Positions 1 to 64,000 of a DNA stretch of 64,000 nt are shown piece after piece; positions within the stretch are counted from its first letter, which is position 1; every line of letters begins with the position of its first letter. The notes under the pieces were generated by a model that worked only from the letters and a program-made list of their open reading frames with translations, was not told the DNA's origin and searched no databases. A program made the position numbers and the translations under genes. This stretch comes from a virus. The stretch lies in the IMG/VR virus record IMGVR_UViG_3300050821_003663, positions 39,678-103,677 of that record. The stretch is one strand, 5' to 3'.

Positions 1-131
1 TCAATAAGCGCTTCAACGGAGACATCCAGCAGGTGTTGAACTGGATCGCTAGCGAGCATCAGCAGTACAAGGGTGCGGATCCCGAAGTGACAAAGAAGAT
101 GACGGCGTTGAAGGGGAAAGTTATCGGATGA
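1..131 (+). CDS. C-terminal end of a truncated phage gene
   Basis: An open frame enters from the left edge in the codons starting at base 3 and ends at TGA 129-131. Only the last 42 residues are present, ending in KGKVIG. They are charged and probably helical. The stop overlaps the ATG of the next gene (ATGA), which shows translational coupling and supports this as a real reading frame. The product cannot be identified from this fragment. By position it should belong to the virion or packaging module that lies upstream. Confidence 0.7.
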   Translation, partial: NKRFNGDIQQVLNWIASEHQQYKGADPEVTKKMTALKGKVIG

Positions 132-739
132 CGGACCAACATTGGATGTGGTACGGAACGGAGACCTTGCAGGTGGTTCCGTACATGGAAGGTACGCCGG
201 TTTACAAAGACGAGACGCTAACGCTGCTTTACCAGCGGACGCGAGATGAAGACAAACTGGAGACGGTGTTCTGTGGGGACAAGATGAGCCACGACGCCTT
301 CGTCTCCTTCTTCCATCAGCGGAAGACGATGCAGGTACTCTGCGAGGTGGAACCAGACAAAGAGAAAAACCTCCACCCGGTAGGGTATTCATGGGTGGAT
401 CTCCCCAAGGGAATCGACGGCGCCAGGTCGGCGCACGCAGGCTTCTGCTTCTTCGACCACGCGGGAAAGCGAGGATCGGCGCGGGCTCTGGGATGTCTTG
501 GAATCGCGTACTGGATCAAGGCGATGAGGATCACCTCGCTCATTGGGGTGCTACTTGAATCTAATGTAGCGGCTAAGAATTTTGCCGAGCATCTGGGATA
601 TGTCGAGTGTGCAGTCATCCCCGAGTACCACTTCCGCAACGGAAAGCTCGAAGGAGCGAGGATTATGCACCTCTCTGCCGAGCGTTTCCTTCCTGTGTTC
701 AATGAGTGGAGAGAGCGGAATCCTGTGGCTGGAAAATAA
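128..739 (+). CDS. GNAT-like N-acetyltransferase-fold phage protein
   Basis: This 203-residue protein has the order of a GNAT fold: a variable N-terminal half, a central strand-turn region (about 125-140, AGKRGSARALG, roughly where acetyl-CoA binds) and the C-terminal 'ESNVAAKNFAEHLGY' segment (about 147-162), which matches the helix and beta-bulge common in GNATs. The ATG overlaps the previous stop (ATGA). GNAT-like proteins beside phage head or internal virion genes are common, but their acceptor substrates are mostly unknown. The fold call is inferred from motif arrangement; the substrate is unknown. Confidence 0.6.
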   Translation: MTDQHWMWYGTETLQVVPYMEGTPVYKDETLTLLYQRTRDEDKLETVFCGDKMSHDAFVSFFHQRKTMQVLCEVEPDKEKNLHPVGYSWVDLPKGIDGARSAHAGFCFFDHAGKRGSARALGCLGIAYWIKAMRITSLIGVLLESNVAAKNFAEHLGYVECAVIPEYHFRNGKLEGARIMHLSAERFLPVFNEWRERNPVAGK

Positions 740-772
740 CGATTGCGGTACGCTCCTGAGAGGAGCGAACTC

Positions 773-1345
773 GTGTCCAAGCCTACAGGGGAGAATCAGC
801 AACTCCAAACTGCGCAAACCAACCTTGCGAATATCATGGCGAGCACGGGTGAGCAATCAGCTCAGGAAGGCTCGACTCTCTTCAATCTCGCACTTCCCGG
901 ACTACAGCAAGCTGAAGGCTATTACGGCAAGCTGGCGACCGGAGACCCGGCAGCACTCGCACGGGCAAACGCCCCAGCGATCCAGTCGATTACGTCGGCA
1001 AGCAACTCCGCGAAGAAAAACATCACTCAAGATATGCCGCGAGGCGGAGAACGAAACCTTGCGCTCGAAGAGGCGGATCTCAGCAAGGGTGCGCAGATCA
1101 GCGGGCTCACGACGGGATCGTATACGAGCTCTTTCGGTTCACTCGCCGGCCTGGGTGGACAGAACGTATCGCAAGGAACGGCGGCTACAGGCACGGGCCT
1201 GCAGGGGATGAATGCGGCCGCGAATCAATTTGGTCAACTCCAGCAACTCAACAACGAGCAGAAAGCGACTCAGCTCGGATTCTTCGGCTCGCTCGCGGGC
1301 GCGGCGGGAACGGCCGCTGGCGGCGGAGCATTCGGAACGCTATAG
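773..1345 (+). CDS. Small Gly/Ala/Gln-rich putative virion protein
   Basis: About 190 residues. GTG 773 is chosen over the earlier in-frame TTG 743 because AGGAG at 761-765 lies 7 bases before it. The protein is rich in Gln, Asn, Ala and Gly, with a helical N-terminal half and a Gly/Ala-rich hydrophobic tail (about 170-190, LAGAAGTAAGGGAFG). Such composition, just before another low-complexity protein and a giant polyvalent protein, fits an internal virion or ejection protein that contacts membranes. The role is inferred from composition and position; no family was recognised. Confidence 0.6.
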   Translation: MSKPTGENQQLQTAQTNLANIMASTGEQSAQEGSTLFNLALPGLQQAEGYYGKLATGDPAALARANAPAIQSITSASNSAKKNITQDMPRGGERNLALEEADLSKGAQISGLTTGSYTSSFGSLAGLGGQNVSQGTAATGTGLQGMNAAANQFGQLQQLNNEQKATQLGFFGSLAGAAGTAAGGGAFGTL

Positions 1346-1359
1346 AGGGGAGATAAGCC

Positions 1360-3219
1360 GTGGCAGTGGACACACCCCAGATCAAGATTGACCCGTACCA
1401 GTCGACAGTGCCGACGGTGCAGATCCCTCCACAGGTGATCGACCAAGAGACGCGGCCGGCAGCTCCATTGCCGGGTCAGTTCGGGCGACCGGGAACGGGT
1501 GCGCTCGCGATTGGGGACTCGCTCATCAAGGGCTTCTTGCTGGGTCACCAGCAGCTTGCAGATCGGAAGGCGAAGCAGGCGCAGGCTACAATCGCGGCGG
1601 CCGACCAAAGCACCGAGGCAGCCTATCAGCAGTATCAGGACTCCATCTCCAGCGGGAAAGATCAGGCGACACAGGAAGCTACCTACAAGAACTACCTCGA
1701 CACCTTCAACAAGGCGAAGGAGACGAAGGCGAAGTTCGTGCTTCCGGAGAAGCCAGCGAAGGGTCAGAAGAAAGACGCGAAGAAGGACGGCCAACAGCAA
1801 CAAGGCCAAGGCGGTCTAGGCGCCAGCATTAAGGACTTCTTCGGCGCAAACCCACACTTGGTTCCGCAGATCGCGCTCGCGACGATGCAGCCCAAGCCCC
1901 CCGGACTGTCACAGGATAATCAGGTTCGCAAGCTTCAAACCGAAGCACTGCAGACCGAGGTTGAGGCGGGCAAGGAGAATCTCACTGCCACAAGAGAAAA
2001 CCGTCAACGCGCTGCGGACGCCGAAGCAAGGGCAGAGAGCCAGCGCCAGGTCGAAGCGAACGGTGGGATCGACGCGGTCCTCAATAACAAGACGGCGGAC
2101 CCGAAGTTGCAGCAAACCGCTCGGATGATGAAGTACGCGCAGCTTGATGCGCAGAGTCCTGAAGCGAAGCTGAAGACCCAGTACGAGCAGCAGCTCCTCA
2201 GTGGCGAGTCCAAAAATTGGACCCCGGAGCAACGGGTGATGGCTGGCCAGATGGGAGTGGTTCCCCTGCCGGTAGCGCAGACGGTCACCGGAAAGAATGG
2301 TCACCAGCAACAGATCTTAGTAGACCCGACGACGAACAAGCCGGTTCCAGGGAGCACCCCGCTGGATCTCGGTCCTCCTGCGTGGGCATCGGAATTCTAC
2401 GCAAAGCGAGCGGCCGACCGCGCCGATCTCCAGAAGGCGGTGCAAGGCAATCCGGAGGCGTACGGTGTAACACCATCATCAGACCCGAAGGCGATGAAGG
2501 CGGCAATCGACGCGAAGGTGTCAGAGCTGGTAGTCGCAACCGAGTTTGGGATCAAAAACGTTGCGGGATCCACCGGAAAGACTGGCTACGAGGTTCAACG
2601 CGACAACACCTACCTGCAGGATGTAGTGAAGGCCGCAGGATTGAACGCCAAGGCAGGAAGCAGCCCGCTGGATACGGGTCAGGCGACGATGTTCTATCCG
2701 GTTGACGCTGGCGGTCAGAAGGCAGGCCAGCCGTTCGCGGTAGGCCGCGAGTACTTCAACAAGATCCTGACCAGCTACACCACGAACCCAGCGGAGGGGA
2801 ACGGAATCCGCGCCTTTCGAACAGACTCTCCGATGCCTGGAGTAAAGAGTCCGACGAATCCCGACGGCAAGCCGGCAGAGGTGCTCGAAGCCGAGCGCCG
2901 GTTCATGTACCAGTGGGTGAAGAACCAGATGATGGATGCCAAGGGCAAGAGCGCCCTGACATCCGATCAGGCCGACCAACTTCTCCGAACGACGGCGTTG
3001 GGCAGGCCGATTGTCTCCGGATCCATGACGCGGCCGCCGGCAGCGCCGGGAGAGCCAGCTCGCGCCGGAGGATCTTCGATGCAGCGGCCACCGAGCGGAC
3101 CAACGAAGCTGTATGCTGTGACGGGAGTCAACGGTCCAGTAGCTTTGACCGATGAAGAGGTTCAGAAGGCTAAGGCCGCTGGCGTCGACGTCCAAGATAT
3201 AAGCTCATTCAATCAGTAA
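1360..3219 (+). CDS. Putative internal virion or ejection protein, 619 aa
   Basis: The gene starts at GTG 1360 behind GAGGGGAG (1345-1352). The product has a proline-rich N-terminus, a Lys/Gln/Ala-rich helical region (about 60-230), a more compact centre (about 330-510) and a low-complexity C-terminal linker. That linker contains MTRPP (residue 556), a peptide found twice more in the next protein. It lies 8 bases before the giant polyvalent gene, so the two are surely co-expressed. One copy of the near-palindrome GTCCAAAAATTGGAC (2208-2222) lies inside the gene. Function is inferred from context only. Confidence 0.6.
   Translation: MAVDTPQIKIDPYQSTVPTVQIPPQVIDQETRPAAPLPGQFGRPGTGALAIGDSLIKGFLLGHQQLADRKAKQAQATIAAADQSTEAAYQQYQDSISSGKDQATQEATYKNYLDTFNKAKETKAKFVLPEKPAKGQKKDAKKDGQQQQGQGGLGASIKDFFGANPHLVPQIALATMQPKPPGLSQDNQVRKLQTEALQTEVEAGKENLTATRENRQRAADAEARAESQRQVEANGGIDAVLNNKTADPKLQQTARMMKYAQLDAQSPEAKLKTQYEQQLLSGESKNWTPEQRVMAGQMGVVPLPVAQTVTGKNGHQQQILVDPTTNKPVPGSTPLDLGPPAWASEFYAKRAADRADLQKAVQGNPEAYGVTPSSDPKAMKAAIDAKVSELVVATEFGIKNVAGSTGKTGYEVQRDNTYLQDVVKAAGLNAKAGSSPLDTGQATMFYPVDAGGQKAGQPFAVGREYFNKILTSYTTNPAEGNGIRAFRTDSPMPGVKSPTNPDGKPAEVLEAERRFMYQWVKNQMMDAKGKSALTSDQADQLLRTTALGRPIVSGSMTRPPAAPGEPARAGGSSMQRPPSGPTKLYAVTGVNGPVALTDEEVQKAKAAGVDVQDISSFNQ
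2208..2222. repeat. Variant copy of the GTCCAAAWTTTGGAC near-palindrome
   Basis: The sequence reads GTCCAAAAATTGGAC: six-base arms GTCCAA/TTGGAC around AAA. It is inside a coding region and read in a different frame (..SKNW..) from the other coding copies. It is the weakest of six copies in the window. Confidence 0.5.
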
Positions 3220-3227
3220 GGGCCGAC

Positions 3228-6200
3228 ATGGCAGAAGACGTTCTGGAAAAATTGAGTGCCGCGATTGGCCGCAAGATTACGCCCGAGTCGACGGCGAAGA
3301 AGCCGGTCTATGTAGCTGGCGAAAACGTGAAGGGGCTCAAGGAACCGGGCAACATCGACATCACGAATCGTCCCGTGGTTCCAAATCCAGCCGCCGGCAA
3401 GGGTCAGTCAAGCACCGTACTCTCGATGGGGATCGAGGAAGACGGAAAGCATGTTTTGATTCCGATGGTGAGCGACGGCGCAGACGGCAAGCCGCCTCGC
3501 ATAATGAATAAGAAAGAAGCCATCGACTACTACCACAAAACCAAGAAGCATCTAGGGATTTTCGATAGCGATGCCGCTGCCGACGAATACGGAAGAAACG
3601 TTCTACACCCCCAGCAGGCCACCCTGAAGAACGTGAACGGGAGGACTTCGGCCGCCCCGGATCTGTCCTCAATCATCGGCCGAAGGGTGGAGCCCGAGAA
3701 GGTCTCCCCGCTGGCGATGCAGCGGTTCAAGATGTACAGCCAAGCCCGGACGAACGGATTCGACCCGGACGCGGCGATGAAGACGGCGATGTCGACCGCA
3801 GGGACCGTCGAAGGAGCGCCGGGACAGTCGATGTACCAGAAGGCCAAGTCAGCCTTCGCCAACGTTCCGCTGGCGCCGGGAGCAACAAGAACGCTCGGCG
3901 ACGTAGGCAAGGACATCTCGGAAGTCCTGCATCGCGCCTGGGCGAATCCGATGGCGATGTCAGATTCAGAGTGGGCGAGTCATCAGCAGAACATCGACAA
4001 ATTCTTCGACGACTACCTCCAGCAGGCAAAGGCGAAGATCGGAGAGCCGACCACCCCGTTCAAGAAGTTCCAGACAGGAGCGGCTCAGTTTGAAGCTGGG
4101 GCCTTCGCTGGGACGGCCAAGACGGCGGCAGAGTTCACATCTCCCGGCCAGATCGCATTGTTGGTGGGAACCTTCGGTGAAAGCGCGTTGGCGCGTGTAG
4201 CGGCTAAGACTGGAATTGCCGGAGCTGTCCCCGCAGCGAAGACGATAGCGAAGCTGTTGCAGTTGAATTTCACTGCGTCGATGATCGAAGGCACCGCCAC
4301 CGGAGTCGAAGACACCTTCCGCAACGCCATCAAGGGAGACTGGAAGGCAGCCGGCCAGTCAGCGGCCGAAGGTCTAATCAGCGGCGTGATGGCGAAGTCT
4401 GCCATCGACCATGAGACCGCGCAAATCCGAGTAAGGGCGGATCTGGAGAAAGTGGCGCGAGACAAGTACGGAGCCCCGGCGGGCCATCCGGTTACTGCTG
4501 CGATCACCTCCCGGTTCAACCAGCTCGACCCCTTCCGGCAGGCGGCGGTCATTGACGAAGCCGTGAAGCAGTCGAAGGAGTATCAAGACATCCTCAAGGA
4601 CGTCGACGACAAGAACGCCGACGCTAAAGCTGAGACGCGGAAACAGCAGCGAGGGCGACTAAACGATTACTACGGCCGCGCTATGTCGGAAGCATGGGAT
4701 GAGAACGTTGCTAGAAGGACGCTGCAGGGCCTCCAGCGTGGCCGCCAAGCGGTCGGTCGGATGGAAGAGGCGTCACGGCAGGCAGACACCAAGCGAGCGC
4801 AGGAAGAGCACGTACGCGAGCAGCAGAGCATCACGCTAAGGCTGATAGAAGAGCATCGCGAGATGGATCGGCAAGCAGCCGCGAAGCAGCGGATCGAGCG
4901 CGGGCAGGAAGCAGCCTCCGAACGGTCCCAGGTGGGACGGATCTCCGAGGTGCTATCCGACAAGCGGAACGACGTATTCCGTCAGCGCCAGGAATTCGAT
5001 AGTATCGCGCCGGCCGAGACAGCGCCTCGCCGGCAGATCGAGGCAGTGGTCACCCCCGAGGGCCAGGTAGCCTACCCTGCGATGTTCTGGGGAGAAGAGA
5101 ATCATTTTGGAGTTGCCGGCGATCTTGGCGGACACGCGGTCTATCGCCAGACGCCACGCGGAACGGAGTGGCTAGGGACCGACGGCAATTTCAGCGAAGC
5201 TCCGGAGTCGGTCTACATGGCGGCGAAGCCGGAAGAGGCTGACACGATGGCGCGGCTTGGAGCGCTCACAGCAGAGGCAACCTACCGGGCAGAAGAAGAG
5301 GGCGGAGAACACGTAAAGGACGCAGATGAGCTATCGGCAATTCTCAGAGATTATTCGGAAGGTGAAATCGACGCGAAAGAAGCTCGAAAGAGGGCGGGAA
5401 TCGCGGACACAACCAAGCTGCCAGACGAGTACACGGCCGCTCGGGATGGGAGGCTCAATGGACCCTTTTATGATTCATCAGCACGAGGGTATTATGACGG
5501 ACTTGCTGAGGAGGCAAGAACCGCTGGCCTTACTGAAGAAGAAACCAACGAACTCCTCAACGAAGCCGGTATGCTTTCCCGTCAGCAAACCGAAAACAAC
5601 CTCCACCACGTCTCCCGTCCGGGCGACTACGTCGTTTCGGGTAAAGGAATAAAGTGGACGCTCGACAGCAAGGGCGTACTCCACTCTGACGAAGGTGGAG
5701 CAGTACCCCTGTTGAAGCGCGGGCTCTACTCGAATGACGCTCTACAGCTAGCGGGGAGCGGCCGCGTAGGCTACGGTACGCAGACGCGGGACGAGCGCAG
5801 GGCATCCGACGCTCGCCGCCGGCAGACCGAAGCTGACATCCGGCAGAATCAGGAGCAGGTCGACCGCGAGATGCGATTGGCAGTGCAGCGCCAGGACATC
5901 ACACCTGCAGCGGAAACAGAGCCCCGCGCCGATACCATCGACAAAGACGTCCGCAGGCAGAGGTTTATGACGCGGCCGCCACGGGCGGAAGAGAGCCAGG
6001 TCGGAGCCATCGTCCGGATGGTGCTAACGGCGCCCACCGACGCGAAGAGTGTCATCAAGGCCATTGCGGCAAGGAACGGAGTCAGCGAGCAAGAGGTGAT
6101 GCGCCTTCAGATCGCGGCTGACCCAGATCGCCTCAACGCCCCGGAGGCGAAGGTAGCGCGGCTGGAGATCGGCGACACGATCACAGACGACTTCCGCAAG

Positions 6201-9200
6201 GATCGGCCGTGGAAGGTGGAGCAGGGCAAGGATGGCAATCTCTACCTGCGGTCTGGAAACGCCTCACCACTCAAGCTCGACAGACTGAATCCCAGCGACC
6301 GCGTCAAAGACATCGTCAACAAAGGCAAGGTGACGCAGAGCAAGCTCGACTTCACTGAAGCTGAGGTCAGTCAGGCTGCGTTCGACCGGCCACACTACGT
6401 CAGCTATCAAGACCGCTTGACGGATGAGGTGCGCGAGAGGATTGAAGGCACGATTTCAGATCCAGAAGCGCGTACACCCGCACAGGTCGAACAGCAGGCG
6501 GTAGCAGCTATCCGGCGCTCCGACGCTGCCGATGCCGTGGCAACCAGAGCGGTGATCGACTCGGTCAATCCGCCGGCAGATGTGACCAGCGTGGAGCAGG
6601 CTGAAGGCGCCGTCGACGACGCGCAAGAGAAGGTGAAGGTCGCGGAGAAGGCGTACTCTCAGGCTGCCGAGGCAGAGTCGAAATCGACACCTGCGGACCC
6701 GTTCCCAGACCGTGCTCCGGTATCCGTGGGATACGTTGGACCGCATGGCATGATCGTCCAGAACGGTCACGAGATCTCATTCCACTACGAAGTGGTCCCG
6801 ATAGACTCGCTAGTGGCTTCGCACAACTGGAATGGCCCCCTACTTGAGGTGAATCCGGAATTTCCGGAACCGCTACAACCACGGACAATCTCAGAGGCAG
6901 AGTCGAAGCTGAATGATCTTCGAGCGCAGCGCCGTGTCACCAGCGAAAACGGCAAGACGCAGGGGTACGACTTCCGCGAGTACGCCGATAAGACCGTGAA
7001 TGGTTCGATGGGACCGGCAATCATCGACCCGAGAGGGTGGATTGTCGGCGGAAACACGCGAATTTCAATCATGCGCCGTCACCTGGACAATCTCCGGTCG
7101 ATTGGAGACGTGGAAGAGCGCGAGGCTGCACTGCTGGGGTTCCGTTCGGCAATGCGTCAGCTCGCCTCAGAAGATGGAGTTGCGGGCTATCCGGACGATG
7201 GCAGCTTCAATGCCGTGGTGAGGGTGTTAGATAAGCCCATCGCGACGAACAGGGAGGCAGCGGAGCTAGGCAGGCTCTTCAATAAGTCCGTCAGCGTCCA
7301 AATCAGGAAGTCAGCCAAGGGGATCTCCTACGCGAAGTCGCTGGACACGCCGCTCATGGAGGAGATCGGGCGCAGGACTGAAGCCTACGACGGACTGACG
7401 CCGGCGATGCAGGCTGATCCAGAGTTCTTTCGCGACATCGTAAGCGAGAAGTTCAGTGTGACCCCGGAAGAGTACGCGGATTGGTTTGACGATATTCCCG
7501 GCCGTGGCCTGGTATTGAACGATCAGGGCCGCCAGCAGTTCACCAAGGCGATGATGGGCACCGTCATCAAGGATGCAGCCCTGCTGAACCGCATCGAGGG
7601 CAGGACGCCCTACCGGGCTGCAGAGCGGGCGATTACGTACCTCATCAAGATGCAGGCGCTCACCGACCGAGACATCGTCGGCAAGATCACTGAAGCGCTC
7701 AACGCCAGCGCGGAGACGATGAATACCGACCCCGGCCTGTCACTATCAAACGACCGCTGGCTGGCAACCTACCATCCAGATCAACAGCAATTCTTGGGGA
7801 TGGAGACGAGCATCCCGCCGGAGCCTGACCGGATGGTAGAAGCGCTGTGGCGGGCGCTGACAGCTTCAGATGCGGCCGTACCCCGCGTATTCAACGACCG
7901 GCTGAAGAGCTTCATTGGGCAAGAATCTTCGTTAGCGGGTAATATCTTCGAGGAGCAACAGGAGACGCCGGCAGAGGCTTTCAACCGCGCCTTCAAGAAG
8001 GAGCTGAAAGAGGTAGCTTTCAGTCGCAAGGATAAGCAAGAGGCGATCTCGCAGGACGAATACGATGCGGCTCTTCGCAACCGCGAATTGAGCGATGCAG
8101 AGAGGTTCGATGCAGAGAACACACCGGAGACAGAAGGAGGTCGCGGACAATCGCCAGAGCAGGCTGAGGGGGCGCAAGCCCCCGGCAGTCTCAGCGCAGG
8201 AGACCCATTCGCAACGACATCATGGGAGCGTGGCGAGCAGCCGGGAGAGTTGATGTGGGTAGACCACGAGGGGGACTATCCGGTAAGTGCAAGACTTCTG
8301 GCGAGCAAGGAGCGGGCTGAGGTTGCAATCAAAGACGAGCACGGGTTAGTTGGCACCGTGGTCATTGGCCGGGGGGAGTGGCCGAAGGAAGAAGCCGACC
8401 GTGTTTCGCTGATGCGAGAGAAGATGAAGGGGGCCGGAGACTTCAACGATAAACCCGAGCAGGCCCAAGAGAAGATTGCGGAGCGGATGGCTAAACAGGC
8501 AGCCATCGCGTTCAAGCACGGGTCTTCGGGTGGCAGGATGACCCGGCCGCCGGAGGCGCCAACGAAGGCATCCATTGCAGCCCGCGACATGGCCATCACG
8601 AAGGCCGAAAAGGGATACGTCACCCCGGACAAGCTGAAGGAGTTCCTAGCCTCACATCCAGCGACGAAGGGCAACGTCAACGAGTTGATGCGCACAGCGA
8701 GGATGATGTCGGAGTACGTGTTCGACGCCGACCCGCCGGTGGGGGTAGATCGCAAGCAGGCGCTCGATTGGGTGTTGCGCGAGCGGTTGGCAGGGATCGA
8801 AGCGGGAGAGCTCAAGACGAAGCGCGGGCAGTACAGCGACCCATTGATCGAAAAGGGTGTTGGCGATGCGATCATGAAGCTGCATAAGGCAGCGGACCCC
8901 AGCACCTTCATTCACGAGTTCGCGCACGTCATCTTCCCGATGCTGAGTGACGAGGATCTCAAGGCTATCGACACCATCGAGGGACCGCGTGGGAAGGGGC
9001 GCTGGGACGGTGAACGCAAGAATCTAACGAAAGACGTTTACGTTGACCTATCGGAGAAGTTGGCGAGCGGCATGGAGCGCTTCCTGCGAGACGAGAACCC
9101 CACCGGGTTTACCCATGAGGTCAAGGCGGTACTAGCGAAGGTCAAAGAGATGATGCGGAAGGTATACAGCGCCTTCGCAAAAGACCCGCTTTCAGGCTTC

Positions 9201-12200
9201 AACCCGACCGAAGAGGCTCGCGAGGTGTTTTCGAAGATGTTCGGCATCACCACCTTCGACGTGCAGGATAGATGGAGCGAAGAGCTAAAAAAGGCTCGCA
9301 CCGAAGAGAAGCGCATGAAGAAGCCCGACGAAGAGGCTCACCCGCTGCAGAAGATCGCCGCCGATGCAGGCGCCACGGGCATCCGCAACACCATCGCGGG
9401 CAAGGTGGAAGACTCTGCCGGCGAGCGTGTGGACCCGCGCAAGCCGAGCGCAGCGCTGGTGTTCCCAGACGAGGGATCCGCGACGGCTTTCTGGGACCAG
9501 GTTGTTTCCGGCAAGGGCAAGATCTCGAATGCCGAGTTGATTCAGGCTGAGGACGGTAGCTGGGGGGTTCGGTTCAACACGAAGACGAAGGTTCCAAACA
9601 GCGTGCTTTATCAGGATGTGCCCAAAAAGCACCCAGGTTTGGAGTTGGAGGAGAAAAAGAAGAGGCTTGCGGAAACCCCCGCCTCAGCCGCAATGGTGCG
9701 AAAACTCCTCCAGCTCCAAATTCAAAATCTAGAAAACGAGATTCGGTCGAAGTACGGCGCCGAGACGGAGCCGGCGGCGAAACCGGCAGAGGTTGCGTCG
9801 CAGGCACGGCAGGAGGTAAAGAATGTCGCAAACGCCAACGCAGTACGAGAAGCGGCTCATGCAAACGCTCCACTTTCCGACGCTGGAAAGCCTCCAGCAT
9901 TTTCTCAACCTCCCCGTCCTCCCCGGTCTGCGGATGCGGGTGCCGGATCAACTGGACGAGTTCGACCGGATGGAAAGCCAGTGGCAAGAGCGCCAAGGAG
10001 CCTAGCCGAAGTCAGGGAAGTCAACATACAGCCGCTCGCGAGGGAGCGCAGCGCACCGGTTGGAACCGTCGAAGGCGAAGAGTTCAACGAGCAGAAGTGG
10101 AAGTCCACGCTTGCGATGGCTGGACTGCCGGAGAATCTGCCTCCGCCGACATGGGCTCTCAACCGCAAGACGGCGGAGAAGCTCATCTTCCCCGGCCAGA
10201 AAGAAGTTGTGCAGGCAGCGCTCTCGGCCTTTGAGCAGGGAGATGGATTCGCGGCTGCAACCGCCACCGGAACCGGCAAGACCTACACCGGCATGGCAAT
10301 CATCAAGGAATGGCGCGACAAGCATCCGGACGCGAGGATCCTCTACATCACCAAGAACCAGAAGTTGCTCAAGAATGCCCGTGGCGTCTCAGAGGGGACG
10401 TTCGGCTTCGAGATGGAGAAGAAGCTACCCGACCGCGATGCGCCGGCCGGAACGTACGGGATAACCTACATGGGAATGATTGCGGACCCGAAGGCGGAAA
10501 ACACGCACTGGGACATGGTGATTGCAGACGAGTCAGGCGAGGCCCGCAATTGGTTCAAGGAAGACAATCAACAGGGCAAGAAGTTGATGGCCGTGACGGC
10601 GAACGCCGACAAGGTGGGCTACTTTAGCGCTACGCCCTGGCATTCTCCGATGGAATACGGGTACATGACGAAGCTCAATCTATGGCCGAAGAACGGTTTC
10701 GACAGGTGGATCGAGGGTAACTTCGCGCACGAAAAGATCGACGGCAAGGTGATCGGGAAGCTGGATCCCGCAAAGCAGGCGAAACTACGTCAGCAATTGA
10801 TCGAGCGCGGCCAGCTCGTATCGCAGGCGATTTCCTACGATGGATTTACCGCGCACTTCGGCGTGGTTCCGGTGACGGATTCCATGAAGCGCGGCCTAGA
10901 CCGCATTCATGAAGGATTTGCTCGCGCAAAGAAGCAGTTGATTGACACGAAGAAGAAGGGGCTTGCAGAGAAGGTTGCAGCGTTCGAGGCGACCTACACG
11001 AAGGCATTCCTTGAGCGGGAGCGGCTTCCCCAGGCTATCGAACTAGCGCAAAAGGCTCGTAGGAACGGATGGCAGGTAATGCTGTTCTCCGAGACGTCCT
11101 CTGAAGATCTCTTCCGGCGCGGCCAGGAGGAAGGCGAGGAGCCGAGCACCTACCAGCAACTCGATATGGCGATGGGCGGCCAGCTTTCGCGGATCATTCC
11201 GCCATTCCCGAACATCTACGACAGGCTTCAGCAGGCGTTTGGCAGCCAGATTGGCGACTACAGCGGCCGTGGCAATTCGATGGGAGAGCGCGAGAAGGCG
11301 CTCACTGACTATCTGACAGGCGAACGGCCAATGATTTACTCCACCTACGCTGCCGGCGGAATTGGAGTCAGCCTGCATGACGCAGACTTTCCAGAATTGG
11401 GGATCAGCGGAGGAGAGCGGCCGCGTGTGGCTATCTTCCTTGGGCCGCCGTACTCAGGAGTGCTGCTAGAGCAGGCGATGGGGCGCTCATGGCGCTTCGG
11501 TGTGAAGTCGGATACCCACTCTGTCTTTCTCGCCACCGATTCAGAGCCAGATGTAAGGCTAATGCAAGAGAAGGTTGGGCCGCGCATGAGGGCGCTGAGA
11601 GCCTCCGTGCTAGGTGAGCGGGACTCACTGGCGTCGGTCATGGCCACTTACAACGATGAGGAGAAGACGCGGGCGAGGCAGGAGTCGCTGGCTTATCAGG
11701 AAGGCAATGAACCGGAGATCTCGGCGCAGAGCTTCCAGGTACGCAGCAAGTCACGCGACGTTGGCATCAACGATTGGAGCCAGATCAACTTTCCACCGGC
11801 CGATACCGCGAAAAACAAGGGCATGAAATACGGAGAGCATGTACCTGGGGGAGATTGGAGCAACCTCTACCAGTCGAAGTTCGGGATGCTATTCCCAGAC
11901 TCGCCGGAGCAATCGGCCGGGAAGGATTCGGTCGACTCCATCGGCAACGGTCTGGCTACCGGGCAAGGTCTTCCGCCAGACGTGTCAGTCCAAAATTTGG
12001 ACCCCGCAGACCGCGACGTGGTGGTGGGCGCGGCTGCTTCTGTGGCGACGGATGCCGTGGATGCTTCAACCGAGCGCGATGCGAAGGCTGCAGCCCGTCA
12101 GTCGATGCAGTCGCAGATGCAGCTACCCGGCGACAAGGATAAGTGGATCCTGACCTTCCCGAACAGGCGGCAGAAGATCGGCGTCTGGCGGTATACCGGG

Positions 12201-14354
12201 GATCCAGCGGATCTGCCACGGAGGGCGGAAGCCTCCGGAGACGAAGACATCACCAACAGCCGGCCGAAGGACATCCGCACCTGGTACGGAGGCGCTGCAT
12301 TCACGCAGGAGGTTGGAATCAAGTCAATCGCGACTCGCGCAGGCGCGGCCGAGGCGGGAGAGAACATCGTCAGGATGAACCGCTCGTATCAGGCGGACGC
12401 GGACGTGAACTTCGCGGACTTCGCAATGGAGGCCCATGACATCGCCGAGAAGCACAAGCTGGACACTCGCGACCCGAAGACGATGAATGACCTGTGGGAT
12501 GCCGTGGAAGGCAAGCGCGTCATCGACAACCCGGCGATCAATGCTGCGGTGAACGACATCGCCAACCTGCATGAGCGGATCCACTCGGCCGAGGGAACTG
12601 CAGGCGTCAAGCTGAAGACGCCATCCGGCGAGGTGCTTTCGTGGAAGCAGATCTCGAAGGACCGCAACTACATGCCGCATCGGATCGACTGGGATGCCCA
12701 GGTGCAAGATCCAGTTACCGGCGAAACGCACACACTCCGCGACATCATGAAGGAGACCTTCGCGGAAGCCAGCCGCCGGCGGATTATCGACGCTATCGCG
12801 AAGGAGCGGAACTACACCTACGACCAGGTGGTCGACTACCTTCGCGCTTACGCTCCAAACACGCCGGTGTTGAGCCATATCCACCGCGCACGTACCATCG
12901 ACTTTCCGTTCATCAAGAAGGACTGGCGAACGCTGATGAGTTACTACCGTCAGGCCGCTGACGCTATCGCGATTGAGAAGAACTTCGGTTCAGATCGCGG
13001 CAAGCTGGACAAGGAGATTGCGCGGATCCCGAGCGAGAACGGCCGCCGCACGATTCAGAGCATGTTCGACGGATTGTTGGAGCCGCAGGAGTGGCAGGAC
13101 TGGACAGCGAAGGCTTACAACGCCGCCATCGCTTTCGAGGCCGCAACCAAGATGACAATCTCCGTCACCAAGGTGCCGTTCCACCTCGTCCACATCCCGA
13201 TGGGCCTGAAGGGCCGCGTGATGCCGCTGGTGAAGGCTATAGCGAGGGACATCTTCGATCACAAGGACGTGATGGACAACGCGACTTATGTGGGAACCAT
13301 CGCTCGACAGTTGAACGCCGCTGACGTGATCGCCAAGGGTGAAGACTCTCAGGGCATCACACACCAGATCTTCGGCAAGACAGGGTTCAACGCCGCGTAC
13401 AAGCAGGTGAGGGCGATTGCCGGCGAGTCATCTCGCATCTGGATGGAGCAGTACGCGATGAAGGAGCTCCGCAAGGATAACTCCGGGGAGGCTCGCAGAA
13501 TTCTCCGCGACGTGATGCTAGTTGGAGACAAGGCCATCGACCAAGCGATTGCAATCGGCCGGTTCACTCCGGAGGATCTCGCGAAGGGTCAGACGGCCTT
13601 TGCCAACCTGACGACGTGGTCGAACAATCCGCTGCAGATGCCAGGGTGGGCGCGGCTGCATATTGAGCGCAACGATCCTACGACGATGGTGGGGATCAAG
13701 CGGGCAGTGCGCCTGACGTACGCGCTGCAGTCGTTCGCGCTGAAGTCGACATCGCTGCTACGTGAGCAACTCTATGACGAGGTGGTTCACCACAAAAATC
13801 TCAAGCCGCTTGCATACGCTGTCATCGCGTATCCGGTGATCGGCCAGCTACTCGCGGCCACGGGCGCCGGCGCGAAGCACTTCGTCCACAAGGGAATCGA
13901 AGGGTTGGAACACAAGGAGCACGAGAACGACTCATGGGATAAATTCTTCGCCAACCTGGAGGACACCTTCGAGCATCCGGAGGCAGTGAAGTTCCTGAAG
14001 TTCTACATCGACGGCTGGACGCTGGGTGTCGGCTGGGACCGCGTACGCCGCTGGACGGATCCATTCCTAAATGCCGCGATTGGCAAGAACAAAGAGGCTC
14101 AGAGCGGACTAACGTATCTCCTCAAGGACGAGGGCGAGCAGCTCATCGGGCCGGCCTTCAGCGACCTAGTGGAGTTTCTTGGCTTTGGCGTGGATGTGGG
14201 CAAGATCGAGATAGGCCAGAAGCACCCCGAGCAGAAGAAGGAAAAGGTTGAGGCCGCCGCGAAGAAAGAGACCAAGCAGATCGTACCGATTCTCGGTCAG
14301 GTGCCAGGGTTCACGAACCCACCGAAAGCGAAGACCACGAGGCCGCATTACTGA
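3228..14354 (+). CDS. Giant polyvalent protein with ParB-like, metallopeptidase and SF2 helicase domains
   Basis: At 3708 residues this is the largest gene here. Visible parts in order: an N-terminal phage domain (about 41-130, 'GNIDITNRPVV' to 'HLGIFDSDAAADEYGRNVL'); a hydrophobic Ala/Gly region (about 285-400); a charged coiled coil (about 480-600); a ParB-like domain of the DdrB type around GGNTR (1274-1278); a zincin motif HEFAH (1896-1900) with a possible third ligand E1943 or E1950; an SF2 helicase with Walker A ATGTGKT (K2351), DES (2434-2436), SATP (2467-2470) and QAMGRSWR (2749-2756); and an LPD38-like C-terminal region (about 3150-3620). Such 'polyvalent' proteins are thought to be delivered with phage or conjugative DNA to protect or process it. 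Linkers contain MTRPP at 914 and 1771. Domain names come from memory of the family; the motifs themselves are seen directly. The role in DNA delivery is inferred. Confidence 0.85.
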   Translation: MAEDVLEKLSAAIGRKITPESTAKKPVYVAGENVKGLKEPGNIDITNRPVVPNPAAGKGQSSTVLSMGIEEDGKHVLIPMVSDGADGKPPRIMNKKEAIDYYHKTKKHLGIFDSDAAADEYGRNVLHPQQATLKNVNGRTSAAPDLSSIIGRRVEPEKVSPLAMQRFKMYSQARTNGFDPDAAMKTAMSTAGTVEGAPGQSMYQKAKSAFANVPLAPGATRTLGDVGKDISEVLHRAWANPMAMSDSEWASHQQNIDKFFDDYLQQAKAKIGEPTTPFKKFQTGAAQFEAGAFAGTAKTAAEFTSPGQIALLVGTFGESALARVAAKTGIAGAVPAAKTIAKLLQLNFTASMIEGTATGVEDTFRNAIKGDWKAAGQSAAEGLISGVMAKSAIDHETAQIRVRADLEKVARDKYGAPAGHPVTAAITSRFNQLDPFRQAAVIDEAVKQSKEYQDILKDVDDKNADAKAETRKQQRGRLNDYYGRAMSEAWDENVARRTLQGLQRGRQAVGRMEEASRQADTKRAQEEHVREQQSITLRLIEEHREMDRQAAAKQRIERGQEAASERSQVGRISEVLSDKRNDVFRQRQEFDSIAPAETAPRRQIEAVVTPEGQVAYPAMFWGEENHFGVAGDLGGHAVYRQTPRGTEWLGTDGNFSEAPESVYMAAKPEEADTMARLGALTAEATYRAEEEGGEHVKDADELSAILRDYSEGEIDAKEARKRAGIADTTKLPDEYTAARDGRLNGPFYDSSARGYYDGLAEEARTAGLTEEETNELLNEAGMLSRQQTENNLHHVSRPGDYVVSGKGIKWTLDSKGVLHSDEGGAVPLLKRGLYSNDALQLAGSGRVGYGTQTRDERRASDARRRQTEADIRQNQEQVDREMRLAVQRQDITPAAETEPRADTIDKDVRRQRFMTRPPRAEESQVGAIVRMVLTAPTDAKSVIKAIAARNGVSEQEVMRLQIAADPDRLNAPEAKVARLEIGDTITDDFRKDRPWKVEQGKDGNLYLRSGNASPLKLDRLNPSDRVKDIVNKGKVTQSKLDFTEAEVSQAAFDRPHYVSYQDRLTDEVRERIEGTISDPEARTPAQVEQQAVAAIRRSDAADAVATRAVIDSVNPPADVTSVEQAEGAVDDAQEKVKVAEKAYSQAAEAESKSTPADPFPDRAPVSVGYVGPHGMIVQNGHEISFHYEVVPIDSLVASHNWNGPLLEVNPEFPEPLQPRTISEAESKLNDLRAQRRVTSENGKTQGYDFREYADKTVNGSMGPAIIDPRGWIVGGNTRISIMRRHLDNLRSIGDVEEREAALLGFRSAMRQLASEDGVAGYPDDGSFNAVVRVLDKPIATNREAAELGRLFNKSVSVQIRKSAKGISYAKSLDTPLMEEIGRRTEAYDGLTPAMQADPEFFRDIVSEKFSVTPEEYADWFDDIPGRGLVLNDQGRQQFTKAMMGTVIKDAALLNRIEGRTPYRAAERAITYLIKMQALTDRDIVGKITEALNASAETMNTDPGLSLSNDRWLATYHPDQQQFLGMETSIPPEPDRMVEALWRALTASDAAVPRVFNDRLKSFIGQESSLAGNIFEEQQETPAEAFNRAFKKELKEVAFSRKDKQEAISQDEYDAALRNRELSDAERFDAENTPETEGGRGQSPEQAEGAQAPGSLSAGDPFATTSWERGEQPGELMWVDHEGDYPVSARLLASKERAEVAIKDEHGLVGTVVIGRGEWPKEEADRVSLMREKMKGAGDFNDKPEQAQEKIAERMAKQAAIAFKHGSSGGRMTRPPEAPTKASIAARDMAITKAEKGYVTPDKLKEFLASHPATKGNVNELMRTARMMSEYVFDADPPVGVDRKQALDWVLRERLAGIEAGELKTKRGQYSDPLIEKGVGDAIMKLHKAADPSTFIHEFAHVIFPMLSDEDLKAIDTIEGPRGKGRWDGERKNLTKDVYVDLSEKLASGMERFLRDENPTGFTHEVKAVLAKVKEMMRKVYSAFAKDPLSGFNPTEEAREVFSKMFGITTFDVQDRWSEELKKARTEEKRMKKPDEEAHPLQKIAADAGATGIRNTIAGKVEDSAGERVDPRKPSAALVFPDEGSATAFWDQVVSGKGKISNAELIQAEDGSWGVRFNTKTKVPNSVLYQDVPKKHPGLELEEKKKRLAETPASAAMVRKLLQLQIQNLENEIRSKYGAETEPAAKPAEVASQARQEVKNVANANAVREAAHANAPLSDAGKPPAFSQPPRPPRSADAGAGSTGRVRPDGKPVARAPRSLAEVREVNIQPLARERSAPVGTVEGEEFNEQKWKSTLAMAGLPENLPPPTWALNRKTAEKLIFPGQKEVVQAALSAFEQGDGFAAATATGTGKTYTGMAIIKEWRDKHPDARILYITKNQKLLKNARGVSEGTFGFEMEKKLPDRDAPAGTYGITYMGMIADPKAENTHWDMVIADESGEARNWFKEDNQQGKKLMAVTANADKVGYFSATPWHSPMEYGYMTKLNLWPKNGFDRWIEGNFAHEKIDGKVIGKLDPAKQAKLRQQLIERGQLVSQAISYDGFTAHFGVVPVTDSMKRGLDRIHEGFARAKKQLIDTKKKGLAEKVAAFEATYTKAFLERERLPQAIELAQKARRNGWQVMLFSETSSEDLFRRGQEEGEEPSTYQQLDMAMGGQLSRIIPPFPNIYDRLQQAFGSQIGDYSGRGNSMGEREKALTDYLTGERPMIYSTYAAGGIGVSLHDADFPELGISGGERPRVAIFLGPPYSGVLLEQAMGRSWRFGVKSDTHSVFLATDSEPDVRLMQEKVGPRMRALRASVLGERDSLASVMATYNDEEKTRARQESLAYQEGNEPEISAQSFQVRSKSRDVGINDWSQINFPPADTAKNKGMKYGEHVPGGDWSNLYQSKFGMLFPDSPEQSAGKDSVDSIGNGLATGQGLPPDVSVQNLDPADRDVVVGAAASVATDAVDASTERDAKAAARQSMQSQMQLPGDKDKWILTFPNRRQKIGVWRYTGDPADLPRRAEASGDEDITNSRPKDIRTWYGGAAFTQEVGIKSIATRAGAAEAGENIVRMNRSYQADADVNFADFAMEAHDIAEKHKLDTRDPKTMNDLWDAVEGKRVIDNPAINAAVNDIANLHERIHSAEGTAGVKLKTPSGEVLSWKQISKDRNYMPHRIDWDAQVQDPVTGETHTLRDIMKETFAEASRRRIIDAIAKERNYTYDQVVDYLRAYAPNTPVLSHIHRARTIDFPFIKKDWRTLMSYYRQAADAIAIEKNFGSDRGKLDKEIARIPSENGRRTIQSMFDGLLEPQEWQDWTAKAYNAAIAFEAATKMTISVTKVPFHLVHIPMGLKGRVMPLVKAIARDIFDHKDVMDNATYVGTIARQLNAADVIAKGEDSQGITHQIFGKTGFNAAYKQVRAIAGESSRIWMEQYAMKELRKDNSGEARRILRDVMLVGDKAIDQAIAIGRFTPEDLAKGQTAFANLTTWSNNPLQMPGWARLHIERNDPTTMVGIKRAVRLTYALQSFALKSTSLLREQLYDEVVHHKNLKPLAYAVIAYPVIGQLLAATGAGAKHFVHKGIEGLEHKEHENDSWDKFFANLEDTFEHPEAVKFLKFYIDGWTLGVGWDRVRRWTDPFLNAAIGKNKEAQSGLTYLLKDEGEQLIGPAFSDLVEFLGFGVDVGKIEIGQKHPEQKKEKVEAAAKKETKQIVPILGQVPGFTNPPKAKTTRPHY
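11988..12002. repeat. Near-palindrome GTCCAAAATTTGGAC, coding copy
   Basis: Seven-base inverted arms GTCCAAA/TTTGGAC flank a single central base. The copy is read as VQNLD (residues 2921-2925) in the giant protein. Two other coding copies, in unrelated genes, are in the same frame. Confidence 0.75.
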
Positions 14355-14357
14355 GTG

Positions 14358-14376
14358 TATTATGCCTACATGGAGG
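14358..14376 (+). promoter_or_regulatory. Possible -10 box, GCCTACAT element and RBS
   Basis: TATTAT (14358-14363) is followed at once by GCCTACAT (14364-14371) and GGAGG (14372-14376), 8 bases before ATG 14384. No good -35 box is seen. GCCTACAT belongs to a repeated intergenic element discussed under 16391-16430. It may be an operator or part of the start region of a new transcript after the giant gene. Confidence 0.4.
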
Positions 14377-14383
14377 TAACACC

Positions 14384-14629
14384 ATGAGGGTAGTTATTGC
14401 AACACCCGAGCAGTGGCAGTCGATATTCCAGAGGCTCATCCCGGCGGAGCGCATCTTGCAAGGGACGGCCCTATTTATCGCATCCGTAAACACTCTCGTT
14501 GTTATGGACGATGAGCTGGTAGTCGGCAAACTACGCGAGAACAACATTCACGAAAGCGAACCACTGTCAAAATGGAAAGAAGAGCTCCGCACGAAGCAGT
14601 TCGAGGTAATCTATCCGTCGAAGGAGTGA
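14384..14629 (+). CDS. Small unknown protein, 81 aa
   Basis: A compact mixed alpha/beta protein with a central hydrophobic stretch (about 26-42, LQGTALFIASVNTLVVM) and a charged C-terminus. The start is set by GGAGG 7 bases upstream. It is the first of a run of small genes after the giant polyvalent gene. No family was recognised. Confidence 0.6.
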   Translation: MRVVIATPEQWQSIFQRLIPAERILQGTALFIASVNTLVVMDDELVVGKLRENNIHESEPLSKWKEELRTKQFEVIYPSKE

Positions 14630-14632
14630 GCG

Positions 14633-14821
14633 ATGCCGATCCGAGCAGGGGCAACGAAAGCTGAAGCCTTCCACGATCTACGTCACGGGAAGGCGTACAA
14701 GAAGACGCGGGCGAAGTTCGGCAAGAAGAAGGCGCAACAGCAGATGGTTGCGCGTTACTTCAAGCACGAGCGCGGCGAGGACCGGCCGAAGGGTAAAAAG
14801 CGCAGATCGACGAAGCGATGA
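14633..14821 (+). CDS. Small highly basic protein, 62 aa
   Basis: About a third of the residues are Lys or Arg, with a basic tail (RPKGKKRRSTKR), so nucleic-acid binding is plausible. ATG follows the previous stop by three bases, and its own stop overlaps the next ATG (ATGA). Family unknown. Confidence 0.6.
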   Translation: MPIRAGATKAEAFHDLRHGKAYKKTRAKFGKKKAQQQMVARYFKHERGEDRPKGKKRRSTKR

Positions 14822-15078
14822 CAGAGCCAATCATGTGCGGTTGGACTGAAGGCCGACAAGGTGACCCTTCCTGCGAACATTCATGGGACTATGAGGAAGG
14901 CGTGATTATCACGTCCCCACCCAGAGAGCACCGGGAGTGTTCGAAGTGCCATCGCCGCGAGTGTGTTATAGCGCGAGAGCACGAAGGGAACGAACTGGAT
15001 GAACAAATATTTTTTGGTGGCAACCTGGTGATCGTGTCGCCGAGGGTCAACTTCAAACTGGTGGGGCTCAAGGGCTAG
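14818..15078 (+). CDS. Small Cys/His-rich protein, 86 aa
   Basis: Contains CSKCHRREC (about 42-50) with upstream C7, C19 and H21, which could bind one zinc ion. The start overlaps the previous stop (ATGA). It is one of roughly nine small zinc-ribbon-like proteins in the window. Function unknown; a DNA- or protein-binding adaptor is a guess. Confidence 0.55.
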   Translation: MTEPIMCGWTEGRQGDPSCEHSWDYEEGVIITSPPREHRECSKCHRRECVIAREHEGNELDEQIFFGGNLVIVSPRVNFKLVGLKG

Positions 15079-15086
15079 GTGATAGG

Positions 15087-15096
15087 ATGTAGGCTA
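15087..15096 (-). promoter_or_regulatory. TAGCCTACAT element (minus orientation)
   Basis: ATGTAGGCTA on the + strand is the exact reverse complement of TAGCCTACAT. It lies in the short gap between the stop at 15078 and the ribosome site GGAGGGAG (15105-15112). The orientation is opposite to the copy at 45212, which favours a protein-binding site over a promoter core. Confidence 0.4.
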
Positions 15097-15120
15097 ATTT
15101 CCTTGGAGGGAGATGAGCTT

Positions 15121-15372
15121 ATGTTCGGAGCGAGGGTAGTCGGCCTGGAAGCCTCTGTCGTGTTGAAGAACCCGAAGACCGGGGAAACCGTCACGTTCGA
15201 CATGACGGAAGCGGAGTTCGAGCCTATCGGCATGGGAGTGAACGGCGCTGGTCGTGGCTGGCAAATCTTCCAAATTGAAGGGCGGGTGGATCGCAAGCGC
15301 AACGGAAGCCCCGGCGTGAAGGTCACGACGGCCCCATCGAAGTATCTTCCCCGAAGAGTGCGAGGTAGATAG
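15121..15372 (+). CDS. Small unknown protein, 83 aa
   Basis: ATG 15121 is preferred over the in-frame GTG 15079 because GGAGGGAG (15105-15112) lies 8 bases before it. The product looks like a beta-rich domain ('VVLKNPKTGETVTFDM', about 13-28) with a basic C-terminus ending PRRVRGR. No family was recognised. Confidence 0.55.
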   Translation: MFGARVVGLEASVVLKNPKTGETVTFDMTEAEFEPIGMGVNGAGRGWQIFQIEGRVDRKRNGSPGVKVTTAPSKYLPRRVRGR

Positions 15373-15373
15373 C

Positions 15374-15772
15374 GTGAAGGCAGGAATCCTACTCCGCTGG
15401 CACTCATTCTGGATCGGCGTCCACTACTCGCCGGCCAACCGCCGATTCTGCATCAACCTCATCCCGTTCGTGACGGTGTGGATCACCCTTGAGGATGGAG
15501 TGCAGCCGCAACGGTCTTTGCCAAAGCAACCTTCTGATAAAACTCCCGCATCGCGACCTCTCGTTCCGCGTGGGGCATTCGGGCCAGCCTTTCCAGCTTC
15601 TTTTGAAGAAGATCATCTCCGGCAAACTCAACATCCAGAGGAACACCTTCGGCTGCTTCGGCAGATCGAGCAAGAAAGAAGTCAATCAACTCCTGAATCA
15701 AAAACGGTGCCCTTTGTTTGGCCATCTTCCGGCCGCGTCGGCGCCACAGCAGATCCCGGACAACTGAAGTAG
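15374..15772 (+). CDS. Short phage protein with an antisense C-terminal extension
   Basis: The first 45 residues from GTG 15374 ('LLRWHSFWIGVHYSPANRR' then 'CINLIPFVTVWI') look like a small phage or bacterial protein type I recall as conserved. After about base 15500 the frame stays open to 15772, but there it is exactly antisense to the 3' end of the minus-strand gene ending at 15483, and the sequence loses character. The real gene probably once ended near 15500 and lost its stop, or is a 132-residue chimera. No RBS of note. The N-terminal part is credible; the tail is doubtful. Confidence 0.45.
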   Translation: MKAGILLRWHSFWIGVHYSPANRRFCINLIPFVTVWITLEDGVQPQRSLPKQPSDKTPASRPLVPRGAFGPAFPASFEEDHLRQTQHPEEHLRLLRQIEQERSQSTPESKTVPFVWPSSGRVGATADPGQLK

Positions 15773-16121
15773 GGTAGAGGATGTAGGCGCCCACTCTGAC
15801 ACCACCCTTTATCCGGCCCGTAGCAGCCCGCGTACGGGTTCCGTGGAGCGTCCACCCCATAATCTCTGCAATCTCCCTCAGCGAGAGCAGGGGGGCCATG
15901 TCTAGCTCGATTGGCAGGGGGTGTGTGCGGCCGTAGAAAGCCTCACAGCGCTTCAGCTTCTCTTTGTACTCGGGGGTGGGGTCCAAATACCGCGCTTCAG
16001 CCCTAGTACGGCCGGGGAGGAAGGCCAGGTGCCCATTCTTAGCCAGCCACAGGGCGTGCTTCCGGGTGATATTGAGCACACCGCAGATTCCTTCAAGCGA
16101 TAGCCAGTGCTGATCGGTCAT
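15483..16121 (-). CDS. Putative DNA-binding protein with two HTH-like segments
   Basis: 212 residues on the minus strand, second gene of a two-gene operon (its ATG overlaps the upstream stop). The N-terminal segment (about 6-35, LSLEGICGVLNITRKHALWL) and a second one (about 78-110, LLSLREIAEIMGWTLHGTRT) both resemble the winged HTH of excisionase or MerR-type proteins, each followed by a wing-like YLDP or YILYP strand. The C-terminal 80 residues are charged helices. It lies next to the divergent control region, so it may be a regulator or excisionase-like factor. No integrase was found to support excision. Fold call inferred. Confidence 0.6.
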   Translation of the reverse strand: MTDQHWLSLEGICGVLNITRKHALWLAKNGHLAFLPGRTRAEARYLDPTPEYKEKLKRCEAFYGRTHPLPIELDMAPLLSLREIAEIMGWTLHGTRTRAATGRIKGGVRVGAYILYPTSVVRDLLWRRRGRKMAKQRAPFLIQELIDFFLARSAEAAEGVPLDVEFAGDDLLQKKLERLARMPHAEREVAMREFYQKVALAKTVAAALHPQG

Positions 16122-16387
16122 GCCGTCTTTTTCTTAGGAGGCCGGCCGCCGCGATAGGACGACTTCGGACGGTTTTCGTGGCTCTTGCGGGCCATCTCGG
16201 AGAAGGTCTCCGAGGAGATCTGACGCTTTTCGGCTGAGATTGCACCGATTTTAGAGTAGTAATCGGGATCACTTTTCGATAGCGTCTGCCGGCGGCGAGG
16301 CTTGGAAGCCTTCTTTACTGCGGAACCTAGCTCGACTGTACGTGGCTTTTTAGGGAGGATGCGTTTGATCGTCGCCATGTAAGTCAT
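16118..16387 (-). CDS. Small basic protein of the minus-strand operon, 89 aa
   Basis: Lys/Arg-rich throughout, with a Gly-rich C-terminal tail YRGGRPPKKKT and a central 'KIGAISAEKRQISSETFSEM' helix. The start could be ATG 16387 or ATG 16378; neither has a clear ribosome site. The stop overlaps the next start (ATGA, 16118-16121). It is read away from the XRE regulator gene across a shared 112-base control region. Its basic composition suggests DNA or RNA binding; no family assigned. Confidence 0.5.
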   Translation of the reverse strand: MTYMATIKRILPKKPRTVELGSAVKKASKPRRRQTLSKSDPDYYSKIGAISAEKRQISSETFSEMARKSHENRPKSSYRGGRPPKKKTA

Positions 16388-16499
16388 TATCAGCCAACAT
16401 GAAAAATCGCGCCATAAAAAAGCCTACATGAACGCTTGACACGGAAACGAACAAGTGCAACACTCGTCTTGCTGTTGCAACGAGGGAGAATCTGGGGAA
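16388..16499. promoter_or_regulatory. Divergent control region: two operator-like repeats and a TTGACA box
   Basis: Two direct repeats AGCCAACATGAA (16392-16403) and AGCCTACATGAA (16421-16432), 29 bases apart, lie between the divergent transcription units. TTGACA (16436-16441) follows the second repeat by 3 bases; AACACT, 17 bases further on (16459-16464), is a weak -10. The short motif GTGCAAC (16455-16461) and TTGCAACGAGGG (16475-16486) follow. The layout resembles a temperate-phage switch in which a regulator covers the -35 region of its own promoter. The binding protein is inferred to be the product of 16500-16886. Confidence 0.55.
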
Positions 16500-16886
16500 A
16501 TGGCGAGACATAACAACGGAAAGAGCTACTTCGCTATTGACGGAGAACGGCTTACAGCCGCCAGAATATCCGCAGGGATGTCGTTACAAGACGTTGCCAA
16601 TAGGATAAAGTGCAACAAGTCCAGCGTATCGCGATGGGAGCAGGGAACGCTTTGCCCGTCGGACGAACGAATCTTCATCTTGATGGAAATGTTTGAAGGC
16701 GGAGACTTTCTAAGGGAAGGACACGCAGCACGGCTGACCTGGAAAGAGGTTGACCGCATTCGCGAGCTCCTCGAAGAGAAGAAACCGCAGGACAGGATCG
16801 CAAAGATGTTTGGATTGCCGCTGGCCACGATCAGCGCTATCGCACGGAACGAAATCTGGAAGAGAGACGAGGTAACCGCCCAATGA
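16500..16886 (+). CDS. XRE/Cro-CI-type transcription regulator
   Basis: 128 residues from ATG 16500, favoured over GTG 16455 because GGGGA lies just upstream and the extra residues are Cys-rich and unlike the family. Residues about 16-50 form a classic XRE helix-turn-helix (LTAARISAGMSLQDVANRI, then SSVSRWEQGT). The C-terminal part (about 75-118) looks like a second HTH ('DRIAKMFGLPLATISAI') rather than a CI peptidase domain, so cleavage by RecA is not expected. Its position beside operator-like repeats suggests it is the repressor or Cro-like protein of the switch. The stop overlaps the next start. Confidence 0.8.
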   Translation: MARHNNGKSYFAIDGERLTAARISAGMSLQDVANRIKCNKSSVSRWEQGTLCPSDERIFILMEMFEGGDFLREGHAARLTWKEVDRIRELLEEKKPQDRIAKMFGLPLATISAIARNEIWKRDEVTAQ

Positions 16887-18193
16887 GCTCAACATCACTT
16901 ACCTACAACCCGGAGCAAATGAATCAATCATTGATGCGGGAGCCGACCGAGGTGCTTGCCGAGGCCCGCAAGGCCGCAGTGGCGCTGCAGGACGTCATCA
17001 GCAAGAAGAAGAAGCCTGTGATGTTCAACGGCGAGCAGTACATCGAACGCGAGGACTGGGGGACTGTGGCCCGGTTCTACGGGTGTACCGCGAAGGTCGA
17101 GGAGACGCGCTACATTTCGATTGGCGAGGTCCACGGTTACGAGGCGGTGGCGGTATGCCTTGACCGCAACCAGAACATCATCAGCCGAGCCGAGTCGATG
17201 TGTCTGTCCGATGAAGACAACTGGGGCATGGTGGCCGAGTATGAGTGGAAGGACAAGGTCGGCGAAGACGGAAAGAAGGTCTGGGACGAAAAGGGCGGCA
17301 AGGGCGGGAAGGGAGCCTATATTCGCGAGCGGGTGAAGGTCGGAGAGAAGGCAAAGCCGCTCTTCCAGCTCCGTTCGATGGCTCAGACTCGCGCTGAGGC
17401 TAAGGTACTCAAGAGCGTCTTCGGCTTCGTAGTGGTACTGGCAGGCTATCAGCCGTCTGTAGCGGAAGAGATGACCGGAAACGAGCAGCCGCGCAACGAC
17501 GCGGAGGAGCCAAGGGCTGCAGTGCAGAAGCCTCAGCGGGCAAGTGAGGTAGTCATAGAGCAAGTCAGCGGCACTATCCAGGACGCTAAGTTCAACTCCA
17601 AGGGTGAGCTCTGGATGTACCTGGGGGACAAGCTGACTAAGGTTCCCGAGCCTCTTATTAGCGACGACATGGTCAACGGCAACGTCATGACGATCAACGC
17701 GAAGAAAGGGAAGGCTGAAAAGGTTGGGGAGTTCTGGCTGACGGTCGAAGTCGTGAAGTGCGAGAAGGTTACGGAAGGCGTCGTGGTGGAGGACCAGACT
17801 GCGGTAGTCAGCGCCGAAGACGAAGTGCAGGAGCACCCGGCTGACGTGCCCGAGTCTACGCCTCAGACCGAAGAGCTGAAGACGATGTTCGACAACGGCG
17901 ATCTGAAGACCGGCCGCGAGGTCGCAGTGAAGAAGGAAGAGACGGACAAGAAGAAGGAGCAGTCGTGGAGAGCGCACGCCGGCCACGATCCAATGAAGCA
18001 CATGAGCTTCAAGCAGTTCAACCTGCTGATGATGATTATCAGCAAGCGGAAACTGAAGGATGAGGACGTGAAGGCGCTGCTTTTGGAGGATTTCGGTGTG
18101 GAGCACCGCTACCTTTTCCCGAAGGACAGGTTTGCGGATCTGCTGGACATGCTTGACCCCAACTTCGAATACCACGACAAGCCGAAGGACTAG
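16883..18193 (+). CDS. Phage recombination-block protein, possible ssDNA-annealing type
   Basis: 436 residues. The N-terminal 190 residues form the conserved-looking part (EREDWGTVARFYGC at about 53-66, LRSMAQTRAEAKVLKSVFGF at about 155-174). A low-complexity acidic linker follows, and the C-terminal 70 residues (from about 367, MKHMSFKQFNLL) resemble the small helical tail often found on phage annealing proteins. Next to it are a PD-(D/E)XK-like nuclease, a coiled-coil protein and a RuvC-like resolvase, the usual partners of RecT/Erf/Rad52-like proteins. The function is inferred from context and pattern; it could also be a DNA-binding protein of another class. Confidence 0.5.
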   Translation: MSSTSLTYNPEQMNQSLMREPTEVLAEARKAAVALQDVISKKKKPVMFNGEQYIEREDWGTVARFYGCTAKVEETRYISIGEVHGYEAVAVCLDRNQNIISRAESMCLSDEDNWGMVAEYEWKDKVGEDGKKVWDEKGGKGGKGAYIRERVKVGEKAKPLFQLRSMAQTRAEAKVLKSVFGFVVVLAGYQPSVAEEMTGNEQPRNDAEEPRAAVQKPQRASEVVIEQVSGTIQDAKFNSKGELWMYLGDKLTKVPEPLISDDMVNGNVMTINAKKGKAEKVGEFWLTVEVVKCEKVTEGVVVEDQTAVVSAEDEVQEHPADVPESTPQTEELKTMFDNGDLKTGREVAVKKEETDKKKEQSWRAHAGHDPMKHMSFKQFNLLMMIISKRKLKDEDVKALLLEDFGVEHRYLFPKDRFADLLDMLDPNFEYHDKPKD

Positions 18194-18202
18194 GAGGAGG
18201 CC

Positions 18203-18406
18203 ATGAAGACGATAAAGCGCTGGATACGTAACTGGCTGGGGGTCAACGGAGACTCATCGTATCCGCACCGCTTCGTCTGCCTCCTGAACTGGAGGGACAT
18301 AGTTATCGGCGTCGACGGTAACGGCGACATGTACGAGCTACGGCAACACAGCTACGACGGGGAGATGGTTGTGCAGTTGATGATGAAGAATCCACTGGAG
18401 AGGTGA
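18203..18406 (+). CDS. Small unknown protein, 67 aa
   Basis: Basic N-terminus (MKTIKRWIRNWLG) and a beta-rich remainder. GGAGGAGG lies just before ATG 18203. It sits between the possible annealing protein and the KTSC gene. No family recognised. Confidence 0.55.
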   Translation: MKTIKRWIRNWLGVNGDSSYPHRFVCLLNWRDIVIGVDGNGDMYELRQHSYDGEMVVQLMMKNPLER

Positions 18407-18409
18407 GTG

Positions 18410-18643
18410 ATGGCAGACGAGCAGGAAGATTTCGACATGCAGGAAGTGGTGAGCGGCCGCGTCAGCGCTCTGGGGTACGACGCTCCGACGAAGCGGATGC
18501 GGGCTCAGTTCCCCAACGGCCGCGTGGCTGAATACGAGGGCGTTCCGGAAGAGGTTTATGGGGCGGTGATGGCGTCACCCAGCATCGGCCAAGCTTTCGG
18601 GTCCATGATCGTCAACGGCGGATTTCCGTTCAAGTACGTATGA
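18410..18643 (+). CDS. KTSC-domain protein
   Basis: 77 residues matching the KTSC fold nearly end to end: a strand at 'VSALGYDAPTKRMRAQFPNG', then 'EYEGVPEEVYGAVMASPSIGQAF' and a final FPFKYV. KTSC domains are found alone or next to nucleases and lysyl-tRNA synthetase-like proteins and are thought to bind nucleic acid. ATG 18410 (or GTG 18407) follows GGAGAGG. Its stop overlaps the start of the nuclease-like gene (ATGA), so the two are translated together. Confidence 0.75.
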   Translation: MADEQEDFDMQEVVSGRVSALGYDAPTKRMRAQFPNGRVAEYEGVPEEVYGAVMASPSIGQAFGSMIVNGGFPFKYV

Positions 18644-19290
18644 GCCGAGACTGGGGAATCGAGATACCGGGAGGCTTCTTCGATGAAGAGCGCCATCGCT
18701 ACCGTGACGAGAGAGGAGTGATCGTACCCTCAAGCACCCAGGTATTCACCATCCACGGCATGAACGATTTCAGCGCGGCGAATCAGGAAGACGTGGAGTG
18801 GAAGAGGCTTTACGGGGACGCGGTTCACGAAGCTGTCAGGTTCTTAGTCGAGGGCGATTTAGACACGGACACCTTAGATTCGGAAGTTGAGCCGGCGGTA
18901 ACCGGGATCGGCGGCCGCTTGAAGGATATAGATTTTCAGCTTGAAGCTGTAGAAGAGAGAATGATCGCAAACTGCTGTGGCATGAAGTACGGGATGACCC
19001 TAGATTTACGTGGAACCTGCGAGCATCTCGGAAAGCGTCGGAGCGTCGTGATCGACGAAAAAACGGGTTCTAAGTTTTCGCAGACGTGGATGTGGCAGGT
19101 AGGCTCATATCTCATCCCTCAGCCGCGAGTTCCGCTGGGATGGCTCGGAATGGTGCTTCAGGTAGAGCCGAGGGGTAAGGTAGCACCGCATTTTGTTCCG
19201 GATGTGGGGCGAGCAAAGATGGAGTTTCAGGCGTTATTGGCGTCGGCGATCTTGAAACTAAACTACGGGTACGCCAACCTTGGAGGGTAA
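18640..19290 (+). CDS. PD-(D/E)XK (RecB/Cas4-like) nuclease-family protein
   Basis: 216 residues. 'YGDAVHEAVRFLVEGD' (about 60-75) matches the first helix with its His in RecB-type nucleases. 'VIDEKTG' (about 129-135) is the D-x-K core, followed by 'TWMWQVGSYL', the Gln-containing helix. The acid before the core appears as E in RGTCEHLG rather than the usual D, so metal binding should be checked. It probably supplies an exonuclease for phage recombination with the protein of 16883-18193. Fold assignment rests on the spacing of these motifs. Confidence 0.65.
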   Translation: MSRDWGIEIPGGFFDEERHRYRDERGVIVPSSTQVFTIHGMNDFSAANQEDVEWKRLYGDAVHEAVRFLVEGDLDTDTLDSEVEPAVTGIGGRLKDIDFQLEAVEERMIANCCGMKYGMTLDLRGTCEHLGKRRSVVIDEKTGSKFSQTWMWQVGSYLIPQPRVPLGWLGMVLQVEPRGKVAPHFVPDVGRAKMEFQALLASAILKLNYGYANLGG

Positions 19291-19292
19291 CG

Positions 19293-20054
19293 ATGACAGA
19301 AGCAACATTGGAGAAGGCAAAGTCGACAGCAATCATTTTGGCAAACGCCGGGGAGCTTCTGGGGCCGGATTCGCCATACGATCAGGGGCGCAGGGCGCTC
19401 AAGAAAGAGTACGGCTCGGTCCTCACGAACGCGAAGGAGTTCAAGGAGATTACGTCGCACGAAGACGCGGAAAAGGCGGCACAGTTTGGTCGACTCCTGC
19501 AGGTGGCAAGCCAAGAGACGGAGAGCTACTTCAAGCGTGTCAAGGTGCAGATCGACAATATCAAGAAGCCGGTATTGGAGGCCGAAAAGCAGGACATCGG
19601 CGCCTACGCCGAAGAGAAGATGCGCATCAGCCGGCTGCAGGTCGCATGGGATCAGCAGGTTCGTCGCGAGCGGGAAGAGAGCGACCGTATCGCCCGCGAA
19701 GCGGCCGAACGTCAGGCGCGTGAAGACCGGCTGAATGAGGCTGTAGCGCTGGAGTCGATGGGAGAGGCGGAGCAAGCCGAGGCTGTCTTGGACGAACCCA
19801 TCTACACCCCCCCTGTGGTGACCCAGGTGGCGTCGGCGCCACGTATCCAGGGTAAGGTAGCCAAGGTCAGCTACTCGGCCAAGGTGACGAACCTGATGGA
19901 CTTGGTGAGGGCTGTGGCGGCCGGGAAGGCCCCGATACAGTCCCTCGTGGCAAACGAATCGTTTATCAACGCGCAGGCGCGAGCATTCAAGGACGGATTT
20001 TCTCTGCCGGGGTGTGAGCTGCAGCGAGAAGAGTCGGTACACTATCGGGGATAG
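19293..20054 (+). CDS. Coiled-coil recombination-associated phage protein
   Basis: 253 residues: a helical N-terminus, a long charged coiled coil (about 105-170, RREREESDRIAREAAERQAR) and a C-terminal domain with 'VTNLMDLVRAVAAGKAPIQS' and a 'PGCEL' ending. This architecture is common in phage recombination modules next to RecB-like nucleases, where its function is still unknown. Gene start is ATG 19293 after GGAGGG. A short inverted repeat just beyond the stop (20046-20063, GGGGATAG/CTACCCC) has no T-run and is not called a terminator. Confidence 0.6.
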   Translation: MTEATLEKAKSTAIILANAGELLGPDSPYDQGRRALKKEYGSVLTNAKEFKEITSHEDAEKAAQFGRLLQVASQETESYFKRVKVQIDNIKKPVLEAEKQDIGAYAEEKMRISRLQVAWDQQVRREREESDRIAREAAERQAREDRLNEAVALESMGEAEQAEAVLDEPIYTPPVVTQVASAPRIQGKVAKVSYSAKVTNLMDLVRAVAAGKAPIQSLVANESFINAQARAFKDGFSLPGCELQREESVHYRG

Positions 20055-20087
20055 AAACTACCCCCAAAATCGTAAGGGAGAAGACCA

Positions 20088-20588
20088 TTGAAAATAGCGA
20101 ATTATTTCTTGACCGCCTGCATCCTGTTGTCCACAGCAGGGTACGCCCAACAACCGGCCGCTTCATCGTCGGCGATAACAATCAAGCCAACCCCTGCCTC
20201 TGACGCCCTAAACGCAACGGCGAAAGATATGACCGAAACAGCCAAGAGCCTTGACACGGCCACACAGCAAGCGCGCAGCGCTTTCGACATGAGCGTGAAG
20301 TCACTCAACGACTCACTCTCAGCCAAGACGAAAGATCTGATGGATGAGTTGAAGTCCGACAAGAAGTACGCGCCGAAGCTGAAAGAGATCGAGACCATTC
20401 AGCAGCAGCAGAAAGATGCTATAAGCGAGGCGCAAAAGAAGTTCAACGCGAGCGCAGGACCGCTACAGCAGAAGGTTGCCACAGACCAAGCGCTCATCGA
20501 CGGATTGGTGCCAGTAGTGCGCAAAGAAAGCGGCCTTCCGCCCACAGCTAAGTTCGACGCGAAAACGCAAGAGTGGTCGACAAAATAA
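20088..20588 (+). CDS. Secreted helical protein with signal peptide
   Basis: 166 residues from TTG 20088, chosen because AAGGGAG (20074-20080) is 7 bases upstream and the resulting N-terminus is a typical signal peptide (NYFLTACILLSTAGYA, cut before QQP). The mature part is a long amphipathic helix region rich in Lys, Ala, Asp and Ser. A secreted protein in the middle of the replication block is unexpected. It may act in the periplasm, for example in superinfection exclusion. Function unknown. Confidence 0.6.
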   Translation: MKIANYFLTACILLSTAGYAQQPAASSSAITIKPTPASDALNATAKDMTETAKSLDTATQQARSAFDMSVKSLNDSLSAKTKDLMDELKSDKKYAPKLKEIETIQQQQKDAISEAQKKFNASAGPLQQKVATDQALIDGLVPVVRKESGLPPTAKFDAKTQEWSTK

Positions 20589-20591
20589 GCC

Positions 20592-20978
20592 GTGAGCGTA
20601 AACGTCCAGATCATCAACGAGAAGTCGCGGGCGCTGTATGACAAGCTGCCGCGTCCGCTGCTTTCTCAGCTTGCCGAGATCCATAGAATCTCCGTAAGAG
20701 ACTTTGCGAGCATCTTCCAGATCTCGAAGTCCCACGCGGAAGAGGTGTTGAACCACAAGACGATGCCTTCGTTGGAACTGGGGATCCGGATAGCCCGCTA
20801 CTTCGACGTAACGACGGACGAGCTCTTGGCGTGGCGGGTAGACGATGACGGATCGCGGAGGCCGCTGGTGATTGCGATTCCTGGGGGAGGGACGGTTCGG
20901 CTCAACAATAAGAACCCGGATTCAGACCCGATGGAGGTTGTCAGGGAGTTGGCGAGGTACTTCAAGGAGGGCAAGTGA
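20592..20978 (+). CDS. XRE-like helix-turn-helix regulator
   Basis: 128 residues from GTG 20592. Residues about 20-63 read as a helix-turn-helix ('ISVRDFASIFQISKSHAEEVL') followed by 'ELGIRIARYFDVTTDELLAW', the XRE-family closing helices. The C-terminal part has a Gly-rich strand (VIAIPGGGTVRL). It may control the replication genes that follow; its stop overlaps the GTG of the RuvC-like gene. A second regulator distinct from the one at 16500-16886. Confidence 0.7.
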   Translation: MSVNVQIINEKSRALYDKLPRPLLSQLAEIHRISVRDFASIFQISKSHAEEVLNHKTMPSLELGIRIARYFDVTTDELLAWRVDDDGSRRPLVIAIPGGGTVRLNNKNPDSDPMEVVRELARYFKEGK

Positions 20979-21559
20979 TATTCATTGGCATAGATCCGGG
21001 GAGCAGTGGGGCAATAGCCGTCATTGACGGCAAGAGGATCGAGTTCTACGACACGCCGACGCTCGCCATCAAGGTCGGAAAGACCATCAAGAATAAGCAG
21101 GACGCCGCGCAGTGCGCTCTCATGCTCCGGCAGATCACGGCGGTCCACCAGGGTGACGTGAAGGTCACTATCGAGCGCGTGGCGCCGATGCCGAGCTTCA
21201 AAGGCCCAGACGGCGAGGATAAGCCGCAGGCGATGGGCGTGACGTCCGCCTTCACCTTCGGAGAGGGGTTCGGAATCTGGCAGGGAGTGTGTGCTGGCCT
21301 CCTCTTGCCGTACCAGTTCGTTCACCCGGCCACATGGAAGAAAGCGATGATGCCGGGGATGACGAAGGACAAGGATTCCAGCCGCGCCAGGGTGATGCAG
21401 CTCTACCCGCAATGCACCCCGGACATCGCGAGGAAGAAGGATCATGCGCGGGCAGACGCGCTCCTCATCGCGGTGTGGGCTCAACGGGAGTACGACTTCG
21501 GCGAACCACCGATACCGAAGAAGCAGGAAACCGTAATACACGGGCTATTTGAAGACTGA
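20975..21559 (+). CDS. RuvC-like Holliday junction resolvase
   Basis: 194 residues from GTG 20975 behind AAGGAGG. The RNase H-fold motifs are in place: D7 in 'GIDPGSSGA', E67 in 'TIERV', and 'DHARADALL' with D156/D161 near the C-terminus, matching the four acidic positions of RuvC. Predicted to cut branched DNA formed during replication, recombination or before packaging. Length fits RuvC (about 170-190 residues). Stop/start overlap couples it to the XRE gene upstream. Confidence 0.85.
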   Translation: MIFIGIDPGSSGAIAVIDGKRIEFYDTPTLAIKVGKTIKNKQDAAQCALMLRQITAVHQGDVKVTIERVAPMPSFKGPDGEDKPQAMGVTSAFTFGEGFGIWQGVCAGLLLPYQFVHPATWKKAMMPGMTKDKDSSRARVMQLYPQCTPDIARKKDHARADALLIAVWAQREYDFGEPPIPKKQETVIHGLFED

Positions 21560-21576
21560 AAGCGAGGGAGCGCAGA

Positions 21577-22113
21577 ATGGCGAAGCAAAAAACGAAGCTA
21601 GGCGATTTTTTCGAGGGCAAGCGGCGACAGTGCCGACTGGCGGATTACCACACACTGAAAGACGAGAAAGACCATCTGCGGTTGAAGTTGATGGTAGAGA
21701 TGCCGCTGACCGGACAGCCGCAGCACGGCATCCATGACCAGTTTGCAGAGCCATTCCTCATCATGGTGAAGAAGAATAGCGCCTGCAATCAGTCAAAGGT
21801 GAATGCGCTGATCGACTCTGCAGAGGTTGGGATCTTCACCACCGGCGACATAAAGAACGCGGTTACACGGACGAACGGCGCCAGCCTTCAGGACTTCCAG
21901 TTGGTAGCCAAAGGCCACGAAGAGAAGCGCTCAGTCGCGCTCCACTTCACGACCTACATCCCCTTCACCGAGCCGCTGAAGCAGTGGGTGCTGGACCTCC
22001 TCCACAAGGACTTCTTCATGGAGGTAGTGCCCGCACAGATGAAGCTGGAAGACCCGAAGGATCCTCCGGTGAACAAGAAGAAGAAACCGGAGCAAGTTGG
22101 ACTGCTGAACTAG
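21577..22113 (+). CDS. Unknown replication-block protein, 178 aa
   Basis: Mixed alpha/beta protein with a basic N-terminus ('KLGDFFEGKRRQCRL') and a Lys-rich C-terminal tail (VNKKKKPEQVGLLN). GGGAG lies before ATG 21577. Its location between the resolvase and the helicase-loader candidate suggests a DNA-binding accessory role, for instance a single-strand-binding-type protein, but no OB-fold signature could be made out. Confidence 0.5.
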   Translation: MAKQKTKLGDFFEGKRRQCRLADYHTLKDEKDHLRLKLMVEMPLTGQPQHGIHDQFAEPFLIMVKKNSACNQSKVNALIDSAEVGIFTTGDIKNAVTRTNGASLQDFQLVAKGHEEKRSVALHFTTYIPFTEPLKQWVLDLLHKDFFMEVVPAQMKLEDPKDPPVNKKKKPEQVGLLN

Positions 22114-22272
22114 ACTGCGGTATTCTAGCTTCGCCTTGAGCGGTGGCTGGGGAGCTATCACTCTCGGAAGTACGGACGTGAATGATGGCATGTCTGTGCG
22201 ACCCTCCAAGGGCCGGTGCGCTCCCCCAGAGCTGCCGGCCCCCTCCACCCCATCTATCATTGGGAGGAACCC
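22114..22272 (+). promoter_or_regulatory. 159-base leader with a strong hairpin
   Basis: No credible gene occupies this gap. It contains an inverted repeat GGCCGG (22211-22216)/CCGGCC (22235-22240) enclosing GCTC/GAGC (22220-22223/22229-22232), so a stem of about ten pairs can form some 30 bases before the GGGAGGA site (22262-22268) of the replication genes. There is no T-run, so it is not a normal terminator. It may regulate translation or be a processing site. Confidence 0.4.
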
Positions 22273-22767
22273 TTGAAAGTAACGCTCGATTCGGCAGTGC
22301 TGGAAAAGCTGTCCCCACGGGGGATGCTGGCCTACATCGCCTACTCACTCAACAAGAAAAAGGCCGCATCTCCGGCAAAGTTTGCCGCACTTGTCCGCAT
22401 CAAGGAAGAGGTGATGGCGGAGGGGCTGCAGAATCTATGGGCCAACCTTCCTGAAGTCCAAAATTTGGACCCCAAGCCAGCCGCGAAGAAAGAGTTTGTG
22501 CTGCCCGCATGGGTTCCGCCTACCACGTGGAACGCATACGTGCAGATGCGAAGAGGGATCGGCAAGCCCATGACAGAGCAGGCTATGGCAATCGCCGTAA
22601 ACAAGCTGGCCAAGCTCAAAGACGAAGGGTACAAGCCCACCGAAGTACTGGATCAGTCAATCTTCAACTCATGGCAAGGACTCTTCCCGGTAAAAACTGA
22701 TGGATTCAGCGTCACGGCAAACGGAGCGGCACCGGTGAAGCTTCGTGAGACGGAGTTCAAGCTATGA
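22273..22767 (+). CDS. Putative replication initiator or helicase loader
   Basis: 164 residues from TTG 22273, set by GGGAGGA 4 bases before it. The C-terminal half ('WNAYVQMRRGIGKPMTEQAM', then 'DQSIFNSWQGLFP') matches a pattern seen at the end of phage DnaD/DnaC-like replication proteins. The N-terminal half is helical. One copy of GTCCAAAATTTGGAC (22456-22470) is read here as VQNLD. It overlaps the DnaB gene by ATGA, which supports a partner role in helicase loading. Function inferred. Confidence 0.55.
   Translation: MKVTLDSAVLEKLSPRGMLAYIAYSLNKKKAASPAKFAALVRIKEEVMAEGLQNLWANLPEVQNLDPKPAAKKEFVLPAWVPPTTWNAYVQMRRGIGKPMTEQAMAIAVNKLAKLKDEGYKPTEVLDQSIFNSWQGLFPVKTDGFSVTANGAAPVKLRETEFKL
22456..22470. 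repeat. Near-palindrome GTCCAAAATTTGGAC, coding copy
   Basis: Exact copy inside the putative helicase-loader gene, read as VQNLD and followed by P as in the giant protein copy. Confidence 0.75.
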
Positions 22768-24098
22768 AAGAGGAGATCCCGTACGAAGAGGGTTATAACT
22801 ACATCGAACACGCTGAATGTACCGTGCTGGGGGGGATGCTGGTCGACGAGGTCGCGGTGCAAGATGCGGCTAAACTCCTATCGACCGAGGACTTCAACGT
22901 CAGTTCCCATCGGACCATCTACCGGGCTATGAACAACCTAATTGATGAAGGCGAGAAGGTTGACATAATGACCGTCTCCAGTGAGCTTGACCGGATGAAG
23001 CAGATAGGGTCAATTGGCGGTCGCGCCTACCTCGCCTCTCTCAGCGAGGGCCTACCCCGCAGACTCAGCATTGAAAGCTACGTCCGCATCGTCAAATCAG
23101 CCGCGCTGGCGAGAAACTGCTGGAGGATATGTGACAAGGGGATCACCCGGATCCAAGACCGCTCGGAAGATCCACGCATCATCATGCTGGACATCGAGAA
23201 GCAACTTGAAGCCGCGAGGCACGACTACACCGAAGATGTGACACTGCAAGATCAGGGAGAGGCCGAGCTGGAGTCGATACGCCGTCAACGTGTTGACGAG
23301 GAGCAAGTGTTTGTTCCCAGCGGGCTCGACGTGTACGACGTCTCGCAGGGCGGCTACGCCATCAAGGAAGTGACGGTGATCGGAGCTCGCCCCGGTATAG
23401 GCAAGAGCACGTTGTTGAGGCAGGGCGTGGTGAAGAATTGCCTCAAGGCCAACTTCGTTCACCTGTTTACCCCGGAAATGCCATCGGGACAGGTTATCCG
23501 CTACATGGCCTCGTATATGGCGAAGGTTCCGTTCCGCCGGCTGCGTCACGCGAAGCGACTAGACGACGCCCAGATGGCCGACGTGGAGGCAGCCATCATC
23601 GACATCATGGCATGGCCGCTCAAGATAGAAGACGAGAGTCCGCTGACGCTGGATGAGCTCATTGCAAAAGCACGGTCTATCAAAAGGAAGCAGAATACCA
23701 AACTCCTTGGGGTTGACTACCTTCAAAAACTGAAGTATCACGGCAAGGTGGAACACCGACACATTCAGGTGACGGACGCAATGGTTGAGCTGACATCGCT
23801 GTGCAAGAACGAGAACATCGCGGGCGTCGTTCTGAGTTCAATTACCGAAGCAACCGGGAAGGATCGCAACCGGCCGCCAACGAAAGCCGACCTTCGGCAG
23901 TCAGGCGACATCCAGTTCGAGGCGAACACGGTAATCCTCATGCACCGGGAGATCGACGCGGAGACGCATCAGCCACAGCCGAAGTGCTCCATCATCATCG
24001 ACAAGGCCCGCTCCGACCAGTCCGGGATCAAAGAGGTGTTTTTCAACGGTGAGTACATCTACTTCGAGGAAGCGCAAACGTACCTGAAGGGGTTCTAA
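22764..24098 (+). CDS. dnaB: Replicative DNA helicase, DnaB family
   Basis: 444 residues, close to bacterial DnaB. The N-terminal domain begins at 'EHAECTVLGGMLVDE' (about 12-26), and the RecA-like motor carries Walker A ARPGIGKS (K214, S215) and Walker B 'LLGVDYLQ' (D318). The C-terminal part has 'RQSGDIQFEANTVILMHRE', typical of DnaB family motif H4. It unwinds DNA at the phage replication fork, probably with host DNA polymerase, because no phage polymerase is seen in the window. ATG overlaps the loader-candidate stop. Confidence 0.93.
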   Translation: MKEEIPYEEGYNYIEHAECTVLGGMLVDEVAVQDAAKLLSTEDFNVSSHRTIYRAMNNLIDEGEKVDIMTVSSELDRMKQIGSIGGRAYLASLSEGLPRRLSIESYVRIVKSAALARNCWRICDKGITRIQDRSEDPRIIMLDIEKQLEAARHDYTEDVTLQDQGEAELESIRRQRVDEEQVFVPSGLDVYDVSQGGYAIKEVTVIGARPGIGKSTLLRQGVVKNCLKANFVHLFTPEMPSGQVIRYMASYMAKVPFRRLRHAKRLDDAQMADVEAAIIDIMAWPLKIEDESPLTLDELIAKARSIKRKQNTKLLGVDYLQKLKYHGKVEHRHIQVTDAMVELTSLCKNENIAGVVLSSITEATGKDRNRPPTKADLRQSGDIQFEANTVILMHREIDAETHQPQPKCSIIIDKARSDQSGIKEVFFNGEYIYFEEAQTYLKGF

Positions 24099-24117
24099 AA
24101 GAGGGGAGATCCACGCG

Positions 24118-24885
24118 ATGGTTTCAGAAGCGGAGCAAATCAAGAAGATCAAGGCAGAGGCGAAAGAGCACTTCGAGGCCATCAGGTTAGCCCAAGAGTC
24201 CAACTCCCGAAGCTCAATGGTGATCGGCTTCCACGCCTATCGGATGAAGATCAACAAACTCTTCCAAGTGATCGGCTTCGAGACGGAGGATGACGCACGT
24301 AAGGCCGCCGGCGTCGGAGAGTCCACCTGGTATGCGAACATCCGGCTGGCGGAACAATTCAAGGAACTTCCGGAGAAGCAGTTCGTATCCATGAAGCAGG
24401 CGAACGCGAAGGCGCTCGCGGATCTGCCAGAGTCGAAGCGGCTGTCGACCGAGTGGATACGGATGGCGGCCGTGGAGAAGATCGAGATCTTCGCGGAGAA
24501 GTGCGACCACGAGATGAACGGCAAGGCAAGGGCTTCGGACACGAAGGAGCGCTCGACCACGCTGAAGGAAGTCTCGGTTCCTGCCAGCCGGAAGACGGTG
24601 ATCGTGCAGAAGGCAAAGCTCTACGCGGAGCAGCACGGGATCGAGCCAGACACCGGCAAGGCTATCGAGATGGCACTCATCGAAGCGACGGACGGCATGA
24701 CCCTCATCAACGCCATCACCAACGCTCTCAAGCGGGTGAAGACGTGCAAGGACATCATCTTCGGTGAGTACAGTGCGGCGGAGGCGCTGACGAAGGTGGA
24801 CGAGGAGCTGGATGCGATGGTGCTTGACTTCGACGCGGCACTACTCAACAAGGAGAACGAAGTAGTAGAGGAGGTTCCAGGATGA
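24118..24885 (+). CDS. Unknown replication-block protein, 255 aa
   Basis: A helical, charged protein. The segment about 55-85 ('ARKAAGVGESTWYANIRLAE') looks like a helix-turn-helix, and 'VSMKQANAKALADLPESKRL' follows, similar to the DNA-binding part of ParB/KorB-like proteins. GAGGGGAG lies before ATG 24118. Probably a DNA-binding protein acting with DnaB. Its stop overlaps the next start (ATGA). Family not identified. Confidence 0.5.
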   Translation: MVSEAEQIKKIKAEAKEHFEAIRLAQESNSRSSMVIGFHAYRMKINKLFQVIGFETEDDARKAAGVGESTWYANIRLAEQFKELPEKQFVSMKQANAKALADLPESKRLSTEWIRMAAVEKIEIFAEKCDHEMNGKARASDTKERSTTLKEVSVPASRKTVIVQKAKLYAEQHGIEPDTGKAIEMALIEATDGMTLINAITNALKRVKTCKDIIFGEYSAAEALTKVDEELDAMVLDFDAALLNKENEVVEEVPG

Positions 24886-25226
24886 GAGCATGGTTTTCGG
24901 CAGCGGCCATAGTGGTGTTTCTCCTTGCGGTGACGGCGCTCTTTTTGGTGCATGAGTTCCCGCCAACTCCGCGAACGATTGGGCAGGTTTGCACGCTGCG
25001 GAAGGTTCCCGGAGGCCCACCGTTCGGAGACATGTACTACTGGCAAGACACCAGCGGAAAAGTCCCGGACGGGATCTGCGCTGATATGTATCCAGCGGGA
25101 ATCAACGGGTGGGGCGTAGATCTTCCACGGCCGCATCAGGCCACACTGACTCAGGAGTTTCCCACTTACGACGCTGCGGTAGCCTGGGTAGAGAGTCAGC
25201 CGTATCTGAAGAGGCACACGCGATGA
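24882..25226 (+). CDS. Membrane-anchored or secreted small protein, 114 aa
   Basis: One N-terminal hydrophobic segment (about 5-24, FSAAAIVVFLLAVTALFLVH) without a clear cleavage site, then an exported domain with C37 and C67 that could form a disulfide. Overlaps both neighbours by ATGA. Function unknown. Confidence 0.55.
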   Translation: MRAWFSAAAIVVFLLAVTALFLVHEFPPTPRTIGQVCTLRKVPGGPPFGDMYYWQDTSGKVPDGICADMYPAGINGWGVDLPRPHQATLTQEFPTYDAAVAWVESQPYLKRHTR

Positions 25227-25540
25227 TTCAGCGCTACACCCCGCTCAAGCGAACGCCGATCAGGAAGAGGCGCAACAAGCCACGTCCCGGTCGAATCGAG
25301 GGCGAGGAGCTTCAAGCGCAGCGATGGAGGATATTCCAGCGTGACAAGGGTATCTGCGTGAAGTGCGGCCGCAAGGTCATATTCAATGCACCTGACGAGT
25401 GGCCAAACAGCTTCCACCGTGCTCACAGGAGAAACAAACGGATGTGGGGAGATGACGACAGCAACGTAGAGAGCAACTGTGGCGACTGCCATCGCGAGCA
25501 TCACACCGGCGGCAAGGTCGTACCGCCAAAGGCGACGTAA
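25223..25540 (+). CDS. HNH endonuclease
   Basis: 105 residues from ATG 25223. Shows the HNH zinc site C45xxC48 and C86xxCH (86-90), the first catalytic His in 'HRAHRR' (about 65-70) and 'HREHH' at the end. The basic N-terminus probably binds DNA. Free-standing HNH enzymes are often encoded beside phage terminase and assist packaging or nicking. Here it closes the replication block instead, so it could equally be a homing-type or replication nuclease. Confidence 0.8.
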   Translation: MIQRYTPLKRTPIRKRRNKPRPGRIEGEELQAQRWRIFQRDKGICVKCGRKVIFNAPDEWPNSFHRAHRRNKRMWGDDDSNVESNCGDCHREHHTGGKVVPPKAT

Positions 25541-25551
25541 AGCATATTCTT

Positions 25552-25578
25552 GTAGCGAGAAAAACTTCTCATTGCTAC
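25552..25578 (+). promoter_or_regulatory. Stem-loop before the fibre cassette
   Basis: GTAGC-GAGAA (25552-25561) can pair with TTCTC (25566-25570) and GCTAC (25574-25578), leaving a 3-base bulge. The hairpin lies 11 bases before the GTG of the first fibre gene and has no T-run, so a translational or processing role is more likely than termination. Confidence 0.4.
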
Positions 25579-25588
25579 GCTCTAAGGC

Positions 25589-26902
25589 GTGAGGACCACG
25601 CTCAAGCTGCTTCTTGTGGCCATACTCTGCTGTGTCCCAGCAGCAGCTCAGACGGCTGTTATCTCCGGTCAGGCAGTCAATCAGTATGGGCAACCCGTTC
25701 CATTCGCACAGGTTAGAGTATGTAACGTAACTCTATCGGGGAACCCCTGCGACACAACCGGCGTTACCCTCTATCAGGATTACACTCGGCTCACACCCAT
25801 CGGGAATCCCGCCAGCGCAGATCAGTACGGCAACTATCTCATCTACGTCGGAGCGCTCGCATCGCCGAATCTCTACCTCGTGCAGCTCTCACCGGCAGCG
25901 GGGATTACATTCAACTACGGGTTCAACGGACCATTCTTGAGCGCATCGGGCGGAACGATCACGGGGAACCTCGTCGTCACGGGGATCTTTACAGCCGGAA
26001 CGATCAATACGCTATCGACCTACGAGGTGAACGGTTCGCAGATCGCGAGCTCTAATCTGGCCGACGGTAGCAACCTGGCCAAGCTAAACGCTTCGAACAT
26101 CTTCACCGGAGCAACGCAGACCGCGCCAATCTTCAACGCGACGACGCAATTTCAGGTGAACGGCATCCAGATCGCCAGCGCCAACCTCTCGGACGGAAGC
26201 AATCTCGCCAAGCTAAACGCAGCGAACGTATTCACCGGGTCACCTCAGACCGTGAACGTACTGAATGCGACAACCGTCAACAGTGCTGGCTACCTCGTTG
26301 GCAGCTCGGGAGGGAGTGCTGGCCAAGTACTATGCTCGAACGGCTCATCTCTCAACTCTCTTTGCACGGTCTACTCTCCGTCGAACACGCCCTTCTACCA
26401 AACCGTAAAGAGCCTATCGACGAGCATGACACAGCGCCTAGCGCTGGAGTTCACAGGGAGATTTGCTCTGACCGACTCAGCCTCACCGTCCCAGACCGGC
26501 GTGGATCTCAACGGCACGGGAACGGGAGGCAAGGCCGTCACAGCCACGGCCGCAGGGGCGGCGGGCAACTGTGGCTTCTGGACAGGCGCCGGAGACATCG
26601 GGGACAGCGGGGTTCCTTGTGCGCCTCAGATCGAGACCATCAGCGTGCCGGCAGGGTCAACCTGTACGACATCCGGTGCGAGTGACGCGGTTTGCACATT
26701 CCTTGTCACCTGGCCGGCGGCGTTCCCGAATACGAATTACACCGTGACCTGTACCGCAGGAGCGCTTACGGCGGGAACTGTGCTTATTGGGCCACGATGG
26801 TCAAACAAGACGACCACTGGAGTGACGATAACGATTCAGAACGGGACCAACGACGGAGCACTGGCAACGAATGCCCCAGTGGATTGCACGGGCATTGCCT
26901 GA
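25589..26902 (+). CDS. Fibre-like surface protein with signal peptide, 437 aa
   Basis: GTG 25589 gives a strong signal peptide (KLLLVAILCCVPAAA, cut before QTA). The next 100 residues ('ISGQAVNQYGQPVPFAQVRV') look like a carboxypeptidase-regulatory or Ig-like beta domain. The middle contains two near-identical repeats around 'VNGSQIASSNLADGSNLAKL' and 'VNGIQIASANLSDGSNLAKL', as in phage tail fibres. The C-terminus is a Cys-containing beta domain. First gene of a seven-gene cassette. Signal peptides are unusual for phage fibres, which are normally assembled in the cytoplasm. Confidence 0.7.
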   Translation: MRTTLKLLLVAILCCVPAAAQTAVISGQAVNQYGQPVPFAQVRVCNVTLSGNPCDTTGVTLYQDYTRLTPIGNPASADQYGNYLIYVGALASPNLYLVQLSPAAGITFNYGFNGPFLSASGGTITGNLVVTGIFTAGTINTLSTYEVNGSQIASSNLADGSNLAKLNASNIFTGATQTAPIFNATTQFQVNGIQIASANLSDGSNLAKLNAANVFTGSPQTVNVLNATTVNSAGYLVGSSGGSAGQVLCSNGSSLNSLCTVYSPSNTPFYQTVKSLSTSMTQRLALEFTGRFALTDSASPSQTGVDLNGTGTGGKAVTATAAGAAGNCGFWTGAGDIGDSGVPCAPQIETISVPAGSTCTTSGASDAVCTFLVTWPAAFPNTNYTVTCTAGALTAGTVLIGPRWSNKTTTGVTITIQNGTNDGALATNAPVDCTGIA

Positions 26903-26921
26903 GAAGTACTGGGAGGAATAG

Positions 26922-29900
26922 ATGTGGCGTCTAGCAAAAGCGTTACTGGTTGGGATTCTTGCAGCGGCCGCGCCCCTGCTGGCCCAGCCAACAATTAGCA
27001 ACGTCTATGTTTCGGCCGCCACGAGCACCACCGCCACGTTCACATGGACGACCAACACCCCATCGACTTCCCAGGTCCGGTACGGCTTCGACATCAGCTT
27101 GCCGTTCAACAACAACCCTGATTCGAATCTGGTGACAACGCACACGATGACGCTGACGTTTCTTCAGCCGTCGACGTTCTACTACTTCGCGGTCGTGTCG
27201 GCAGATTCCGGAGGGAATTCTTCGCAGTCGGCTACATCAAGCTTTTCGCTATGCTCCCCTGGAGAATCGGGAATTGTGCCAGTGCAAGGCACGGCCAACA
27301 ACTTCTACATGTATGGAACGTTCACGCTGACGTGGGTTCCGCCAGCGGGATCGAGCGGAACGCCAATGATTTGCGGACAGCCGATGGCTACGACGGCGAC
27401 GGGATCCTTGGACGGAGGGGCATCGCTATCATCATCCGTGGCGGACTCCTACAAGGCGATTCCAGGACCGGGAACGTGGCACGTCGCGGTGACCGACTAC
27501 GGGAACATTGCTCCAGTCGGCTTCAACTTTCCGATCTCTACGCAGAGCAACAACGTTTCCACGCCACTCAAGGCGGCCGCTAATGCATCAGGGCTAAAGT
27601 TCTGCCTGTCTACAGGGAGCGCGTTATTTCCATCGGACTGCGGTGGTGGCGGAGGATCTCCGCTGGTTGTGGAGATCAACGGCACACCGATATCCCCATC
27701 TAGCCCGGCCGATTTCGTAGATACCTCATCGGTGCATTGGACATTCTCCGGCGGGACAATTCAGGCCGCAGCTTCGGGAGGGAGTGGAGCGCTACCAGCA
27801 GCGCCGGCATACAGCGGTCAGTTTGCAAACGCAACCGTAACCGCGTTTCAGGCCGATCAGGTTCCAGCTTATGGCGTGAATTCGGCCTATAACTATAACC
27901 CCCTGACGCACGTGCTCGGGGTGAACGCCGTCAACGGTCTCGGTTTCATTAGTCCGTCTCAGACAAGCGGCGGCGACGGGCAGGCGGCATTCTTCAGCGG
28001 CAAGACGAACGCATTTGGGATAATCGACAATCTTGAGCTTGTCACGGGACAAGTAAGCGGCGTGACCGGCACCGGCGGTACTGGCATGACGCCGGGAACG
28101 TACTCGCTATCCTTCTCTGGTGGTGGTGGAGGATCAGGTGCGGCCGGCCTCATCGACGTGCTCACAGCGACGACATACGTTATTTCGGTGTCGAACCCAG
28201 GGACAGGCTATACGAGCGCTCCCACGGTCACCGCAGCTACCGGAGGAACCCCTCCAGCGCTGACAGCCACGATTGCGTCTGCATCCGATCCTGCGCAACC
28301 GCCGGGTAGCGGGAATATGATTTTCGATTTCCGCACCATTACTGGAACCTTTGGAGTGCGGTCGACGAATTGTGTGGCTAACAACACTATCGAGTCCTCT
28401 TTAGGCCAGCCTGACTCTCCCTGCCTTCAATCTGTCGTTTACGACAATGATCCCACGGCGACACGCGACCCCTTGTTTCTCGGCCTTCTAACGTATGGCC
28501 AAGGTCGGGACGTAGGCAACCAAGGAGCACTGGCGAATAGCGATCAAGGGTGGACTAACTCAGGAGCGCTCAATCTCGGCTTCGTTGTCTTTCGTCCGGG
28601 GATCAAGGGCGGCCTGACACTCGTAAACAACTGCCCATCCCAGGGTGATTGCAACGATTTCTCTGCATATAACCCCAACATAGGCTGGGCGCTCGCCGCC
28701 TCCGATGAAGGGCAAAATGGGTTTAGAAATAACAGTTCAGACTCTTCTAACGGAAGGGGCTATGTAACGGCCACAGTCAATACCGTGCCGAGTCCCGGTC
28801 AGCCAACCTACTCTAACGTATCCGGAGACTTCTTTAAGCCGGGGGGCATTTTGGTAGACACGACCCAGCCTTCGTTAGCGTTCTCGATCACCTCTCAATC
28901 GACGTCTTGGAACGCCCCGGCTGTGCTGTCGATGAATATCGGTCCACCCAACGGGCAAGGGTCAGGGCAGACTCCCAGCCTCGAATACACCGTAAGCTCC
29001 GTGGCAACCTCCAGCGGAGGCACGACAACCTACACGGGTACTTTTCCGGGCTGCACCGCAAATAATTTTGCGGGCCAGTACTGGTCATTCCAGAACTTCA
29101 ACGGCAACTTCGCTATCGGCGGGCCAAACAACGGAATCTATCTGGTTGCATCTTGCACCACGACCACTATGGTCGCGAATAATCCGCACGCTGTAGCGGC
29201 CACTTCCGCGTTCGGTGTTGCCATCCAAAACTATCAAATTGCCTGTTCTGGTGGAGGTGGCACAGGGCTGGTCGCAGTAGCCTCCGTTGGGCCTGGTGGA
29301 AATATCGGAGTTCAACCTGCAATCGTTGATCCGGGTTCGGGGTACACCTCTGCTCCTACGGGATGCGCCGTAACCGGAACAGGTGGGACACCCGCCACCT
29401 TTGGCGCTTCTCTGCAATCTCCGATGGGGCTTATCCCTATTACTGGGATCACCTTGACTCCGTCTACAGGGCAAGCAGTAACGCTGGACTATATTTCGGC
29501 AGCTCAACTCCCCACGCCAATGACGAATGTCTCAAGCGTAGTTCGCGTTCGAGTGGAGAATTCGCTACCTATCACCACCGGCTACGCATGGTTTATTGAC
29601 CCCACCGCACCTGAGTTGTGCGCTGTCACTAATGCGCCCGCAGCAGTGAGTGGGATCCAAACCTTGACGGTCTCGTGCCATCAGGCTCACGCGAACCCTA
29701 ACTACGTTACCCAGGGTTCAACTCCCGCTTGCCTGTGGCCGGATGCGAACTATACACAATACGGCTTCCCTGAGTGCTACGACTTGTTTGGAGCGCCTGA
29801 CTCATCCCACCTGTGGGGCGGCTTCACGGTCAAGGGAGCTCTAGTCGGCAACGGCATCCCCCGAGTAGGCAATGAATGGGCCGACGTAACTACAGGAAGA

Positions 29901-32900
29901 AACCCAGCTAACGCCACTTACCACGCATATCAGGCAACCCACATTCTCTATGATTCCGCCGGAACCGGATTCAATCCCGTTCTGAATGTCAGCGGGATCA
30001 ACTTCACTTCCGCAGATGCGATTTTCGGCATAGGCAATCCGTCTGTCACCTACAAGGGAATCAGTATGTCGGCGGTTCTAAACACTCCGATCAATGGAGG
30101 AGGATCGCAAACTGCCGTCTGGGGGGCTCAGGGGCAGCATGTTAGCCAAGGGTTCATCTTCACCGACACCATCAACGGCAACAATTTTGGGTACTATCAG
30201 GGCTGTGGATCTGGGTCGACTCAGTTCGTCTGCGTTCTTGCGACTCCTGGGGGACCGCTGATTGGCCCGATAGACCACAACGTCGTCGGCGCCTTTCAAA
30301 TCGGAAACCACTGGGCGCAACCTCCGATCCCCGGAGGTTCCCTGATCGACATAGGGGCATCACCCACGCCTTACACCTACGGAATCGTTAGTCCGGAGCT
30401 TGGCAACGTCGGAAATTTCAACGTATGTCCTTCCTGCAATGCGTTCCAATTCACGAACAATCTTGAGATCGGCAACAACACCAATACCCTCACCCTCACC
30501 CTTAGAGATTCTTTTGGGTCAGGAACGAACACCACATTTCTCGCGGTGAACCTCCCTCCGGAGGTGGTCTTCCTCGATTCAGTGTCTAACTTCGACAACA
30601 TGGCCGAGATGTCAGGGCTGGCATTTATCGGCTCTTCGATTTACGCCGGAGGGCAGCAGTCGGGCGCACTGATTGTCTCGCCTAATACCGGCGGGTCTAC
30701 AACGTGGTGTTATACGGTGACCTCTGTTACGCCTGTCGGAGAAAGCAAGGGCCTGTCACCTATCTGCACCAACGCTGGCGCGGTCACACCGAATAATTCT
30801 GTCAACTTCTCTGCCGCTACCCCCGGAGTCCACGCTTACAACGTCTACCGCGTTGCCAACGGTGCGGGATGTACTGGATGTGGAGGCACGGGGCCTGCTG
30901 GAGCATTAGCCCGAAATACGACTGCGAATCAGGTAGATACCGGGACGCTCGTCGATAGTGGGCTGCCTCCTACGGCTGACACTTCGGGAATCATGTACAC
31001 CCCGCAGTGGAATCAGGCATCGAAGACGTTCGGAATCTCTGGTGCGGGTCACGGCATCGGTCTTGTGCCGGATCCAGGGTCAACTTCGGGCGCGACTCGG
31101 TTCCTTCGTGAAGACGGAACATGGGATGTCCCAGGCGGCGGCGGAGGAGGAGGGTGCGGTCCTCTTGCCGGCGATGCGACATCAACGAATTGCGGAAATG
31201 GAAACCTCGGCACACCTCCGGGCGGAGCAAACAACCTGCAGGCATTCGGAACGAACAACCTCAACACCGACACTCCTGCTGAAGTGGTAGCGTTTGGTTC
31301 AAGTAACGCCAACACGAACCACGCCTCAGAGCTTGTGGCTATCGGTGATACGAACGCGACGGCGATTGCGACATCGTCAGCGGACGTCATCGGCATTGGG
31401 AACAACAACGTTGCTACCGTAACAGGGTCAATTCCAGATCTGATCTGTATCGGCGACGGGAATTGTCAGACCATCTCATGGTTGCAGGATTCCGTGGGAA
31501 TCGGCAACGCCAACTTCCAGAACAATGTAGGGGTAAGCAGCTCAACCTTCCTGTCTGAAGCTGTGGCTATCGGGCTCGGAAACGTGGGGTTCATCAATAA
31601 CGGAGCTACCGTCATCGGGATTGGCCAGTCGGCGGCTGGCGGATGCGGGCCGTCGCAGGGGGACTTTTGTACGGGCCAGCACGGCAGCAACAATATCAAC
31701 GACGTGATCTCAATAGGAGACTCCTCCGGCAATACCATCGGGAGCAACGTAGACGACGTCATCCTGATTGGGGATGGGGTGATGGACAGCGTGGCTCCAA
31801 GTTCGTCCGACATCATCGGAATCGGAGACGCCGCGCTTCAGGAGTGCGAGATTTCGGGGAGCTCTTCCTGTGCTTCCTTGTCCATACCAACCCCCACCGC
31901 CATGTCCCAAGTAATCGGGATCGGCACTCTCGCGGGCGCCTTCGACCAGGGGAGCAACATCATCGCGATTGGTCTCAGGACGGTTGGCGGTGGTGGATCC
32001 GCCTCGCCAATCACCGGCAATTCGGGGACTTTCAATATCGGTATCGGGGACAACGCACTAGCTAAAAACACCACAGGAAGTAATAACGTAGCTCTAGGAC
32101 CGTATGCAGGCGCAGACGGGTATGTCTTTCCGTCGACCTTTGGCAATTCCAATAAGACCGGTTCGAATAACACGTGGATCGGTTACGATTCTGGGCCGAA
32201 CACGACCACGCAACTGTCGAACACGATTGCGCTGGGCTACACAGCGCACAACACAGCGTCTAACCAAATCGTTATTGGTAACTCGTCGATCACGCAGTCG
32301 ATCATGTTCGGATCGCCGCAGTTCCCAACCATCGCGCCTGGAAGCGTCTCTTGCCTGCAGATAGATGCCAGCGGAAACGTGACGCCTACCGGATCTGGTT
32401 GCGGCGGCGGCGGCGGCTCGGGCACGGTGACCAACTTCATCGCATCGTCGGGTTCATGGCCTTCGTGGTTGACGCCAAGCGTTGCGACATCGACGACGAC
32501 GCCTACGCTGTCGGTTACTGCCAGCGCGATTCCGAATTCAGCTCTGGCGAATGCTTCGACCACGGTGAACGGCGTGACTTGCACGCTCGGATCAACTTGC
32601 ACAATTTCAGCTTCGGTCGTATGGAGCTCAATTGGCAATCCCACGGGCAATCTATCGCTCACGATGGGTGCGAATACGAGTACGTTCGCCTTCGGAGCGA
32701 CGAGCGGATCGGCCGACTTATTCAACATTCATGATGCCGCCAGCGACACCGGCACCGGCATCATGTTCCACATCACGACTGGGTCGGGCTCGACAGAAAT
32801 CCCGTGGCAGGTTGACGCCAACGGAGTTGGATTCAAGATAACCCCCACCGGCATCCTGCAAGGGGTTGGTTCTGCTACCACCCACGCGCTTATCTTCGCT

Positions 32901-33353
32901 TCGAGTTCGGTAGCGGCAACGCCATCTTCCGGCGAGGCTATCTACACGTCGGACAGTTCGGGTAATGCAGTCGGATCCAGCAACGGCTCAGCGCTGCAAC
33001 CGTTCCTGATGGGAACCTTCCCGTGGTCTTGCCAGCCTGGACTAGGGGACGGAAGCAACGCTATCACGGGCGCCACCTATCCCCAGACCAACTGCTACAA
33101 CGACACGGGTAAAACCGTTACGCTCACCGGCATCAAGTGCTTCACGGATAACAATGGCTCCTCAACGCTCAACGCGACCAACGGCGGAGGCACAGGGCTT
33201 CTCACGGGAGCGATCACCTGCACCACCTCCTTCGCGGCGGGAAGCCAGAGCGGAACGACAACCATTGCTGCCGGCGATTACATTAAGTTCAGCTTTGTGG
33301 CGGACGGCACTAGCAAGCAAGCGACGTTTGTCGTTACGGGGACGCATCCATGA
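26922..33353 (+). CDS. Giant fibre/adhesin-like protein with FN3 and YadA-head-like repeats, 2143 aa
   Basis: ATG 26922 follows GGGAGGA. Signal peptide KALLVGILAAAAPLLA, cut before QPT. Residues about 23-110 form a fibronectin type III-like domain. The centre has Gly-rich beta modules with the repeated 'GSGYTSAPT' or 'GTGYTSAPT' motif (about 425 and 805). Residues about 1445-1795 consist of many 'IGIGxxN/AIGxxA' repeats like the YadA/trimeric autotransporter head. The C-terminus is a beta domain similar to the end of 38993-40057. Predicted to be a trimeric adhesin-like fibre that binds the host surface. It overlaps the next gene by ATGA. Confidence 0.75.
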   Translation: MWRLAKALLVGILAAAAPLLAQPTISNVYVSAATSTTATFTWTTNTPSTSQVRYGFDISLPFNNNPDSNLVTTHTMTLTFLQPSTFYYFAVVSADSGGNSSQSATSSFSLCSPGESGIVPVQGTANNFYMYGTFTLTWVPPAGSSGTPMICGQPMATTATGSLDGGASLSSSVADSYKAIPGPGTWHVAVTDYGNIAPVGFNFPISTQSNNVSTPLKAAANASGLKFCLSTGSALFPSDCGGGGGSPLVVEINGTPISPSSPADFVDTSSVHWTFSGGTIQAAASGGSGALPAAPAYSGQFANATVTAFQADQVPAYGVNSAYNYNPLTHVLGVNAVNGLGFISPSQTSGGDGQAAFFSGKTNAFGIIDNLELVTGQVSGVTGTGGTGMTPGTYSLSFSGGGGGSGAAGLIDVLTATTYVISVSNPGTGYTSAPTVTAATGGTPPALTATIASASDPAQPPGSGNMIFDFRTITGTFGVRSTNCVANNTIESSLGQPDSPCLQSVVYDNDPTATRDPLFLGLLTYGQGRDVGNQGALANSDQGWTNSGALNLGFVVFRPGIKGGLTLVNNCPSQGDCNDFSAYNPNIGWALAASDEGQNGFRNNSSDSSNGRGYVTATVNTVPSPGQPTYSNVSGDFFKPGGILVDTTQPSLAFSITSQSTSWNAPAVLSMNIGPPNGQGSGQTPSLEYTVSSVATSSGGTTTYTGTFPGCTANNFAGQYWSFQNFNGNFAIGGPNNGIYLVASCTTTTMVANNPHAVAATSAFGVAIQNYQIACSGGGGTGLVAVASVGPGGNIGVQPAIVDPGSGYTSAPTGCAVTGTGGTPATFGASLQSPMGLIPITGITLTPSTGQAVTLDYISAAQLPTPMTNVSSVVRVRVENSLPITTGYAWFIDPTAPELCAVTNAPAAVSGIQTLTVSCHQAHANPNYVTQGSTPACLWPDANYTQYGFPECYDLFGAPDSSHLWGGFTVKGALVGNGIPRVGNEWADVTTGRNPANATYHAYQATHILYDSAGTGFNPVLNVSGINFTSADAIFGIGNPSVTYKGISMSAVLNTPINGGGSQTAVWGAQGQHVSQGFIFTDTINGNNFGYYQGCGSGSTQFVCVLATPGGPLIGPIDHNVVGAFQIGNHWAQPPIPGGSLIDIGASPTPYTYGIVSPELGNVGNFNVCPSCNAFQFTNNLEIGNNTNTLTLTLRDSFGSGTNTTFLAVNLPPEVVFLDSVSNFDNMAEMSGLAFIGSSIYAGGQQSGALIVSPNTGGSTTWCYTVTSVTPVGESKGLSPICTNAGAVTPNNSVNFSAATPGVHAYNVYRVANGAGCTGCGGTGPAGALARNTTANQVDTGTLVDSGLPPTADTSGIMYTPQWNQASKTFGISGAGHGIGLVPDPGSTSGATRFLREDGTWDVPGGGGGGGCGPLAGDATSTNCGNGNLGTPPGGANNLQAFGTNNLNTDTPAEVVAFGSSNANTNHASELVAIGDTNATAIATSSADVIGIGNNNVATVTGSIPDLICIGDGNCQTISWLQDSVGIGNANFQNNVGVSSSTFLSEAVAIGLGNVGFINNGATVIGIGQSAAGGCGPSQGDFCTGQHGSNNINDVISIGDSSGNTIGSNVDDVILIGDGVMDSVAPSSSDIIGIGDAALQECEISGSSSCASLSIPTPTAMSQVIGIGTLAGAFDQGSNIIAIGLRTVGGGGSASPITGNSGTFNIGIGDNALAKNTTGSNNVALGPYAGADGYVFPSTFGNSNKTGSNNTWIGYDSGPNTTTQLSNTIALGYTAHNTASNQIVIGNSSITQSIMFGSPQFPTIAPGSVSCLQIDASGNVTPTGSGCGGGGGSGTVTNFIASSGSWPSWLTPSVATSTTTPTLSVTASAIPNSALANASTTVNGVTCTLGSTCTISASVVWSSIGNPTGNLSLTMGANTSTFAFGATSGSADLFNIHDAASDTGTGIMFHITTGSGSTEIPWQVDANGVGFKITPTGILQGVGSATTHALIFASSSVAATPSSGEAIYTSDSSGNAVGSSNGSALQPFLMGTFPWSCQPGLGDGSNAITGATYPQTNCYNDTGKTVTLTGIKCFTDNNGSSTLNATNGGGTGLLTGAITCTTSFAAGSQSGTTTIAAGDYIKFSFVADGTSKQATFVVTGTHP

Positions 33354-34270
33354 TGAAGCTATTGGTTGCATTAGTCCTATCTAGCCAGATCGTTGCCGGC
33401 GGAGGGCATCGCAAGATCTTCTCCTCCAGCGCCCCTCTGTCGTTGCTCGACTACACGCCAAACGGTACTTCTGACGTCAAGCTGGCTTGCAGCTTCTCTC
33501 ACGCGCTGAAGCAGAGCTGGACCGCGCATCTTATTCAGATCACCAGAGCCAGCGACTCGACTACGTCGGATGTGACGCCTCTATCGACCGGAGCGATCAA
33601 TCAGACGACGATCACCACCTTCTGCTCGGGGACAACCTGTACCGTCTCGAAGTGCTATGACGAATCAGGCAACACGAACGACATAACCTTCTCGCCTGGG
33701 CCAATCATTTACCAGAGTGGCGCTGTTATCACGAACGGGCCGAACAGTCGTGTAGCGGCATCCTTCACGGGATCTCAGTCTGGTACAGCTACGGTCACCC
33801 TGACGGGGAGCACAGTCGAAGGAATGATGGTGGGGAATTTCAATAACCCCTTGTCTACCTACCAAGGCTTGCTTGAGGTAAGCAACGGATCGAGTAGCTG
33901 CAGCGGGAGCGTGACCTACGTCTGCATCTTTCTCAACTCCGGAGGAACAAACGCGGTAGGCGCGTATTACACGGGCACCGGCGGAGCAACGCAGGCGATC
34001 ACCTGGGGCACAGCGTTCTACGCCGACATGTTCGCCACTCTATCTGGCGGATCCCCTGAGATTGCTATGGCACTCAACGGAGGCTCATTCAACACCACGG
34101 CTGCTTCGGCAAACAACCTGTCTGCCACAACTGCGATAATCGGAACAGATATCGGCGGCAGCAACCTGAATGGCTACGCGCAGGACATAGTTCTCTTCGT
34201 CACGCAATCGAATTCGACCCAGCGCACCAACGCGCACACCGTTGAATCCACCTTTTTTGGGACGCCATGA
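33350..34270 (+). CDS. Secreted beta-rich surface protein, 306 aa
   Basis: The hydrophobic N-terminus (KLLVALVLSSQIVAGGG) is a weak signal peptide. The body has the look of a lectin/LamG-like sandwich ('FNNPLSTYQGLLEVSN' and 'ALNGGSFNTTAASANN'). This sandwich type is common in phage fibres and suggests glycan binding. Starts and stops overlap both neighbours by ATGA, so it is part of one translation unit. Fold call inferred. Confidence 0.6.
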   Translation: MMKLLVALVLSSQIVAGGGHRKIFSSSAPLSLLDYTPNGTSDVKLACSFSHALKQSWTAHLIQITRASDSTTSDVTPLSTGAINQTTITTFCSGTTCTVSKCYDESGNTNDITFSPGPIIYQSGAVITNGPNSRVAASFTGSQSGTATVTLTGSTVEGMMVGNFNNPLSTYQGLLEVSNGSSSCSGSVTYVCIFLNSGGTNAVGAYYTGTGGATQAITWGTAFYADMFATLSGGSPEIAMALNGGSFNTTAASANNLSATTAIIGTDIGGSNLNGYAQDIVLFVTQSNSTQRTNAHTVESTFFGTP

Positions 34271-37200
34271 AGCGATACCTCTTACTTGCCGCGATGTTCC
34301 TGCTGGCCGCTGTTGGCCACAGCACTACCTGGTACGTCACCACCGGGGGCAGCGACTCCAACCCATGTACCCTTGCGAGCCCTTGCGCTACGCCGACCCA
34401 TGCTTTCAATTCTGTCGCAGCTCCGGGGGATACGGTGAACGTCGGACCCGGCGTCTACAGCTACGGTTCCAGCGCGGCCATCTTCAGCACGGCGGGGACA
34501 GCGGGCAATCCGATCACGGTTACCTGCGCCACTCGCGGCACCTGCCGCATCACCAATACCGTCACGGGCAACGCAACCGTGGTGGAGATGAACAACAACT
34601 ACCAGATATTCGATGGCTTCGAAGTTACCAACACCGGAGCGGGAAACAATCTCGGCATCTATGTCACCGGCCACGACGTCAGCCTGACGCGGAATACGAT
34701 TCACGACATCCAGACTGACTGCTCATCTTCTGGTGGAGGCGGAGTTCAAATCGCTGTTTCCAACCTGACCAACATCGTCATCGACTCGAATCAGGTTTAC
34801 AACATCTCATGGGTCTCGGGTGCTCCGAAATGCGCGTCGACCGTAGTGCAAACGGACGGCATCCTCGCCGAACAGACCGGCTTCACCACGACGACGACGA
34901 TCACCAATAACCTCATCTACAACACCTCTGGCGGGTGGGGAATCGCAACCTCAACCAACGCGCTGATCGCGCACAACACCATCTTCAACACAGTGAATGG
35001 CGGCGTCGTCGTCAATAACGCTCCCTCCGGCGCGGCGGTTGAGGACAACATCATCGTCTACACCGGCCTCCTGGCGAGCGACTCGAACTTCTATGGTGGC
35101 GCGTGCGCGATCCAGAACGGCACTGCCTCGACTACCACCTACGGCCATAACGAGCTCTCCAATAATCATGGTGGAAACTACGGCACCGGATTCGGATGCT
35201 CTGGCTCCGGCCTCAACACGGGGGACATCGCAGTCGATCCTGCCGGCGGAACTGTCTTCGTCAACTGGCAGCAAAATGGCTCAGGGAACTACCACGAGCT
35301 GTCCAGCTCGCCGACCGTCAGCGCTGGAACCAACGTCGGCGTCACGCATGACTTCGATGGCCACGTTCGTCCGACCGCTGGGTACGACATGGGAGCATTT
35401 CAGTACGGCGTTGTGACGGGAATCGCACTCTCTCCGAATGGCGGGGTGGTGATCGCGAACGGAAGCCCTGGAATCACCTTCCTTCCGACTTGCACCTTCA
35501 CTATCGGGCCTCCCGCTCCATGTCCTGCTCCTGTGTGGGACACTCCTACTGACGCGCTTCTGACCGCGAATGGCGGCTCGGTAGCGGGAGGTGTCTTGAC
35601 GTGGTCCAACGGCTACCAGCCAAACGACACATCCCTCTTCCCGTTCGGAGCTCAAACCGCGATTGGTGTCATCCACGGCTGCGACTCATCGAGCGGAACG
35701 AAGTATTGCGATTTCGCTCAGGTACTCGCTCTCGAATCTCCAAGCGGGACGATCAACATCTATCCCACCCCTTCTCCGGGGTTCTATCAAAACATCCAAC
35801 TCTCCAGCTCTTACTACACGGCGGATCTAGTGGTTGGATCGACCGCTGCGATAGGGACAGGATTCCAGTGGGCCGGCTCGGGCTACTACAACCCAATCCA
35901 GTTCGCGTGTACATGGTCTTCGTCGAATAACGCTATCGCCACGATTACTCGCTATGGGCTGGTCACAGGCGTTTCACCGGGAACGGTGACCGTCTCTTGC
36001 AATATAGCGCTAGGCCCTGGCGTGACTATCGACAATACAGTGTCGAATGCTGGGCAGACCTGGACGTTCAACGTCATCAGCCCAACGCCGTCGAACCAGA
36101 TATGGTATATCCGGCCTGACGGCGGAACGCCCTATTACTCCGCCGGCCAGACTCCATCCGGCCAATGCGACGGCAAGCATGACGCCTCGTACGCCAGCAC
36201 GGGAGGCACCGGAGTCAATCAGCCCTGCGCCTTCGACAACTTCAGGGACGGATGGGCAGATGAGGTTACGGCAAACTCTTATGGTCTGGCGGGGAGTCAG
36301 AACATGCTCTACGGCGCTGGCGATACCGTTATCATTCGCCAGAAGACAGGAGGCTACAATCTCGGCCTCGATCAGCTCGCCCCCGCCTACGGCGGATCCG
36401 CTACGGTCCCTATCAACTGCGGGAACCCAGACTGCTTCATGCCGACGATTCCATCCGGCGCTCCGATTGCAACCGCGACGGGATACTCGATCAACCTGGG
36501 TGTAGCGACAATCTCAGCTACCAACACCCTGTCTGCTGGCAATGTGGTGAAGCTTGGATTCGCCTCGGCGCCTTTCGGTGGAGCTAACTACACCGTTATG
36601 TCGGCTGGACTCAGCAGCTCTCAATTCGAGGTTCTAATCACCGCGCCCAACGTGAGCTTCACCTCGGCCGCCGGCGTGGTCGTAAGGCCAACGAGGATCC
36701 TCGGAGAGAACTATGCGGCTTGCTCGGCCGACTCCTCGAAGACTCAGCTCAATCTCTCATGGGCAACTCTCAACGGCATCAGCATCCTCGACTCCCAGTT
36801 CGTCGACGTAGAGTGCGTCTATATCACGCAGGCAGCATCATGCGGCACAGGTGGAGGCGGGTTCGCCCCAAACAATTGCAAGAACAGCAACCTCAACTAT
36901 GGCTGGTCAGGAGTGAGAGAATCAGCCTTCAGTTCCAATGACACGCTAACCAACATTTTCATTGACGGCGTTGGATTCGAAGGGGTCAGCGGTGCGACTG
37001 GGGCAGGGCTAGTTTTCGATCACCTCCACATACGAGGCGCACCTTTCACGGGAATTGATATGGACGATACGCCCTACGGTGGGATCTCAAACATCTCCGT
37101 CGCGGGCGGATTAACGATGACGAACTCCATCATCGAATTCACCGGATGCACGGAAGAGAAGCCGATTGTCCACAACTACCCATTCATTCAATGCATCGGG

Positions 37201-38499
37201 CAGAACGGCGGCGGGCAGGGCGATGGGTTCGGCACAGCCTCCACCACCGGAACGTGGGTCTTCGACCACGATATCTTCCGCTTCAATCTCCAGGATGGTC
37301 TCGATCTCCTTCACTCGGGGATGCAGAACCTCTCCGTTACTAACTCGCAGGGTTACGGGAGTATCGGCAACCAGTTCAAGCTGGGTTCGAATACCGGCAA
37401 CGGAAACTTCACCAACAACTACGGGCTGTCAAACTGCCAGCGCAGCGCCTTCACGATTGGAGATGAGCCGTCCTCGGGAGTCAACACCACGGACATCTGC
37501 CGCGCTAGCGCCACCGGCCCGCTTCTGTGGCTCTGGTTTGCCTATGGCACCTACACCGCGTACAACAACACCTTCCTCGGCTACGCTCCTACGGCGGTCA
37601 CCTACGAGTGCGACTACGGCAGCGACAACTGCTCGGGTGCGAACACGGCTTTTGTCAATAACGTCATCAACGGCTGGGCCACAGCCAGCGGCTACAACGG
37701 CGGTGCGAATATGGGGGCGTTGTGTGCGCTGAATATCTTTGCTCGCAACAACTGCAACGGCACCCTCACCCGCTACCCAGCCAACCAAGGATTCGCCGCT
37801 CGCTCGAACAACGTCTACAACGGCATGGGAAGCTGCCCGCTGACCACTCTGAGCACGGAGACCTGCAACAATAGCCCAACCTCAAGCTTGCCGGGATTCA
37901 GCTACAACCAGTCCACCAACACTCTCCCCTATACGCTGGCGGGGGAATCGCTGATGGATCCCTTCAACTTCCCCTCGAATTACAACGGGACATATCTAGT
38001 CGGGACAGCGCAGGGTGTGTATCCGGCGTCAGGGTCGAGCCTGATCTCAGCTTTTGGTGTAGCCGTTTCCGGCTTGCTGGTTGATTCTATCGGCTACACC
38101 TACGCAAACCCACCCAGCATCGGCTACCTCCAGTTCCAATCGGGCACACCGACGGCATCGCAGCCAACGGCATCGCCAACACCTGGCACGTACGGCAGCA
38201 CGCAATCGGTGACATTGTCGACGACGACATCGGGCGGGGTGATCTGCTACACCATCACCGGAGCAACGCCGACCGCGACGACTGCTGGAACCTGCGACGG
38301 CTCTCCGACGCAGACGTATACCGGGGCGATCACCGTTTCGACGACGACTACGATCAAGGCCATCACGACGGCAGTCGGATTCCTGAATTCATCTGTGGGC
38401 AGCTTCACGTACACCATCGGTGTAGCAGCGCCCACGGGGTTGACAGGAGGAATCGGGACCACCCTACTAGGTGGAGCGGGAGTGACCTTGCAGCGATGA
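34267..38499 (+). CDS. Large secreted beta-helix protein with BIG2 and chitobiase-like domains, 1410 aa
   Basis: Signal peptide KRYLLLAAMFLLAAVG. The first pectate-lyase-like right-handed beta-helix begins at 'TTWYVTTGGSDSNPC' (about 18-32) and extends to about 375. A BIG2 Ig-like domain follows ('NAIATITRYGLVTGVSPGTV', about 553-572), then a second beta-helix from 'IWYIRPDGG' (about 612) to about 1275, and a C-terminal chitobiase-type beta domain (about 1288-1388). Two beta-helices in one chain suggest a polysaccharide-binding or -cleaving spike. No catalytic residues could be assigned. It may degrade host capsule or EPS during entry. Confidence 0.72.
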   Translation: MKRYLLLAAMFLLAAVGHSTTWYVTTGGSDSNPCTLASPCATPTHAFNSVAAPGDTVNVGPGVYSYGSSAAIFSTAGTAGNPITVTCATRGTCRITNTVTGNATVVEMNNNYQIFDGFEVTNTGAGNNLGIYVTGHDVSLTRNTIHDIQTDCSSSGGGGVQIAVSNLTNIVIDSNQVYNISWVSGAPKCASTVVQTDGILAEQTGFTTTTTITNNLIYNTSGGWGIATSTNALIAHNTIFNTVNGGVVVNNAPSGAAVEDNIIVYTGLLASDSNFYGGACAIQNGTASTTTYGHNELSNNHGGNYGTGFGCSGSGLNTGDIAVDPAGGTVFVNWQQNGSGNYHELSSSPTVSAGTNVGVTHDFDGHVRPTAGYDMGAFQYGVVTGIALSPNGGVVIANGSPGITFLPTCTFTIGPPAPCPAPVWDTPTDALLTANGGSVAGGVLTWSNGYQPNDTSLFPFGAQTAIGVIHGCDSSSGTKYCDFAQVLALESPSGTINIYPTPSPGFYQNIQLSSSYYTADLVVGSTAAIGTGFQWAGSGYYNPIQFACTWSSSNNAIATITRYGLVTGVSPGTVTVSCNIALGPGVTIDNTVSNAGQTWTFNVISPTPSNQIWYIRPDGGTPYYSAGQTPSGQCDGKHDASYASTGGTGVNQPCAFDNFRDGWADEVTANSYGLAGSQNMLYGAGDTVIIRQKTGGYNLGLDQLAPAYGGSATVPINCGNPDCFMPTIPSGAPIATATGYSINLGVATISATNTLSAGNVVKLGFASAPFGGANYTVMSAGLSSSQFEVLITAPNVSFTSAAGVVVRPTRILGENYAACSADSSKTQLNLSWATLNGISILDSQFVDVECVYITQAASCGTGGGGFAPNNCKNSNLNYGWSGVRESAFSSNDTLTNIFIDGVGFEGVSGATGAGLVFDHLHIRGAPFTGIDMDDTPYGGISNISVAGGLTMTNSIIEFTGCTEEKPIVHNYPFIQCIGQNGGGQGDGFGTASTTGTWVFDHDIFRFNLQDGLDLLHSGMQNLSVTNSQGYGSIGNQFKLGSNTGNGNFTNNYGLSNCQRSAFTIGDEPSSGVNTTDICRASATGPLLWLWFAYGTYTAYNNTFLGYAPTAVTYECDYGSDNCSGANTAFVNNVINGWATASGYNGGANMGALCALNIFARNNCNGTLTRYPANQGFAARSNNVYNGMGSCPLTTLSTETCNNSPTSSLPGFSYNQSTNTLPYTLAGESLMDPFNFPSNYNGTYLVGTAQGVYPASGSSLISAFGVAVSGLLVDSIGYTYANPPSIGYLQFQSGTPTASQPTASPTPGTYGSTQSVTLSTTTSGGVICYTITGATPTATTAGTCDGSPTQTYTGAITVSTTTTIKAITTAVGFLNSSVGSFTYTIGVAAPTGLTGGIGTTLLGGAGVTLQR

Positions 38500-38510
38500 G
38501 AGGAGATACC

Positions 38511-38975
38511 GTGATCGGCAAACTTATTCTGATGCTCTGCATTGCGGCTCCGCTGGCCGCACAGCCCGCCAACTTGGGTTGGACGGCCTCCACCACCCCT
38601 GGAACGTCGGTAGACCTGTACAGGGCCACAGGGACGTGCCCTGGCACCGCCTACGCGCTCCTGCAGGCCAACCTGCCAGCCGGCGGACCTGCGACGGACG
38701 CCACGGTAACCGTGGGGAACACATACTGCTGGTATGTGACGGCGGTTCTTGGCGGAATTCAGTCGCCCCCTTCTAATACTTTGCAGTTGTCCGTGGCGCC
38801 AACAGCACCCAGCAACCTGACTGGATCGGTATCGAGAAACGTCACCAAAACGATCACCTACCAGATGGCCCCTCTGAAATGTTCGGGCGGAAGGACGGTT
38901 ACTCCGCCAAAGCTCACTTGCACAGCGGTTTATACTCCTAGCACTAATTCGATTGCGCTGAGTTGTCACACGTAA
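38511..38975 (+). CDS. Secreted FN3-like protein, 154 aa
   Basis: GTG 38511 has AGGAG 5 bases upstream and gives a clean signal peptide (KLILMLCIAAPLAA, cut before QPA), so it is preferred over ATG 38496. The mature protein begins with an FN3-like domain ('LGWTASTTPGTSVDLYRA'). The C-terminal third has two Cys pairs. Probably an accessory surface module of the fibre cassette. Confidence 0.65.
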   Translation: MIGKLILMLCIAAPLAAQPANLGWTASTTPGTSVDLYRATGTCPGTAYALLQANLPAGGPATDATVTVGNTYCWYVTAVLGGIQSPPSNTLQLSVAPTAPSNLTGSVSRNVTKTITYQMAPLKCSGGRTVTPPKLTCTAVYTPSTNSIALSCHT

Positions 38976-38992
38976 GCTCGAAGGACAACTTC

Positions 38993-40057
38993 ATGAAGTT
39001 CGCACGATACATCGCCGCGCTACTATTCACGGTTCCGCTGATGGCGCAGAGCCCACCGCTCATTCCCGTTGCCGGATACGTGTCTTCCGATTCCGGCGCT
39101 ACCTGGGAACCGCTGACGGGTGGAACCGGTACACCGGTATCCGTCGCTCCTCCGGGAAGCGCGATCTATGCTTCGTGCGGCACGAACCTGTGGTGCCCGT
39201 GGAATGGAGGTGGTGGCGGTGGTGGATCGGTTTCAATCACCTCGCCTAGCGGTAGCCTCACGGTTTCTCCGTCCCCCCTCACTGGCACCGGCACAATCGA
39301 CCTCAATGCAGCCCACAACGCAGCGTGGACAGTCAACCAGTCGATCACTTCGGCACAAGGCTCTGGAGCGGGCGCGACTCTTGCACTTTCGAATACGAGC
39401 GGATCTGCCCTGGCGAAGCTAACCTTCCAGTCTCTTAGTGGAACGGGGTTTGAGATCTACGACGGGAGTCCAACATTTGCCAATGGTTTTATCGGAATCG
39501 CCAACATTGCCGAGAACGATTTTCCGGTAATGATAAAAGCGCAGTCGATGTTCCTTGAAGTCGGATCGGTGATCGGAATTTCAAGTTCGAGTGTTCCTAC
39601 GAGTGTCGATACTGGACTTAGCCGGGACTCTGCGGGCGTATGGGATGTGGGCAATGGAACGCAGGGAGACAAGTCGGGAACCCTCAAAGCCGCCAACATA
39701 GTACTGACCGGAACCTGTACTGGATGCACCCCGCTCTATCTCAATTGGACCTTCAACTCCGGTATCGCGGCAACCGATGCAGCGCCTCGATTCCTCGCGT
39801 CTCACGCAGCCACGATTTCAGCCTGCTATGCGCTGACAACGGCGTCCGACGCTTCTACGGCGCTAACGTTCAACATCTTCGACAACGGGTCGTCGATATT
39901 TTCTGGCGGAGCGCAGACAATCGCAGCGGGAACCGCAGCGGGAACACTTACGACGCTTGGAGCGCTGGGGACGACCGCGATTGCCAACAATGATAAATTT
40001 TCCATCAACATCACCAGCGGAACTTCGAGCTGGATCTTTACGGTGCAATGCAAATGA
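38993..40057 (+). CDS. Tail-fibre-like protein with signal peptide, 354 aa
   Basis: ATG 38993 (AAGGA upstream) gives signal peptide YIAALLFTVPLMA, cut before QSP. The segment 'SVSITSPSGSLTVSPSPL' after a poly-Gly linker is a typical phage fibre repeat. The C-terminal 100 residues are a beta-sandwich that resembles the C-terminus of the 2143-residue protein. A role in receptor binding is inferred. Confidence 0.7.
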   Translation: MKFARYIAALLFTVPLMAQSPPLIPVAGYVSSDSGATWEPLTGGTGTPVSVAPPGSAIYASCGTNLWCPWNGGGGGGGSVSITSPSGSLTVSPSPLTGTGTIDLNAAHNAAWTVNQSITSAQGSGAGATLALSNTSGSALAKLTFQSLSGTGFEIYDGSPTFANGFIGIANIAENDFPVMIKAQSMFLEVGSVIGISSSSVPTSVDTGLSRDSAGVWDVGNGTQGDKSGTLKAANIVLTGTCTGCTPLYLNWTFNSGIAATDAAPRFLASHAATISACYALTTASDASTALTFNIFDNGSSIFSGGAQTIAAGTAAGTLTTLGALGTTAIANNDKFSINITSGTSSWIFTVQCK

Positions 40058-41481
40058 AAAATCTGATCTTCATTCTCACATTGCTTGTCCCTATACCGGC
40101 GTTCGCCACCTTTGGTGCGGCGACCGCGTGGGATGTCAAGACGACTGGGGCAAATACGAATGGTGGCGGGTTTGACTCGGGCGTGGGTGCTCCCGGCACG
40201 GACGAAAGCCAAGGTTCAGGTACGGCAATCACATGCACCCTGACTGGAACCACAACCGCGACATGCTCTCCGGCGATCTCCGCAACGACGCACGGGCCGG
40301 GGAACTTTATCAACATCGCCAGCGGCTCCGGATGCACCACCGGATGGTACGAGATCCTTTCGCAATCAAGTGGCACCGCGACCTTCGATCACGCGATGGG
40401 AACTGCGACCGATGCATGTGTAGGGGTGGTGGGCGGCTCTTTGTCCACGATCCAACAGGCGAACACTAACTCCGTTGCCAGTAACGCTATCTGGTGCTCG
40501 GGAACCTACACCTTCACGACTACCCTTGCCGTCGCTCAATCAACGGTCAGCTTCATCGGCTATGGCTCGACTCACGGCGATGGAACACTCTGTTCATGGA
40601 CGACTGCTACCAACTCGACCGTAATCATCAACACGGGAAGCTCAAACGGCGGAACCCAGACGTTCCAAAACCTTAATCTGAGCAACACCGCTACGACGAA
40701 GGCAAGTGGCATTTACCAATTGAACGCTCACGGTACGACACAGGGCTGGAACTTTGTGAATGACACCTTCAACGGGTTCGCTGTGGCTATTGATTCCAGT
40801 GATGGCACTCCGGACGATGTGGCGTTCATCACAGTAGTCAACTCGCTCATCGAAAACAGCACAATCGCAGGCATATCAATGGGAGGGACCGATTTCGGCG
40901 TCCTCCGCATCTTCGGCAGTTCGTTCATCAGTAATGCTCAACACATCAGCATCAGCGACAACTCTCCGGTGACGATTGCTAGAACCATCTTCGCTGGATC
41001 GACGGCGGCTTTTGGGTTGAACATGGACTCGATTGATAGCACGACATTCGACAACTGTACGTTTGCCAACAACGTGAACAGCAGCGCGACGGTTGGCTTC
41101 ACGAGTAACAATGCGTTTTTCGCTTTGACGAACAACATCTTCTACGGGAATACGGGTCTCGGGCTAGCAGTTATAACGTCAACAGGAAATGGCGCAATCC
41201 GTGGTTTGGCAAGCAGCCACAGCAACGCTTTTGGAAATAATACTGGCGGAACAGGATGGCCGGGAAGCGTAGGAGATGTGGCACTGACCGCTAATCCGTT
41301 CACAAATGCCGGCTCAGGCGATTACTCGCTCAACTCGACGGCTGGCGGCGGGGCCGCACTGAAAGGTGCGGGATTCCCCGGCATCTTCCCCGGCGGAACA
41401 TCCACGGGACATGTTGACATCGGCGCAGTACAGAGTGCCGGATCTTCAACGACGGGGAATAATTTCGGAGTTTCTCAGTAG
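40054..41481 (+). CDS. Secreted beta-helix protein, 475 aa
   Basis: ATG 40054 overlaps the previous stop (ATGA) and gives signal peptide KNLIFILTLLVPIPAFA. Residues about 110-420 contain short Asn/Ser/Gly-rich repeats typical of a right-handed parallel beta-helix ('GSSFISNAQHISISDNSP', 'NNIFYGNTGLGLAV'). The end matches the DUF1565-type 'VDIGAVQS' motif often found at the end of such helices. Probable surface glycan-interacting protein; last gene of the cassette. Confidence 0.7.
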   Translation: MKNLIFILTLLVPIPAFATFGAATAWDVKTTGANTNGGGFDSGVGAPGTDESQGSGTAITCTLTGTTTATCSPAISATTHGPGNFINIASGSGCTTGWYEILSQSSGTATFDHAMGTATDACVGVVGGSLSTIQQANTNSVASNAIWCSGTYTFTTTLAVAQSTVSFIGYGSTHGDGTLCSWTTATNSTVIINTGSSNGGTQTFQNLNLSNTATTKASGIYQLNAHGTTQGWNFVNDTFNGFAVAIDSSDGTPDDVAFITVVNSLIENSTIAGISMGGTDFGVLRIFGSSFISNAQHISISDNSPVTIARTIFAGSTAAFGLNMDSIDSTTFDNCTFANNVNSSATVGFTSNNAFFALTNNIFYGNTGLGLAVITSTGNGAIRGLASSHSNAFGNNTGGTGWPGSVGDVALTANPFTNAGSGDYSLNSTAGGGAALKGAGFPGIFPGGTSTGHVDIGAVQSAGSSTTGNNFGVSQ

Positions 41482-41559
41482 TGTTAACCGTTCGGGCCAG
41501 TAATGGGCCAGCCGCGAGGTGACGGGGTAGCATCCAAACTAAGGGAGAGATAGATTGAC
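41482..41559 (+). other. Short gap between fibre and lysis cassettes
   Basis: AAGGGAG (41541-41547) lies 12 bases before GTG 41560. A direct repeat GGGCCAG is visible (41494-41500 and 41505-41511). No terminator with a T-run and no clear promoter is seen. Confidence 0.4.
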
Positions 41560-41778
41560 GTGACCCCAATGCGAGAGTGGCTGACGAGGGAGGAGACTCG
41601 ATCCTTGATAAAAGATGAATTGCAGCCGTACCACAACGACAATCTCCTGAAATTTGACAAGCTCTTTGAGGTAGTCAACCAGCTCAGAGGGGTTCTGAAG
41701 GCGCTGGGATTCCTTATCGGGGTTCCTGCTACCATAGTTGCGATTATCGAGATCATCAAGTTTTCTCGGGGGAACTGA
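41560..41778 (+). CDS. Small tail-anchored membrane protein, holin candidate
   Basis: 72 residues: a charged helical N-terminal half and one C-terminal membrane segment (about 47-66, LGFLIGVPATIVAIIEIIKF). GTG 41560 or ATG 41569 are possible starts. It stands directly before the glucosaminidase gene, which suggests a holin or pinholin, or an anti-holin working with the second membrane protein at 42270. Confidence 0.55.
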   Translation: MTPMREWLTREETRSLIKDELQPYHNDNLLKFDKLFEVVNQLRGVLKALGFLIGVPATIVAIIEIIKFSRGN

Positions 41779-41783
41779 AGGGT

Positions 41784-42266
41784 ATGGCCTCGCCGCAACA
41801 GATCGCCGCCAGGTTGGCCGTTGTTCCGGCCGCTCAGGCCGCAATGAGCCAATATGGAGTACCTGCCTCGGTAACTCTCGCTCAATGGGAATTGGAGTCG
41901 GGCTGGGGAACAAGTAAACTCGCTACCGAAGCCAACAACTTCTTTGGTATAAAGGCGGAGCATCTGAACGACCCGAATACCTACGAGGAGTTCCCAACGT
42001 GGGAGTATGAGAACGGCCAGCGCGTCTTGGTTGAAGCGGACTTCGAGAGGTATCCGGATGCGGCTTCTAGCTTCGCAGATCACGGAAGACTGTTATCTCA
42101 AGCTACTCGCTATGCGCCCGCGATGGCTGTCAAGGATGATCCTTACGCTTTTGCCAACGAGCTTCAAGCCTGCGGTTACTCGTCGTCGCCGGATTACGGA
42201 ACCAGCTTGGGAAATATCATCCGGGGAGCGAATCTCACGCAGTACGATCTACCCCAAGGAGGGTGA
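41784..42266 (+). CDS. Endolysin, glucosaminidase (FlgJ/GH73-type)
   Basis: 160 residues, almost all one glucosaminidase domain: 'TLAQWELESGWGTSKLA' with the likely catalytic E38 before SGWG, then 'NNFFGIKA' (about 51-58), 'YPDAASSFADHG' and 'GYSSSPDYG'. It cuts the peptidoglycan sugar backbone to release progeny. There is no signal peptide, so it needs a holin, and candidates lie on both sides (41560 and 42270). Confidence 0.88.
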   Translation: MASPQQIAARLAVVPAAQAAMSQYGVPASVTLAQWELESGWGTSKLATEANNFFGIKAEHLNDPNTYEEFPTWEYENGQRVLVEADFERYPDAASSFADHGRLLSQATRYAPAMAVKDDPYAFANELQACGYSSSPDYGTSLGNIIRGANLTQYDLPQGG

Positions 42267-42269
42267 CTC

Positions 42270-42677
42270 ATGCACACACTCGCACTGATCCTCACGGCAG
42301 TAACGCTCACGATCCCGCCGGCAGCGAAGACCCTTGCAGTGGTGGTCGCGGTCTACGGTGTATTGCAGGGCCTCAAGAAGATCCCAGCGCTAACAGCATT
42401 CCTGACGGGATGGAAAGCCGTGGCTTTCAACGTGGTCTTCTCCGTCGTAGGACAGCTTGCCGTGATTCCGGCCGGCCAGCTTTACACAACTGACACACTC
42501 AACTCGATCATCCAGACGATAATCATGGTGTTGAGCGCTGCAGGAATTCACGGAACCGTTCGTTCGTTCAGTGCGCCAACAATGCAGGCAACAACGCCGC
42601 CTGACACGAAGGTGAAGGAAGTACCCGCAGAGCTCGTGCCGAAAGACCCTGCGGACATCCCAGTAAAGAAGGAATAG
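42270..42677 (+). CDS. Putative holin with two or three membrane segments
   Basis: 135 residues. Hydrophobic stretches at about 2-15, 20-36 and 48-64 plus a weaker one at about 75-92 are followed by a charged soluble tail ('KVKEVPAELVPKDPADIPVK'). Topology and position next to the endolysin fit a phage holin. ATG follows GGAGGG by a short spacer. Confidence 0.6.
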   Translation: MHTLALILTAVTLTIPPAAKTLAVVVAVYGVLQGLKKIPALTAFLTGWKAVAFNVVFSVVGQLAVIPAGQLYTTDTLNSIIQTIIMVLSAAGIHGTVRSFSAPTMQATTPPDTKVKEVPAELVPKDPADIPVKKE

Positions 42678-42682
42678 CAACC

Positions 42683-43468
42683 ATGATGAGCACAATGTTC
42701 AACGAGCACGGGCTACTCCGTGACCTGAAACTAGGCCGCAGGGCTATCAAGACCGACTCGCGCACCTTGCGGCTGGCGAAATACTTCACCCCCGGACTCC
42801 CCGCGCCTCCGTCGTACCGGAACTGGTCGAAAGGCATCCAGCAGTGGGGCATGATGCTCAACGACAACCTTGGGGACTGTACCATCGCTGCGGTTGGCCA
42901 TGCAGTGCAAGGGCTGACGGCGAACGCATCGAAGGAAGTTACCGTGCCCGATTCCGTGGTGCTAGGCGCCTACGAAAAGTGGTGCGGGTACAACCCAGCC
43001 GATCCGAATTCCGATCAGGGCGGCATCTGCCTCGACGTGTTGAATGATTGGCGTCAGCAGGGATTCGGCGGTCACAAGCTTCTGGCGTACGCCTCCGTCC
43101 TGCCGGCGAATCAGTCTCACATCAAGCAGGCGATCAACCTCTTCGGTGGAACCTACATCGGAGTTGGGTTGCCGATCTCAGCGCAGAATCAGGTTGGCGG
43201 ACTGTGGGACGTTGTCCCGCAGAATGCCGCAGGAGACTCGACGGCGGGCTCGTGGGGAGGCCACTGCGTCTGGGTGCTGGCCTACAACGCTGTCAGCCTC
43301 ATCTGCGTCACCTGGGGCCAGCTACAGCGCATGACGTGGCGATTCTGGAACGCCTACGTCGATGAATCGTACGTGCCTATTTCTCCGGACTGGATTGCTG
43401 CTTCCGGCAAGGCGCCCAACGGATTCAACCTGGCTGCACTCCAGTCAGACCTTGTACAGGTAACGTAA
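42683..43468 (+). CDS. Papain-like cysteine peptidase family protein
   Basis: 261 residues. 'NDNLGDCTIAAVGHAVQ' has C66 as the probable nucleophile and 'GGHCVWVLAY' the His (H194), in the Cys-then-His order of the papain clan. 'VTWGQLQRMTW' follows and may supply the polar residue of the catalytic centre. I recall similar proteins in phages and soil bacteria without a known substrate. In the lysis cassette it could cleave peptide cross-bridges or host proteins. No signal peptide. Confidence 0.6.
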   Translation: MMSTMFNEHGLLRDLKLGRRAIKTDSRTLRLAKYFTPGLPAPPSYRNWSKGIQQWGMMLNDNLGDCTIAAVGHAVQGLTANASKEVTVPDSVVLGAYEKWCGYNPADPNSDQGGICLDVLNDWRQQGFGGHKLLAYASVLPANQSHIKQAINLFGGTYIGVGLPISAQNQVGGLWDVVPQNAAGDSTAGSWGGHCVWVLAYNAVSLICVTWGQLQRMTWRFWNAYVDESYVPISPDWIAASGKAPNGFNLAALQSDLVQVT

Positions 43469-43487
43469 CTAGGAGGGGGAAGCTAAA

Positions 43488-43814
43488 ATGAAAAGTCACG
43501 CGGGGATTCTCTTGTTGTTCACTTTGGCGATGCCGTCTCTCGCCCAGGTTGCTCTTCCAACCGCGCTACCTAAAACCTCTACTGAGGCTGCCCAGCGGAC
43601 TATCGCAATGGACGACCAGATTCGAACGCTGGAGGAGCAACTCAAGCTGAACCCCACCTTCAAGGCGTGGCAGCGCTTGAAGGAAGAGCGGCAACAAATG
43701 AGTAACCTTGCAGACACGATGCGCGTCAGCGAGGACGAAGCGGCCAGCCGTGCTGCCCATCAAGCTGCAATAGACGCTGCATTGAAGAAAGCCCAGCAGA
43801 ATCCACCAAAGTAG
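43488..43814 (+). CDS. Secreted coiled-coil protein, spanin-like candidate
   Basis: 108 residues: signal peptide ILLLFTLAMPSLA (cut before QVA) and a mature helical region (about 40-100, 'QIRTLEEQLKLNPTFKAWQR'). A periplasmic coiled coil beside the endolysin fits a spanin-type role in outer-membrane disruption, but there is no transmembrane anchor or lipobox, so it may pair with the lipoprotein at 44543. Confidence 0.5.
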   Translation: MKSHAGILLLFTLAMPSLAQVALPTALPKTSTEAAQRTIAMDDQIRTLEEQLKLNPTFKAWQRLKEERQQMSNLADTMRVSEDEAASRAAHQAAIDAALKKAQQNPPK

Positions 43815-43827
43815 GGAGATCACCATC

Positions 43828-44082
43828 ATGGAAATCAAGCGTTTTATCGTTACATCCAAAGAGACCGGAGCAGTCGTAGCCGCTGTCTACGCCGAAACGA
43901 TTCAGGACCAAGGGACGGACGGGGTCAATTTTATGATCGGCGAAATACCCGTGGCCTGGGCGGATACGAATCTGTCCAACGTCAGCGAATCGGGTAAGGC
44001 GAAAGACTGGCCTACACATCTAGTTTCGAGTGCTGAGGTAGTTCCTTACACTTGCATGATGTCCGGCCGCAATCAACTCTGA
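43828..44082 (+). CDS. Small unknown protein, 84 aa
   Basis: A compact alpha/beta protein that begins 'EIKRFIVTSKETGAVVAAVY'. GGGAG lies before ATG 43828. Its TGA overlaps the ATG of the next gene by one base. No family recognised. Confidence 0.5.
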   Translation: MEIKRFIVTSKETGAVVAAVYAETIQDQGTDGVNFMIGEIPVAWADTNLSNVSESGKAKDWPTHLVSSAEVVPYTCMMSGRNQL

Positions 44083-44525
44083 TGCTCATAGCTCAATTCT
44101 CGACCGACAACGATCCCGAGTCCGCGACAATCCGTTGGGCTACGAACGGCTCGTACTCCCACGTAGACCTAGTGCTACCGGAGGGCCTGCTGGGAGCAAG
44201 GGCAAAGGGCGGAGTGCAGCTTCGGCCGTTTGGCTACAAAACCTTCACCATGACCGAGAAGGTAGCGTGTACGGTTACGAACGAAGCGGCCGCGATTGAC
44301 TTCGCCAAGGCGCAGATCGGCAAGCACTATAACTTCGAAGCGATTCTGGATATGGTGCTCCACCGGGAGCGCAGCTTCACGTTCGATCAGCCGACGTGGT
44401 ACTGCGATGAACTTCTTTACGCGGCCGTCTTGGCCGGCGGTCTACAATTGCTCAACACAGACAACCCCATCGGGCTTACCCCGTGGGAAGTCTTTCTTAG
44501 CCCCTTCTGGAAACCCATCACGTAA
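44082..44525 (+). CDS. NlpC/P60-like (YiiX-type) cysteine hydrolase
   Basis: 147 residues from ATG 44082. 'YSHVDLVLP' (H27) near the N-terminus and 'TWYCDELLY' (C108) near the C-terminus give the His-before-Cys order of circularly permuted NlpC/P60 enzymes such as YiiX. These cleave peptides or lipid-linked amides. In the lysis cassette a cell-wall peptidase role is plausible. Overlaps the previous stop (TGATG). Confidence 0.6.
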   Translation: MLIAQFSTDNDPESATIRWATNGSYSHVDLVLPEGLLGARAKGGVQLRPFGYKTFTMTEKVACTVTNEAAAIDFAKAQIGKHYNFEAILDMVLHRERSFTFDQPTWYCDELLYAAVLAGGLQLLNTDNPIGLTPWEVFLSPFWKPIT

Positions 44526-44542
44526 AAAAGGAGAAACACACA

Positions 44543-45151
44543 ATGAAAAGGCTTCTCATCAAATACCACCGTCAGCTAACCATGCTGGCTTGCGTTTTAT
44601 TTATCGGGATCTGCGCGATGGCGATGGCCGGCTGCGGAGTTCCCACCTGGCTGTCGGACGCCTCACAGATCATTGGCATGGTAGGAACCAGCGTCACGGC
44701 TATCGGTGCGTTCATCGCTGGCCTGACAGGCAACGCTGCTTTGGCGGCCGCGCTCGCAACAATCAGTGCATGGATCACGAAAGTCGAAACCGGAATCGCC
44801 GATCTCGAAGAGCTCGTGAGCCAGTACAACGCCGCGCCCACTCCGGGGCTGCTTGCGAATATCGAAGCCGCTCTGGCCGATGTCAGTGCAAACCTCGCAA
44901 CAGACTTCAGCAATCTTGGATTACCGAGCGGCATCCTGAATGTCATCGCGGGGATCGCAGCGCTCGCGCTCTCTCAACTGGAAGCATGGGGCAGCTTGAT
45001 CCCTGCGCTGCAGGCTAAGCCGATGGCCTCGTTCACCATCAAGACGCCGTACACGAAGGCTGAGTACAAGGCGCTGGTGAATAAGATCCTGACGACACCA
45101 ACCGGCGACAAGATGGTCGACGCCGCGCTGGCAAAAGTAAAGAAGATGTAG
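44543..45151 (+). CDS. Lipoprotein with hydrophobic helices, 202 aa
   Basis: Signal peptide with lipobox (MAMAGC, C31) after a hydrophobic core. The mature part has several weakly hydrophobic Ala/Gly-rich helices ('MVGTSVTAIGAFIAGLTGN', 'LAAALATISAWI'). It could be an outer-membrane component of lysis or a superinfection-exclusion lipoprotein. Last gene before a strong terminator. Confidence 0.55.
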   Translation: MKRLLIKYHRQLTMLACVLFIGICAMAMAGCGVPTWLSDASQIIGMVGTSVTAIGAFIAGLTGNAALAAALATISAWITKVETGIADLEELVSQYNAAPTPGLLANIEAALADVSANLATDFSNLGLPSGILNVIAGIAALALSQLEAWGSLIPALQAKPMASFTIKTPYTKAEYKALVNKILTTPTGDKMVDAALAKVKKM

Positions 45152-45184
45152 AATCGGGGAAGCCGACCCGCAGCATCAAGAGAG

Positions 45185-45212
45185 CCTCTCCTTCGGGGGA
45201 GGTTTTCTTTTT
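45185..45212 (+). terminator. Rho-independent terminator with UUCG loop
   Basis: CCTCTCC-TTCG-GGGGAGG (45185-45202) followed by TTTTCTTTTT (45203-45212). A seven-pair stem (one G-U) with the stable UUCG tetraloop and a T-run is a textbook terminator. It closes the fibre/lysis transcription unit. Confidence 0.9.
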
Positions 45213-45221
45213 AGCCTACAT
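45212..45221 (+). promoter_or_regulatory. TAGCCTACAT element directly after the terminator
   Basis: Exact TAGCCTACAT. It is partly palindromic with the following GGGCTA (TAGCC..GGCTA) and is followed by TATGCT (45226-45231), a possible -10 box. It probably controls the unit starting at 45283. Confidence 0.45.
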
Positions 45222-45282
45222 GGGCTATGCTGGATCCACCTGTCCCGCTACGGCGGACGATTTTGATGCAAGAGGAGCGTAC

Positions 45283-45936
45283 ATGACAAAGAAAAACAGG
45301 AAGGGTCCGAAGGTGGGTCAGGGCATGAAACCACGATTTCCGTCCGCAACAGCGGTACAGCAGGAAGAGGCAAAACAGCCGGCGGAAGGGGTGTCGGAAC
45401 CGGTCGAAAGTATTGGTAGCCTAGAAGGGGAAAAAGTCCAAAATTTGGACCAAGTGCCCGTTGCAGCAGACCCCCCTCTAAACGCGGAAGAAATCGCCGA
45501 TTCGACAGCGGAATCTGAAGCCGTCACGACCGCCCGCAAGAACCTCGAAGATCTGATGCGAGACACGACGACGGCGGTCGGAGGGGCGGCTGGTGGGGAG
45601 ATGACGACGGAGGAGAAAGAAGCGTTCAAGCAACAAAGGACAAGCGCCCCCCGCATCATCGTTCCCCGCGACAAGATGCCATCCATTGCGGATATCGAAG
45701 CAGCGATGGACAAGGGCAGCCGGATCCAGCTTGAGCCGGATGGCGCAGTTTTCATCGGTCCCGGCCTGGGGCTGCAGAAAGACGGAACCTTCGGCATAGT
45801 CCTCACGCTTCCGGAGGGATTGATCGACCCCATCCGAGAGCAAGCGGAGTCCGACAAGATCTCACCGGAGGAGTGGTGCCGGATGCGGTTCCTGGAGTAC
45901 ATCGAGAGCTGGTGGTCGGCGCCAAAGGGTAGGTAG
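45283..45936 (+). CDS. Unknown acidic protein with low-complexity N-terminus, 217 aa
   Basis: ATG 45283 is preceded by AGAGGAG. Residues 1-115 are disordered and rich in Glu, Ala and Pro. The C-terminal 90 residues fold as an alpha/beta domain ('LEPDGAVFIGPGLGLQKDG', then a helical 'EWCRMRFLEYIESWW'). A copy of GTCCAAAATTTGGAC (45436-45450) in the disordered part is read as VQNLD. First gene of the accessory unit. Function unknown. Confidence 0.55.
   Translation: MTKKNRKGPKVGQGMKPRFPSATAVQQEEAKQPAEGVSEPVESIGSLEGEKVQNLDQVPVAADPPLNAEEIADSTAESEAVTTARKNLEDLMRDTTTAVGGAAGGEMTTEEKEAFKQQRTSAPRIIVPRDKMPSIADIEAAMDKGSRIQLEPDGAVFIGPGLGLQKDGTFGIVLTLPEGLIDPIREQAESDKISPEEWCRMRFLEYIESWWSAPKGR
45436..45450. 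repeat. Near-palindrome GTCCAAAATTTGGAC, coding copy
   Basis: Exact copy, read as VQNLD in the disordered region of the protein at 45283-45936. As the host region is disordered, selection on the protein fold is an unlikely cause. Confidence 0.75.
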
Positions 45937-46230
45937 ATGCCGGTCTACGTAGCGGTTGTGAGAATCGCGCAGTGCTGCATTTGTACCCAGCAGTGGGGGC
46001 TGGCTGCGGGGGAGCCGTACCCGGACGCCTGTAAGGTATGCGGTTCGACGGAGTGGATGTGGGGTCCGGAGTCGAAGGACACGCGGCTTATCCGGCAGGG
46101 GATCAGCAGGCTGAGGCGAAGGCTGAATCCTGGGGTAGCTTCCAAGAAGCGGCAGGATCGAGCGAAGGCTCAGTGGCAGGGGTTCAAGCCGAAACCGGAG
46201 GTGCAGGATGCCAGCGAGAAAGCTGACTGA
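45937..46230 (+). CDS. Small zinc-ribbon-like protein, 97 aa
   Basis: Cys pairs CCIC (about 13-16) and CKVC (about 32-35) form a likely zinc ribbon; the C-terminal half is basic ('SRLRRRLNPGVASKKRQDR'). ATG immediately follows the previous stop, and the end overlaps the next gene by 23 bases. Nucleic-acid binding is plausible. Confidence 0.5.
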   Translation: MPVYVAVVRIAQCCICTQQWGLAAGEPYPDACKVCGSTEWMWGPESKDTRLIRQGISRLRRRLNPGVASKKRQDRAKAQWQGFKPKPEVQDASEKAD

Positions 46231-46420
46231 CGAGCAGGTGGCCGACATTCGGTCTTACCTCGCCGCGCACCGTTGGAAAGGGGCGAAGAAGGCGATTGCC
46301 GCGAAGTATCGCGTCGACATCAGGACGGTCCTCTCGATAGAGAAGAGGGATTATCTCTTCGCGCACCCTGAAGAGCGAGCGCGAGAAAAAGCGGGTGCAG
46401 TGATGATGGGATTGGCATAG
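46208..46420 (+). CDS. Small homeodomain-like HTH protein, 70 aa
   Basis: 'LTDEQVADIRSYLAAHRWKG' and then 'IAAKYRVDIRTVLSIEKRDY' form a helix-turn-helix of the homeodomain/Hin type. A small regulator of accessory genes is likely. Start ATG 46208 lies inside the previous gene. Confidence 0.55.
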   Translation: MPARKLTDEQVADIRSYLAAHRWKGAKKAIAAKYRVDIRTVLSIEKRDYLFAHPEERAREKAGAVMMGLA

Positions 46421-46429
46421 GATTGGCGC

Positions 46430-46795
46430 ATGGCACAGCCGGGGCAGCTACAAGTCGGCCAACTGTATCTGGGGTTCAACCGGAACGGGTTGCCAGTGTG
46501 GAGCCAGCCAGGGGGGATCGGTACACCGGTGTTCCCGCAGCTTCCGACGATCTTCCCGTGGAACGGCCAGCGCGAAGACACCCATGACCAGTACGAGTGG
46601 CCGGCGGCCTACTCAAGCCTGTACGTGCTGGGGTGCGGTCACCCGAGCAACTGTCTGGAGATCTACTCCTACTTCGACAAGTACGCGGACGAGATCATGG
46701 CGCTGATCTGCTGTGGGCAGTGCAGCTACATCAACGAGATCATGCCGTACACGCAGTATCAGAGCTACCTCGAAACGCCGCTGGTGGTGACGTAG
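46430..46795 (+). CDS. Unknown Cys-containing protein, 121 aa
   Basis: Beta-rich and Pro/Gly-rich N-terminal half ('FNRNGLPVWSQPGGIGTPVF') and a C-terminal half with CGHPSNC (about 69-75) and ICCGQC (about 93-98), a likely metal site. I recall phage proteins with the pattern 'ALICC..CSYI', but no function. Stands apart from flanking genes by short gaps. Confidence 0.5.
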   Translation: MAQPGQLQVGQLYLGFNRNGLPVWSQPGGIGTPVFPQLPTIFPWNGQREDTHDQYEWPAAYSSLYVLGCGHPSNCLEIYSYFDKYADEIMALICCGQCSYINEIMPYTQYQSYLETPLVVT

Positions 46796-46799
46796 CGCG

Positions 46800-46976
46800 A
46801 TGCGACACTGGGATGCTCCGAGACCGAGTAGCTTTCGCGTGGCCATCCCACACTCTCGCTCCTTTCTCTCCGGAAACGATGACGTCTTGCTAGGCCAAGA
46901 CCTGTGGAGGTGGAGCACCGAAGAAGAGGAGTTCCTTTCTCGGCTGTCAGGCGCCTACGAGGTAATCCCTACGTGA
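46800..46976 (+). CDS. Small unknown protein, 58 aa
   Basis: Open frame from ATG 46800 to TGA 46974-46976, begins MRHWDAPRPSSF and ends YEVIPT. It fills the space between two credible genes and overlaps the start of the next one (GTGA at 46973), the coupling pattern used all over this genome. No family. Confidence 0.45.
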   Translation: MRHWDAPRPSSFRVAIPHSRSFLSGNDDVLLGQDLWRWSTEEEEFLSRLSGAYEVIPT

Positions 46977-47299
46977 TAGTCGAAGCCATCATCAAGTGCC
47001 CCACGTGCAAGCTGATGTTCGTGCAGGGGACGGAGTCACGGCTGGGGTTCTGTCCGAGCTGCTTACGGCTGCATGGGGTTCCGAAGGATCCGGTGGTGAT
47101 CGCCGGCCGCAAGTTGGAGCTTCGAGTGCTGCTACCGGCCGGGGAGGGCATCCTGAACGCAGAGGTAAGGCGCGGCCTGGACGTGTTGGTACTGGGGGAC
47201 ATGTGCCCGCATGGATGGCTGACCGGGATTTTATGCGAAATATGTGGACCCTCCTGCAACGAGGTGCTTGACAATGATTGCGAGGAAGCGCATATTTAG
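46973..47299 (+). CDS. Zinc-ribbon-like protein, 108 aa
   Basis: GTG 46973 overlaps the previous stop. Cys pairs CPTC (9-12) and CPSC (about 27-30), plus a C-terminal cluster ('CPHGWLTGILCEICG') suggest two zinc sites. Function unknown; may be a small transcription or host-takeover factor. Confidence 0.5.
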   Translation: MIVEAIIKCPTCKLMFVQGTESRLGFCPSCLRLHGVPKDPVVIAGRKLELRVLLPAGEGILNAEVRRGLDVLVLGDMCPHGWLTGILCEICGPSCNEVLDNDCEEAHI

Positions 47300-47304
47300 C
47301 AGAC

Positions 47305-47355
47305 TGACGGCTGGGGAACCACAAAAACCGTCAAATTGATAGTGCAACGGAGGGT
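47305..47355 (+). promoter_or_regulatory. Leader module: stem, GTGCAACG and GGAGGGT
   Basis: TGACGG (47305-47310) can pair with CCGTCA (47328-47333). GTGCAACG (47342-47349) and GGAGGGT (47349-47355) follow, 2 bases before ATG 47358. Same parts as in the leaders of the right arm. Confidence 0.5.
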
Positions 47356-47357
47356 CA

Positions 47358-47516
47358 ATGACCTGGAGAGATAAAACAGTAATCCGCATTTTGATGCTAG
47401 TGGCGACTTTGATTGCCCGCGAGGAGTGGAAGAAGGAGGTCTCGGGGCTTGCGGCCCACCTGACATTCATTCCGGAAGAGCGCGTCGAGCCAGCGGCAAC
47501 CAAAACCCAAAACTAG
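47358..47516 (+). CDS. Small protein with a hydrophobic helix, 52 aa
   Basis: ATG 47358 follows GGAGGGT. 'VIRILMLVATLIA' (about 8-20) could be a membrane or amphipathic helix; the rest is charged. Too short for the usual gene finders but has a strong ribosome site. Unknown function. Confidence 0.45.
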   Translation: MTWRDKTVIRILMLVATLIAREEWKKEVSGLAAHLTFIPEERVEPAATKTQN

Positions 47517-47643
47517 GACGGCAGGTGTCCTGCCGCCTGTACAGCGGTCCTTGGGGTTCGAGGCCCCCTGCGGTATTGGAGATGGACTCGGGATGTAGGA
47601 CCACGGCGCCGGCACTGTGGGGCTGTACAGGCGGGAGGGCATC
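47517..47643 (+). ncRNA. Highly structured 127-base leader or small RNA candidate
   Basis: Contains a 6-base-pair hairpin GGCAGG-TGT-CCTGCC (47520-47534) and an exact 13-base inverted repeat CCGCCTGTACAGC (47533-47545)/GCTGTACAGGCGG (47622-47634). The loop of the long stem holds two more hairpins (GGGG/CCCC at 47553-47567, CCAC/GTGG at 47601-47620). The first hairpin and the long stem share two bases, so they compete. The long stem ends inside the GCGGGAGGG ribosome site of 47644. No coding frame. Could be a regulatory RNA or attenuator-like element. Confidence 0.5.
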
Positions 47644-47784
47644 ATGGAGAAGCAGCAACAGCGATGGTTTGACAGGTTCAAGGGACCGCACGTCTTTGAG
47701 TTCTCCTACTGGCGTTGCCAGAAAGGTAAGTGCTTCTGCGGCCAGCCGAAGGATAGCCCGGTCCACATCGAGGAGCCAGCTTGA
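47644..47784 (+). CDS. Small Cys-rich protein, 46 aa
   Basis: From ATG 47644, 'WRCQKGKCFCGQP' has three Cys and may bind a metal. Its ribosome site GCGGGAGGG is part of a long stem. The stop overlaps the TTG start of the next gene. Confidence 0.45.
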   Translation: MEKQQQRWFDRFKGPHVFEFSYWRCQKGKCFCGQPKDSPVHIEEPA

Positions 47785-48008
47785 AACCCAAGGGGACAAG
47801 GGAAGTACGGGGGATGGTGACCGTGGCGGAATTCAAGCTACTGCGGCAGGCGCTCCGGTCGGCAAAGCTCGAAGAATGCAGTTGGAGTAAAGATCAGAAG
47901 GAGGCGGCCAGCGTGTACCTGAACTCGTGGGTAGTTTCGCCGCTGCAGCGAGTTATCGAGGCTATCGAGGTTAGGCACAAGAGGCGAGTGGAGAAGGAAT
48001 CCACATGA
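47781..48008 (+). CDS. Small helical protein, 75 aa
   Basis: TTG 47781 overlaps the previous stop; a later in-frame ATG (47814) is also possible. Helical and charged ('VAEFKLLRQALRSAKLEECS'). Stop overlaps the next ATG (ATGA). Unknown function. Confidence 0.45.
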   Translation: MKPKGTREVRGMVTVAEFKLLRQALRSAKLEECSWSKDQKEAASVYLNSWVVSPLQRVIEAIEVRHKRRVEKEST

Positions 48009-48271
48009 GCTTCATCAACAAGATCAAGTGCAACTTCTGTGCGACGGAGTCGCTTGAGTATCGAGGCTGGAGGGTCGTGAGGACGGCCGACAACGTGTTT
48101 ACTCTGAGGGCGTCCACATCGCTCTCGGACGCACACGTGAACGGTGGAGAGGATTGCTGCTCTGAGGGGTGTGCAATCAAGGCTTTACAGCAGTGGTTAG
48201 GAACAGGGGAGGGGACGAATGGGAGACGAGGGGCTACACCCACAAATCCGACACAACATCGCCCAGAGTGA
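48005..48271 (+). CDS. Small Cys-containing protein, 88 aa
   Basis: CNFC (about 9-12) and DCCSEGC (about 50-56) resemble a treble-clef or ribbon zinc site. Overlaps the next gene by 53 bases. Function unknown. Confidence 0.5.
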   Translation: MSFINKIKCNFCATESLEYRGWRVVRTADNVFTLRASTSLSDAHVNGGEDCCSEGCAIKALQQWLGTGEGTNGRRGATPTNPTQHRPE

Positions 48272-48566
48272 GATCGAGGGCGGAGTCTGGCTGAAGGACG
48301 TTCCGGTGGGGAAGGTTCTACTGGTACAGACGAACAACACCCTCTACCGGTTGGAACATCGTGAGGATGGGTGGTGGATTCAGGGTCACGCGAAGTATTG
48401 CCCGGAGCCCACGAAGACTACCATCGCGGGGTCGACTTGGGGCGGATCAATGTTGAAAATCGGCTGGGTTGGGCGAGAGATGCATTTGGAATTTCACGTC
48501 GACGCATTCCCGTTTTCGATCACGACATCGACAATTCAGGACGTAAAAGAGGAAACGCATGGTTAG
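48219..48566 (+). CDS. Small unknown protein, 115 aa
   Basis: Mostly beta structure ('VGKVLLVQTNNTLYRLEHRE', 'WIQGHAKYCPEPTKTTIAGS'). Start ATG 48219 after GGGGA within the previous gene. No family. Confidence 0.5.
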   Translation: MGDEGLHPQIRHNIAQSEIEGGVWLKDVPVGKVLLVQTNNTLYRLEHREDGWWIQGHAKYCPEPTKTTIAGSTWGGSMLKIGWVGREMHLEFHVDAFPFSITTSTIQDVKEETHG

Positions 48567-48831
48567 CCGCCGGATGACAAAGAAGTACCTCCTCACTGTC
48601 TTGATGGAAGAAGGCGGCGAAGTTGTTCAGGCGGCCGCGAAGTGCCAGCGATTCGGCTGGTCGCGCCATGAGCCGGGGTACGGCGTCAACCATGAAGTTT
48701 TGGCGAAGGAGATCGGGGATCTGCTGGGAGTTGCCGATGCGCTCGGGCTCGACCGCACCCTGGTAAGGCGCAACAGGGCTTCAAAGATGGAGCGAGTGTA
48801 TAAAGCCGCGAAAGAGAGGAATAAACGCTAA
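48559..48831 (+). CDS. MazG-like NTP pyrophosphohydrolase
   Basis: 90 residues with the all-alpha NTP-PPase signature: EExxE (E17, E18, E21) and ExxD (E51, D54) in 'EIGDLLGVAD'. These residues hold the Mg ions that cut NTPs to NMP and PPi. Phage MazG proteins are thought to lower ppGpp or dUTP-type nucleotides during infection. Gene overlaps both neighbours. Confidence 0.75.
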   Translation: MVSRRMTKKYLLTVLMEEGGEVVQAAAKCQRFGWSRHEPGYGVNHEVLAKEIGDLLGVADALGLDRTLVRRNRASKMERVYKAAKERNKR

Positions 48832-49649
48832 TGGCGAGACTCAACGATTTGTCACACGGGAAGCTAGACGCTCCCAAGCTGGACCCACGGGACATCATCA
48901 TCCGCAAGGGGTTCAATTACCGCGACACCACCAGTCCGGAAGCTATTGCACATATGCATTGGCTGAAGGACTCAATCAAAGAGGTTGGCGTCCAGAAGCC
49001 GCTGCAGGTGGAGTACGACGACGGCAAGGTGTACCTGGTTGACGGGGAATGCCGTCTGCTGGCCGCCAGGCAGCTCTGGAAGGAGGGTATCGAGGTGTAC
49101 GTCCCGGTGATGCAGATTCGCGGGGACGAGGCGGAGATCCGCGCCAAGAGCATGATCGCCAACGGCGCCCTACCGCCAACAATGATTGAGTTCGGCAAGG
49201 CGGCCGCTCAGCTCCGCGACTGGGGCTGGAGTGAGGGGAGGATCTCCCAGTTCACCCCACCGCACGTCAGGGCGACCAAGAAGGCCGGCCAATACGTCAG
49301 GGATGCCCTAGAACTCAACGATGCGCCCCTGGACGTGAAACAGGCTGTCCGGGAGGGTATCGACGGCGTGAAGATCACGCCAGCGCTTGCAGTGGCCGTT
49401 TCCAAGGGCAACCGGATCAACGCCGGGGAGATCTTGCGGAATGAGGCTGCCAAGGCGAAGGCCAAGGGCAAGAAGGTAGCTCACCGGCCGAAGGGCGAGG
49501 GGAAGGCGACAAAGGCTGCAAAGGCTGCCGTTGCTAAGACGGTGGATCTGATGGAGATTGGCGACAGAATGGCGAGCAACGTTCTGGCCAACACCTCGTA
49601 TCCGGCGATTTGCCAACTGGCCCGCCAGTGGCAGAAGGCGAGGGGATAA
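48831..49649 (+). CDS. ParB/Srx-domain DNA-binding protein
   Basis: 272 residues. The N-terminal ParB domain has 'SIKEVGVQKPLQV' and 'LVDGECRLLAA' (GECR 72-75 in place of the usual GERR). A central HTH-like region ('WSEGRISQFTPPHV') and a Lys/Ala-rich tail follow. No ParA is seen, so plasmid-type partition is not supported; a regulatory or CTP-binding role is possible. The ATG overlaps the MazG-like stop. Confidence 0.78.
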   Translation: MARLNDLSHGKLDAPKLDPRDIIIRKGFNYRDTTSPEAIAHMHWLKDSIKEVGVQKPLQVEYDDGKVYLVDGECRLLAARQLWKEGIEVYVPVMQIRGDEAEIRAKSMIANGALPPTMIEFGKAAAQLRDWGWSEGRISQFTPPHVRATKKAGQYVRDALELNDAPLDVKQAVREGIDGVKITPALAVAVSKGNRINAGEILRNEAAKAKAKGKKVAHRPKGEGKATKAAKAAVAKTVDLMEIGDRMASNVLANTSYPAICQLARQWQKARG

Positions 49650-49654
49650 ATCAA

Positions 49655-49975
49655 ATGAGAGTGATAGCCCACACCCCAGACGGGGTACTACTCAGCGCAA
49701 CGCACACCGAGATCAATCAGCTTGCGGGTAGGGACCTAAGCCATTGGATCGCGTACCCGAAGAGCGAGTGGAAAGCGCCCCTCGTCGGTACGACGTTCGA
49801 TGTGGACGCCGCGTTCAAGCAGATCCACCGCAATGCCCAGCGCGTCAAGGACATCGAGAATATAAAGACCAACCTTCAGGGCGTCATTGCCCATCTTGAG
49901 CTCGTCAACCCCTTCCTGCAGGAGCCCCCTGTTCAAGCGTCCGGTGAGGATGTACAAACCACACATGAGCCCTAA
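49655..49975 (+). CDS. Small unknown protein, 106 aa
   Basis: ATG 49655 behind AGGGGAT. Begins 'MRVIAHTPDGVLLSATHTEI', a start I recall from small phage proteins of unknown role; a helical coiled coil follows (about 55-90). Overlaps the next gene. Confidence 0.5.
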   Translation: MRVIAHTPDGVLLSATHTEINQLAGRDLSHWIAYPKSEWKAPLVGTTFDVDAAFKQIHRNAQRVKDIENIKTNLQGVIAHLELVNPFLQEPPVQASGEDVQTTHEP

Positions 49976-50279
49976 GCTAGCCACTATCGCCGCACTCTTC
50001 CTACTCACATCACTCCCCGGACGCGAACATGCGCCATGTCCGAAGGTTCGCGCTATTGAGCTTGGCCAGGACACTTGGCGGATCCATCTGGAGTGTCCTC
50101 CGGGCTGGCAGGGGTTTGCCGTGTGGCACACCACCGGCGGTTGGAGCGTAGCGCGGCAAATGGCTGGCTACATCGAGGACGCTGCAAAGGGTGTCTGCGA
50201 GAGGCCGGGAACGAAGCATCCGGAGTACGACAACCTCCAAGACGACGGCCCGGAACTCCATCCAAGAGGTGTTTTATGA
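49965..50279 (+). CDS. Secreted small protein, 104 aa
   Basis: ATG 49965 gives a hydrophobic N-terminus (LATIAALFLLTSLPG). The mature part has three Cys and is mixed. It overlaps the PEP-CTERM gene by four bases (ATGA), so the pair is likely co-translated and both products exported. Confidence 0.5.
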   Translation: MSPKLATIAALFLLTSLPGREHAPCPKVRAIELGQDTWRIHLECPPGWQGFAVWHTTGGWSVARQMAGYIEDAAKGVCERPGTKHPEYDNLQDDGPELHPRGVL

Positions 50280-50815
50280 ATCGGTTAGCCATCGCCGTCT
50301 GCGGTATCAGCATTTGCCTTGGTGCGGAGGTACTCACCCATGATGGCCCCCGCTGTCTTGTGCTGGTGAAGAAGGCCGCGAGTCACCACCACAGCGCGGA
50401 GACACTCCGCAAGTGGAAGGAGTGGGGGAAGGCTCATCCGAACTGGAAGCCGAAGAGGACCACCGAAGAGACTCTAGCCGCCTTCGACGTGGCCTGTGGA
50501 CCGCTGGAGACGGTAGGCCAGACGCTAACCGAGCTACTTCCGGAGGAGCCGGAGTGGGGAATTGGGACCGGGATGGACATGGACGATGTTTCCACGATGC
50601 CTCCCGGCGGCCTAGATTTGACCCAGGTGGCGTCGATACCCACGGAGGAGCCTAGCGGCTACCCTCTCGGCTTCGTCGGCTTCCTGCCCGTGATTCCGCC
50701 AACGGCCGCCCCATTGCCGCCGGCGCCCGTACCCGAGCCAGCAACCATCTGGCTTGTTGGCGGGGGGATCGCATTGATTTTGCAAAGGAGCCAAATCAAA
50801 ATGAAAGGAGGATAA
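50276..50815 (+). CDS. Secreted PEP-CTERM-like protein, 179 aa
   Basis: N-terminal signal peptide (MNRLAIAVCGISICLGA) and a C-terminal sorting signal: a proline-rich linker, then VPEPAT, a hydrophobic stretch (IWLVGGGIALIL) and a basic cluster (QRSQIK). This is the PEP-CTERM arrangement recognised by exosortase in EPS-producing bacteria. The middle has no recognised domain and a poly-His patch (HHH). A phage gene with such a signal would be processed by the host export system. The sorting call is well supported by pattern; the function is unknown. Confidence 0.7.
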   Translation: MNRLAIAVCGISICLGAEVLTHDGPRCLVLVKKAASHHHSAETLRKWKEWGKAHPNWKPKRTTEETLAAFDVACGPLETVGQTLTELLPEEPEWGIGTGMDMDDVSTMPPGGLDLTQVASIPTEEPSGYPLGFVGFLPVIPPTAAPLPPAPVPEPATIWLVGGGIALILQRSQIKMKGG

Positions 50816-50819
50816 ACCA

Positions 50820-50900
50820 ATGGACCCATCACCCGCAGGCGTAGGCGCAACAGCGGCATCGTTCGCGAACTGGCTGTTCTCTTTACAGTTCGGCTGGTAA
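50820..50900 (+). CDS. Tiny protein, 26 aa
   Basis: ATG 50820 has a strong ribosome site, AAAGGAGG (50804-50811). Contains an Ala/Phe/Trp-rich hydrophobic end (SFANWLFSLQFGW). May be a membrane-active micro-protein or a leader peptide. Confidence 0.4.
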   Translation: MDPSPAGVGATAASFANWLFSLQFGW

Positions 50901-50927
50901 ATCACAAAACGGAAAGGAATTACGACT

Positions 50928-51041
50928 ATGAACACTCCATCGAAAGATCCTAGTGCCCTTTGGTCTATCGGCGTAGCCTTGCTGATAGCGAGCGCTCAGA
51001 GTTTCACGGTCTGGTGCATCGTAAAATTCGGGGGATATTGA
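50928..51041 (+). CDS. Tiny membrane protein, 37 aa
   Basis: One hydrophobic helix (about 11-31, 'LWSIGVALLIASAQSFTVWC'). GGAAAGGA lies about 10 bases before ATG 50928. Unknown function. Confidence 0.45.
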   Translation: MNTPSKDPSALWSIGVALLIASAQSFTVWCIVKFGGY

Positions 51042-51050
51042 GGAGAATCC

Positions 51051-51224
51051 ATGTGGATTATCGCGATTTTGCCAGCAATCTACGTGGCCGTGTTCATGCC
51101 GTGCATGTACTTCCTGAAAAAATGGGTTGACCGCAGGATTGAGCGTGCCTTTGCTCAAGCAGGAATAGTTCAGATGCGTGCTCTCGACCAAGGGCCAAAA
51201 GCCGAGAGCATCAATGTGAACTAG
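51051..51224 (+). CDS. Small membrane protein, 57 aa
   Basis: N-terminal membrane helix (WIIAILPAIYVAVFMPCMYF) followed by a charged tail. GAGGAG precedes ATG 51051. Third tiny membrane protein in a row after the PEP-CTERM gene. Confidence 0.5.
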   Translation: MWIIAILPAIYVAVFMPCMYFLKKWVDRRIERAFAQAGIVQMRALDQGPKAESINVN

Positions 51225-51252
51225 GGAGAAGAGACAAGGGGAGCAGAGCAAG

Positions 51253-51885
51253 ATGGAGATGAAGATGGCTACAGAGAAAGCGTGCGATAGGCATTGTTTT
51301 CATTACAACCCGACCACCGAACAAGATGAGTGCATATTTTGTTCCGCCATCCCCGAACCCAGCCCCCCTTCCGGGGACCAACCGATGAAGCCAACAGGCG
51401 TGATGTGTCTCTGCTGTGGCTATGAGAGCTTCAAAACCGGGGGCTACTGTGATTACTGCTTCCTCGCGAAATTGCAAAACTCGAAACATCAGTGCAAGCC
51501 CAACGTTGCCTCCCCTCCTGCCCCCTCAGTGTCATCCGATGTGCAGGCGATTATCGACAGAGTGAAGGCTGCTGGGGAAAAGGATGTTGAGTCTGGGTAC
51601 GCGGGTTACTGGGTTCGAAGGGAAATATCGGCTAAGGATGTTCTGACGCTCATCGCGGCTATCGAAACACCCCCAGCGGCACCCTCAGTCACGCCAACAG
51701 GCCAGACTTGGGAGCATTGTTTCAAGAACTTCCACCGAAATCTGTGCGAGCGATTCGGCTACAGCCACGATGAGGTTGATTGGTTCCGCGACCAGATTTC
51801 ACTGGAGGAGTTCATCGCGGCCAAGGTGGCGGCCCCCTACGCCCCGCCTGTGGCCGATCAAGCCGGAGAGGGAGGGGACAACTAA
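51253..51885 (+). CDS. Zinc-finger-containing unknown protein, 210 aa
   Basis: Several Cys clusters in the first 80 residues ('CIFC', 'CLCCGYESF', 'CDYC', C77) point to one or two zinc sites. The remainder has two helical segments separated by Pro-rich linkers. Likely an adaptor protein; function unknown. Confidence 0.5.
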   Translation: MEMKMATEKACDRHCFHYNPTTEQDECIFCSAIPEPSPPSGDQPMKPTGVMCLCCGYESFKTGGYCDYCFLAKLQNSKHQCKPNVASPPAPSVSSDVQAIIDRVKAAGEKDVESGYAGYWVRREISAKDVLTLIAAIETPPAAPSVTPTGQTWEHCFKNFHRNLCERFGYSHDEVDWFRDQISLEEFIAAKVAAPYAPPVADQAGEGGDN

Positions 51886-52077
51886 ATGGCGATTGAGACG
51901 ATTGAGGACGTTGTTGAGGAAATCATGAACGGCCTCGGAATCTATGGGGCGCATGAGGATGAGAGATGCGACCGAAGGGTATGTCGCTGTTGCGCTACCT
52001 CGTCCCTAACTACTCGGCTTCGGGCGGCATTCAATGTTGAAAAGAAACTAGCCGCCCCACAGGAAGAGAGGACATAG
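51886..52077 (+). CDS. Small protein with Cys cluster, 63 aa
   Basis: Begins directly after the previous stop. 'CDRRVCRCC' (about 28-36) could bind a metal; an acidic helical N-terminus precedes it. Function unknown. Confidence 0.45.
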   Translation: MAIETIEDVVEEIMNGLGIYGAHEDERCDRRVCRCCATSSLTTRLRAAFNVEKKLAAPQEERT

Positions 52078-52188
52078 ATGAAGTGTAAGTGTGGGCACGG
52101 GAAGGAACACCACGAGCCAATCTGCTGTCGATGGTGGAAATGCGAATGCACGAAGTTTGCGCCGGCGCAGGAAGAGAGGAAGTCGTGA
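52078..52188 (+). CDS. Tiny Cys/His-rich protein, 36 aa
   Basis: From ATG 52078: 'MKCKCGHGKEHHEPICCRWW' then CEC. Seven Cys-like/His ligands in 25 residues strongly suggest a metal-binding mini-protein. Stop overlaps the GTG of the next gene. Confidence 0.5.
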   Translation: MKCKCGHGKEHHEPICCRWWKCECTKFAPAQEERKS

Positions 52189-53045
52189 GCCAGCCAATGA
52201 CGGATGAAGAGGTAGTGCGGCAGAAATGGCCGGAGTCTCATGCCGCCCCTTACGCTAATCCCAATTATCCACAGTTCTACTGTATCCGAGGAACTCGTAA
52301 GGAATGGGCACTGACAATTGGCGAGGGAGCCACTCCAGAGAAAGCGTGGGCTGATGCTCGTGCTCGTATCGAAGCTGAACCAAAGGAAGAGATCCAACCC
52401 TCTCCACAAGCTGTGGTGAACACGACCGATACCACAGTTAGGCGATACATAAAGCCCTGCCAGCATGTGCGAATCGATGGCGGGTATGCTAAGTGCCGTA
52501 TCTGCGAATTCAGCGACGAACCCTCTCCATTGCCCGTATCGACCGCAGAACCCCAAATCTACAGCGGCATGGGGCCGGAAGGATCGCCCACTGAGTATAT
52601 ATCCAAAGAGGACCACAACGCCCGTGTCGCAGTGTTGATTAGCCGGCTTCTTACGGCTGAAGCTAGGCTGTCCATCATTGAACGTAACCAAGCATTGCCC
52701 GTATCGGGGGGAGAGAAGGGGCAAGAGTTGCCGCGAAAGGATGAAGTTTATGCTCTGATTGCCGAAGTTGTTCCGCCGCCTTTATGTGTTTCAGAGACTG
52801 CGGTCAGGCAACTATGGCCATTGCTGGAGGAGTTGGTTAGTTTTAGAGCCAAATCCCCGGCAGCCGGAGCGGAGACAGTACACCCACAGCATTTTCTGTA
52901 TTCATCGGCGAAGAAGGTTCTTGAGATGTTTCATGGTGGGCACAATCCCACCGAGACGCAATTAGGCAGGCTTGAGGCGGCCATCATGCAATTCGAACAC
53001 AATGTTGCCCCACCGCCCAAACCGCCCCAGAAGGAGAAGGAATGA
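52185..53045 (+). CDS. Unknown accessory protein, 286 aa
   Basis: GTG 52185 overlaps the previous stop. N-terminal 65 residues resemble a small alpha/beta domain ('ALTIGEGATPEKAWADARAR'), then a short Cys-pair region ('CQHV', 'CRIC'), a Pro-rich linker and a helical C-terminal half ('VAVLISRLLTAEARLSIIE'). No family recognised. End overlaps the next ATG (ATGA). Confidence 0.5.
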   Translation: MSQPMTDEEVVRQKWPESHAAPYANPNYPQFYCIRGTRKEWALTIGEGATPEKAWADARARIEAEPKEEIQPSPQAVVNTTDTTVRRYIKPCQHVRIDGGYAKCRICEFSDEPSPLPVSTAEPQIYSGMGPEGSPTEYISKEDHNARVAVLISRLLTAEARLSIIERNQALPVSGGEKGQELPRKDEVYALIAEVVPPPLCVSETAVRQLWPLLEELVSFRAKSPAAGAETVHPQHFLYSSAKKVLEMFHGGHNPTETQLGRLEAAIMQFEHNVAPPPKPPQKEKE

Positions 53046-53341
53046 GCACAATCGCTAATGATTATTTCCGTGTTGAAGAAGTCCTTCAGCACAGACGAGA
53101 ACAGAGTGCCAGCGTGAAGGGGAAATATTGTCCCTTCCGTGTTGAATTCCGGTATCGCGGTGGAACCAGGCACTATCAGTATTTCCCAGATATCGCGTCT
53201 GCTGAGACTGCGACAGATCATATGGCCGGATACAGCCCGATGGGGAGGGCGAGGATTGAGCGCCCACTGTCCCAAGTGGTTCAGCAACGTGGTACCCGTG
53301 GCGGGTGGTCGCGGCCCAAACCGCCAAAGGAGAAAGTGTGA
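53042..53341 (+). CDS. Small unknown protein, 99 aa
   Basis: Beta-rich ('CPFRVEFRYRGGTRHYQYFP') with a basic tail. Overlaps both neighbours by four bases. Unknown function. Confidence 0.45.
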   Translation: MSTIANDYFRVEEVLQHRREQSASVKGKYCPFRVEFRYRGGTRHYQYFPDIASAETATDHMAGYSPMGRARIERPLSQVVQQRGTRGGWSRPKPPKEKV

Positions 53342-53550
53342 CCGATAGAGGTTTTGTGTTGCAAATAATGCCGCAGGCCCGATACATGAACCTTGCGGGA
53401 CACCACTGCATTGACGACCACCACAACGACCGCTATTTGGCCTATGCAGCATCGAGTCGGGCGGCGGCATGGCGTGAAGCCAAGAAGTTCTTAGAACGCC
53501 GCATAGCTGAAGGAAAGCTGAAGGTCAAACCGCAGGAGGAACCTAAGTGA
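53338..53550 (+). CDS. Small unknown protein, 70 aa
   Basis: GTG 53338 overlaps the previous stop. Contains 'GHHCIDDHHNDR' (about 21-32), a dense His/Asp patch that may bind metal, then a charged helix. Stop overlaps the next GTG. Confidence 0.45.
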   Translation: MTDRGFVLQIMPQARYMNLAGHHCIDDHHNDRYLAYAASSRAAAWREAKKFLERRIAEGKLKVKPQEEPK

Positions 53551-53972
53551 ACCGATCAATACCGCTAATCCTTCTCCTGGCACTGCTCGTCGGCTGCCGA
53601 AATGAAAAACCGGTGACGCCCGCGCAGTCTACCGCGAACGTGAAGGTGGCTATCGTTACAGAGATTTCATGCAAGGCAACCGTCCCCTGCGTCTGCGAGT
53701 ACTGGGTTAAGGGAGAGCGTCAATCCTGCGGACTGATGAAGCCTGGGGAGGTGCGCGAGATTATCAGCCCTTTCCCCTTCCAGTTCTATCCGGGGTGCGC
53801 GGACTCGCTCTCTGGTTCAGACGAGGGCTGCCCACCGTTCGGGGCGAATTACAAAGAGGGCAAGGGGTTCACTCCTGGTAACGTCATCCAGCAGACAACC
53901 AACGGCAGTTGCGGTGCGAATATCGTGGGAGCTGGCGGTTCGGTCTCAATCAACTGCGGAGGCAAAAAGTGA
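53547..53972 (+). CDS. Lipoprotein, 141 aa
   Basis: Lipobox LLVGC (C17) after a short hydrophobic core marks an exported lipoprotein. The mature part is Cys-rich (about nine Cys), suggesting disulfide bonds in the periplasm. GTG 53547 and a GTGA overlap downstream couple it with the next lipoprotein. Function unknown; exclusion of other phages is a guess. Confidence 0.6.
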   Translation: MNRSIPLILLLALLVGCRNEKPVTPAQSTANVKVAIVTEISCKATVPCVCEYWVKGERQSCGLMKPGEVREIISPFPFQFYPGCADSLSGSDEGCPPFGANYKEGKGFTPGNVIQQTTNGSCGANIVGAGGSVSINCGGKK

Positions 53973-54745
53973 AGAAATTCCTATCAAGTCCCGATGTCTG
54001 TATCATCGCCGGATTTCACATGGGGATGCTTGCCCTGGCGTTGCTTCTTGGCTGCAACAGCTTCCACCTTCCTGACGCCACGGGTCCAGCTAAGCCCGCG
54101 ATAGCACCAGATTGTGGCTGGTGTATTTACGGTGGCGCCTGCGGTTACTGCGATAGTGACATGAAGAAATGCGCGGATGGTTCCGTTGTCCTGAAAACAG
54201 GTTCTTGCCCCCTCGATGAGGATAAGCCACCGGTAGTTGATTCGAAGGGATGGGCGGAGTGGCATATTGACCCACCGCTACCGGGTGGAACGCCGATTAT
54301 CGAGTCTAAGGGTAGCCCTGCTGGCAAAGAGCTGTGGAACGAGGGCGATACCATCTCCACGGGAGGCGAGCAAACTCCGCCAGTGAAGCCATCAGAGCAG
54401 GGATTCTCCAAGGGAACCGATACTCCACCGAAGGGGTGGGCATTGCTTTTAGGTGACTATCACGAAGACCCAACCAAGCCCGCACCCGATTCCGCGAGTA
54501 TCGAGAACGAGACGCAGAAGGTGGTCATGCTCGGCTACGAAGAATACTCCCACCTTCGATCACTCCGTCAGGCCGTGGTGGATGAGGAGAAGAGGCTGGC
54601 GGTGAAGTACGGGGCAAATCCCGGTCACCAGATTTGCGATATGACCTGCGTTGCTATACAGCTTCCCGACCACTACGAGTTCCACGGGCAATTCCTGCTG
54701 ATCGACAAGGTTGCACCGGAGCAAACTAAGGGAGAACCGAAATGA
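53969..54745 (+). CDS. Lipoprotein, 258 aa
   Basis: GTG 53969 gives a lipobox LLLGC (C29). A Cys/Gly-rich patch follows ('CGWCIYGGACGYCDSDMKKC'), then a long Pro-rich extracytoplasmic linker and a C-terminal domain ('DYHEDPTKPAPDSASIENE' and beyond). Second of two adjacent lipoproteins. Overlaps the tiny membrane-protein gene by ATGA. Confidence 0.58.
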   Translation: MKKFLSSPDVCIIAGFHMGMLALALLLGCNSFHLPDATGPAKPAIAPDCGWCIYGGACGYCDSDMKKCADGSVVLKTGSCPLDEDKPPVVDSKGWAEWHIDPPLPGGTPIIESKGSPAGKELWNEGDTISTGGEQTPPVKPSEQGFSKGTDTPPKGWALLLGDYHEDPTKPAPDSASIENETQKVVMLGYEEYSHLRSLRQAVVDEEKRLAVKYGANPGHQICDMTCVAIQLPDHYEFHGQFLLIDKVAPEQTKGEPK

Positions 54746-54819
54746 TTAGATTGATTGCGTGGGCGGTGAGGATTGGGGTGGTTGCGATGCTGGCATGGGG
54801 GTATGCGCATGGTCGATAA
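54742..54819 (+). CDS. Tiny membrane protein, 25 aa
   Basis: Almost entirely one hydrophobic helix (LIAWAVRIGVVAMLAWGYA). Start overlaps the lipoprotein stop; GGGAG is just upstream. Possible micro-protein. Confidence 0.4.
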   Translation: MIRLIAWAVRIGVVAMLAWGYAHGR

Positions 54820-54901
54820 GATCGCCAAGCTGGTACTGGGGGCGCTGCTGACGGTCATGGTCGTGGTGAGCGCGTGGTGTATCTACGTAGACTGGAGGTA
54901 A
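54809..54901 (+). CDS. Tiny membrane protein, 30 aa
   Basis: One hydrophobic helix (LVLGALLTVMVVVSAWCIYV). Starts 11 bases before the end of the previous tiny gene in another frame. Two overlapping micro-membrane proteins in a row suggest a small membrane complex. Confidence 0.4.
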   Translation: MVDKIAKLVLGALLTVMVVVSAWCIYVDWR

Positions 54902-54907
54902 CGGGCG

Positions 54908-55144
54908 ATGAGTGTTGAGGATAGAGTGCGAGCGCTGGTAGCGGAGAGGGTTCCGGATCCGGCCGCTGTTACGCGGGAGAGCGATCTGGAACGCGATCTG
55001 GGTGCGATCTGGCTGGATAAGCTCGGGATCGTGATGGCGGTTGAGGATGCCTTCGGCGTCGACATCGCCGATGAAGACGTCGACGGGCTGAAAACAGTTG
55101 GTCAAATCATTGACTACGTTGAAAAAAAGCTGGTGGTGAACTAG
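54908..55144 (+). CDS. Acyl-carrier-protein-like fold lacking the carrier serine
   Basis: 78 residues, the usual ACP length. 'ESDLERDLGAIWLDKLGIVM' and 'VEDAFGVDIADEDVDGLKTV' match the ACP helix II and III regions closely. Where ACP has D-S-L with the phosphopantetheine serine, this protein has I34-W35-L36. Without that Ser it cannot carry acyl groups in the normal way. It may be a structural decoy, binding or blocking host fatty-acid enzymes. Start ATG 54908. The family call is strong; the function is speculative. Confidence 0.65.
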   Translation: MSVEDRVRALVAERVPDPAAVTRESDLERDLGAIWLDKLGIVMAVEDAFGVDIADEDVDGLKTVGQIIDYVEKKLVVN

Positions 55145-55320
55145 TGGCGGGCGCGATAGCCAAACCGCGAGTGACGAGGATCATCCTGTCCAGGCGGAGG
55201 GTGCGATGGGTTATCTTGCATCAGGGTGGGATCGTCGGCTTCAAGAAGCAAACCCAATTCTCCTCATTCCAAACGGCTTGCTTCATCGCTGGACTGGTAA
55301 GTAATCCTCCGCTGGGGTGA
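55144..55320 (+). CDS. Small basic protein, 58 aa
   Basis: GTG 55144 overlaps the previous stop by a base. Basic N-terminus (KPRVTRIILSRRRVRW) and a short hydrophobic C-terminus with one Cys. Unknown function. Confidence 0.4.
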   Translation: MAGAIAKPRVTRIILSRRRVRWVILHQGGIVGFKKQTQFSSFQTACFIAGLVSNPPLG

Positions 55321-55324
55321 CCCC

Positions 55325-55383
55325 TTGCAAGTGCAACGATCTCGTGAGATGTTGTGAGAGTCCAAATTTTGGACTTGGAGGGT
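55325..55383 (+). promoter_or_regulatory. Leader module with palindrome and GGAGGGT
   Basis: TTGCAAGTGCAA (55325-55336, itself an inverted repeat) runs into GTGCAACGAT (55331-55340). The near-palindrome GTCCAAATTTTGGAC (55360-55374) forms a six-pair stem, then GGAGGGT (55377-55383) is 7 bases before ATG 55391. The binding site and RNA stem cannot be told apart from sequence alone. Confidence 0.55.
55360..55374. repeat. Near-palindrome GTCCAAATTTTGGAC, intergenic copy
   Basis: Same 15-base element as the coding copies in reverse complement form (central base swapped), located in the leader of the DUF932-like gene. Confidence 0.75.
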
Positions 55384-55390
55384 TACACAC

Positions 55391-56485
55391 ATGTCACTAT
55401 CAAACGAAGGTCGTTCTAACGCGATTGCCAAGCTGGAAGGCATCATCACCAAAGGCCGCGAGTCGGCTCTCACCGTCATCAACCACGTAATGACCAACCA
55501 ACCACAGGATGCCCTGGCTAAAGCCTCGGCACTGGGGTTTACCGCTGACCACACAGCAAAGGCTGTCCGGATGCAGTTCCCGACGGTCGACCAGCGCCAC
55601 GATGTTCGCATCCACCGCCACGCTCTCGGGCAGGTAGCACAGTTCGTCGATATGCCAATGAAGTTTGTTGACTCCCTGCAGGATGAGAAGTCGGACTGGG
55701 GACGCGAACTGCTAGCCCACAACCTCAACACGATCTTCCACGAACGCGGAGGCAAGGATCGCCGTCTGGTGCGCACCATCAACGGCGAGGTTCGCGGATT
55801 CCTGTCGGACACTTACCGCCGCCTGGACTCACGCCCCATTGTGGAAGCCTTCGCAATGGCTGTGCAAGCGAAGGGCGCCCAACCCTACGCGGGCCACGTC
55901 ACCGACACCAAGATTGCAATTCAGGCAATCTTTCCCCACGTGTTTGAGCCTGTCCCTGGCGAGATGGCAGCCTACGGCCTGAGCCTCGAAAACTCAGACT
56001 TTGGCAACGGAGCCCTGAGCGTTCGCGCATACCTCCTGCGGATCTGGTGCAATAACATGGCCCTGACCGAAGAGACGATGCGCCAAATCCACTTGGGCAA
56101 GCGTCTCGAAGACAACCTGATCTACTCGCAGCGTACGTACCAGCTCGACTCCGACACCACCGTGAGCGCGTTGAAGGACGTCATCAACCTTCAGCTCGAT
56201 CACAAGGCACTGGAGACGCGGATCGACCAGTTGAAGGTAGCGGCCGGTACGGCTGTGACCATCGAAGCCGCTCGCACACAGCTCAAGAAGGTGCTGAACA
56301 AGGGCGAGGCGGAAGAGGCGATTCGCGTGTTCGAGTCGAACGACGAGTACAACCTCCCGGCCGGCAACACGGCTTGGCGGATGTCGAACGCGATCTCCTG
56401 GATTGCGAATGCGAGCGATGTTTCGACAGAGCGAAAGCTGGAACTGAACCGCATCGCAGGCGACGTTTTACCGAAGGCAGCGTGA
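55391..56485 (+). CDS. DUF932-like phage/plasmid protein
   Basis: 364 residues. 'VRGFLSDTYRRLDSRPIVEA' (about 135-155) is the signature of DUF932 (phage/plasmid-like) proteins; 'LSLENSDFGNGALSVRAYLL RIWCNN' in the centre (about 195-222) also fits. These proteins are common in large phages and plasmids and of unknown role, possibly DNA-related. First gene of the right arm, behind the palindrome-containing leader and closed by a terminator. Confidence 0.75.
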   Translation: MSLSNEGRSNAIAKLEGIITKGRESALTVINHVMTNQPQDALAKASALGFTADHTAKAVRMQFPTVDQRHDVRIHRHALGQVAQFVDMPMKFVDSLQDEKSDWGRELLAHNLNTIFHERGGKDRRLVRTINGEVRGFLSDTYRRLDSRPIVEAFAMAVQAKGAQPYAGHVTDTKIAIQAIFPHVFEPVPGEMAAYGLSLENSDFGNGALSVRAYLLRIWCNNMALTEETMRQIHLGKRLEDNLIYSQRTYQLDSDTTVSALKDVINLQLDHKALETRIDQLKVAAGTAVTIEAARTQLKKVLNKGEAEEAIRVFESNDEYNLPAGNTAWRMSNAISWIANASDVSTERKLELNRIAGDVLPKAA

Positions 56486-56523
56486 CCCTCCCAAGTCTCT
56501 AAATCCTTCGGTAACAAGGAAGG

Positions 56524-56555
56524 CCCCGGCACAAACCGCTGGGGTCTTTTCTTTT
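56524..56555 (+). terminator. Rho-independent terminator
   Basis: CCCCGGC (56524-56530)/GCTGGGG (56538-56544) with a 7-base loop, then TCTTTTCTTTT. One G-U pair in the stem. Ends the DUF932-like transcript. Confidence 0.85.
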
Positions 56556-56565
56556 GCCCTACGAA

Positions 56566-56590
56566 GTGCAACGATAGCGAGCATGGAGGG
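56566..56590 (+). promoter_or_regulatory. GTGCAACGAT element and GGAGGG site
   Basis: GTGCAACGAT (56566-56575) and GGAGGG (56585-56590) lie between the terminator and ATG 56597. Because the terminator separates it from the upstream gene, some promoter must lie here or the terminator must be read through; no -35/-10 pair is clear. Confidence 0.4.
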
Positions 56591-56596
56591 AAACGC

Positions 56597-56785
56597 ATGG
56601 CAATAGAAAAACTAACCGAAGCTGAGAGGCACGAAGCAATCGTGCAGCTCTTGTGGGAGAGCCTCAAACGCGACCCCGAGCACAAGGACCGGAGGCAGAC
56701 GGGATGGGGAACTAAGACCAAGCAGGGTTTAGTTGCCTGTCTCGACCGCATCTACCTCGCACCAATGGGAGGCGAAATCAAATGA
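56597..56785 (+). CDS. Small helical protein, 62 aa
   Basis: Begins with helix 'KLTEAERHEAIVQLLWESLK'; basic C-terminal half. Overlaps the next gene by ATGA. No family recognised. Confidence 0.5.
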   Translation: MAIEKLTEAERHEAIVQLLWESLKRDPEHKDRRQTGWGTKTKQGLVACLDRIYLAPMGGEIK

Positions 56786-56976
56786 CCAGCGCCGAACAGA
56801 GACGGAAATACCACGAGGGTCACTGCATGGATTGTGGCAGGGTCAAGCGGGTGACCGTGATTTTCTTTTGGGCAACGGGTATGAGGTACGTTGTCTGCGC
56901 CGAGTGCATCAAGCCATACCGAAAAGTAATCCTTGCACCTTGCACGAAGGAGTGCATCCACAACCACGCGGCCTAG
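56782..56976 (+). CDS. Small zinc-binding protein, 64 aa
   Basis: Cys pairs CMDC (15-18) and CAEC (about 39-42) plus CTKECIHNH at the end suggest one or two zinc sites. Probably a treble-clef type mini-protein. Stop lies in the stem of the next leader. Confidence 0.5.
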   Translation: MTSAEQRRKYHEGHCMDCGRVKRVTVIFFWATGMRYVVCAECIKPYRKVILAPCTKECIHNHAA

Positions 56977-56995
56977 CCGCCAAACCTGGGAGGGT
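56968..56995 (+). promoter_or_regulatory. Leader stem and GGAGGGT
   Basis: GCGGC-CTA-GCCGC (56968-56980) contains the upstream stop codon; GGAGGGT (56989-56995) is 3 bases before ATG 56999. Confidence 0.45.
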
Positions 56996-56998
56996 TCA

Positions 56999-57793
56999 AT
57001 GTCACAACCTATTCTGAAAAACCTCGGAAGCCTCATCACCTACGAGCTCAACAACGTCGAATACGCCTTGGGCTATCTATTCGACTTCACCGGGCGTGGG
57101 GTGTACGACGCCAATTACGGCAAGGTCGAAGTCTCACCCGAGCACGCGAAGGCCCACAACACCGCGTTGGACGAGGCGCAACTTGAAGGACTAGACAAGA
57201 ACTGCGAGGTAGGACAGCGCGGGACGTTCTACTACGTCAACCGTGAAAAAGGGGTGACGACCTGGATGGGCACGGTGGTTGCCGAACCCCGCCGCGTCGA
57301 AGTCAACGGCAATTCGCTCACCTTCCGCCGGAACGGTAAGACCTACCGTGGCCGACTCCAGAAGGACGCGGATTGCTTCAACTTCAAGCGGGTGGCGATT
57401 CTGCTGGTATTCATATCGCTGGCTATGGCTGGGGGGGCTCAGGAGCTCCCCAGCGCCCCCACACCGCACAATCATCCTATCGGACGGCTGGAAGCCTCAC
57501 TTCTGGCCGCCGACGCTGCTGTGAGGCTGGGAGACGGTGTAACAACCTACCGCTTTCTGTCCGATCCATGCCGCTGCTATCACGAGATCGACCCGATAGC
57601 GCCACACAGCGCGAACGCTGCGAAGATCGCCGCGTTTCAGGTTGCGAGCTGGGGAGGCGTGGCAGTGGGCGAGCGATGGCTACGCCGGAGGGGTCACAGC
57701 CGTTTAGCCCTGGCGCTGCAGGTTGGCGACATCGCAATGGAGGGCTACTGGGTCCAGAGCAACGCACGATTGGTGCAACACGCCCCCAAGTAG
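56999..57793 (+). CDS. Chimeric protein: phage-type domain fused to a secreted acidobacterial-type domain
   Basis: 264 residues from ATG 56999. Residues 1-130 look cytoplasmic ('GKVEVSPEHAKAHNTALDEA', 'GLDKNCEVGQRGTFYYVNRE'), a pattern I recall from phage proteins. Residues about 140-158 are a signal-peptide-like stretch (AILLVFISLAMAGGA, before QELPSAP), followed by 'LLAADAAVRLGDGVTTYRFL', which resembles a secreted family common in Acidobacteriota. An internal signal sequence suggests fusion of two former genes, or a type II membrane protein with the first half inside the cell. Confidence 0.55.
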   Translation: MSQPILKNLGSLITYELNNVEYALGYLFDFTGRGVYDANYGKVEVSPEHAKAHNTALDEAQLEGLDKNCEVGQRGTFYYVNREKGVTTWMGTVVAEPRRVEVNGNSLTFRRNGKTYRGRLQKDADCFNFKRVAILLVFISLAMAGGAQELPSAPTPHNHPIGRLEASLLAADAAVRLGDGVTTYRFLSDPCRCYHEIDPIAPHSANAAKIAAFQVASWGGVAVGERWLRRRGHSRLALALQVGDIAMEGYWVQSNARLVQHAPK

Positions 57794-57828
57794 TAACCCG
57801 TGTGGGGGATTCCCAACCGCTGTACAAA

Positions 57829-57868
57829 GTGCAACGATGTGTCAGTCACAAACGTGACTGAGGAGGGT
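57829..57868 (+). promoter_or_regulatory. Leader module: GTGCAACGAT, eight-pair stem, GGAGGGT
   Basis: GTGCAACGAT (57829-57838), then TCAGTCAC (57842-57849)/GTGACTGA (57854-57861) with loop AAAC, then GGAGGGT (57862-57868) touching the stem, 7 bases before ATG 57876. Confidence 0.6.
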
Positions 57869-57875
57869 TTATCAA

Positions 57876-58160
57876 ATGAGCAGATTCGACACGGTTGGAA
57901 AGGCAGCAACGAAGGTAGACAAAGACGGCGACCGCATTCGGGTCACCTACCATTCGACGACGGTAGTCGATGTAAATGCAAAGACGATCCGCTTAAACAC
58001 TGGGGGATATTTCACCAACACCACCAAGGTTCGTATGAACCAAGCCTCCAAGCAGTTTAGCCTTGGATTCCGCGTCTACTCGATGAACTGGAGCTGGTTC
58101 GTTGACTACAAGGGGAAGACTATCAATTTTGAAGGTAATGTCTTAGAACTCCGGCGCTAA
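57876..58160 (+). CDS. Small beta-rich protein, 94 aa
   Basis: Alternating strands ('RIRVTYHSTTVVDVNAKTIR', 'TTKVRMNQASKQFSLGFRVY', 'WFVDYKGKTINFEG') suggest a small beta-barrel. Own stem-loop leader. Conserved-looking but unidentified. Confidence 0.55.
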   Translation: MSRFDTVGKAATKVDKDGDRIRVTYHSTTVVDVNAKTIRLNTGGYFTNTTKVRMNQASKQFSLGFRVYSMNWSWFVDYKGKTINFEGNVLELRR

Positions 58161-58189
58161 ACGCTGGCAACCGGCAATCCAAACCGCGA

Positions 58190-58217
58190 AGCCAGCGCGA
58201 TATCTGGCTGGGAGGGT
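58190..58217 (+). promoter_or_regulatory. Leader stem and GGAGGGT
   Basis: AGCCAG (58190-58195)/CTGGCT (58204-58209) with an 8-base loop ends one base before GGAGGGT (58211-58217). ATG 58222 follows by 4 bases. Confidence 0.55.
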
Positions 58218-58221
58218 TTTT

Positions 58222-58581
58222 ATGCAGATGGAAACAGTTGTAGTGAACACATGCCGCTGCGGTTTTATCGCTGTGGCTGGAACCTTTGACGAAGCTTTAG
58301 AGCTTCACAGGGAACACTGGGACCAGGAGCCGAAAGGCGACCACAAAGGCTACTCGATGGCCGTCTCCGCGCCAATGGGCAATGACCTTGTGGCCTACCT
58401 CATGCGTAAGGCGAGCGTCTACCGCGACGAGTGGAACGCGCTGAACTTCGTAGCAAAGTGGAAGGCCCCCGAGCAGCCGCGATTTATCGCCAAGCCCGCC
58501 CACCGATGGAACATCGTCGGGCGCTTCCTCGACTGGTTTTGCGGTTCAATCGCCGAAATCCACTACGGTAACGAGCGATGA
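58222..58581 (+). CDS. Small unknown protein, 119 aa
   Basis: Starts with a strand and C11/C13 ('VVVNTCRCGFIAVAGTFDEA'), then a helix and a basic C-terminal half. Own stem-loop leader. Overlaps the next gene by ATGA. No family. Confidence 0.5.
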   Translation: MQMETVVVNTCRCGFIAVAGTFDEALELHREHWDQEPKGDHKGYSMAVSAPMGNDLVAYLMRKASVYRDEWNALNFVAKWKAPEQPRFIAKPAHRWNIVGRFLDWFCGSIAEIHYGNER

Positions 58582-58871
58582 AAGCCTACCTTTGCCTTGG
58601 TTGCCAGACGAAACAGGTTCACGTCACCGAGCCGAAACGCTGCATGAACCCGAGGTGCAAGGCTGGAGCCGCGTACCTCAAGGAAGAGCTTGCGTTACCA
58701 GGGTTCGAGGGTTCAACCGCAGAGCGAGAGCGCGAGCGAGCGAAGACCGAGCGCGAGGCGATGGAGCGAACGATGCGCGAGCGAGCGGGCGACGTGAGTG
58801 CGAAGGCTGGCAACATCGAACGGGACTCGCCGCTTTTTCGTGGAACTGGGGAGAATCCACTGCTATTCTAG
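58578..58871 (+). CDS. Zinc-ribbon protein with charged coiled coil, 97 aa
   Basis: CLGC (6-9) and CMNPRC (about 22-27) form a zinc ribbon; residues about 46-72 are an Arg/Glu-rich coiled coil ('ERERERAKTEREAMERTMRE'). Transcript ends at the terminator that follows. Confidence 0.5.
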   Translation: MKAYLCLGCQTKQVHVTEPKRCMNPRCKAGAAYLKEELALPGFEGSTAERERERAKTEREAMERTMRERAGDVSAKAGNIERDSPLFRGTGENPLLF

Positions 58872-58896
58872 GCGTACCTGTTTTCTCCTGGCCTCA

Positions 58897-58934
58897 CCCC
58901 CCACCGGTTAGTTTTGGTGGGGGCTTTTCTTTTG
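58897..58934 (+). terminator. Rho-independent terminator
   Basis: CCCCCACC (58898-58905)/GGTGGGGG (58916-58923) with a 10-base loop, then CTTTTCTTTT. Confidence 0.85.
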
Positions 58935-58958
58935 CGGTAAAGGTGGGATTATTGGACA

Positions 58959-58965
58959 GGAGGGT
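58959..58965 (+). promoter_or_regulatory. GGAGGGT ribosome site
   Basis: GGAGGGT 6 bases before ATG 58972; here the preceding stem is the terminator 25 bases upstream. Confidence 0.55.
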
Positions 58966-58971
58966 CACTAA

Positions 58972-59163
58972 ATGGCACGAAACACACACGTAGTCTTCAC
59001 CAGCCGAACCGCAACCGCCCCCAAGCGGAGAGTAACCTTTGGCGTCTACATCGACCTAGACGAACTCGCCCGCCTTGCACTGCGCATCAGCCACAACAAA
59101 GGGCGTAAAGGCAAGGACGGCCCGATACACGTGGAAATTCACAGCATCGAGCCCATCAGCTAA
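58972..59163 (+). CDS. Small unknown protein, 63 aa
   Basis: Basic, beta-alpha-beta pattern ('RVTFGVYIDLDELARLALRI'). Strong ribosome site. No family. Confidence 0.5.
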   Translation: MARNTHVVFTSRTATAPKRRVTFGVYIDLDELARLALRISHNKGRKGKDGPIHVEIHSIEPIS

Positions 59164-59178
59164 CCATCAAACCGCCCG

Positions 59179-59215
59179 CCGCGAGCGTATCGCGGCAACG
59201 TAAGACCGGGAGGGT
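59179..59215 (+). promoter_or_regulatory. Leader stem, GCAACG and GGAGGGT
   Basis: CCGCGA (59179-59184)/TCGCGG (59190-59195) with loop GCGTA, GCAACG (59195-59200) and GGAGGGT (59209-59215), 7 bases before ATG 59223. Confidence 0.55.
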
Positions 59216-59222
59216 CTACCAA

Positions 59223-60071
59223 ATGACAGAAACAACCATCACCGAACAATCGACACTGACCAAACGGCAAGTTAAATTCTATGGTCCTAAGCTCATCACC
59301 TATTGCGACGTAAAAGCCTCCATCGTCGCGGAGGTTCGCTACGATGACGAATGCGGCAACGGGCACAACTCTTTCGCCATCACTGGAACAATCAACGAGA
59401 GCGGAAAGCCGCGCAGCAAGGCTTTCTTAGCGGGTGGATGCTTACACGAGGAGATCGCCAAGCACTTCCCCGAACTCGCCTCGTTCATCAAGTGGCATCT
59501 GTGCAGCTCTGATGGGCCTATGCACTACGTTGGCAATACTGTCTTCTTGGCAGGGGATAAAGACTGTTGGGGACGCAGAAAAGGCGAGGCTAGCCGCTTC
59601 GACTACGGCCTTCGTTTTGGTGGCGTGCCAATCACCCACCGCGTTCGCAGTGATAAATTCTGGGACTTCCTCAAACAGGAGACGCTTTTAGCCAAAGGCA
59701 ACGGACAACGGCCAGCGTTCCATATCACGGAGTTCACCCACAAAGACAGCGACGGGAGAGTTTACAGCCCGCATTACAGCTTTATGGGATATGCAAAAGA
59801 TTGGGCCAGCGCCCCGTTTAGGGATTTCGTAGAAGCCGAGGAGGTTCGCGCAGCCTTCACTAACTGCGATGTGGACTTTGTTGCTGTCCCTGTAGATTTC
59901 AGCGAAGGCAAGGAACGCGAGCTAGACGCGGCCCGCCGCTCTGCTGTGTGGCCTGATGCGACAGACGAGGAGCTGACCGCGCCCGACCTGAAAGAGAAAC
60001 TCTCGGCTCGACTCCCCGCCCTGTTAGCCGAGATGCGCCGAGACGTTGAGAGTCTCGGGCTTGTCTGGTAG
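59223..60071 (+). CDS. Unknown conserved-looking protein, 282 aa
   Basis: A well-behaved globular protein with no low complexity. Motifs such as 'GGCLHEEIAKHFPEL', 'GPMHYVGNTVFLAGDKDCWG' and 'YSFMGYAKDWASAPF' look conserved, and I recall the 'MHY..NT' pattern from other phage hypotheticals. No function can be assigned. Own stem-loop leader. Confidence 0.6.
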   Translation: MTETTITEQSTLTKRQVKFYGPKLITYCDVKASIVAEVRYDDECGNGHNSFAITGTINESGKPRSKAFLAGGCLHEEIAKHFPELASFIKWHLCSSDGPMHYVGNTVFLAGDKDCWGRRKGEASRFDYGLRFGGVPITHRVRSDKFWDFLKQETLLAKGNGQRPAFHITEFTHKDSDGRVYSPHYSFMGYAKDWASAPFRDFVEAEEVRAAFTNCDVDFVAVPVDFSEGKERELDAARRSAVWPDATDEELTAPDLKEKLSARLPALLAEMRRDVESLGLVW

Positions 60072-60080
60072 TCCATCAAA

Positions 60081-60131
60081 CTGCAACGATGACCAACCGC
60101 GACGGCCACCGCGTAAAGTGGCCGGGAGGGT
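60081..60131 (+). promoter_or_regulatory. Leader module: CTGCAACGAT, stem, GGAGGGT
   Basis: CTGCAACGAT (60081-60090), GGCCAC (60104-60109)/GTGGCC (60118-60123), and GGAGGGT (60125-60131), 6 bases before ATG 60138. Confidence 0.55.
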
Positions 60132-60137
60132 CACACC

Positions 60138-61481
60138 ATGAAATTTACGCTTGAAATAGATCTAGGCGAGGGAATTAAGACTTATCGAGATGTCTACTCC
60201 TCTGTGCTGGATTGTGGCGCAACCATCAGCGATTGCGACGAGCCACTGACCGAGGGCATGAAGGCTAATCTATGGGATAACCACGGGGACACCGTCGGCA
60301 AATGGGAAGTAACCGACACGCCTGCTGATCCAATCGAACTCATGTACGTTCAAGCCTTCGAAGGTGAGACGGAGAACGAAAGAGCAAAACGATTAGCCGC
60401 CGAGCCAGCAGAGAAGTGGGGAGGCTACGCCAACGACATCATCAAGAACCCTGACGACTACGACGGTCTAGAGATTCATGGGGTCCGTGACTTGTTCGAC
60501 GGCGACGACAAGAATGGAACTTGTTGCGAGCCTGTCACGGGCACCGACCTACAGCCGCAATTTTTCAGCGTCTACGCTCATTTGAAGGAGGGAGGTGTCG
60601 AGTGTATTGGAGACTTTGAAACCGCAGACGCCGCCCGCAGCTACGCTCTAATCGTATCCCTGCAACACTCCTCCACCACCGCGCCCGCCAACCCCGAGCC
60701 GTGGCCAATCGCAGACCACACCGACAACAAGCCCGAGCCGACAGGCGAAGACATGACGCTTTGCCGGGACTGTGGAACGCAGAACCCAGAGCGCAACCTG
60801 TTAGAGCCTCACCTTGAGAAGCTGGAAAACGGCGCACCGCTCCCCGTCGGATCGTGCCCGCATTGTCTCGGCCCCTGCTACCCAGTAGGCAAGGACCGAG
60901 CCGGATACGTGCCAGCCCCGCGTCCTTACGCGCTGGTGACGGTCTCTGGTGGAGTCGCAGAGATGGCCATCTGCGACGGCGACATTGCCTACGACATCCT
61001 TGACTATGACAACCTCAAGGAGAGCATAGGCCACCGCGAGCAGATCATCCTGTCAGCCCGCGAGTTAGCCTATATCCGCGCCAACGATGACGCCGACTTT
61101 ATCGCGCAGGTAGAAGAGGCGTTGAAGCCCGCAGGCGAGCGGCAGAAACGCTATCAAGCGGAGGAACTCTTCGAGACGCTCAAAGACAGTCAGACCGCGA
61201 TGTGGGACGCAGCGAAGGAGCTGGAGACCCTGTTGGGCGTGGAGATCGACACCACCGACGATTTTAGCGACACCACCCTAGAGAGCCTGACAGCCGAAGA
61301 CGAAGACGAGGAAGACGACGACGGCGACACCGAAGAGTGCAACGGATGGGACTGTCAGACGAGAGTGACGCAGGATGATCCGTATTACGCCACGCCTTGC
61401 GGGACGTTCTGCTCAGCCTGCATGGTTCAACACGTGAAGGACTGCGGAATCTGCCGCAATGAATTCGGGAGCCTCGCCTAG
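60138..61481 (+). CDS. Unknown protein with two zinc-site regions, 447 aa
   Basis: N-terminal acidic domain ('FTLEIDLGEGIKTYRDVYSS'), then 'CRDCGTQNPE' and 'CPHCLGPC' in the centre (about 213-248), and a Cys-rich end ('CSACMVQHVKDCGICRNEFG') after a long Asp/Glu run. The acidic run (about 385-400) and paired zinc sites suggest a protein-interaction or DNA-mimic role, but this is speculation. Its TAG stop overlaps the first base of the palindrome at 61481. Confidence 0.55.
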   Translation: MKFTLEIDLGEGIKTYRDVYSSVLDCGATISDCDEPLTEGMKANLWDNHGDTVGKWEVTDTPADPIELMYVQAFEGETENERAKRLAAEPAEKWGGYANDIIKNPDDYDGLEIHGVRDLFDGDDKNGTCCEPVTGTDLQPQFFSVYAHLKEGGVECIGDFETADAARSYALIVSLQHSSTTAPANPEPWPIADHTDNKPEPTGEDMTLCRDCGTQNPERNLLEPHLEKLENGAPLPVGSCPHCLGPCYPVGKDRAGYVPAPRPYALVTVSGGVAEMAICDGDIAYDILDYDNLKESIGHREQIILSARELAYIRANDDADFIAQVEEALKPAGERQKRYQAEELFETLKDSQTAMWDAAKELETLLGVEIDTTDDFSDTTLESLTAEDEDEEDDDGDTEECNGWDCQTRVTQDDPYYATPCGTFCSACMVQHVKDCGICRNEFGSLA

Positions 61482-61495
61482 TCCAAATTTTGGAC
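61481..61495. repeat. Near-palindrome GTCCAAATTTTGGAC, intergenic copy
   Basis: Begins at the last base of the TAG stop of 60138-61481 and precedes the leader of 61538 (GCAACGA 61517-61523, GGAGGGT 61525-61531). Same orientation as the copy at 55360. Confidence 0.75.
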
Positions 61496-61537
61496 TCACC
61501 ACCACAGCCACCAACCGCAACGAAGGAGGGTACACAA

Positions 61538-61966
61538 ATGCAAGACACAACCATCACTGCCCCACAGACCGCCACCATGACACCACTAGTTATCAACCGC
61601 CCGAACTGGTACAGAGGCCAAGGCGGAAAAGGTTCACGCTTGGTCGTACCCGGCCAAGAGCTTCAGATGTGCTGCTTAGGCTTCTACTGCCGAAGCCGAG
61701 GTGCAACGATTGAGGAGATGGAAGACGAAGCGTTTCCGTCAGACTTGAGAATGGACACACTATGGAGATGGTTAGTTAACCCGCTCCCCGTCAACCCCAG
61801 AAACTACAACTCCACGCTAAAGCCCGACCCCAAAGACGCGGAAACCGAAATAGGCGAAATCAACGACGCCCCAGACATTGACGACGCTACCCGCGAGACG
61901 GAGATCGCCGCCCGCTTTGCTCAGGTGGGAATCGCTGTGGTCTTCGTCGACGAGCCCCTATACTAA
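61538..61966 (+). CDS. Unknown protein, 142 aa
   Basis: ATG 61538 follows GGAGGGT by 6 bases. 'PGQELQMCCLGFYCRSRGAT' has three Cys; the C-terminus is acidic ('EIGEINDAPDIDDATRETEI'). I recall phage hypotheticals with 'KMCCLGF', function unknown. Confidence 0.5.
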   Translation: MQDTTITAPQTATMTPLVINRPNWYRGQGGKGSRLVVPGQELQMCCLGFYCRSRGATIEEMEDEAFPSDLRMDTLWRWLVNPLPVNPRNYNSTLKPDPKDAETEIGEINDAPDIDDATRETEIAARFAQVGIAVVFVDEPLY

Positions 61967-62010
61967 GCCACCCCCCACAACCGCAAGAGGAAAGAGGAGG
62001 ATCAGCCACC

Positions 62011-62373
62011 ATGCCAAAGGTAAAAGCCATCAAGGGAGGGTTTCAGATATCCCACACCACCCGTGAAGTCTGGGGAGTCGACGACAACGACGCACCCGCG
62101 AAACGCATGAGACCCGCAGGGTTCTCCGTCGACGTGCCAATCACTCTAACCGTAGCCGTTCGAGGCGAAGACCTCACCGAGGAGCAAGCCTTCGAGATTG
62201 CCCGCGACTACGCCCACAGCCTACAACCGTCGCAGCACGAAACAGACGGTTACAACAGCGCAGCCTTCGGCAGCTCGCCGCGCCACTACATCACGGAGGT
62301 ATCGCTTGAATCATCTACGGAGGAGTCCTGCGAGGTAATCGAGGAGCTGGAGCCGGAGCCCGAAGACAGCTAA
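62011..62373 (+). CDS. Unknown acidic protein, 120 aa
   Basis: AGGAGGAT precedes ATG 62011. Mixed N-terminal half ('VDVPITLTVAVRGEDLTEEQ'), acidic Glu/Pro end. Followed by a terminator. No family. Confidence 0.5.
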   Translation: MPKVKAIKGGFQISHTTREVWGVDDNDAPAKRMRPAGFSVDVPITLTVAVRGEDLTEEQAFEIARDYAHSLQPSQHETDGYNSAAFGSSPRHYITEVSLESSTEESCEVIEELEPEPEDS

Positions 62374-62402
62374 AAACCGCAGAGACAGAAGGCATCCTCA
62401 CT

Positions 62403-62433
62403 AACCCTGCAACCCATCGCAGGGTTTCTCTTT
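62403..62433 (+). terminator. Rho-independent terminator
   Basis: AACCCTGC (62403-62410)/GCAGGGTT (62419-62426), 8-base loop, followed by TCTCTTT. Confidence 0.8.
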
Positions 62434-62436
62434 GCC

Positions 62437-62724
62437 TGTACCTCTACCTATCCCACTCCCCCACCGACGCCACCTAGAGCCACCCACAAAGCCATTTTCA
62501 CCCATTGCACCCACCTCAACCCCACTTTCCACAGTTGCACACTCAACCACCCAGCCCCAGCACTCCGCACAACTTACAGCAAAAGTGAGTCTTCAAAACG
62601 CACCCACGCAGCGCATCCTATAGGGCGTGTTAGTGGGCGTGAGGAATGGAGGCAAGACGGGGAGAGTGAGCGGAGGCAAGGCGGAAGAGATGGCGAGTAC
62701 ATTAGCCTCAAAGGCGAGTACACT
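62437..62724 (+). other. 288-base non-coding stretch with direct repeats
   Basis: The first 150 bases are strongly C-rich with no credible gene. The second part has two pairs of direct repeats: GGAGGCAAGRCGG (62648-62660, 62672-62684; 24 apart) and GGCGAGTACA (62692-62701, 62713-62722; 21 apart). Repeats two helical turns apart just before a gene suggest a binding site for a regulator. TACACT directly precedes GTG 62725. Confidence 0.45.
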
Positions 62725-63045
62725 GTGCTCATGATAGCGATGCGTGAGTGTTGTGTGTGTGAGGTATGCGGGCATGTTTGGGTGTGGGAGAACGAGACGT
62801 TACCGGAGCAGTGTCCAAGCCGGAAGTGTCGCAGTAGGCGATGGAATAGCGGAAGCGTTCGAGTACTCACGGCCAGCGCGAAGCCCGAGAGCGAGCGAGC
62901 GAGCGAACCACCAAAGCAGCCGACAGGCGCCGAGCTTGCAGCCGCCCAGGTGGACCCGCTGCCGGCCGAACGGTCAAGCCATGATCCAGCGGCCTGCCGT
63001 CTCTACAGTTGCCTGATGTGTAAATCGTTGGGGGCTTCCAAGTAG
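62725..63045 (+). CDS. Zinc-ribbon-like protein, up to 106 aa
   Basis: 'CVCEVCGHVWVWE' and 'CPSRKCRSRRW' in the first 40 residues form a clear zinc ribbon; the remainder is disordered, with a final 'CRLYSCLMC'. GTG 62725, ATG 62731 or ATG 62740 are possible starts, none with a strong ribosome site. Confidence 0.5.
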   Translation: MLMIAMRECCVCEVCGHVWVWENETLPEQCPSRKCRSRRWNSGSVRVLTASAKPESERASEPPKQPTGAELAAAQVDPLPAERSSHDPAACRLYSCLMCKSLGASK

Positions 63046-63155
63046 GCCGGAACAGTGGGAGTATTGCGGTCAGTACGGAGGGCCTCACGATGCACTGGCA
63101 CTTATTAGCAGACATCCCGACCAACCCACAACCGCAACCCCAAGGAGACACCATC

Positions 63156-63476
63156 ATGTCAGCCGCCACTAAATACACCGACTCCACCCTAGATCGAGCC
63201 CTGCAAGCCTTCCAAGACGGACAGACAGCAGGACGTCACGACATACAGCCCGGCAACGTCTTCCGCTCCGCCACCGTCGCAGCCGACGAGCTTGCCTACT
63301 ACCTCCGCTCTGGCTACGCCAACACCTACCCCGAGAACGTTGCCCGCAACATGTTCATTCAGGGTTACACGTCAGTGCTCCCCACCTTCGTACAGGTGGA
63401 CCGAGATCGCCGCGTCACACAGGATCGCAACGCCGCCGCCTTCACCTTGGTAGGCGTCGGCCTCATCAGCTACTAG
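63156..63476 (+). CDS. Unknown helical protein, 106 aa
   Basis: AAGGAG lies before ATG 63156. Amphipathic helices ('LDRALQAFQDGQTAGRHDIQ', 'AADELAYYLRSGYANTYPEN'). Last well-supported gene of the window, followed by a terminator. No family. Confidence 0.55.
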   Translation: MSAATKYTDSTLDRALQAFQDGQTAGRHDIQPGNVFRSATVAADELAYYLRSGYANTYPENVARNMFIQGYTSVLPTFVQVDRDRRVTQDRNAAAFTLVGVGLISY

Positions 63477-63498
63477 CAGCCGCAACCCTGTCAGACTC

Positions 63499-63526
63499 GC
63501 CCTAGCTACGGCTAGGGCATTCTTTT
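63499..63526 (+). terminator. Rho-independent terminator
   Basis: Perfect eight-pair stem GCCCTAGC (63499-63506)/GCTAGGGC (63511-63518) with loop TACG, then ATTCTTTT. Confidence 0.88.
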
Positions 63527-63871
63527 GCCTCTGTGGCGAGCCCTACAACGCGCCGATGGAGATCGGCTGGACCCGTAGCACCACCCAAAACACCCCCACA
63601 GCCGCTCACAGCCGCAGAGAAGACAGAGGGTCTTCACATAGGGGGAGAGAGACATCTACCACCAAGGCACTCTCCCCCCGCCTGCCTTCTCCCCCCTCTG
63701 CCCACCCTGCTACCGCGCCCTCTCCCCTGCCGCCTGCCAGCCACGCCCCGCCGCCTACGGCCTGCCCCGTTACCCCCTCCTCCGCTACTCTCCCGGTCTA
63801 AGGGGTGGGCGGGGGTCTCGCCTGCGGCGAGACTAGCCCCACCAGAGTGAGCACGATATTGAAACTGTGGG
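63527..63871. other. C-rich non-coding region
   Basis: Long C-runs on the + strand (about 63660-63790), so G-rich on the minus strand and able to form G-quadruplexes there. An inverted repeat GTCTCGCC (63815-63822)/GGCGAGAC (63826-63833), flanked by GGGG/CCCC, has no T-run. The only long frame is a Pro-rich shadow. May be a replication, packaging or genome-end region; nothing decisive seen. Confidence 0.45.
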
Positions 63872-63881
63872 ATGTTGGCTA
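63872..63881 (-). promoter_or_regulatory. TAGCCAACAT element (minus orientation)
   Basis: ATGTTGGCTA on the + strand, the exact reverse complement of TAGCCAACAT. First of two copies 60 bases apart at the right edge. Confidence 0.45.
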
Positions 63882-63898
63882 TTTATTTTTGGAGGGGT

Positions 63899-63973
63899 AT
63901 GGACAAGGGGGTGGGATGTGGTAGTTTGTTGATGTTGGCTAAATTGTCAGAAAAAAAATTCGACTTTTTATAA
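63899..63973 (+). CDS. Possible 24-residue leader peptide
   Basis: ATG 63899 follows GGAGGGG directly; frame ends at TAA 63971-63973. Ends in EKKFDFL. Very short, with promoter sequence inside it, so it may not be real. Confidence 0.2.
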   Translation: MDKGVGCGSLLMLAKLSEKKFDFL

Positions 63974-63974
63974 T
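63932..63974 (+). promoter_or_regulatory. Outward promoter with operator-like element
   Basis: ATGTTGGCTA (63932-63941, reverse of TAGCCAACAT) is followed by TTGTCA (63944-63949, a 5/6 -35 box) and a perfect TATAAT (63969-63974) after a 19-base A/T-rich spacer. Transcription would run out of the window. The element lies 2 bases before the -35 box, as the AGCCTACATGAA repeat does at 16421-16432. Confidence 0.55.
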
Positions 63975-64000
63975 GCGTGTTGATAGGGGGAGTGGGCGGG

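Follow-up and report, generated by a model that had tools for sequence, protein, structure and literature searches.

Why would a phage furnish a whole run of fibre-like proteins with signal peptides, when tail fibres, which set host range, are regarded as cytoplasmic products? The question is raised by the window analysed here, a 64,000-nucleotide stretch of IMG/VR virus record IMGVR_UViG_3300050821_003663 (positions 39,678 to 103,677), in which seven fibre-like genes lie in a row at 25589-41481, all on the + strand and next to an endolysin gene. A first-pass annotation of the window had described seven consecutive genes with Sec-type signal peptides, and all were found where it placed them. 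Our own heuristic predictor, which is home-made and different from SignalP, recognises in 7/7 proteins an n-h-c signal sequence whose -3 and -1 positions hold small residues; six of the proteins have textbook N-termini, and gp33350 is the weakest of the seven, as the annotation had noted. A heuristic score above 3.2 is reached by all seven module genes versus 1/17 other phage genes of at least 300 aa (Fisher 2e-5), and the same cut is passed by 10/176 spurious ORFs (≥100 aa). Judging from these sequences, the seven proteins are very probably exported by Sec. Because tail-fibre production is normally completed within the cell, this phage of a soil bacterium and others like it probably act on the host's sugar coat from outside, or else bring their fibres to completion beyond the cytoplasm.

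Because the genes are co-oriented and neighbours share a few bases at four junctions (33350, 34267, 38496/38511 and 40054), the seven look like one operon. The first product, gp25589 (25589..26902, +; 437 aa), begins with the signal peptide MRTTLKLLLVAILCCVPAAA ahead of Q, carries 10 Cys in its mature part and has no close relatives in viral contigs or INPHARED; its N-terminal beta domain is like tailspike N-terminal domains by motif only, and a gp53-like tail-fibre match at its C-terminus is sub-threshold (Pfam, E 0.004, under the curated cut-off). The much larger gp26922 (26922..33353, +; 2143 aa; signal peptide MWRLAKALLVGILAAAAPLLA before Q) contains 40 paired Cys, an FN3 domain confirmed by Pfam and AIG-type repeats matching a tailspike PHROG (7e-5), and its C-terminal part is a tip domain (CQPGLGDG...IKCFTDNNG; 33015..33350, +). 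Behind the weak signal peptide MMKLLVALVLSSQIVAGGG, gp33350 (33350..34270, +; 306 aa; 6 Cys) has a lectin-type domain like that of GH54 arabinofuranosidases (Pfam 2e-16; PDB 6sxt, 6e-7); the alignment ends before the second catalytic region and misses the acid/base region, so the protein may be a lectin only. The next protein, gp34267 (34267..38499, +; 1410 aa; signal peptide MKRYLLLAAMFLLAAVGHS; 34 paired Cys), combines Big_2 and CHB_HEX C-terminal domains, both confirmed by Pfam, with a pectate-lyase-like beta-helix assigned by homology. For the gene listed at 38496 the true start is most likely the GTG at 38511, preferred because of its good ribosome site (AGAGGAG); this gives gp38511 (38511..38975, +; 154 aa), with signal peptide (V)IGKLILMLCIAAPLAA before Q and a body that is FN3-like by eye. 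Similarly, the gene listed at 38963 most likely starts at 38993, yielding the fibre-like gp38993 (38993..40057, +; 354 aa; MKFARYIAALLFTVPLMA before Q; 6 Cys). The last member, gp40054 (40054..41481, +; 475 aa; MKNLIFILTLLVPIPAFA before T), is beta-helix-like and, over the full length, 32% identical to a protein with signal peptide from another phage, L002, of 107 kb; like gp26922, it has no close relatives in INPHARED. The first functional gene past the module is the endolysin (41784..42266, +) of the lysis cassette. The predicted cleavages before Q reported earlier for several proteins fall in 25589, 26922, 38511 and 38993, and the body types proposed from the letters held for FN3, BIG2, beta-helix and fibre repeats but not for gp33350, which is GH54-like and no generic fibre.

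One may argue that these are ordinary cytoplasmic fibres whose hydrophobic N-termini either arose by chance or stay in place, uncleaved, as structural anchors, given that the predictor is heuristic and that assembly can use hydrophobic N-termini. This is highly improbable in our judgement. By the same heuristic, signal-peptide N-termini recur in 53 mostly unrelated proteins encoded in the window and in related blocks; they show the n-h-c layout, small -3/-1 residues and, in 29/53, Q at +1 behind an allowed cleavage site. Such N-termini are absent from the fibres of Tunturi_3, Tunturi_5 and crAss001, and the hosts themselves export the gp34267 family from EPS clusters. The cysteines argue against it too. 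They make up 2.10% of the mature module proteins, versus 0.25% in 13 virion-like proteins of this phage and 1.06% in everything else that it encodes. They are also paired: median spacing is 13.5 within pairs versus 77 between pairs in gp26922 (p 1e-6), and 12 versus 61.5 in gp34267 (p 1e-5). Exported proteins of the phages Tunturi_2 and Tunturi_4 have 8-34 Cys each, always an even number. A high cysteine content was not taken by itself to prove export, since four enterobacterial tailspikes without signal peptide also carry 9-13 Cys; clear pairing is absent from these, and only pairing sets the module apart. Since pairing is expected once a protein is exported, it provides independent support for export, and the module proteins look disulfide-bonded.

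The expectation that similar runs with signal peptides exist in Acidobacteriota phages was borne out in contigs, prophages and cultured isolates. About 13 additional IMG/VR phage contigs (L002, L008, L009, L011, L012, L043-L050) contain runs of two to five fibre genes with signal peptides, as do Acidobacteriota prophages, the integrated elements L021 and L022 carrying pairs. Among cultured Tunturiibacter phages, the run is present in the podovirus Tunturi_2 (gp12-14, 16 and 17) and the siphovirus Tunturi_4 (gp113 and 114), and it goes unmentioned in the description of these phages (PMC11924767). Thus, going by gene content, the exported fibre run is supported as a recurrent trait of Acidobacteriota phages, with the host known for a minority of the IMG/VR contigs. 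Phages of these hosts do not share it universally: no signal peptides were found in the ordinary fibres of Tunturi_3 and Tunturi_5, which infect the same host genus, and a need for fibre export in all acidobacterial phages was therefore rejected. Tunturi_2 and Tunturi_3 infect the same host strain. A fibre motif common to Tunturi_2 gp13 and Tunturi_4 gp112 (N-x-N-F-x-x-I-D) was not significant. Since cultured phages carry the same module, its role is directly testable.

What these proteins might do outside the cytoplasm is suggested by the relatives of gp34267, which include Tunturi_2 gp17, Tunturi_4 gp114 and Acidobacteriota chromosomal proteins of EPS clusters. The beta-helix family is found in 30/396 Acidobacteriota genomes, about 19 of which match the helix itself, and most chromosomal loci examined lie amid genes for glycosyltransferases, UDP-sugar dehydrogenases or flippases and specify products with signal peptides. 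Tunturi_2 gp17 and one chromosomal EPS-cluster homologue are 62% identical over 600 aa. In the family tree, phage and chromosomal copies are interleaved with at least five phage/chromosome changes, so the genes appear to have moved repeatedly between host and phage. An exported beta-helix encoded with EPS biosynthesis genes is a property of the chromosomal relatives of gp34267, not of the phage copy itself. Because the family is shared with exported EPS-cluster proteins of the hosts, a role in the host glycan envelope is supported, in the direction of the host-surface or EPS function first proposed. A direct parallel to the chromosomal homologues, by description, is WceF of Pantoea stewartii, a bacterial tailspike-fold EPS enzyme exported with a Tat signal from the bacterium's own EPS cluster (PMC7949094); the module differs in being phage-encoded, of Sec type and arranged in multi-gene runs beside lysis genes.

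We therefore hold, with moderate confidence, that the locus is a late module of Sec-exported, disulfide-bonded fibre proteins that bind or cleave glycans and act on the host envelope. The seven genes would form a late operon, and each protein would be synthesised behind a cleavable Sec signal peptide and moved to the periplasm, where its cysteines could pair oxidatively as it folds into a beta-rich fibre, beta-helix or lectin. Given the adjoining endolysin, the proteins may arrive around lysis at the cell's outer surface and its exopolysaccharide (EPS) coat and, most likely, bind, trim or degrade surface glycans from the inside out by a putative activity; this might help progeny to escape from a cell embedded in EPS without becoming stuck to debris. 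Some members may be tailspike-derived and could also dock on virions after membrane breach. The earlier idea of exported proteins of phage-fibre or depolymerase type gains support here, recurrence and cysteine pairing being in agreement with it; the weak signal peptide of gp33350 was counted against our explanation. Counted for it were carbohydrate-related domains: GH54-like, Kelch, Laminin_G_3, CHB_HEX_C and heparinase II C-terminal. Export of whole fibre/depolymerase-like sets by many phages of one abundant soil phylum would change views of host range, EPS breakdown and fibre assembly, and would explain gene sharing with host EPS clusters.

A possible, if doubtful, reading is that these are receptor-binding proteins of the virion, assembled in two compartments: capsid and tail would come together in the cytoplasm, their docking sites left vacant, and the spikes would leave by Sec, undergo oxidation and folding in the periplasm, and dock once holin has opened the inner membrane or the cell has lysed. 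Late docking has an analogy in P22, whose tailspikes dock in vitro on particles without them ("tail-less"), but we know of no tailed phage that assembles its fibres by such a two-compartment route; if true, tailed-phage assembly of this kind would be new. The module is like P22 gp9-type tailspikes and depolymerase fibres (Serratia MTx, Erwinia Cronus, crAss001 gp22-26) in its beta-helix or lectin bodies and its place between virion and lysis genes; the blocks occupy the usual fibre-gene position, behind virion genes in L008 or baseplate J/I in L050 and before lysis genes. It is unlike the four enterobacterial tailspikes and the crAss001, Tunturi_3 and Tunturi_5 fibres in having signal peptides, and unlike the four tailspikes in its cysteine pairing. 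What keeps virion pick-up alive is Tunturi_2 gp12: directly behind its signal peptide lies a domain matching the N-terminal, head-binding domain of Serratia, Klebsiella, Erwinia and Escherichia phage tailspikes without signal peptide (hhalign 96.8%, E 2e-10, 48% identity over 58 residues), and the profile of this domain matches the 'Tailspike head-binding domain' of PDB 7eeq (E 0.0018). Moreover, no other large fibre candidate without signal peptide was recognised in this podovirus; nearly all of its large fibre candidates are thus signal-peptide genes, a point in favour of a virion role over free envelope proteins. On the other side, the head-binding profile gave no significant match to the window's own gp25589, Tunturi_4 and L050 additionally have fibres without signal peptides, and the exported family shared with EPS clusters points to free enzymes.

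Structure prediction had a mixed outcome. The AF2 model of the gp25589 N-terminal domain, from four sequences, failed (pLDDT 45, unusable), which also counts against virion docking, whereas the gp26922 tip gave a usable model (pLDDT 87), a beta sandwich resembling phage tail-fibre tips, as a virion protein would. Its best PDB match, of moderate strength, is to phage 7-7-1 tail fibres (E 1.7e-3, TM 0.57), and it also matches tail fibres in BFVD. The tip domain is 58-72% identical to tips in other signal-peptide proteins of Acidobacteriota phages and has four invariant Cys in 11 sequences; gp26922 thus carries, on this model, a fibre-type C-terminal tip. A YadA-type trimeric autotransporter was rejected, because no C-terminal outer-membrane anchor match was found in any of the seven (Pfam) and gp26922 ends in a soluble tip domain.

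As proteins of surface conversion or superinfection exclusion, exported adhesins might instead coat the infected or lysogenic cell, masking receptors or altering adhesion. Phage-encoded, Sec-exported envelope proteins are familiar from the lambda Lom, Bor and Cor-type morons, and Lom adjoins tail-fibre genes; these are small outer-membrane proteins or lipoproteins, whereas the module consists of large fibre/beta-helix runs. The signal peptides combined with several different glycan-binding folds, and the gene pairs in the integrated Acidobacteriota elements L021 and L022, fit such surface conversion, as do the exported Q-rule proteins of Porphyromonas gingivalis prophages, which are proposed to modify the outer membrane and share with the module host-type signal peptides and Q at +1 (PMC10367356). 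However, the Porphyromonas set consists of five proteins whose function is unknown; they were proposed to form one family and were not presented as a fibre-like run (PMC10367356). In addition, the location beside lysis genes suggests late expression, the set lacks a common membrane anchor or lipobox, and the module occurs in phages isolated from clear plaques (PMC11924767), so that we regard surface conversion as unlikely. By description, the mosaic adhesive trimer (MAT) fibres of Bdellovibrio are also phage-fibre-like proteins with signal peptide, displayed at the surface with mosaic glycan-binding tips; unlike the module, they belong to a bacterial predation machinery and are not phage-borne (PMC10769870).

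The seven consecutive fibre-like proteins encoded at window 25589-41481 (gp25589, gp26922, gp33350, gp34267, gp38511, gp38993 and gp40054, named by gene start) all show an n-h-c sequence at the N-terminus and, after it, small residues at -3/-1, and Q directly follows the predicted site in four of them. This bears out the first-pass annotation, which had read signal peptides on the consecutive set, several of them cut before Q. With a home-made heuristic rather than SignalP, all seven score above 3.2, a cut that 1 of the 17 other phage proteins of at least 300 aa also exceeds (Fisher 2e-5), as do 10 of 176 spurious ORFs. Ribosome sites moved two starts, to 38511 and 38993 instead of 38496 and 38963 in the ORF list. 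Export of the seven proteins is our strong claim, and we hold it to be very probable. Of 53 signal-peptide proteins in phage loci, 29 have Q right after an allowed cleavage site, vs 9 of 33 in sampled bacterial loci, a frequency reminiscent of the Bacteroidetes Q-rule.

The cysteines of these proteins form a second pattern. The mature proteins contain, in gene order, 10, 40, 6, 34, 5, 6 and 7, a content of 2.10% compared with 0.25% in 13 virion-like proteins, which were our own choice and include some without confirmation as virion parts, and 1.06% in the remaining phage proteins. Neighbouring cysteines are paired in gp26922 (median spacing 13.5 within vs 77 between pairs, p 1e-6) and gp34267 (12 vs 61.5, p 1e-5), and four are invariant among 11 sequences of the tip domain, the C-terminal domain of gp26922 (window 33015-33350). 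Exported proteins of the cultured Tunturiibacter phages Tunturi_2 and Tunturi_4 show the same pairing, with even counts (20, 10, 20, 34, 8 and 20); four enterobacterial-phage tailspikes without a signal peptide have 11, 12, 9 and 13 cysteines and no clear pairing. Such rich, paired cysteines are expected for folding in an oxidising compartment.

The window covers bases 39678-103677 of a virus record of 103,677 bases, whose first 30 kb encode a terminase, portal, major head protein and internal virion or nozzle-type protein; virion genes are followed by replication genes, the seven-gene set and an endolysin. Tunturi_2, a podovirus isolate that infects the acidobacterium Tunturiibacter, is a distant relative in terminase, portal, head, one tail protein and the nozzle-type protein. 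Because of this distant relationship, the phage is classed, from its virion genes, as podovirus-like, and its host is likely a member of the Acidobacteriota. Among bacterial records, a scan of 84,980 species found the tip domain in two Acidobacteriota MAGs only. The phage also encodes a 3708-aa protein with zero cysteines (window 3228-14354), whose sole match is helicase/ResIII-type (residues ~2321-2554) and which has the look of a large polyvalent phage protein, perhaps an injected one, and, outside the window (G000:C1, 1439-2053), a 204-aa protein whose N-terminus is Tat-like (SRRGLLGLLG).

In Tunturi_2 gp12, the signal peptide is followed by a domain that recurs, from residues 7-14 on and without a signal peptide, in tailspikes of Serratia MTx, Klebsiella KA2-1, Erwinia Cronus and Escherichia ECO1230-10 (profile comparison 96.8% probability, E 2e-10, 48% identity over 58 residues). 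In the PDB, the tailspike profile hits an entry titled tailspike head-binding domain (E 0.0018). When gp12 and three other acidobacterial-phage proteins are combined, their profile matches the tailspike domain at 96.5%; gp25589 alone gave no significant match to the head-binding profile. This head-binding domain fits a pick-up of the exported proteins by virions, and so does the fact that Tunturi_2 has no other obvious receptor-binding candidates. The top PDB match of the tip-domain model (pLDDT 87) is to the Agrobacterium phage 7-7-1 tail fibre (E 1.7e-3, TM 0.57); phage proteins make up many of its BFVD matches, several of them annotated as tail fibre.

The beta-helix of gp34267 can be aligned with Tunturi_2 gp17 and Tunturi_4 gp114, and 30 of 396 Acidobacteriota genomes carry members of its family (E <1e-10); by listed coordinates, about 19 of the 30 have matches that span the helix and the remainder cover a C-terminal domain only. 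Five of six chromosomal loci read lie amid glycosyltransferase, UDP-sugar dehydrogenase or flippase genes (assigned by Pfam at three loci and by matching sequence starts at two), and most of the beta-helix genes there encode signal peptides. Tunturi_2 gp17 is 62% identical to one chromosomal copy over about 600 residues, and gp34267 37% identical to another over 873. Phage and chromosomal copies are intermixed in a 25-sequence tree, where well-supported branches force at least five changes between phage and chromosome. gp34267 is thus a member of a family that hosts themselves export beside exopolysaccharide (EPS) genes. In Acidobacteriota EPS clusters (L063, L064, L067 and neighbours), exported beta-helix paralogues often occur in twos or threes, within about 10 kb of one another, several such groups adjoining a conserved glycosyltransferase pair. 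A Bryobacterales MAG contig (PMTT01000925.1; L013/L024) carries a trio in phage-like order, namely a tip-domain protein, an HRK-motif protein and a large protein, beside glycosyltransferase, FkbH-like and methyltransferase genes, not recognisable phage genes.

Given the tailspike-domain, tip-domain and EPS-cluster family matches, the set combines phage-fibre parts with predicted exported EPS-type enzymes, every one behind a signal peptide. What they do after export is less certain than export itself. The best-fitting role is one on the EPS or surface glycans of the host as infection ends, since one family is shared with EPS clusters, the genes lie on the lysis side and carbohydrate-related domains occur among the exported proteins (GH54-like, Kelch, Laminin_G_3, CHB_HEX_C and heparinase II C-terminal); glycan action and virion pick-up are compatible, not exclusive.

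The first-pass annotation had suggested looking for the same arrangement in Acidobacteriota phages, and it recurs on further phage contigs, in integrated elements and in isolates. With the tip domain, gp34267 beta-helix and gp40054 as baits, runs of two to five consecutive Cys-rich signal-peptide proteins were found on contigs L002, L008, L009, L011, L012 and L043-L049; since L048 and L049 are near-identical in this region, independent contigs number about 13, L007 and L050 included. In L008 the genes before the run are Cys-poor virion genes, and in L050 they are baseplate J, baseplate I and a fibre gene without a signal peptide (the signal peptide of L050 4822 was called by eye). Integrated, prophage-like elements in two different Acidobacteriota genomes (L021 and L022; G267:C5, G124:C22) adjoin the same flanking genes and carry a signal-peptide fibre pair upstream of a gene judged terminase-like by eye; the first protein of the pair is conserved at both ends (first part 56%, last part 51%) and divergent in the middle. 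Among isolates, Tunturi_2 has signal peptides on gp12, gp13, gp14, gp16 and gp17, ahead of its endolysin, and Tunturi_4 on gp113 and gp114; annotated fibre genes of Tunturi_3 and Tunturi_5 have none in the stretches read (first 50 kb for Tunturi_5), nor do tailspike genes gp22-26 of crAss001, in the same genomic place.

The published description of the Tunturi phages is silent on signal peptides and on virion proteomics (PMC11924767), and our literature search, covering subscription journals incompletely, found no report of exported fibre-protein runs in tailed phages. Among the closest parallels are WceF of Pantoea (PMC7949094) and the MAT fibres of Bdellovibrio (PMC10769870), both bacterial, whereas the set here is phage-encoded; the closest on the phage side are exported Q-rule proteins of Porphyromonas phages (PMC10367356). 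Other small window proteins have signal-peptide or lipoprotein-like N-termini (20088-20588, 43488-43814, 44543-45151 and 53547-53972), and L008 encodes a relative of the 44543 protein (13836), directly past its export block.
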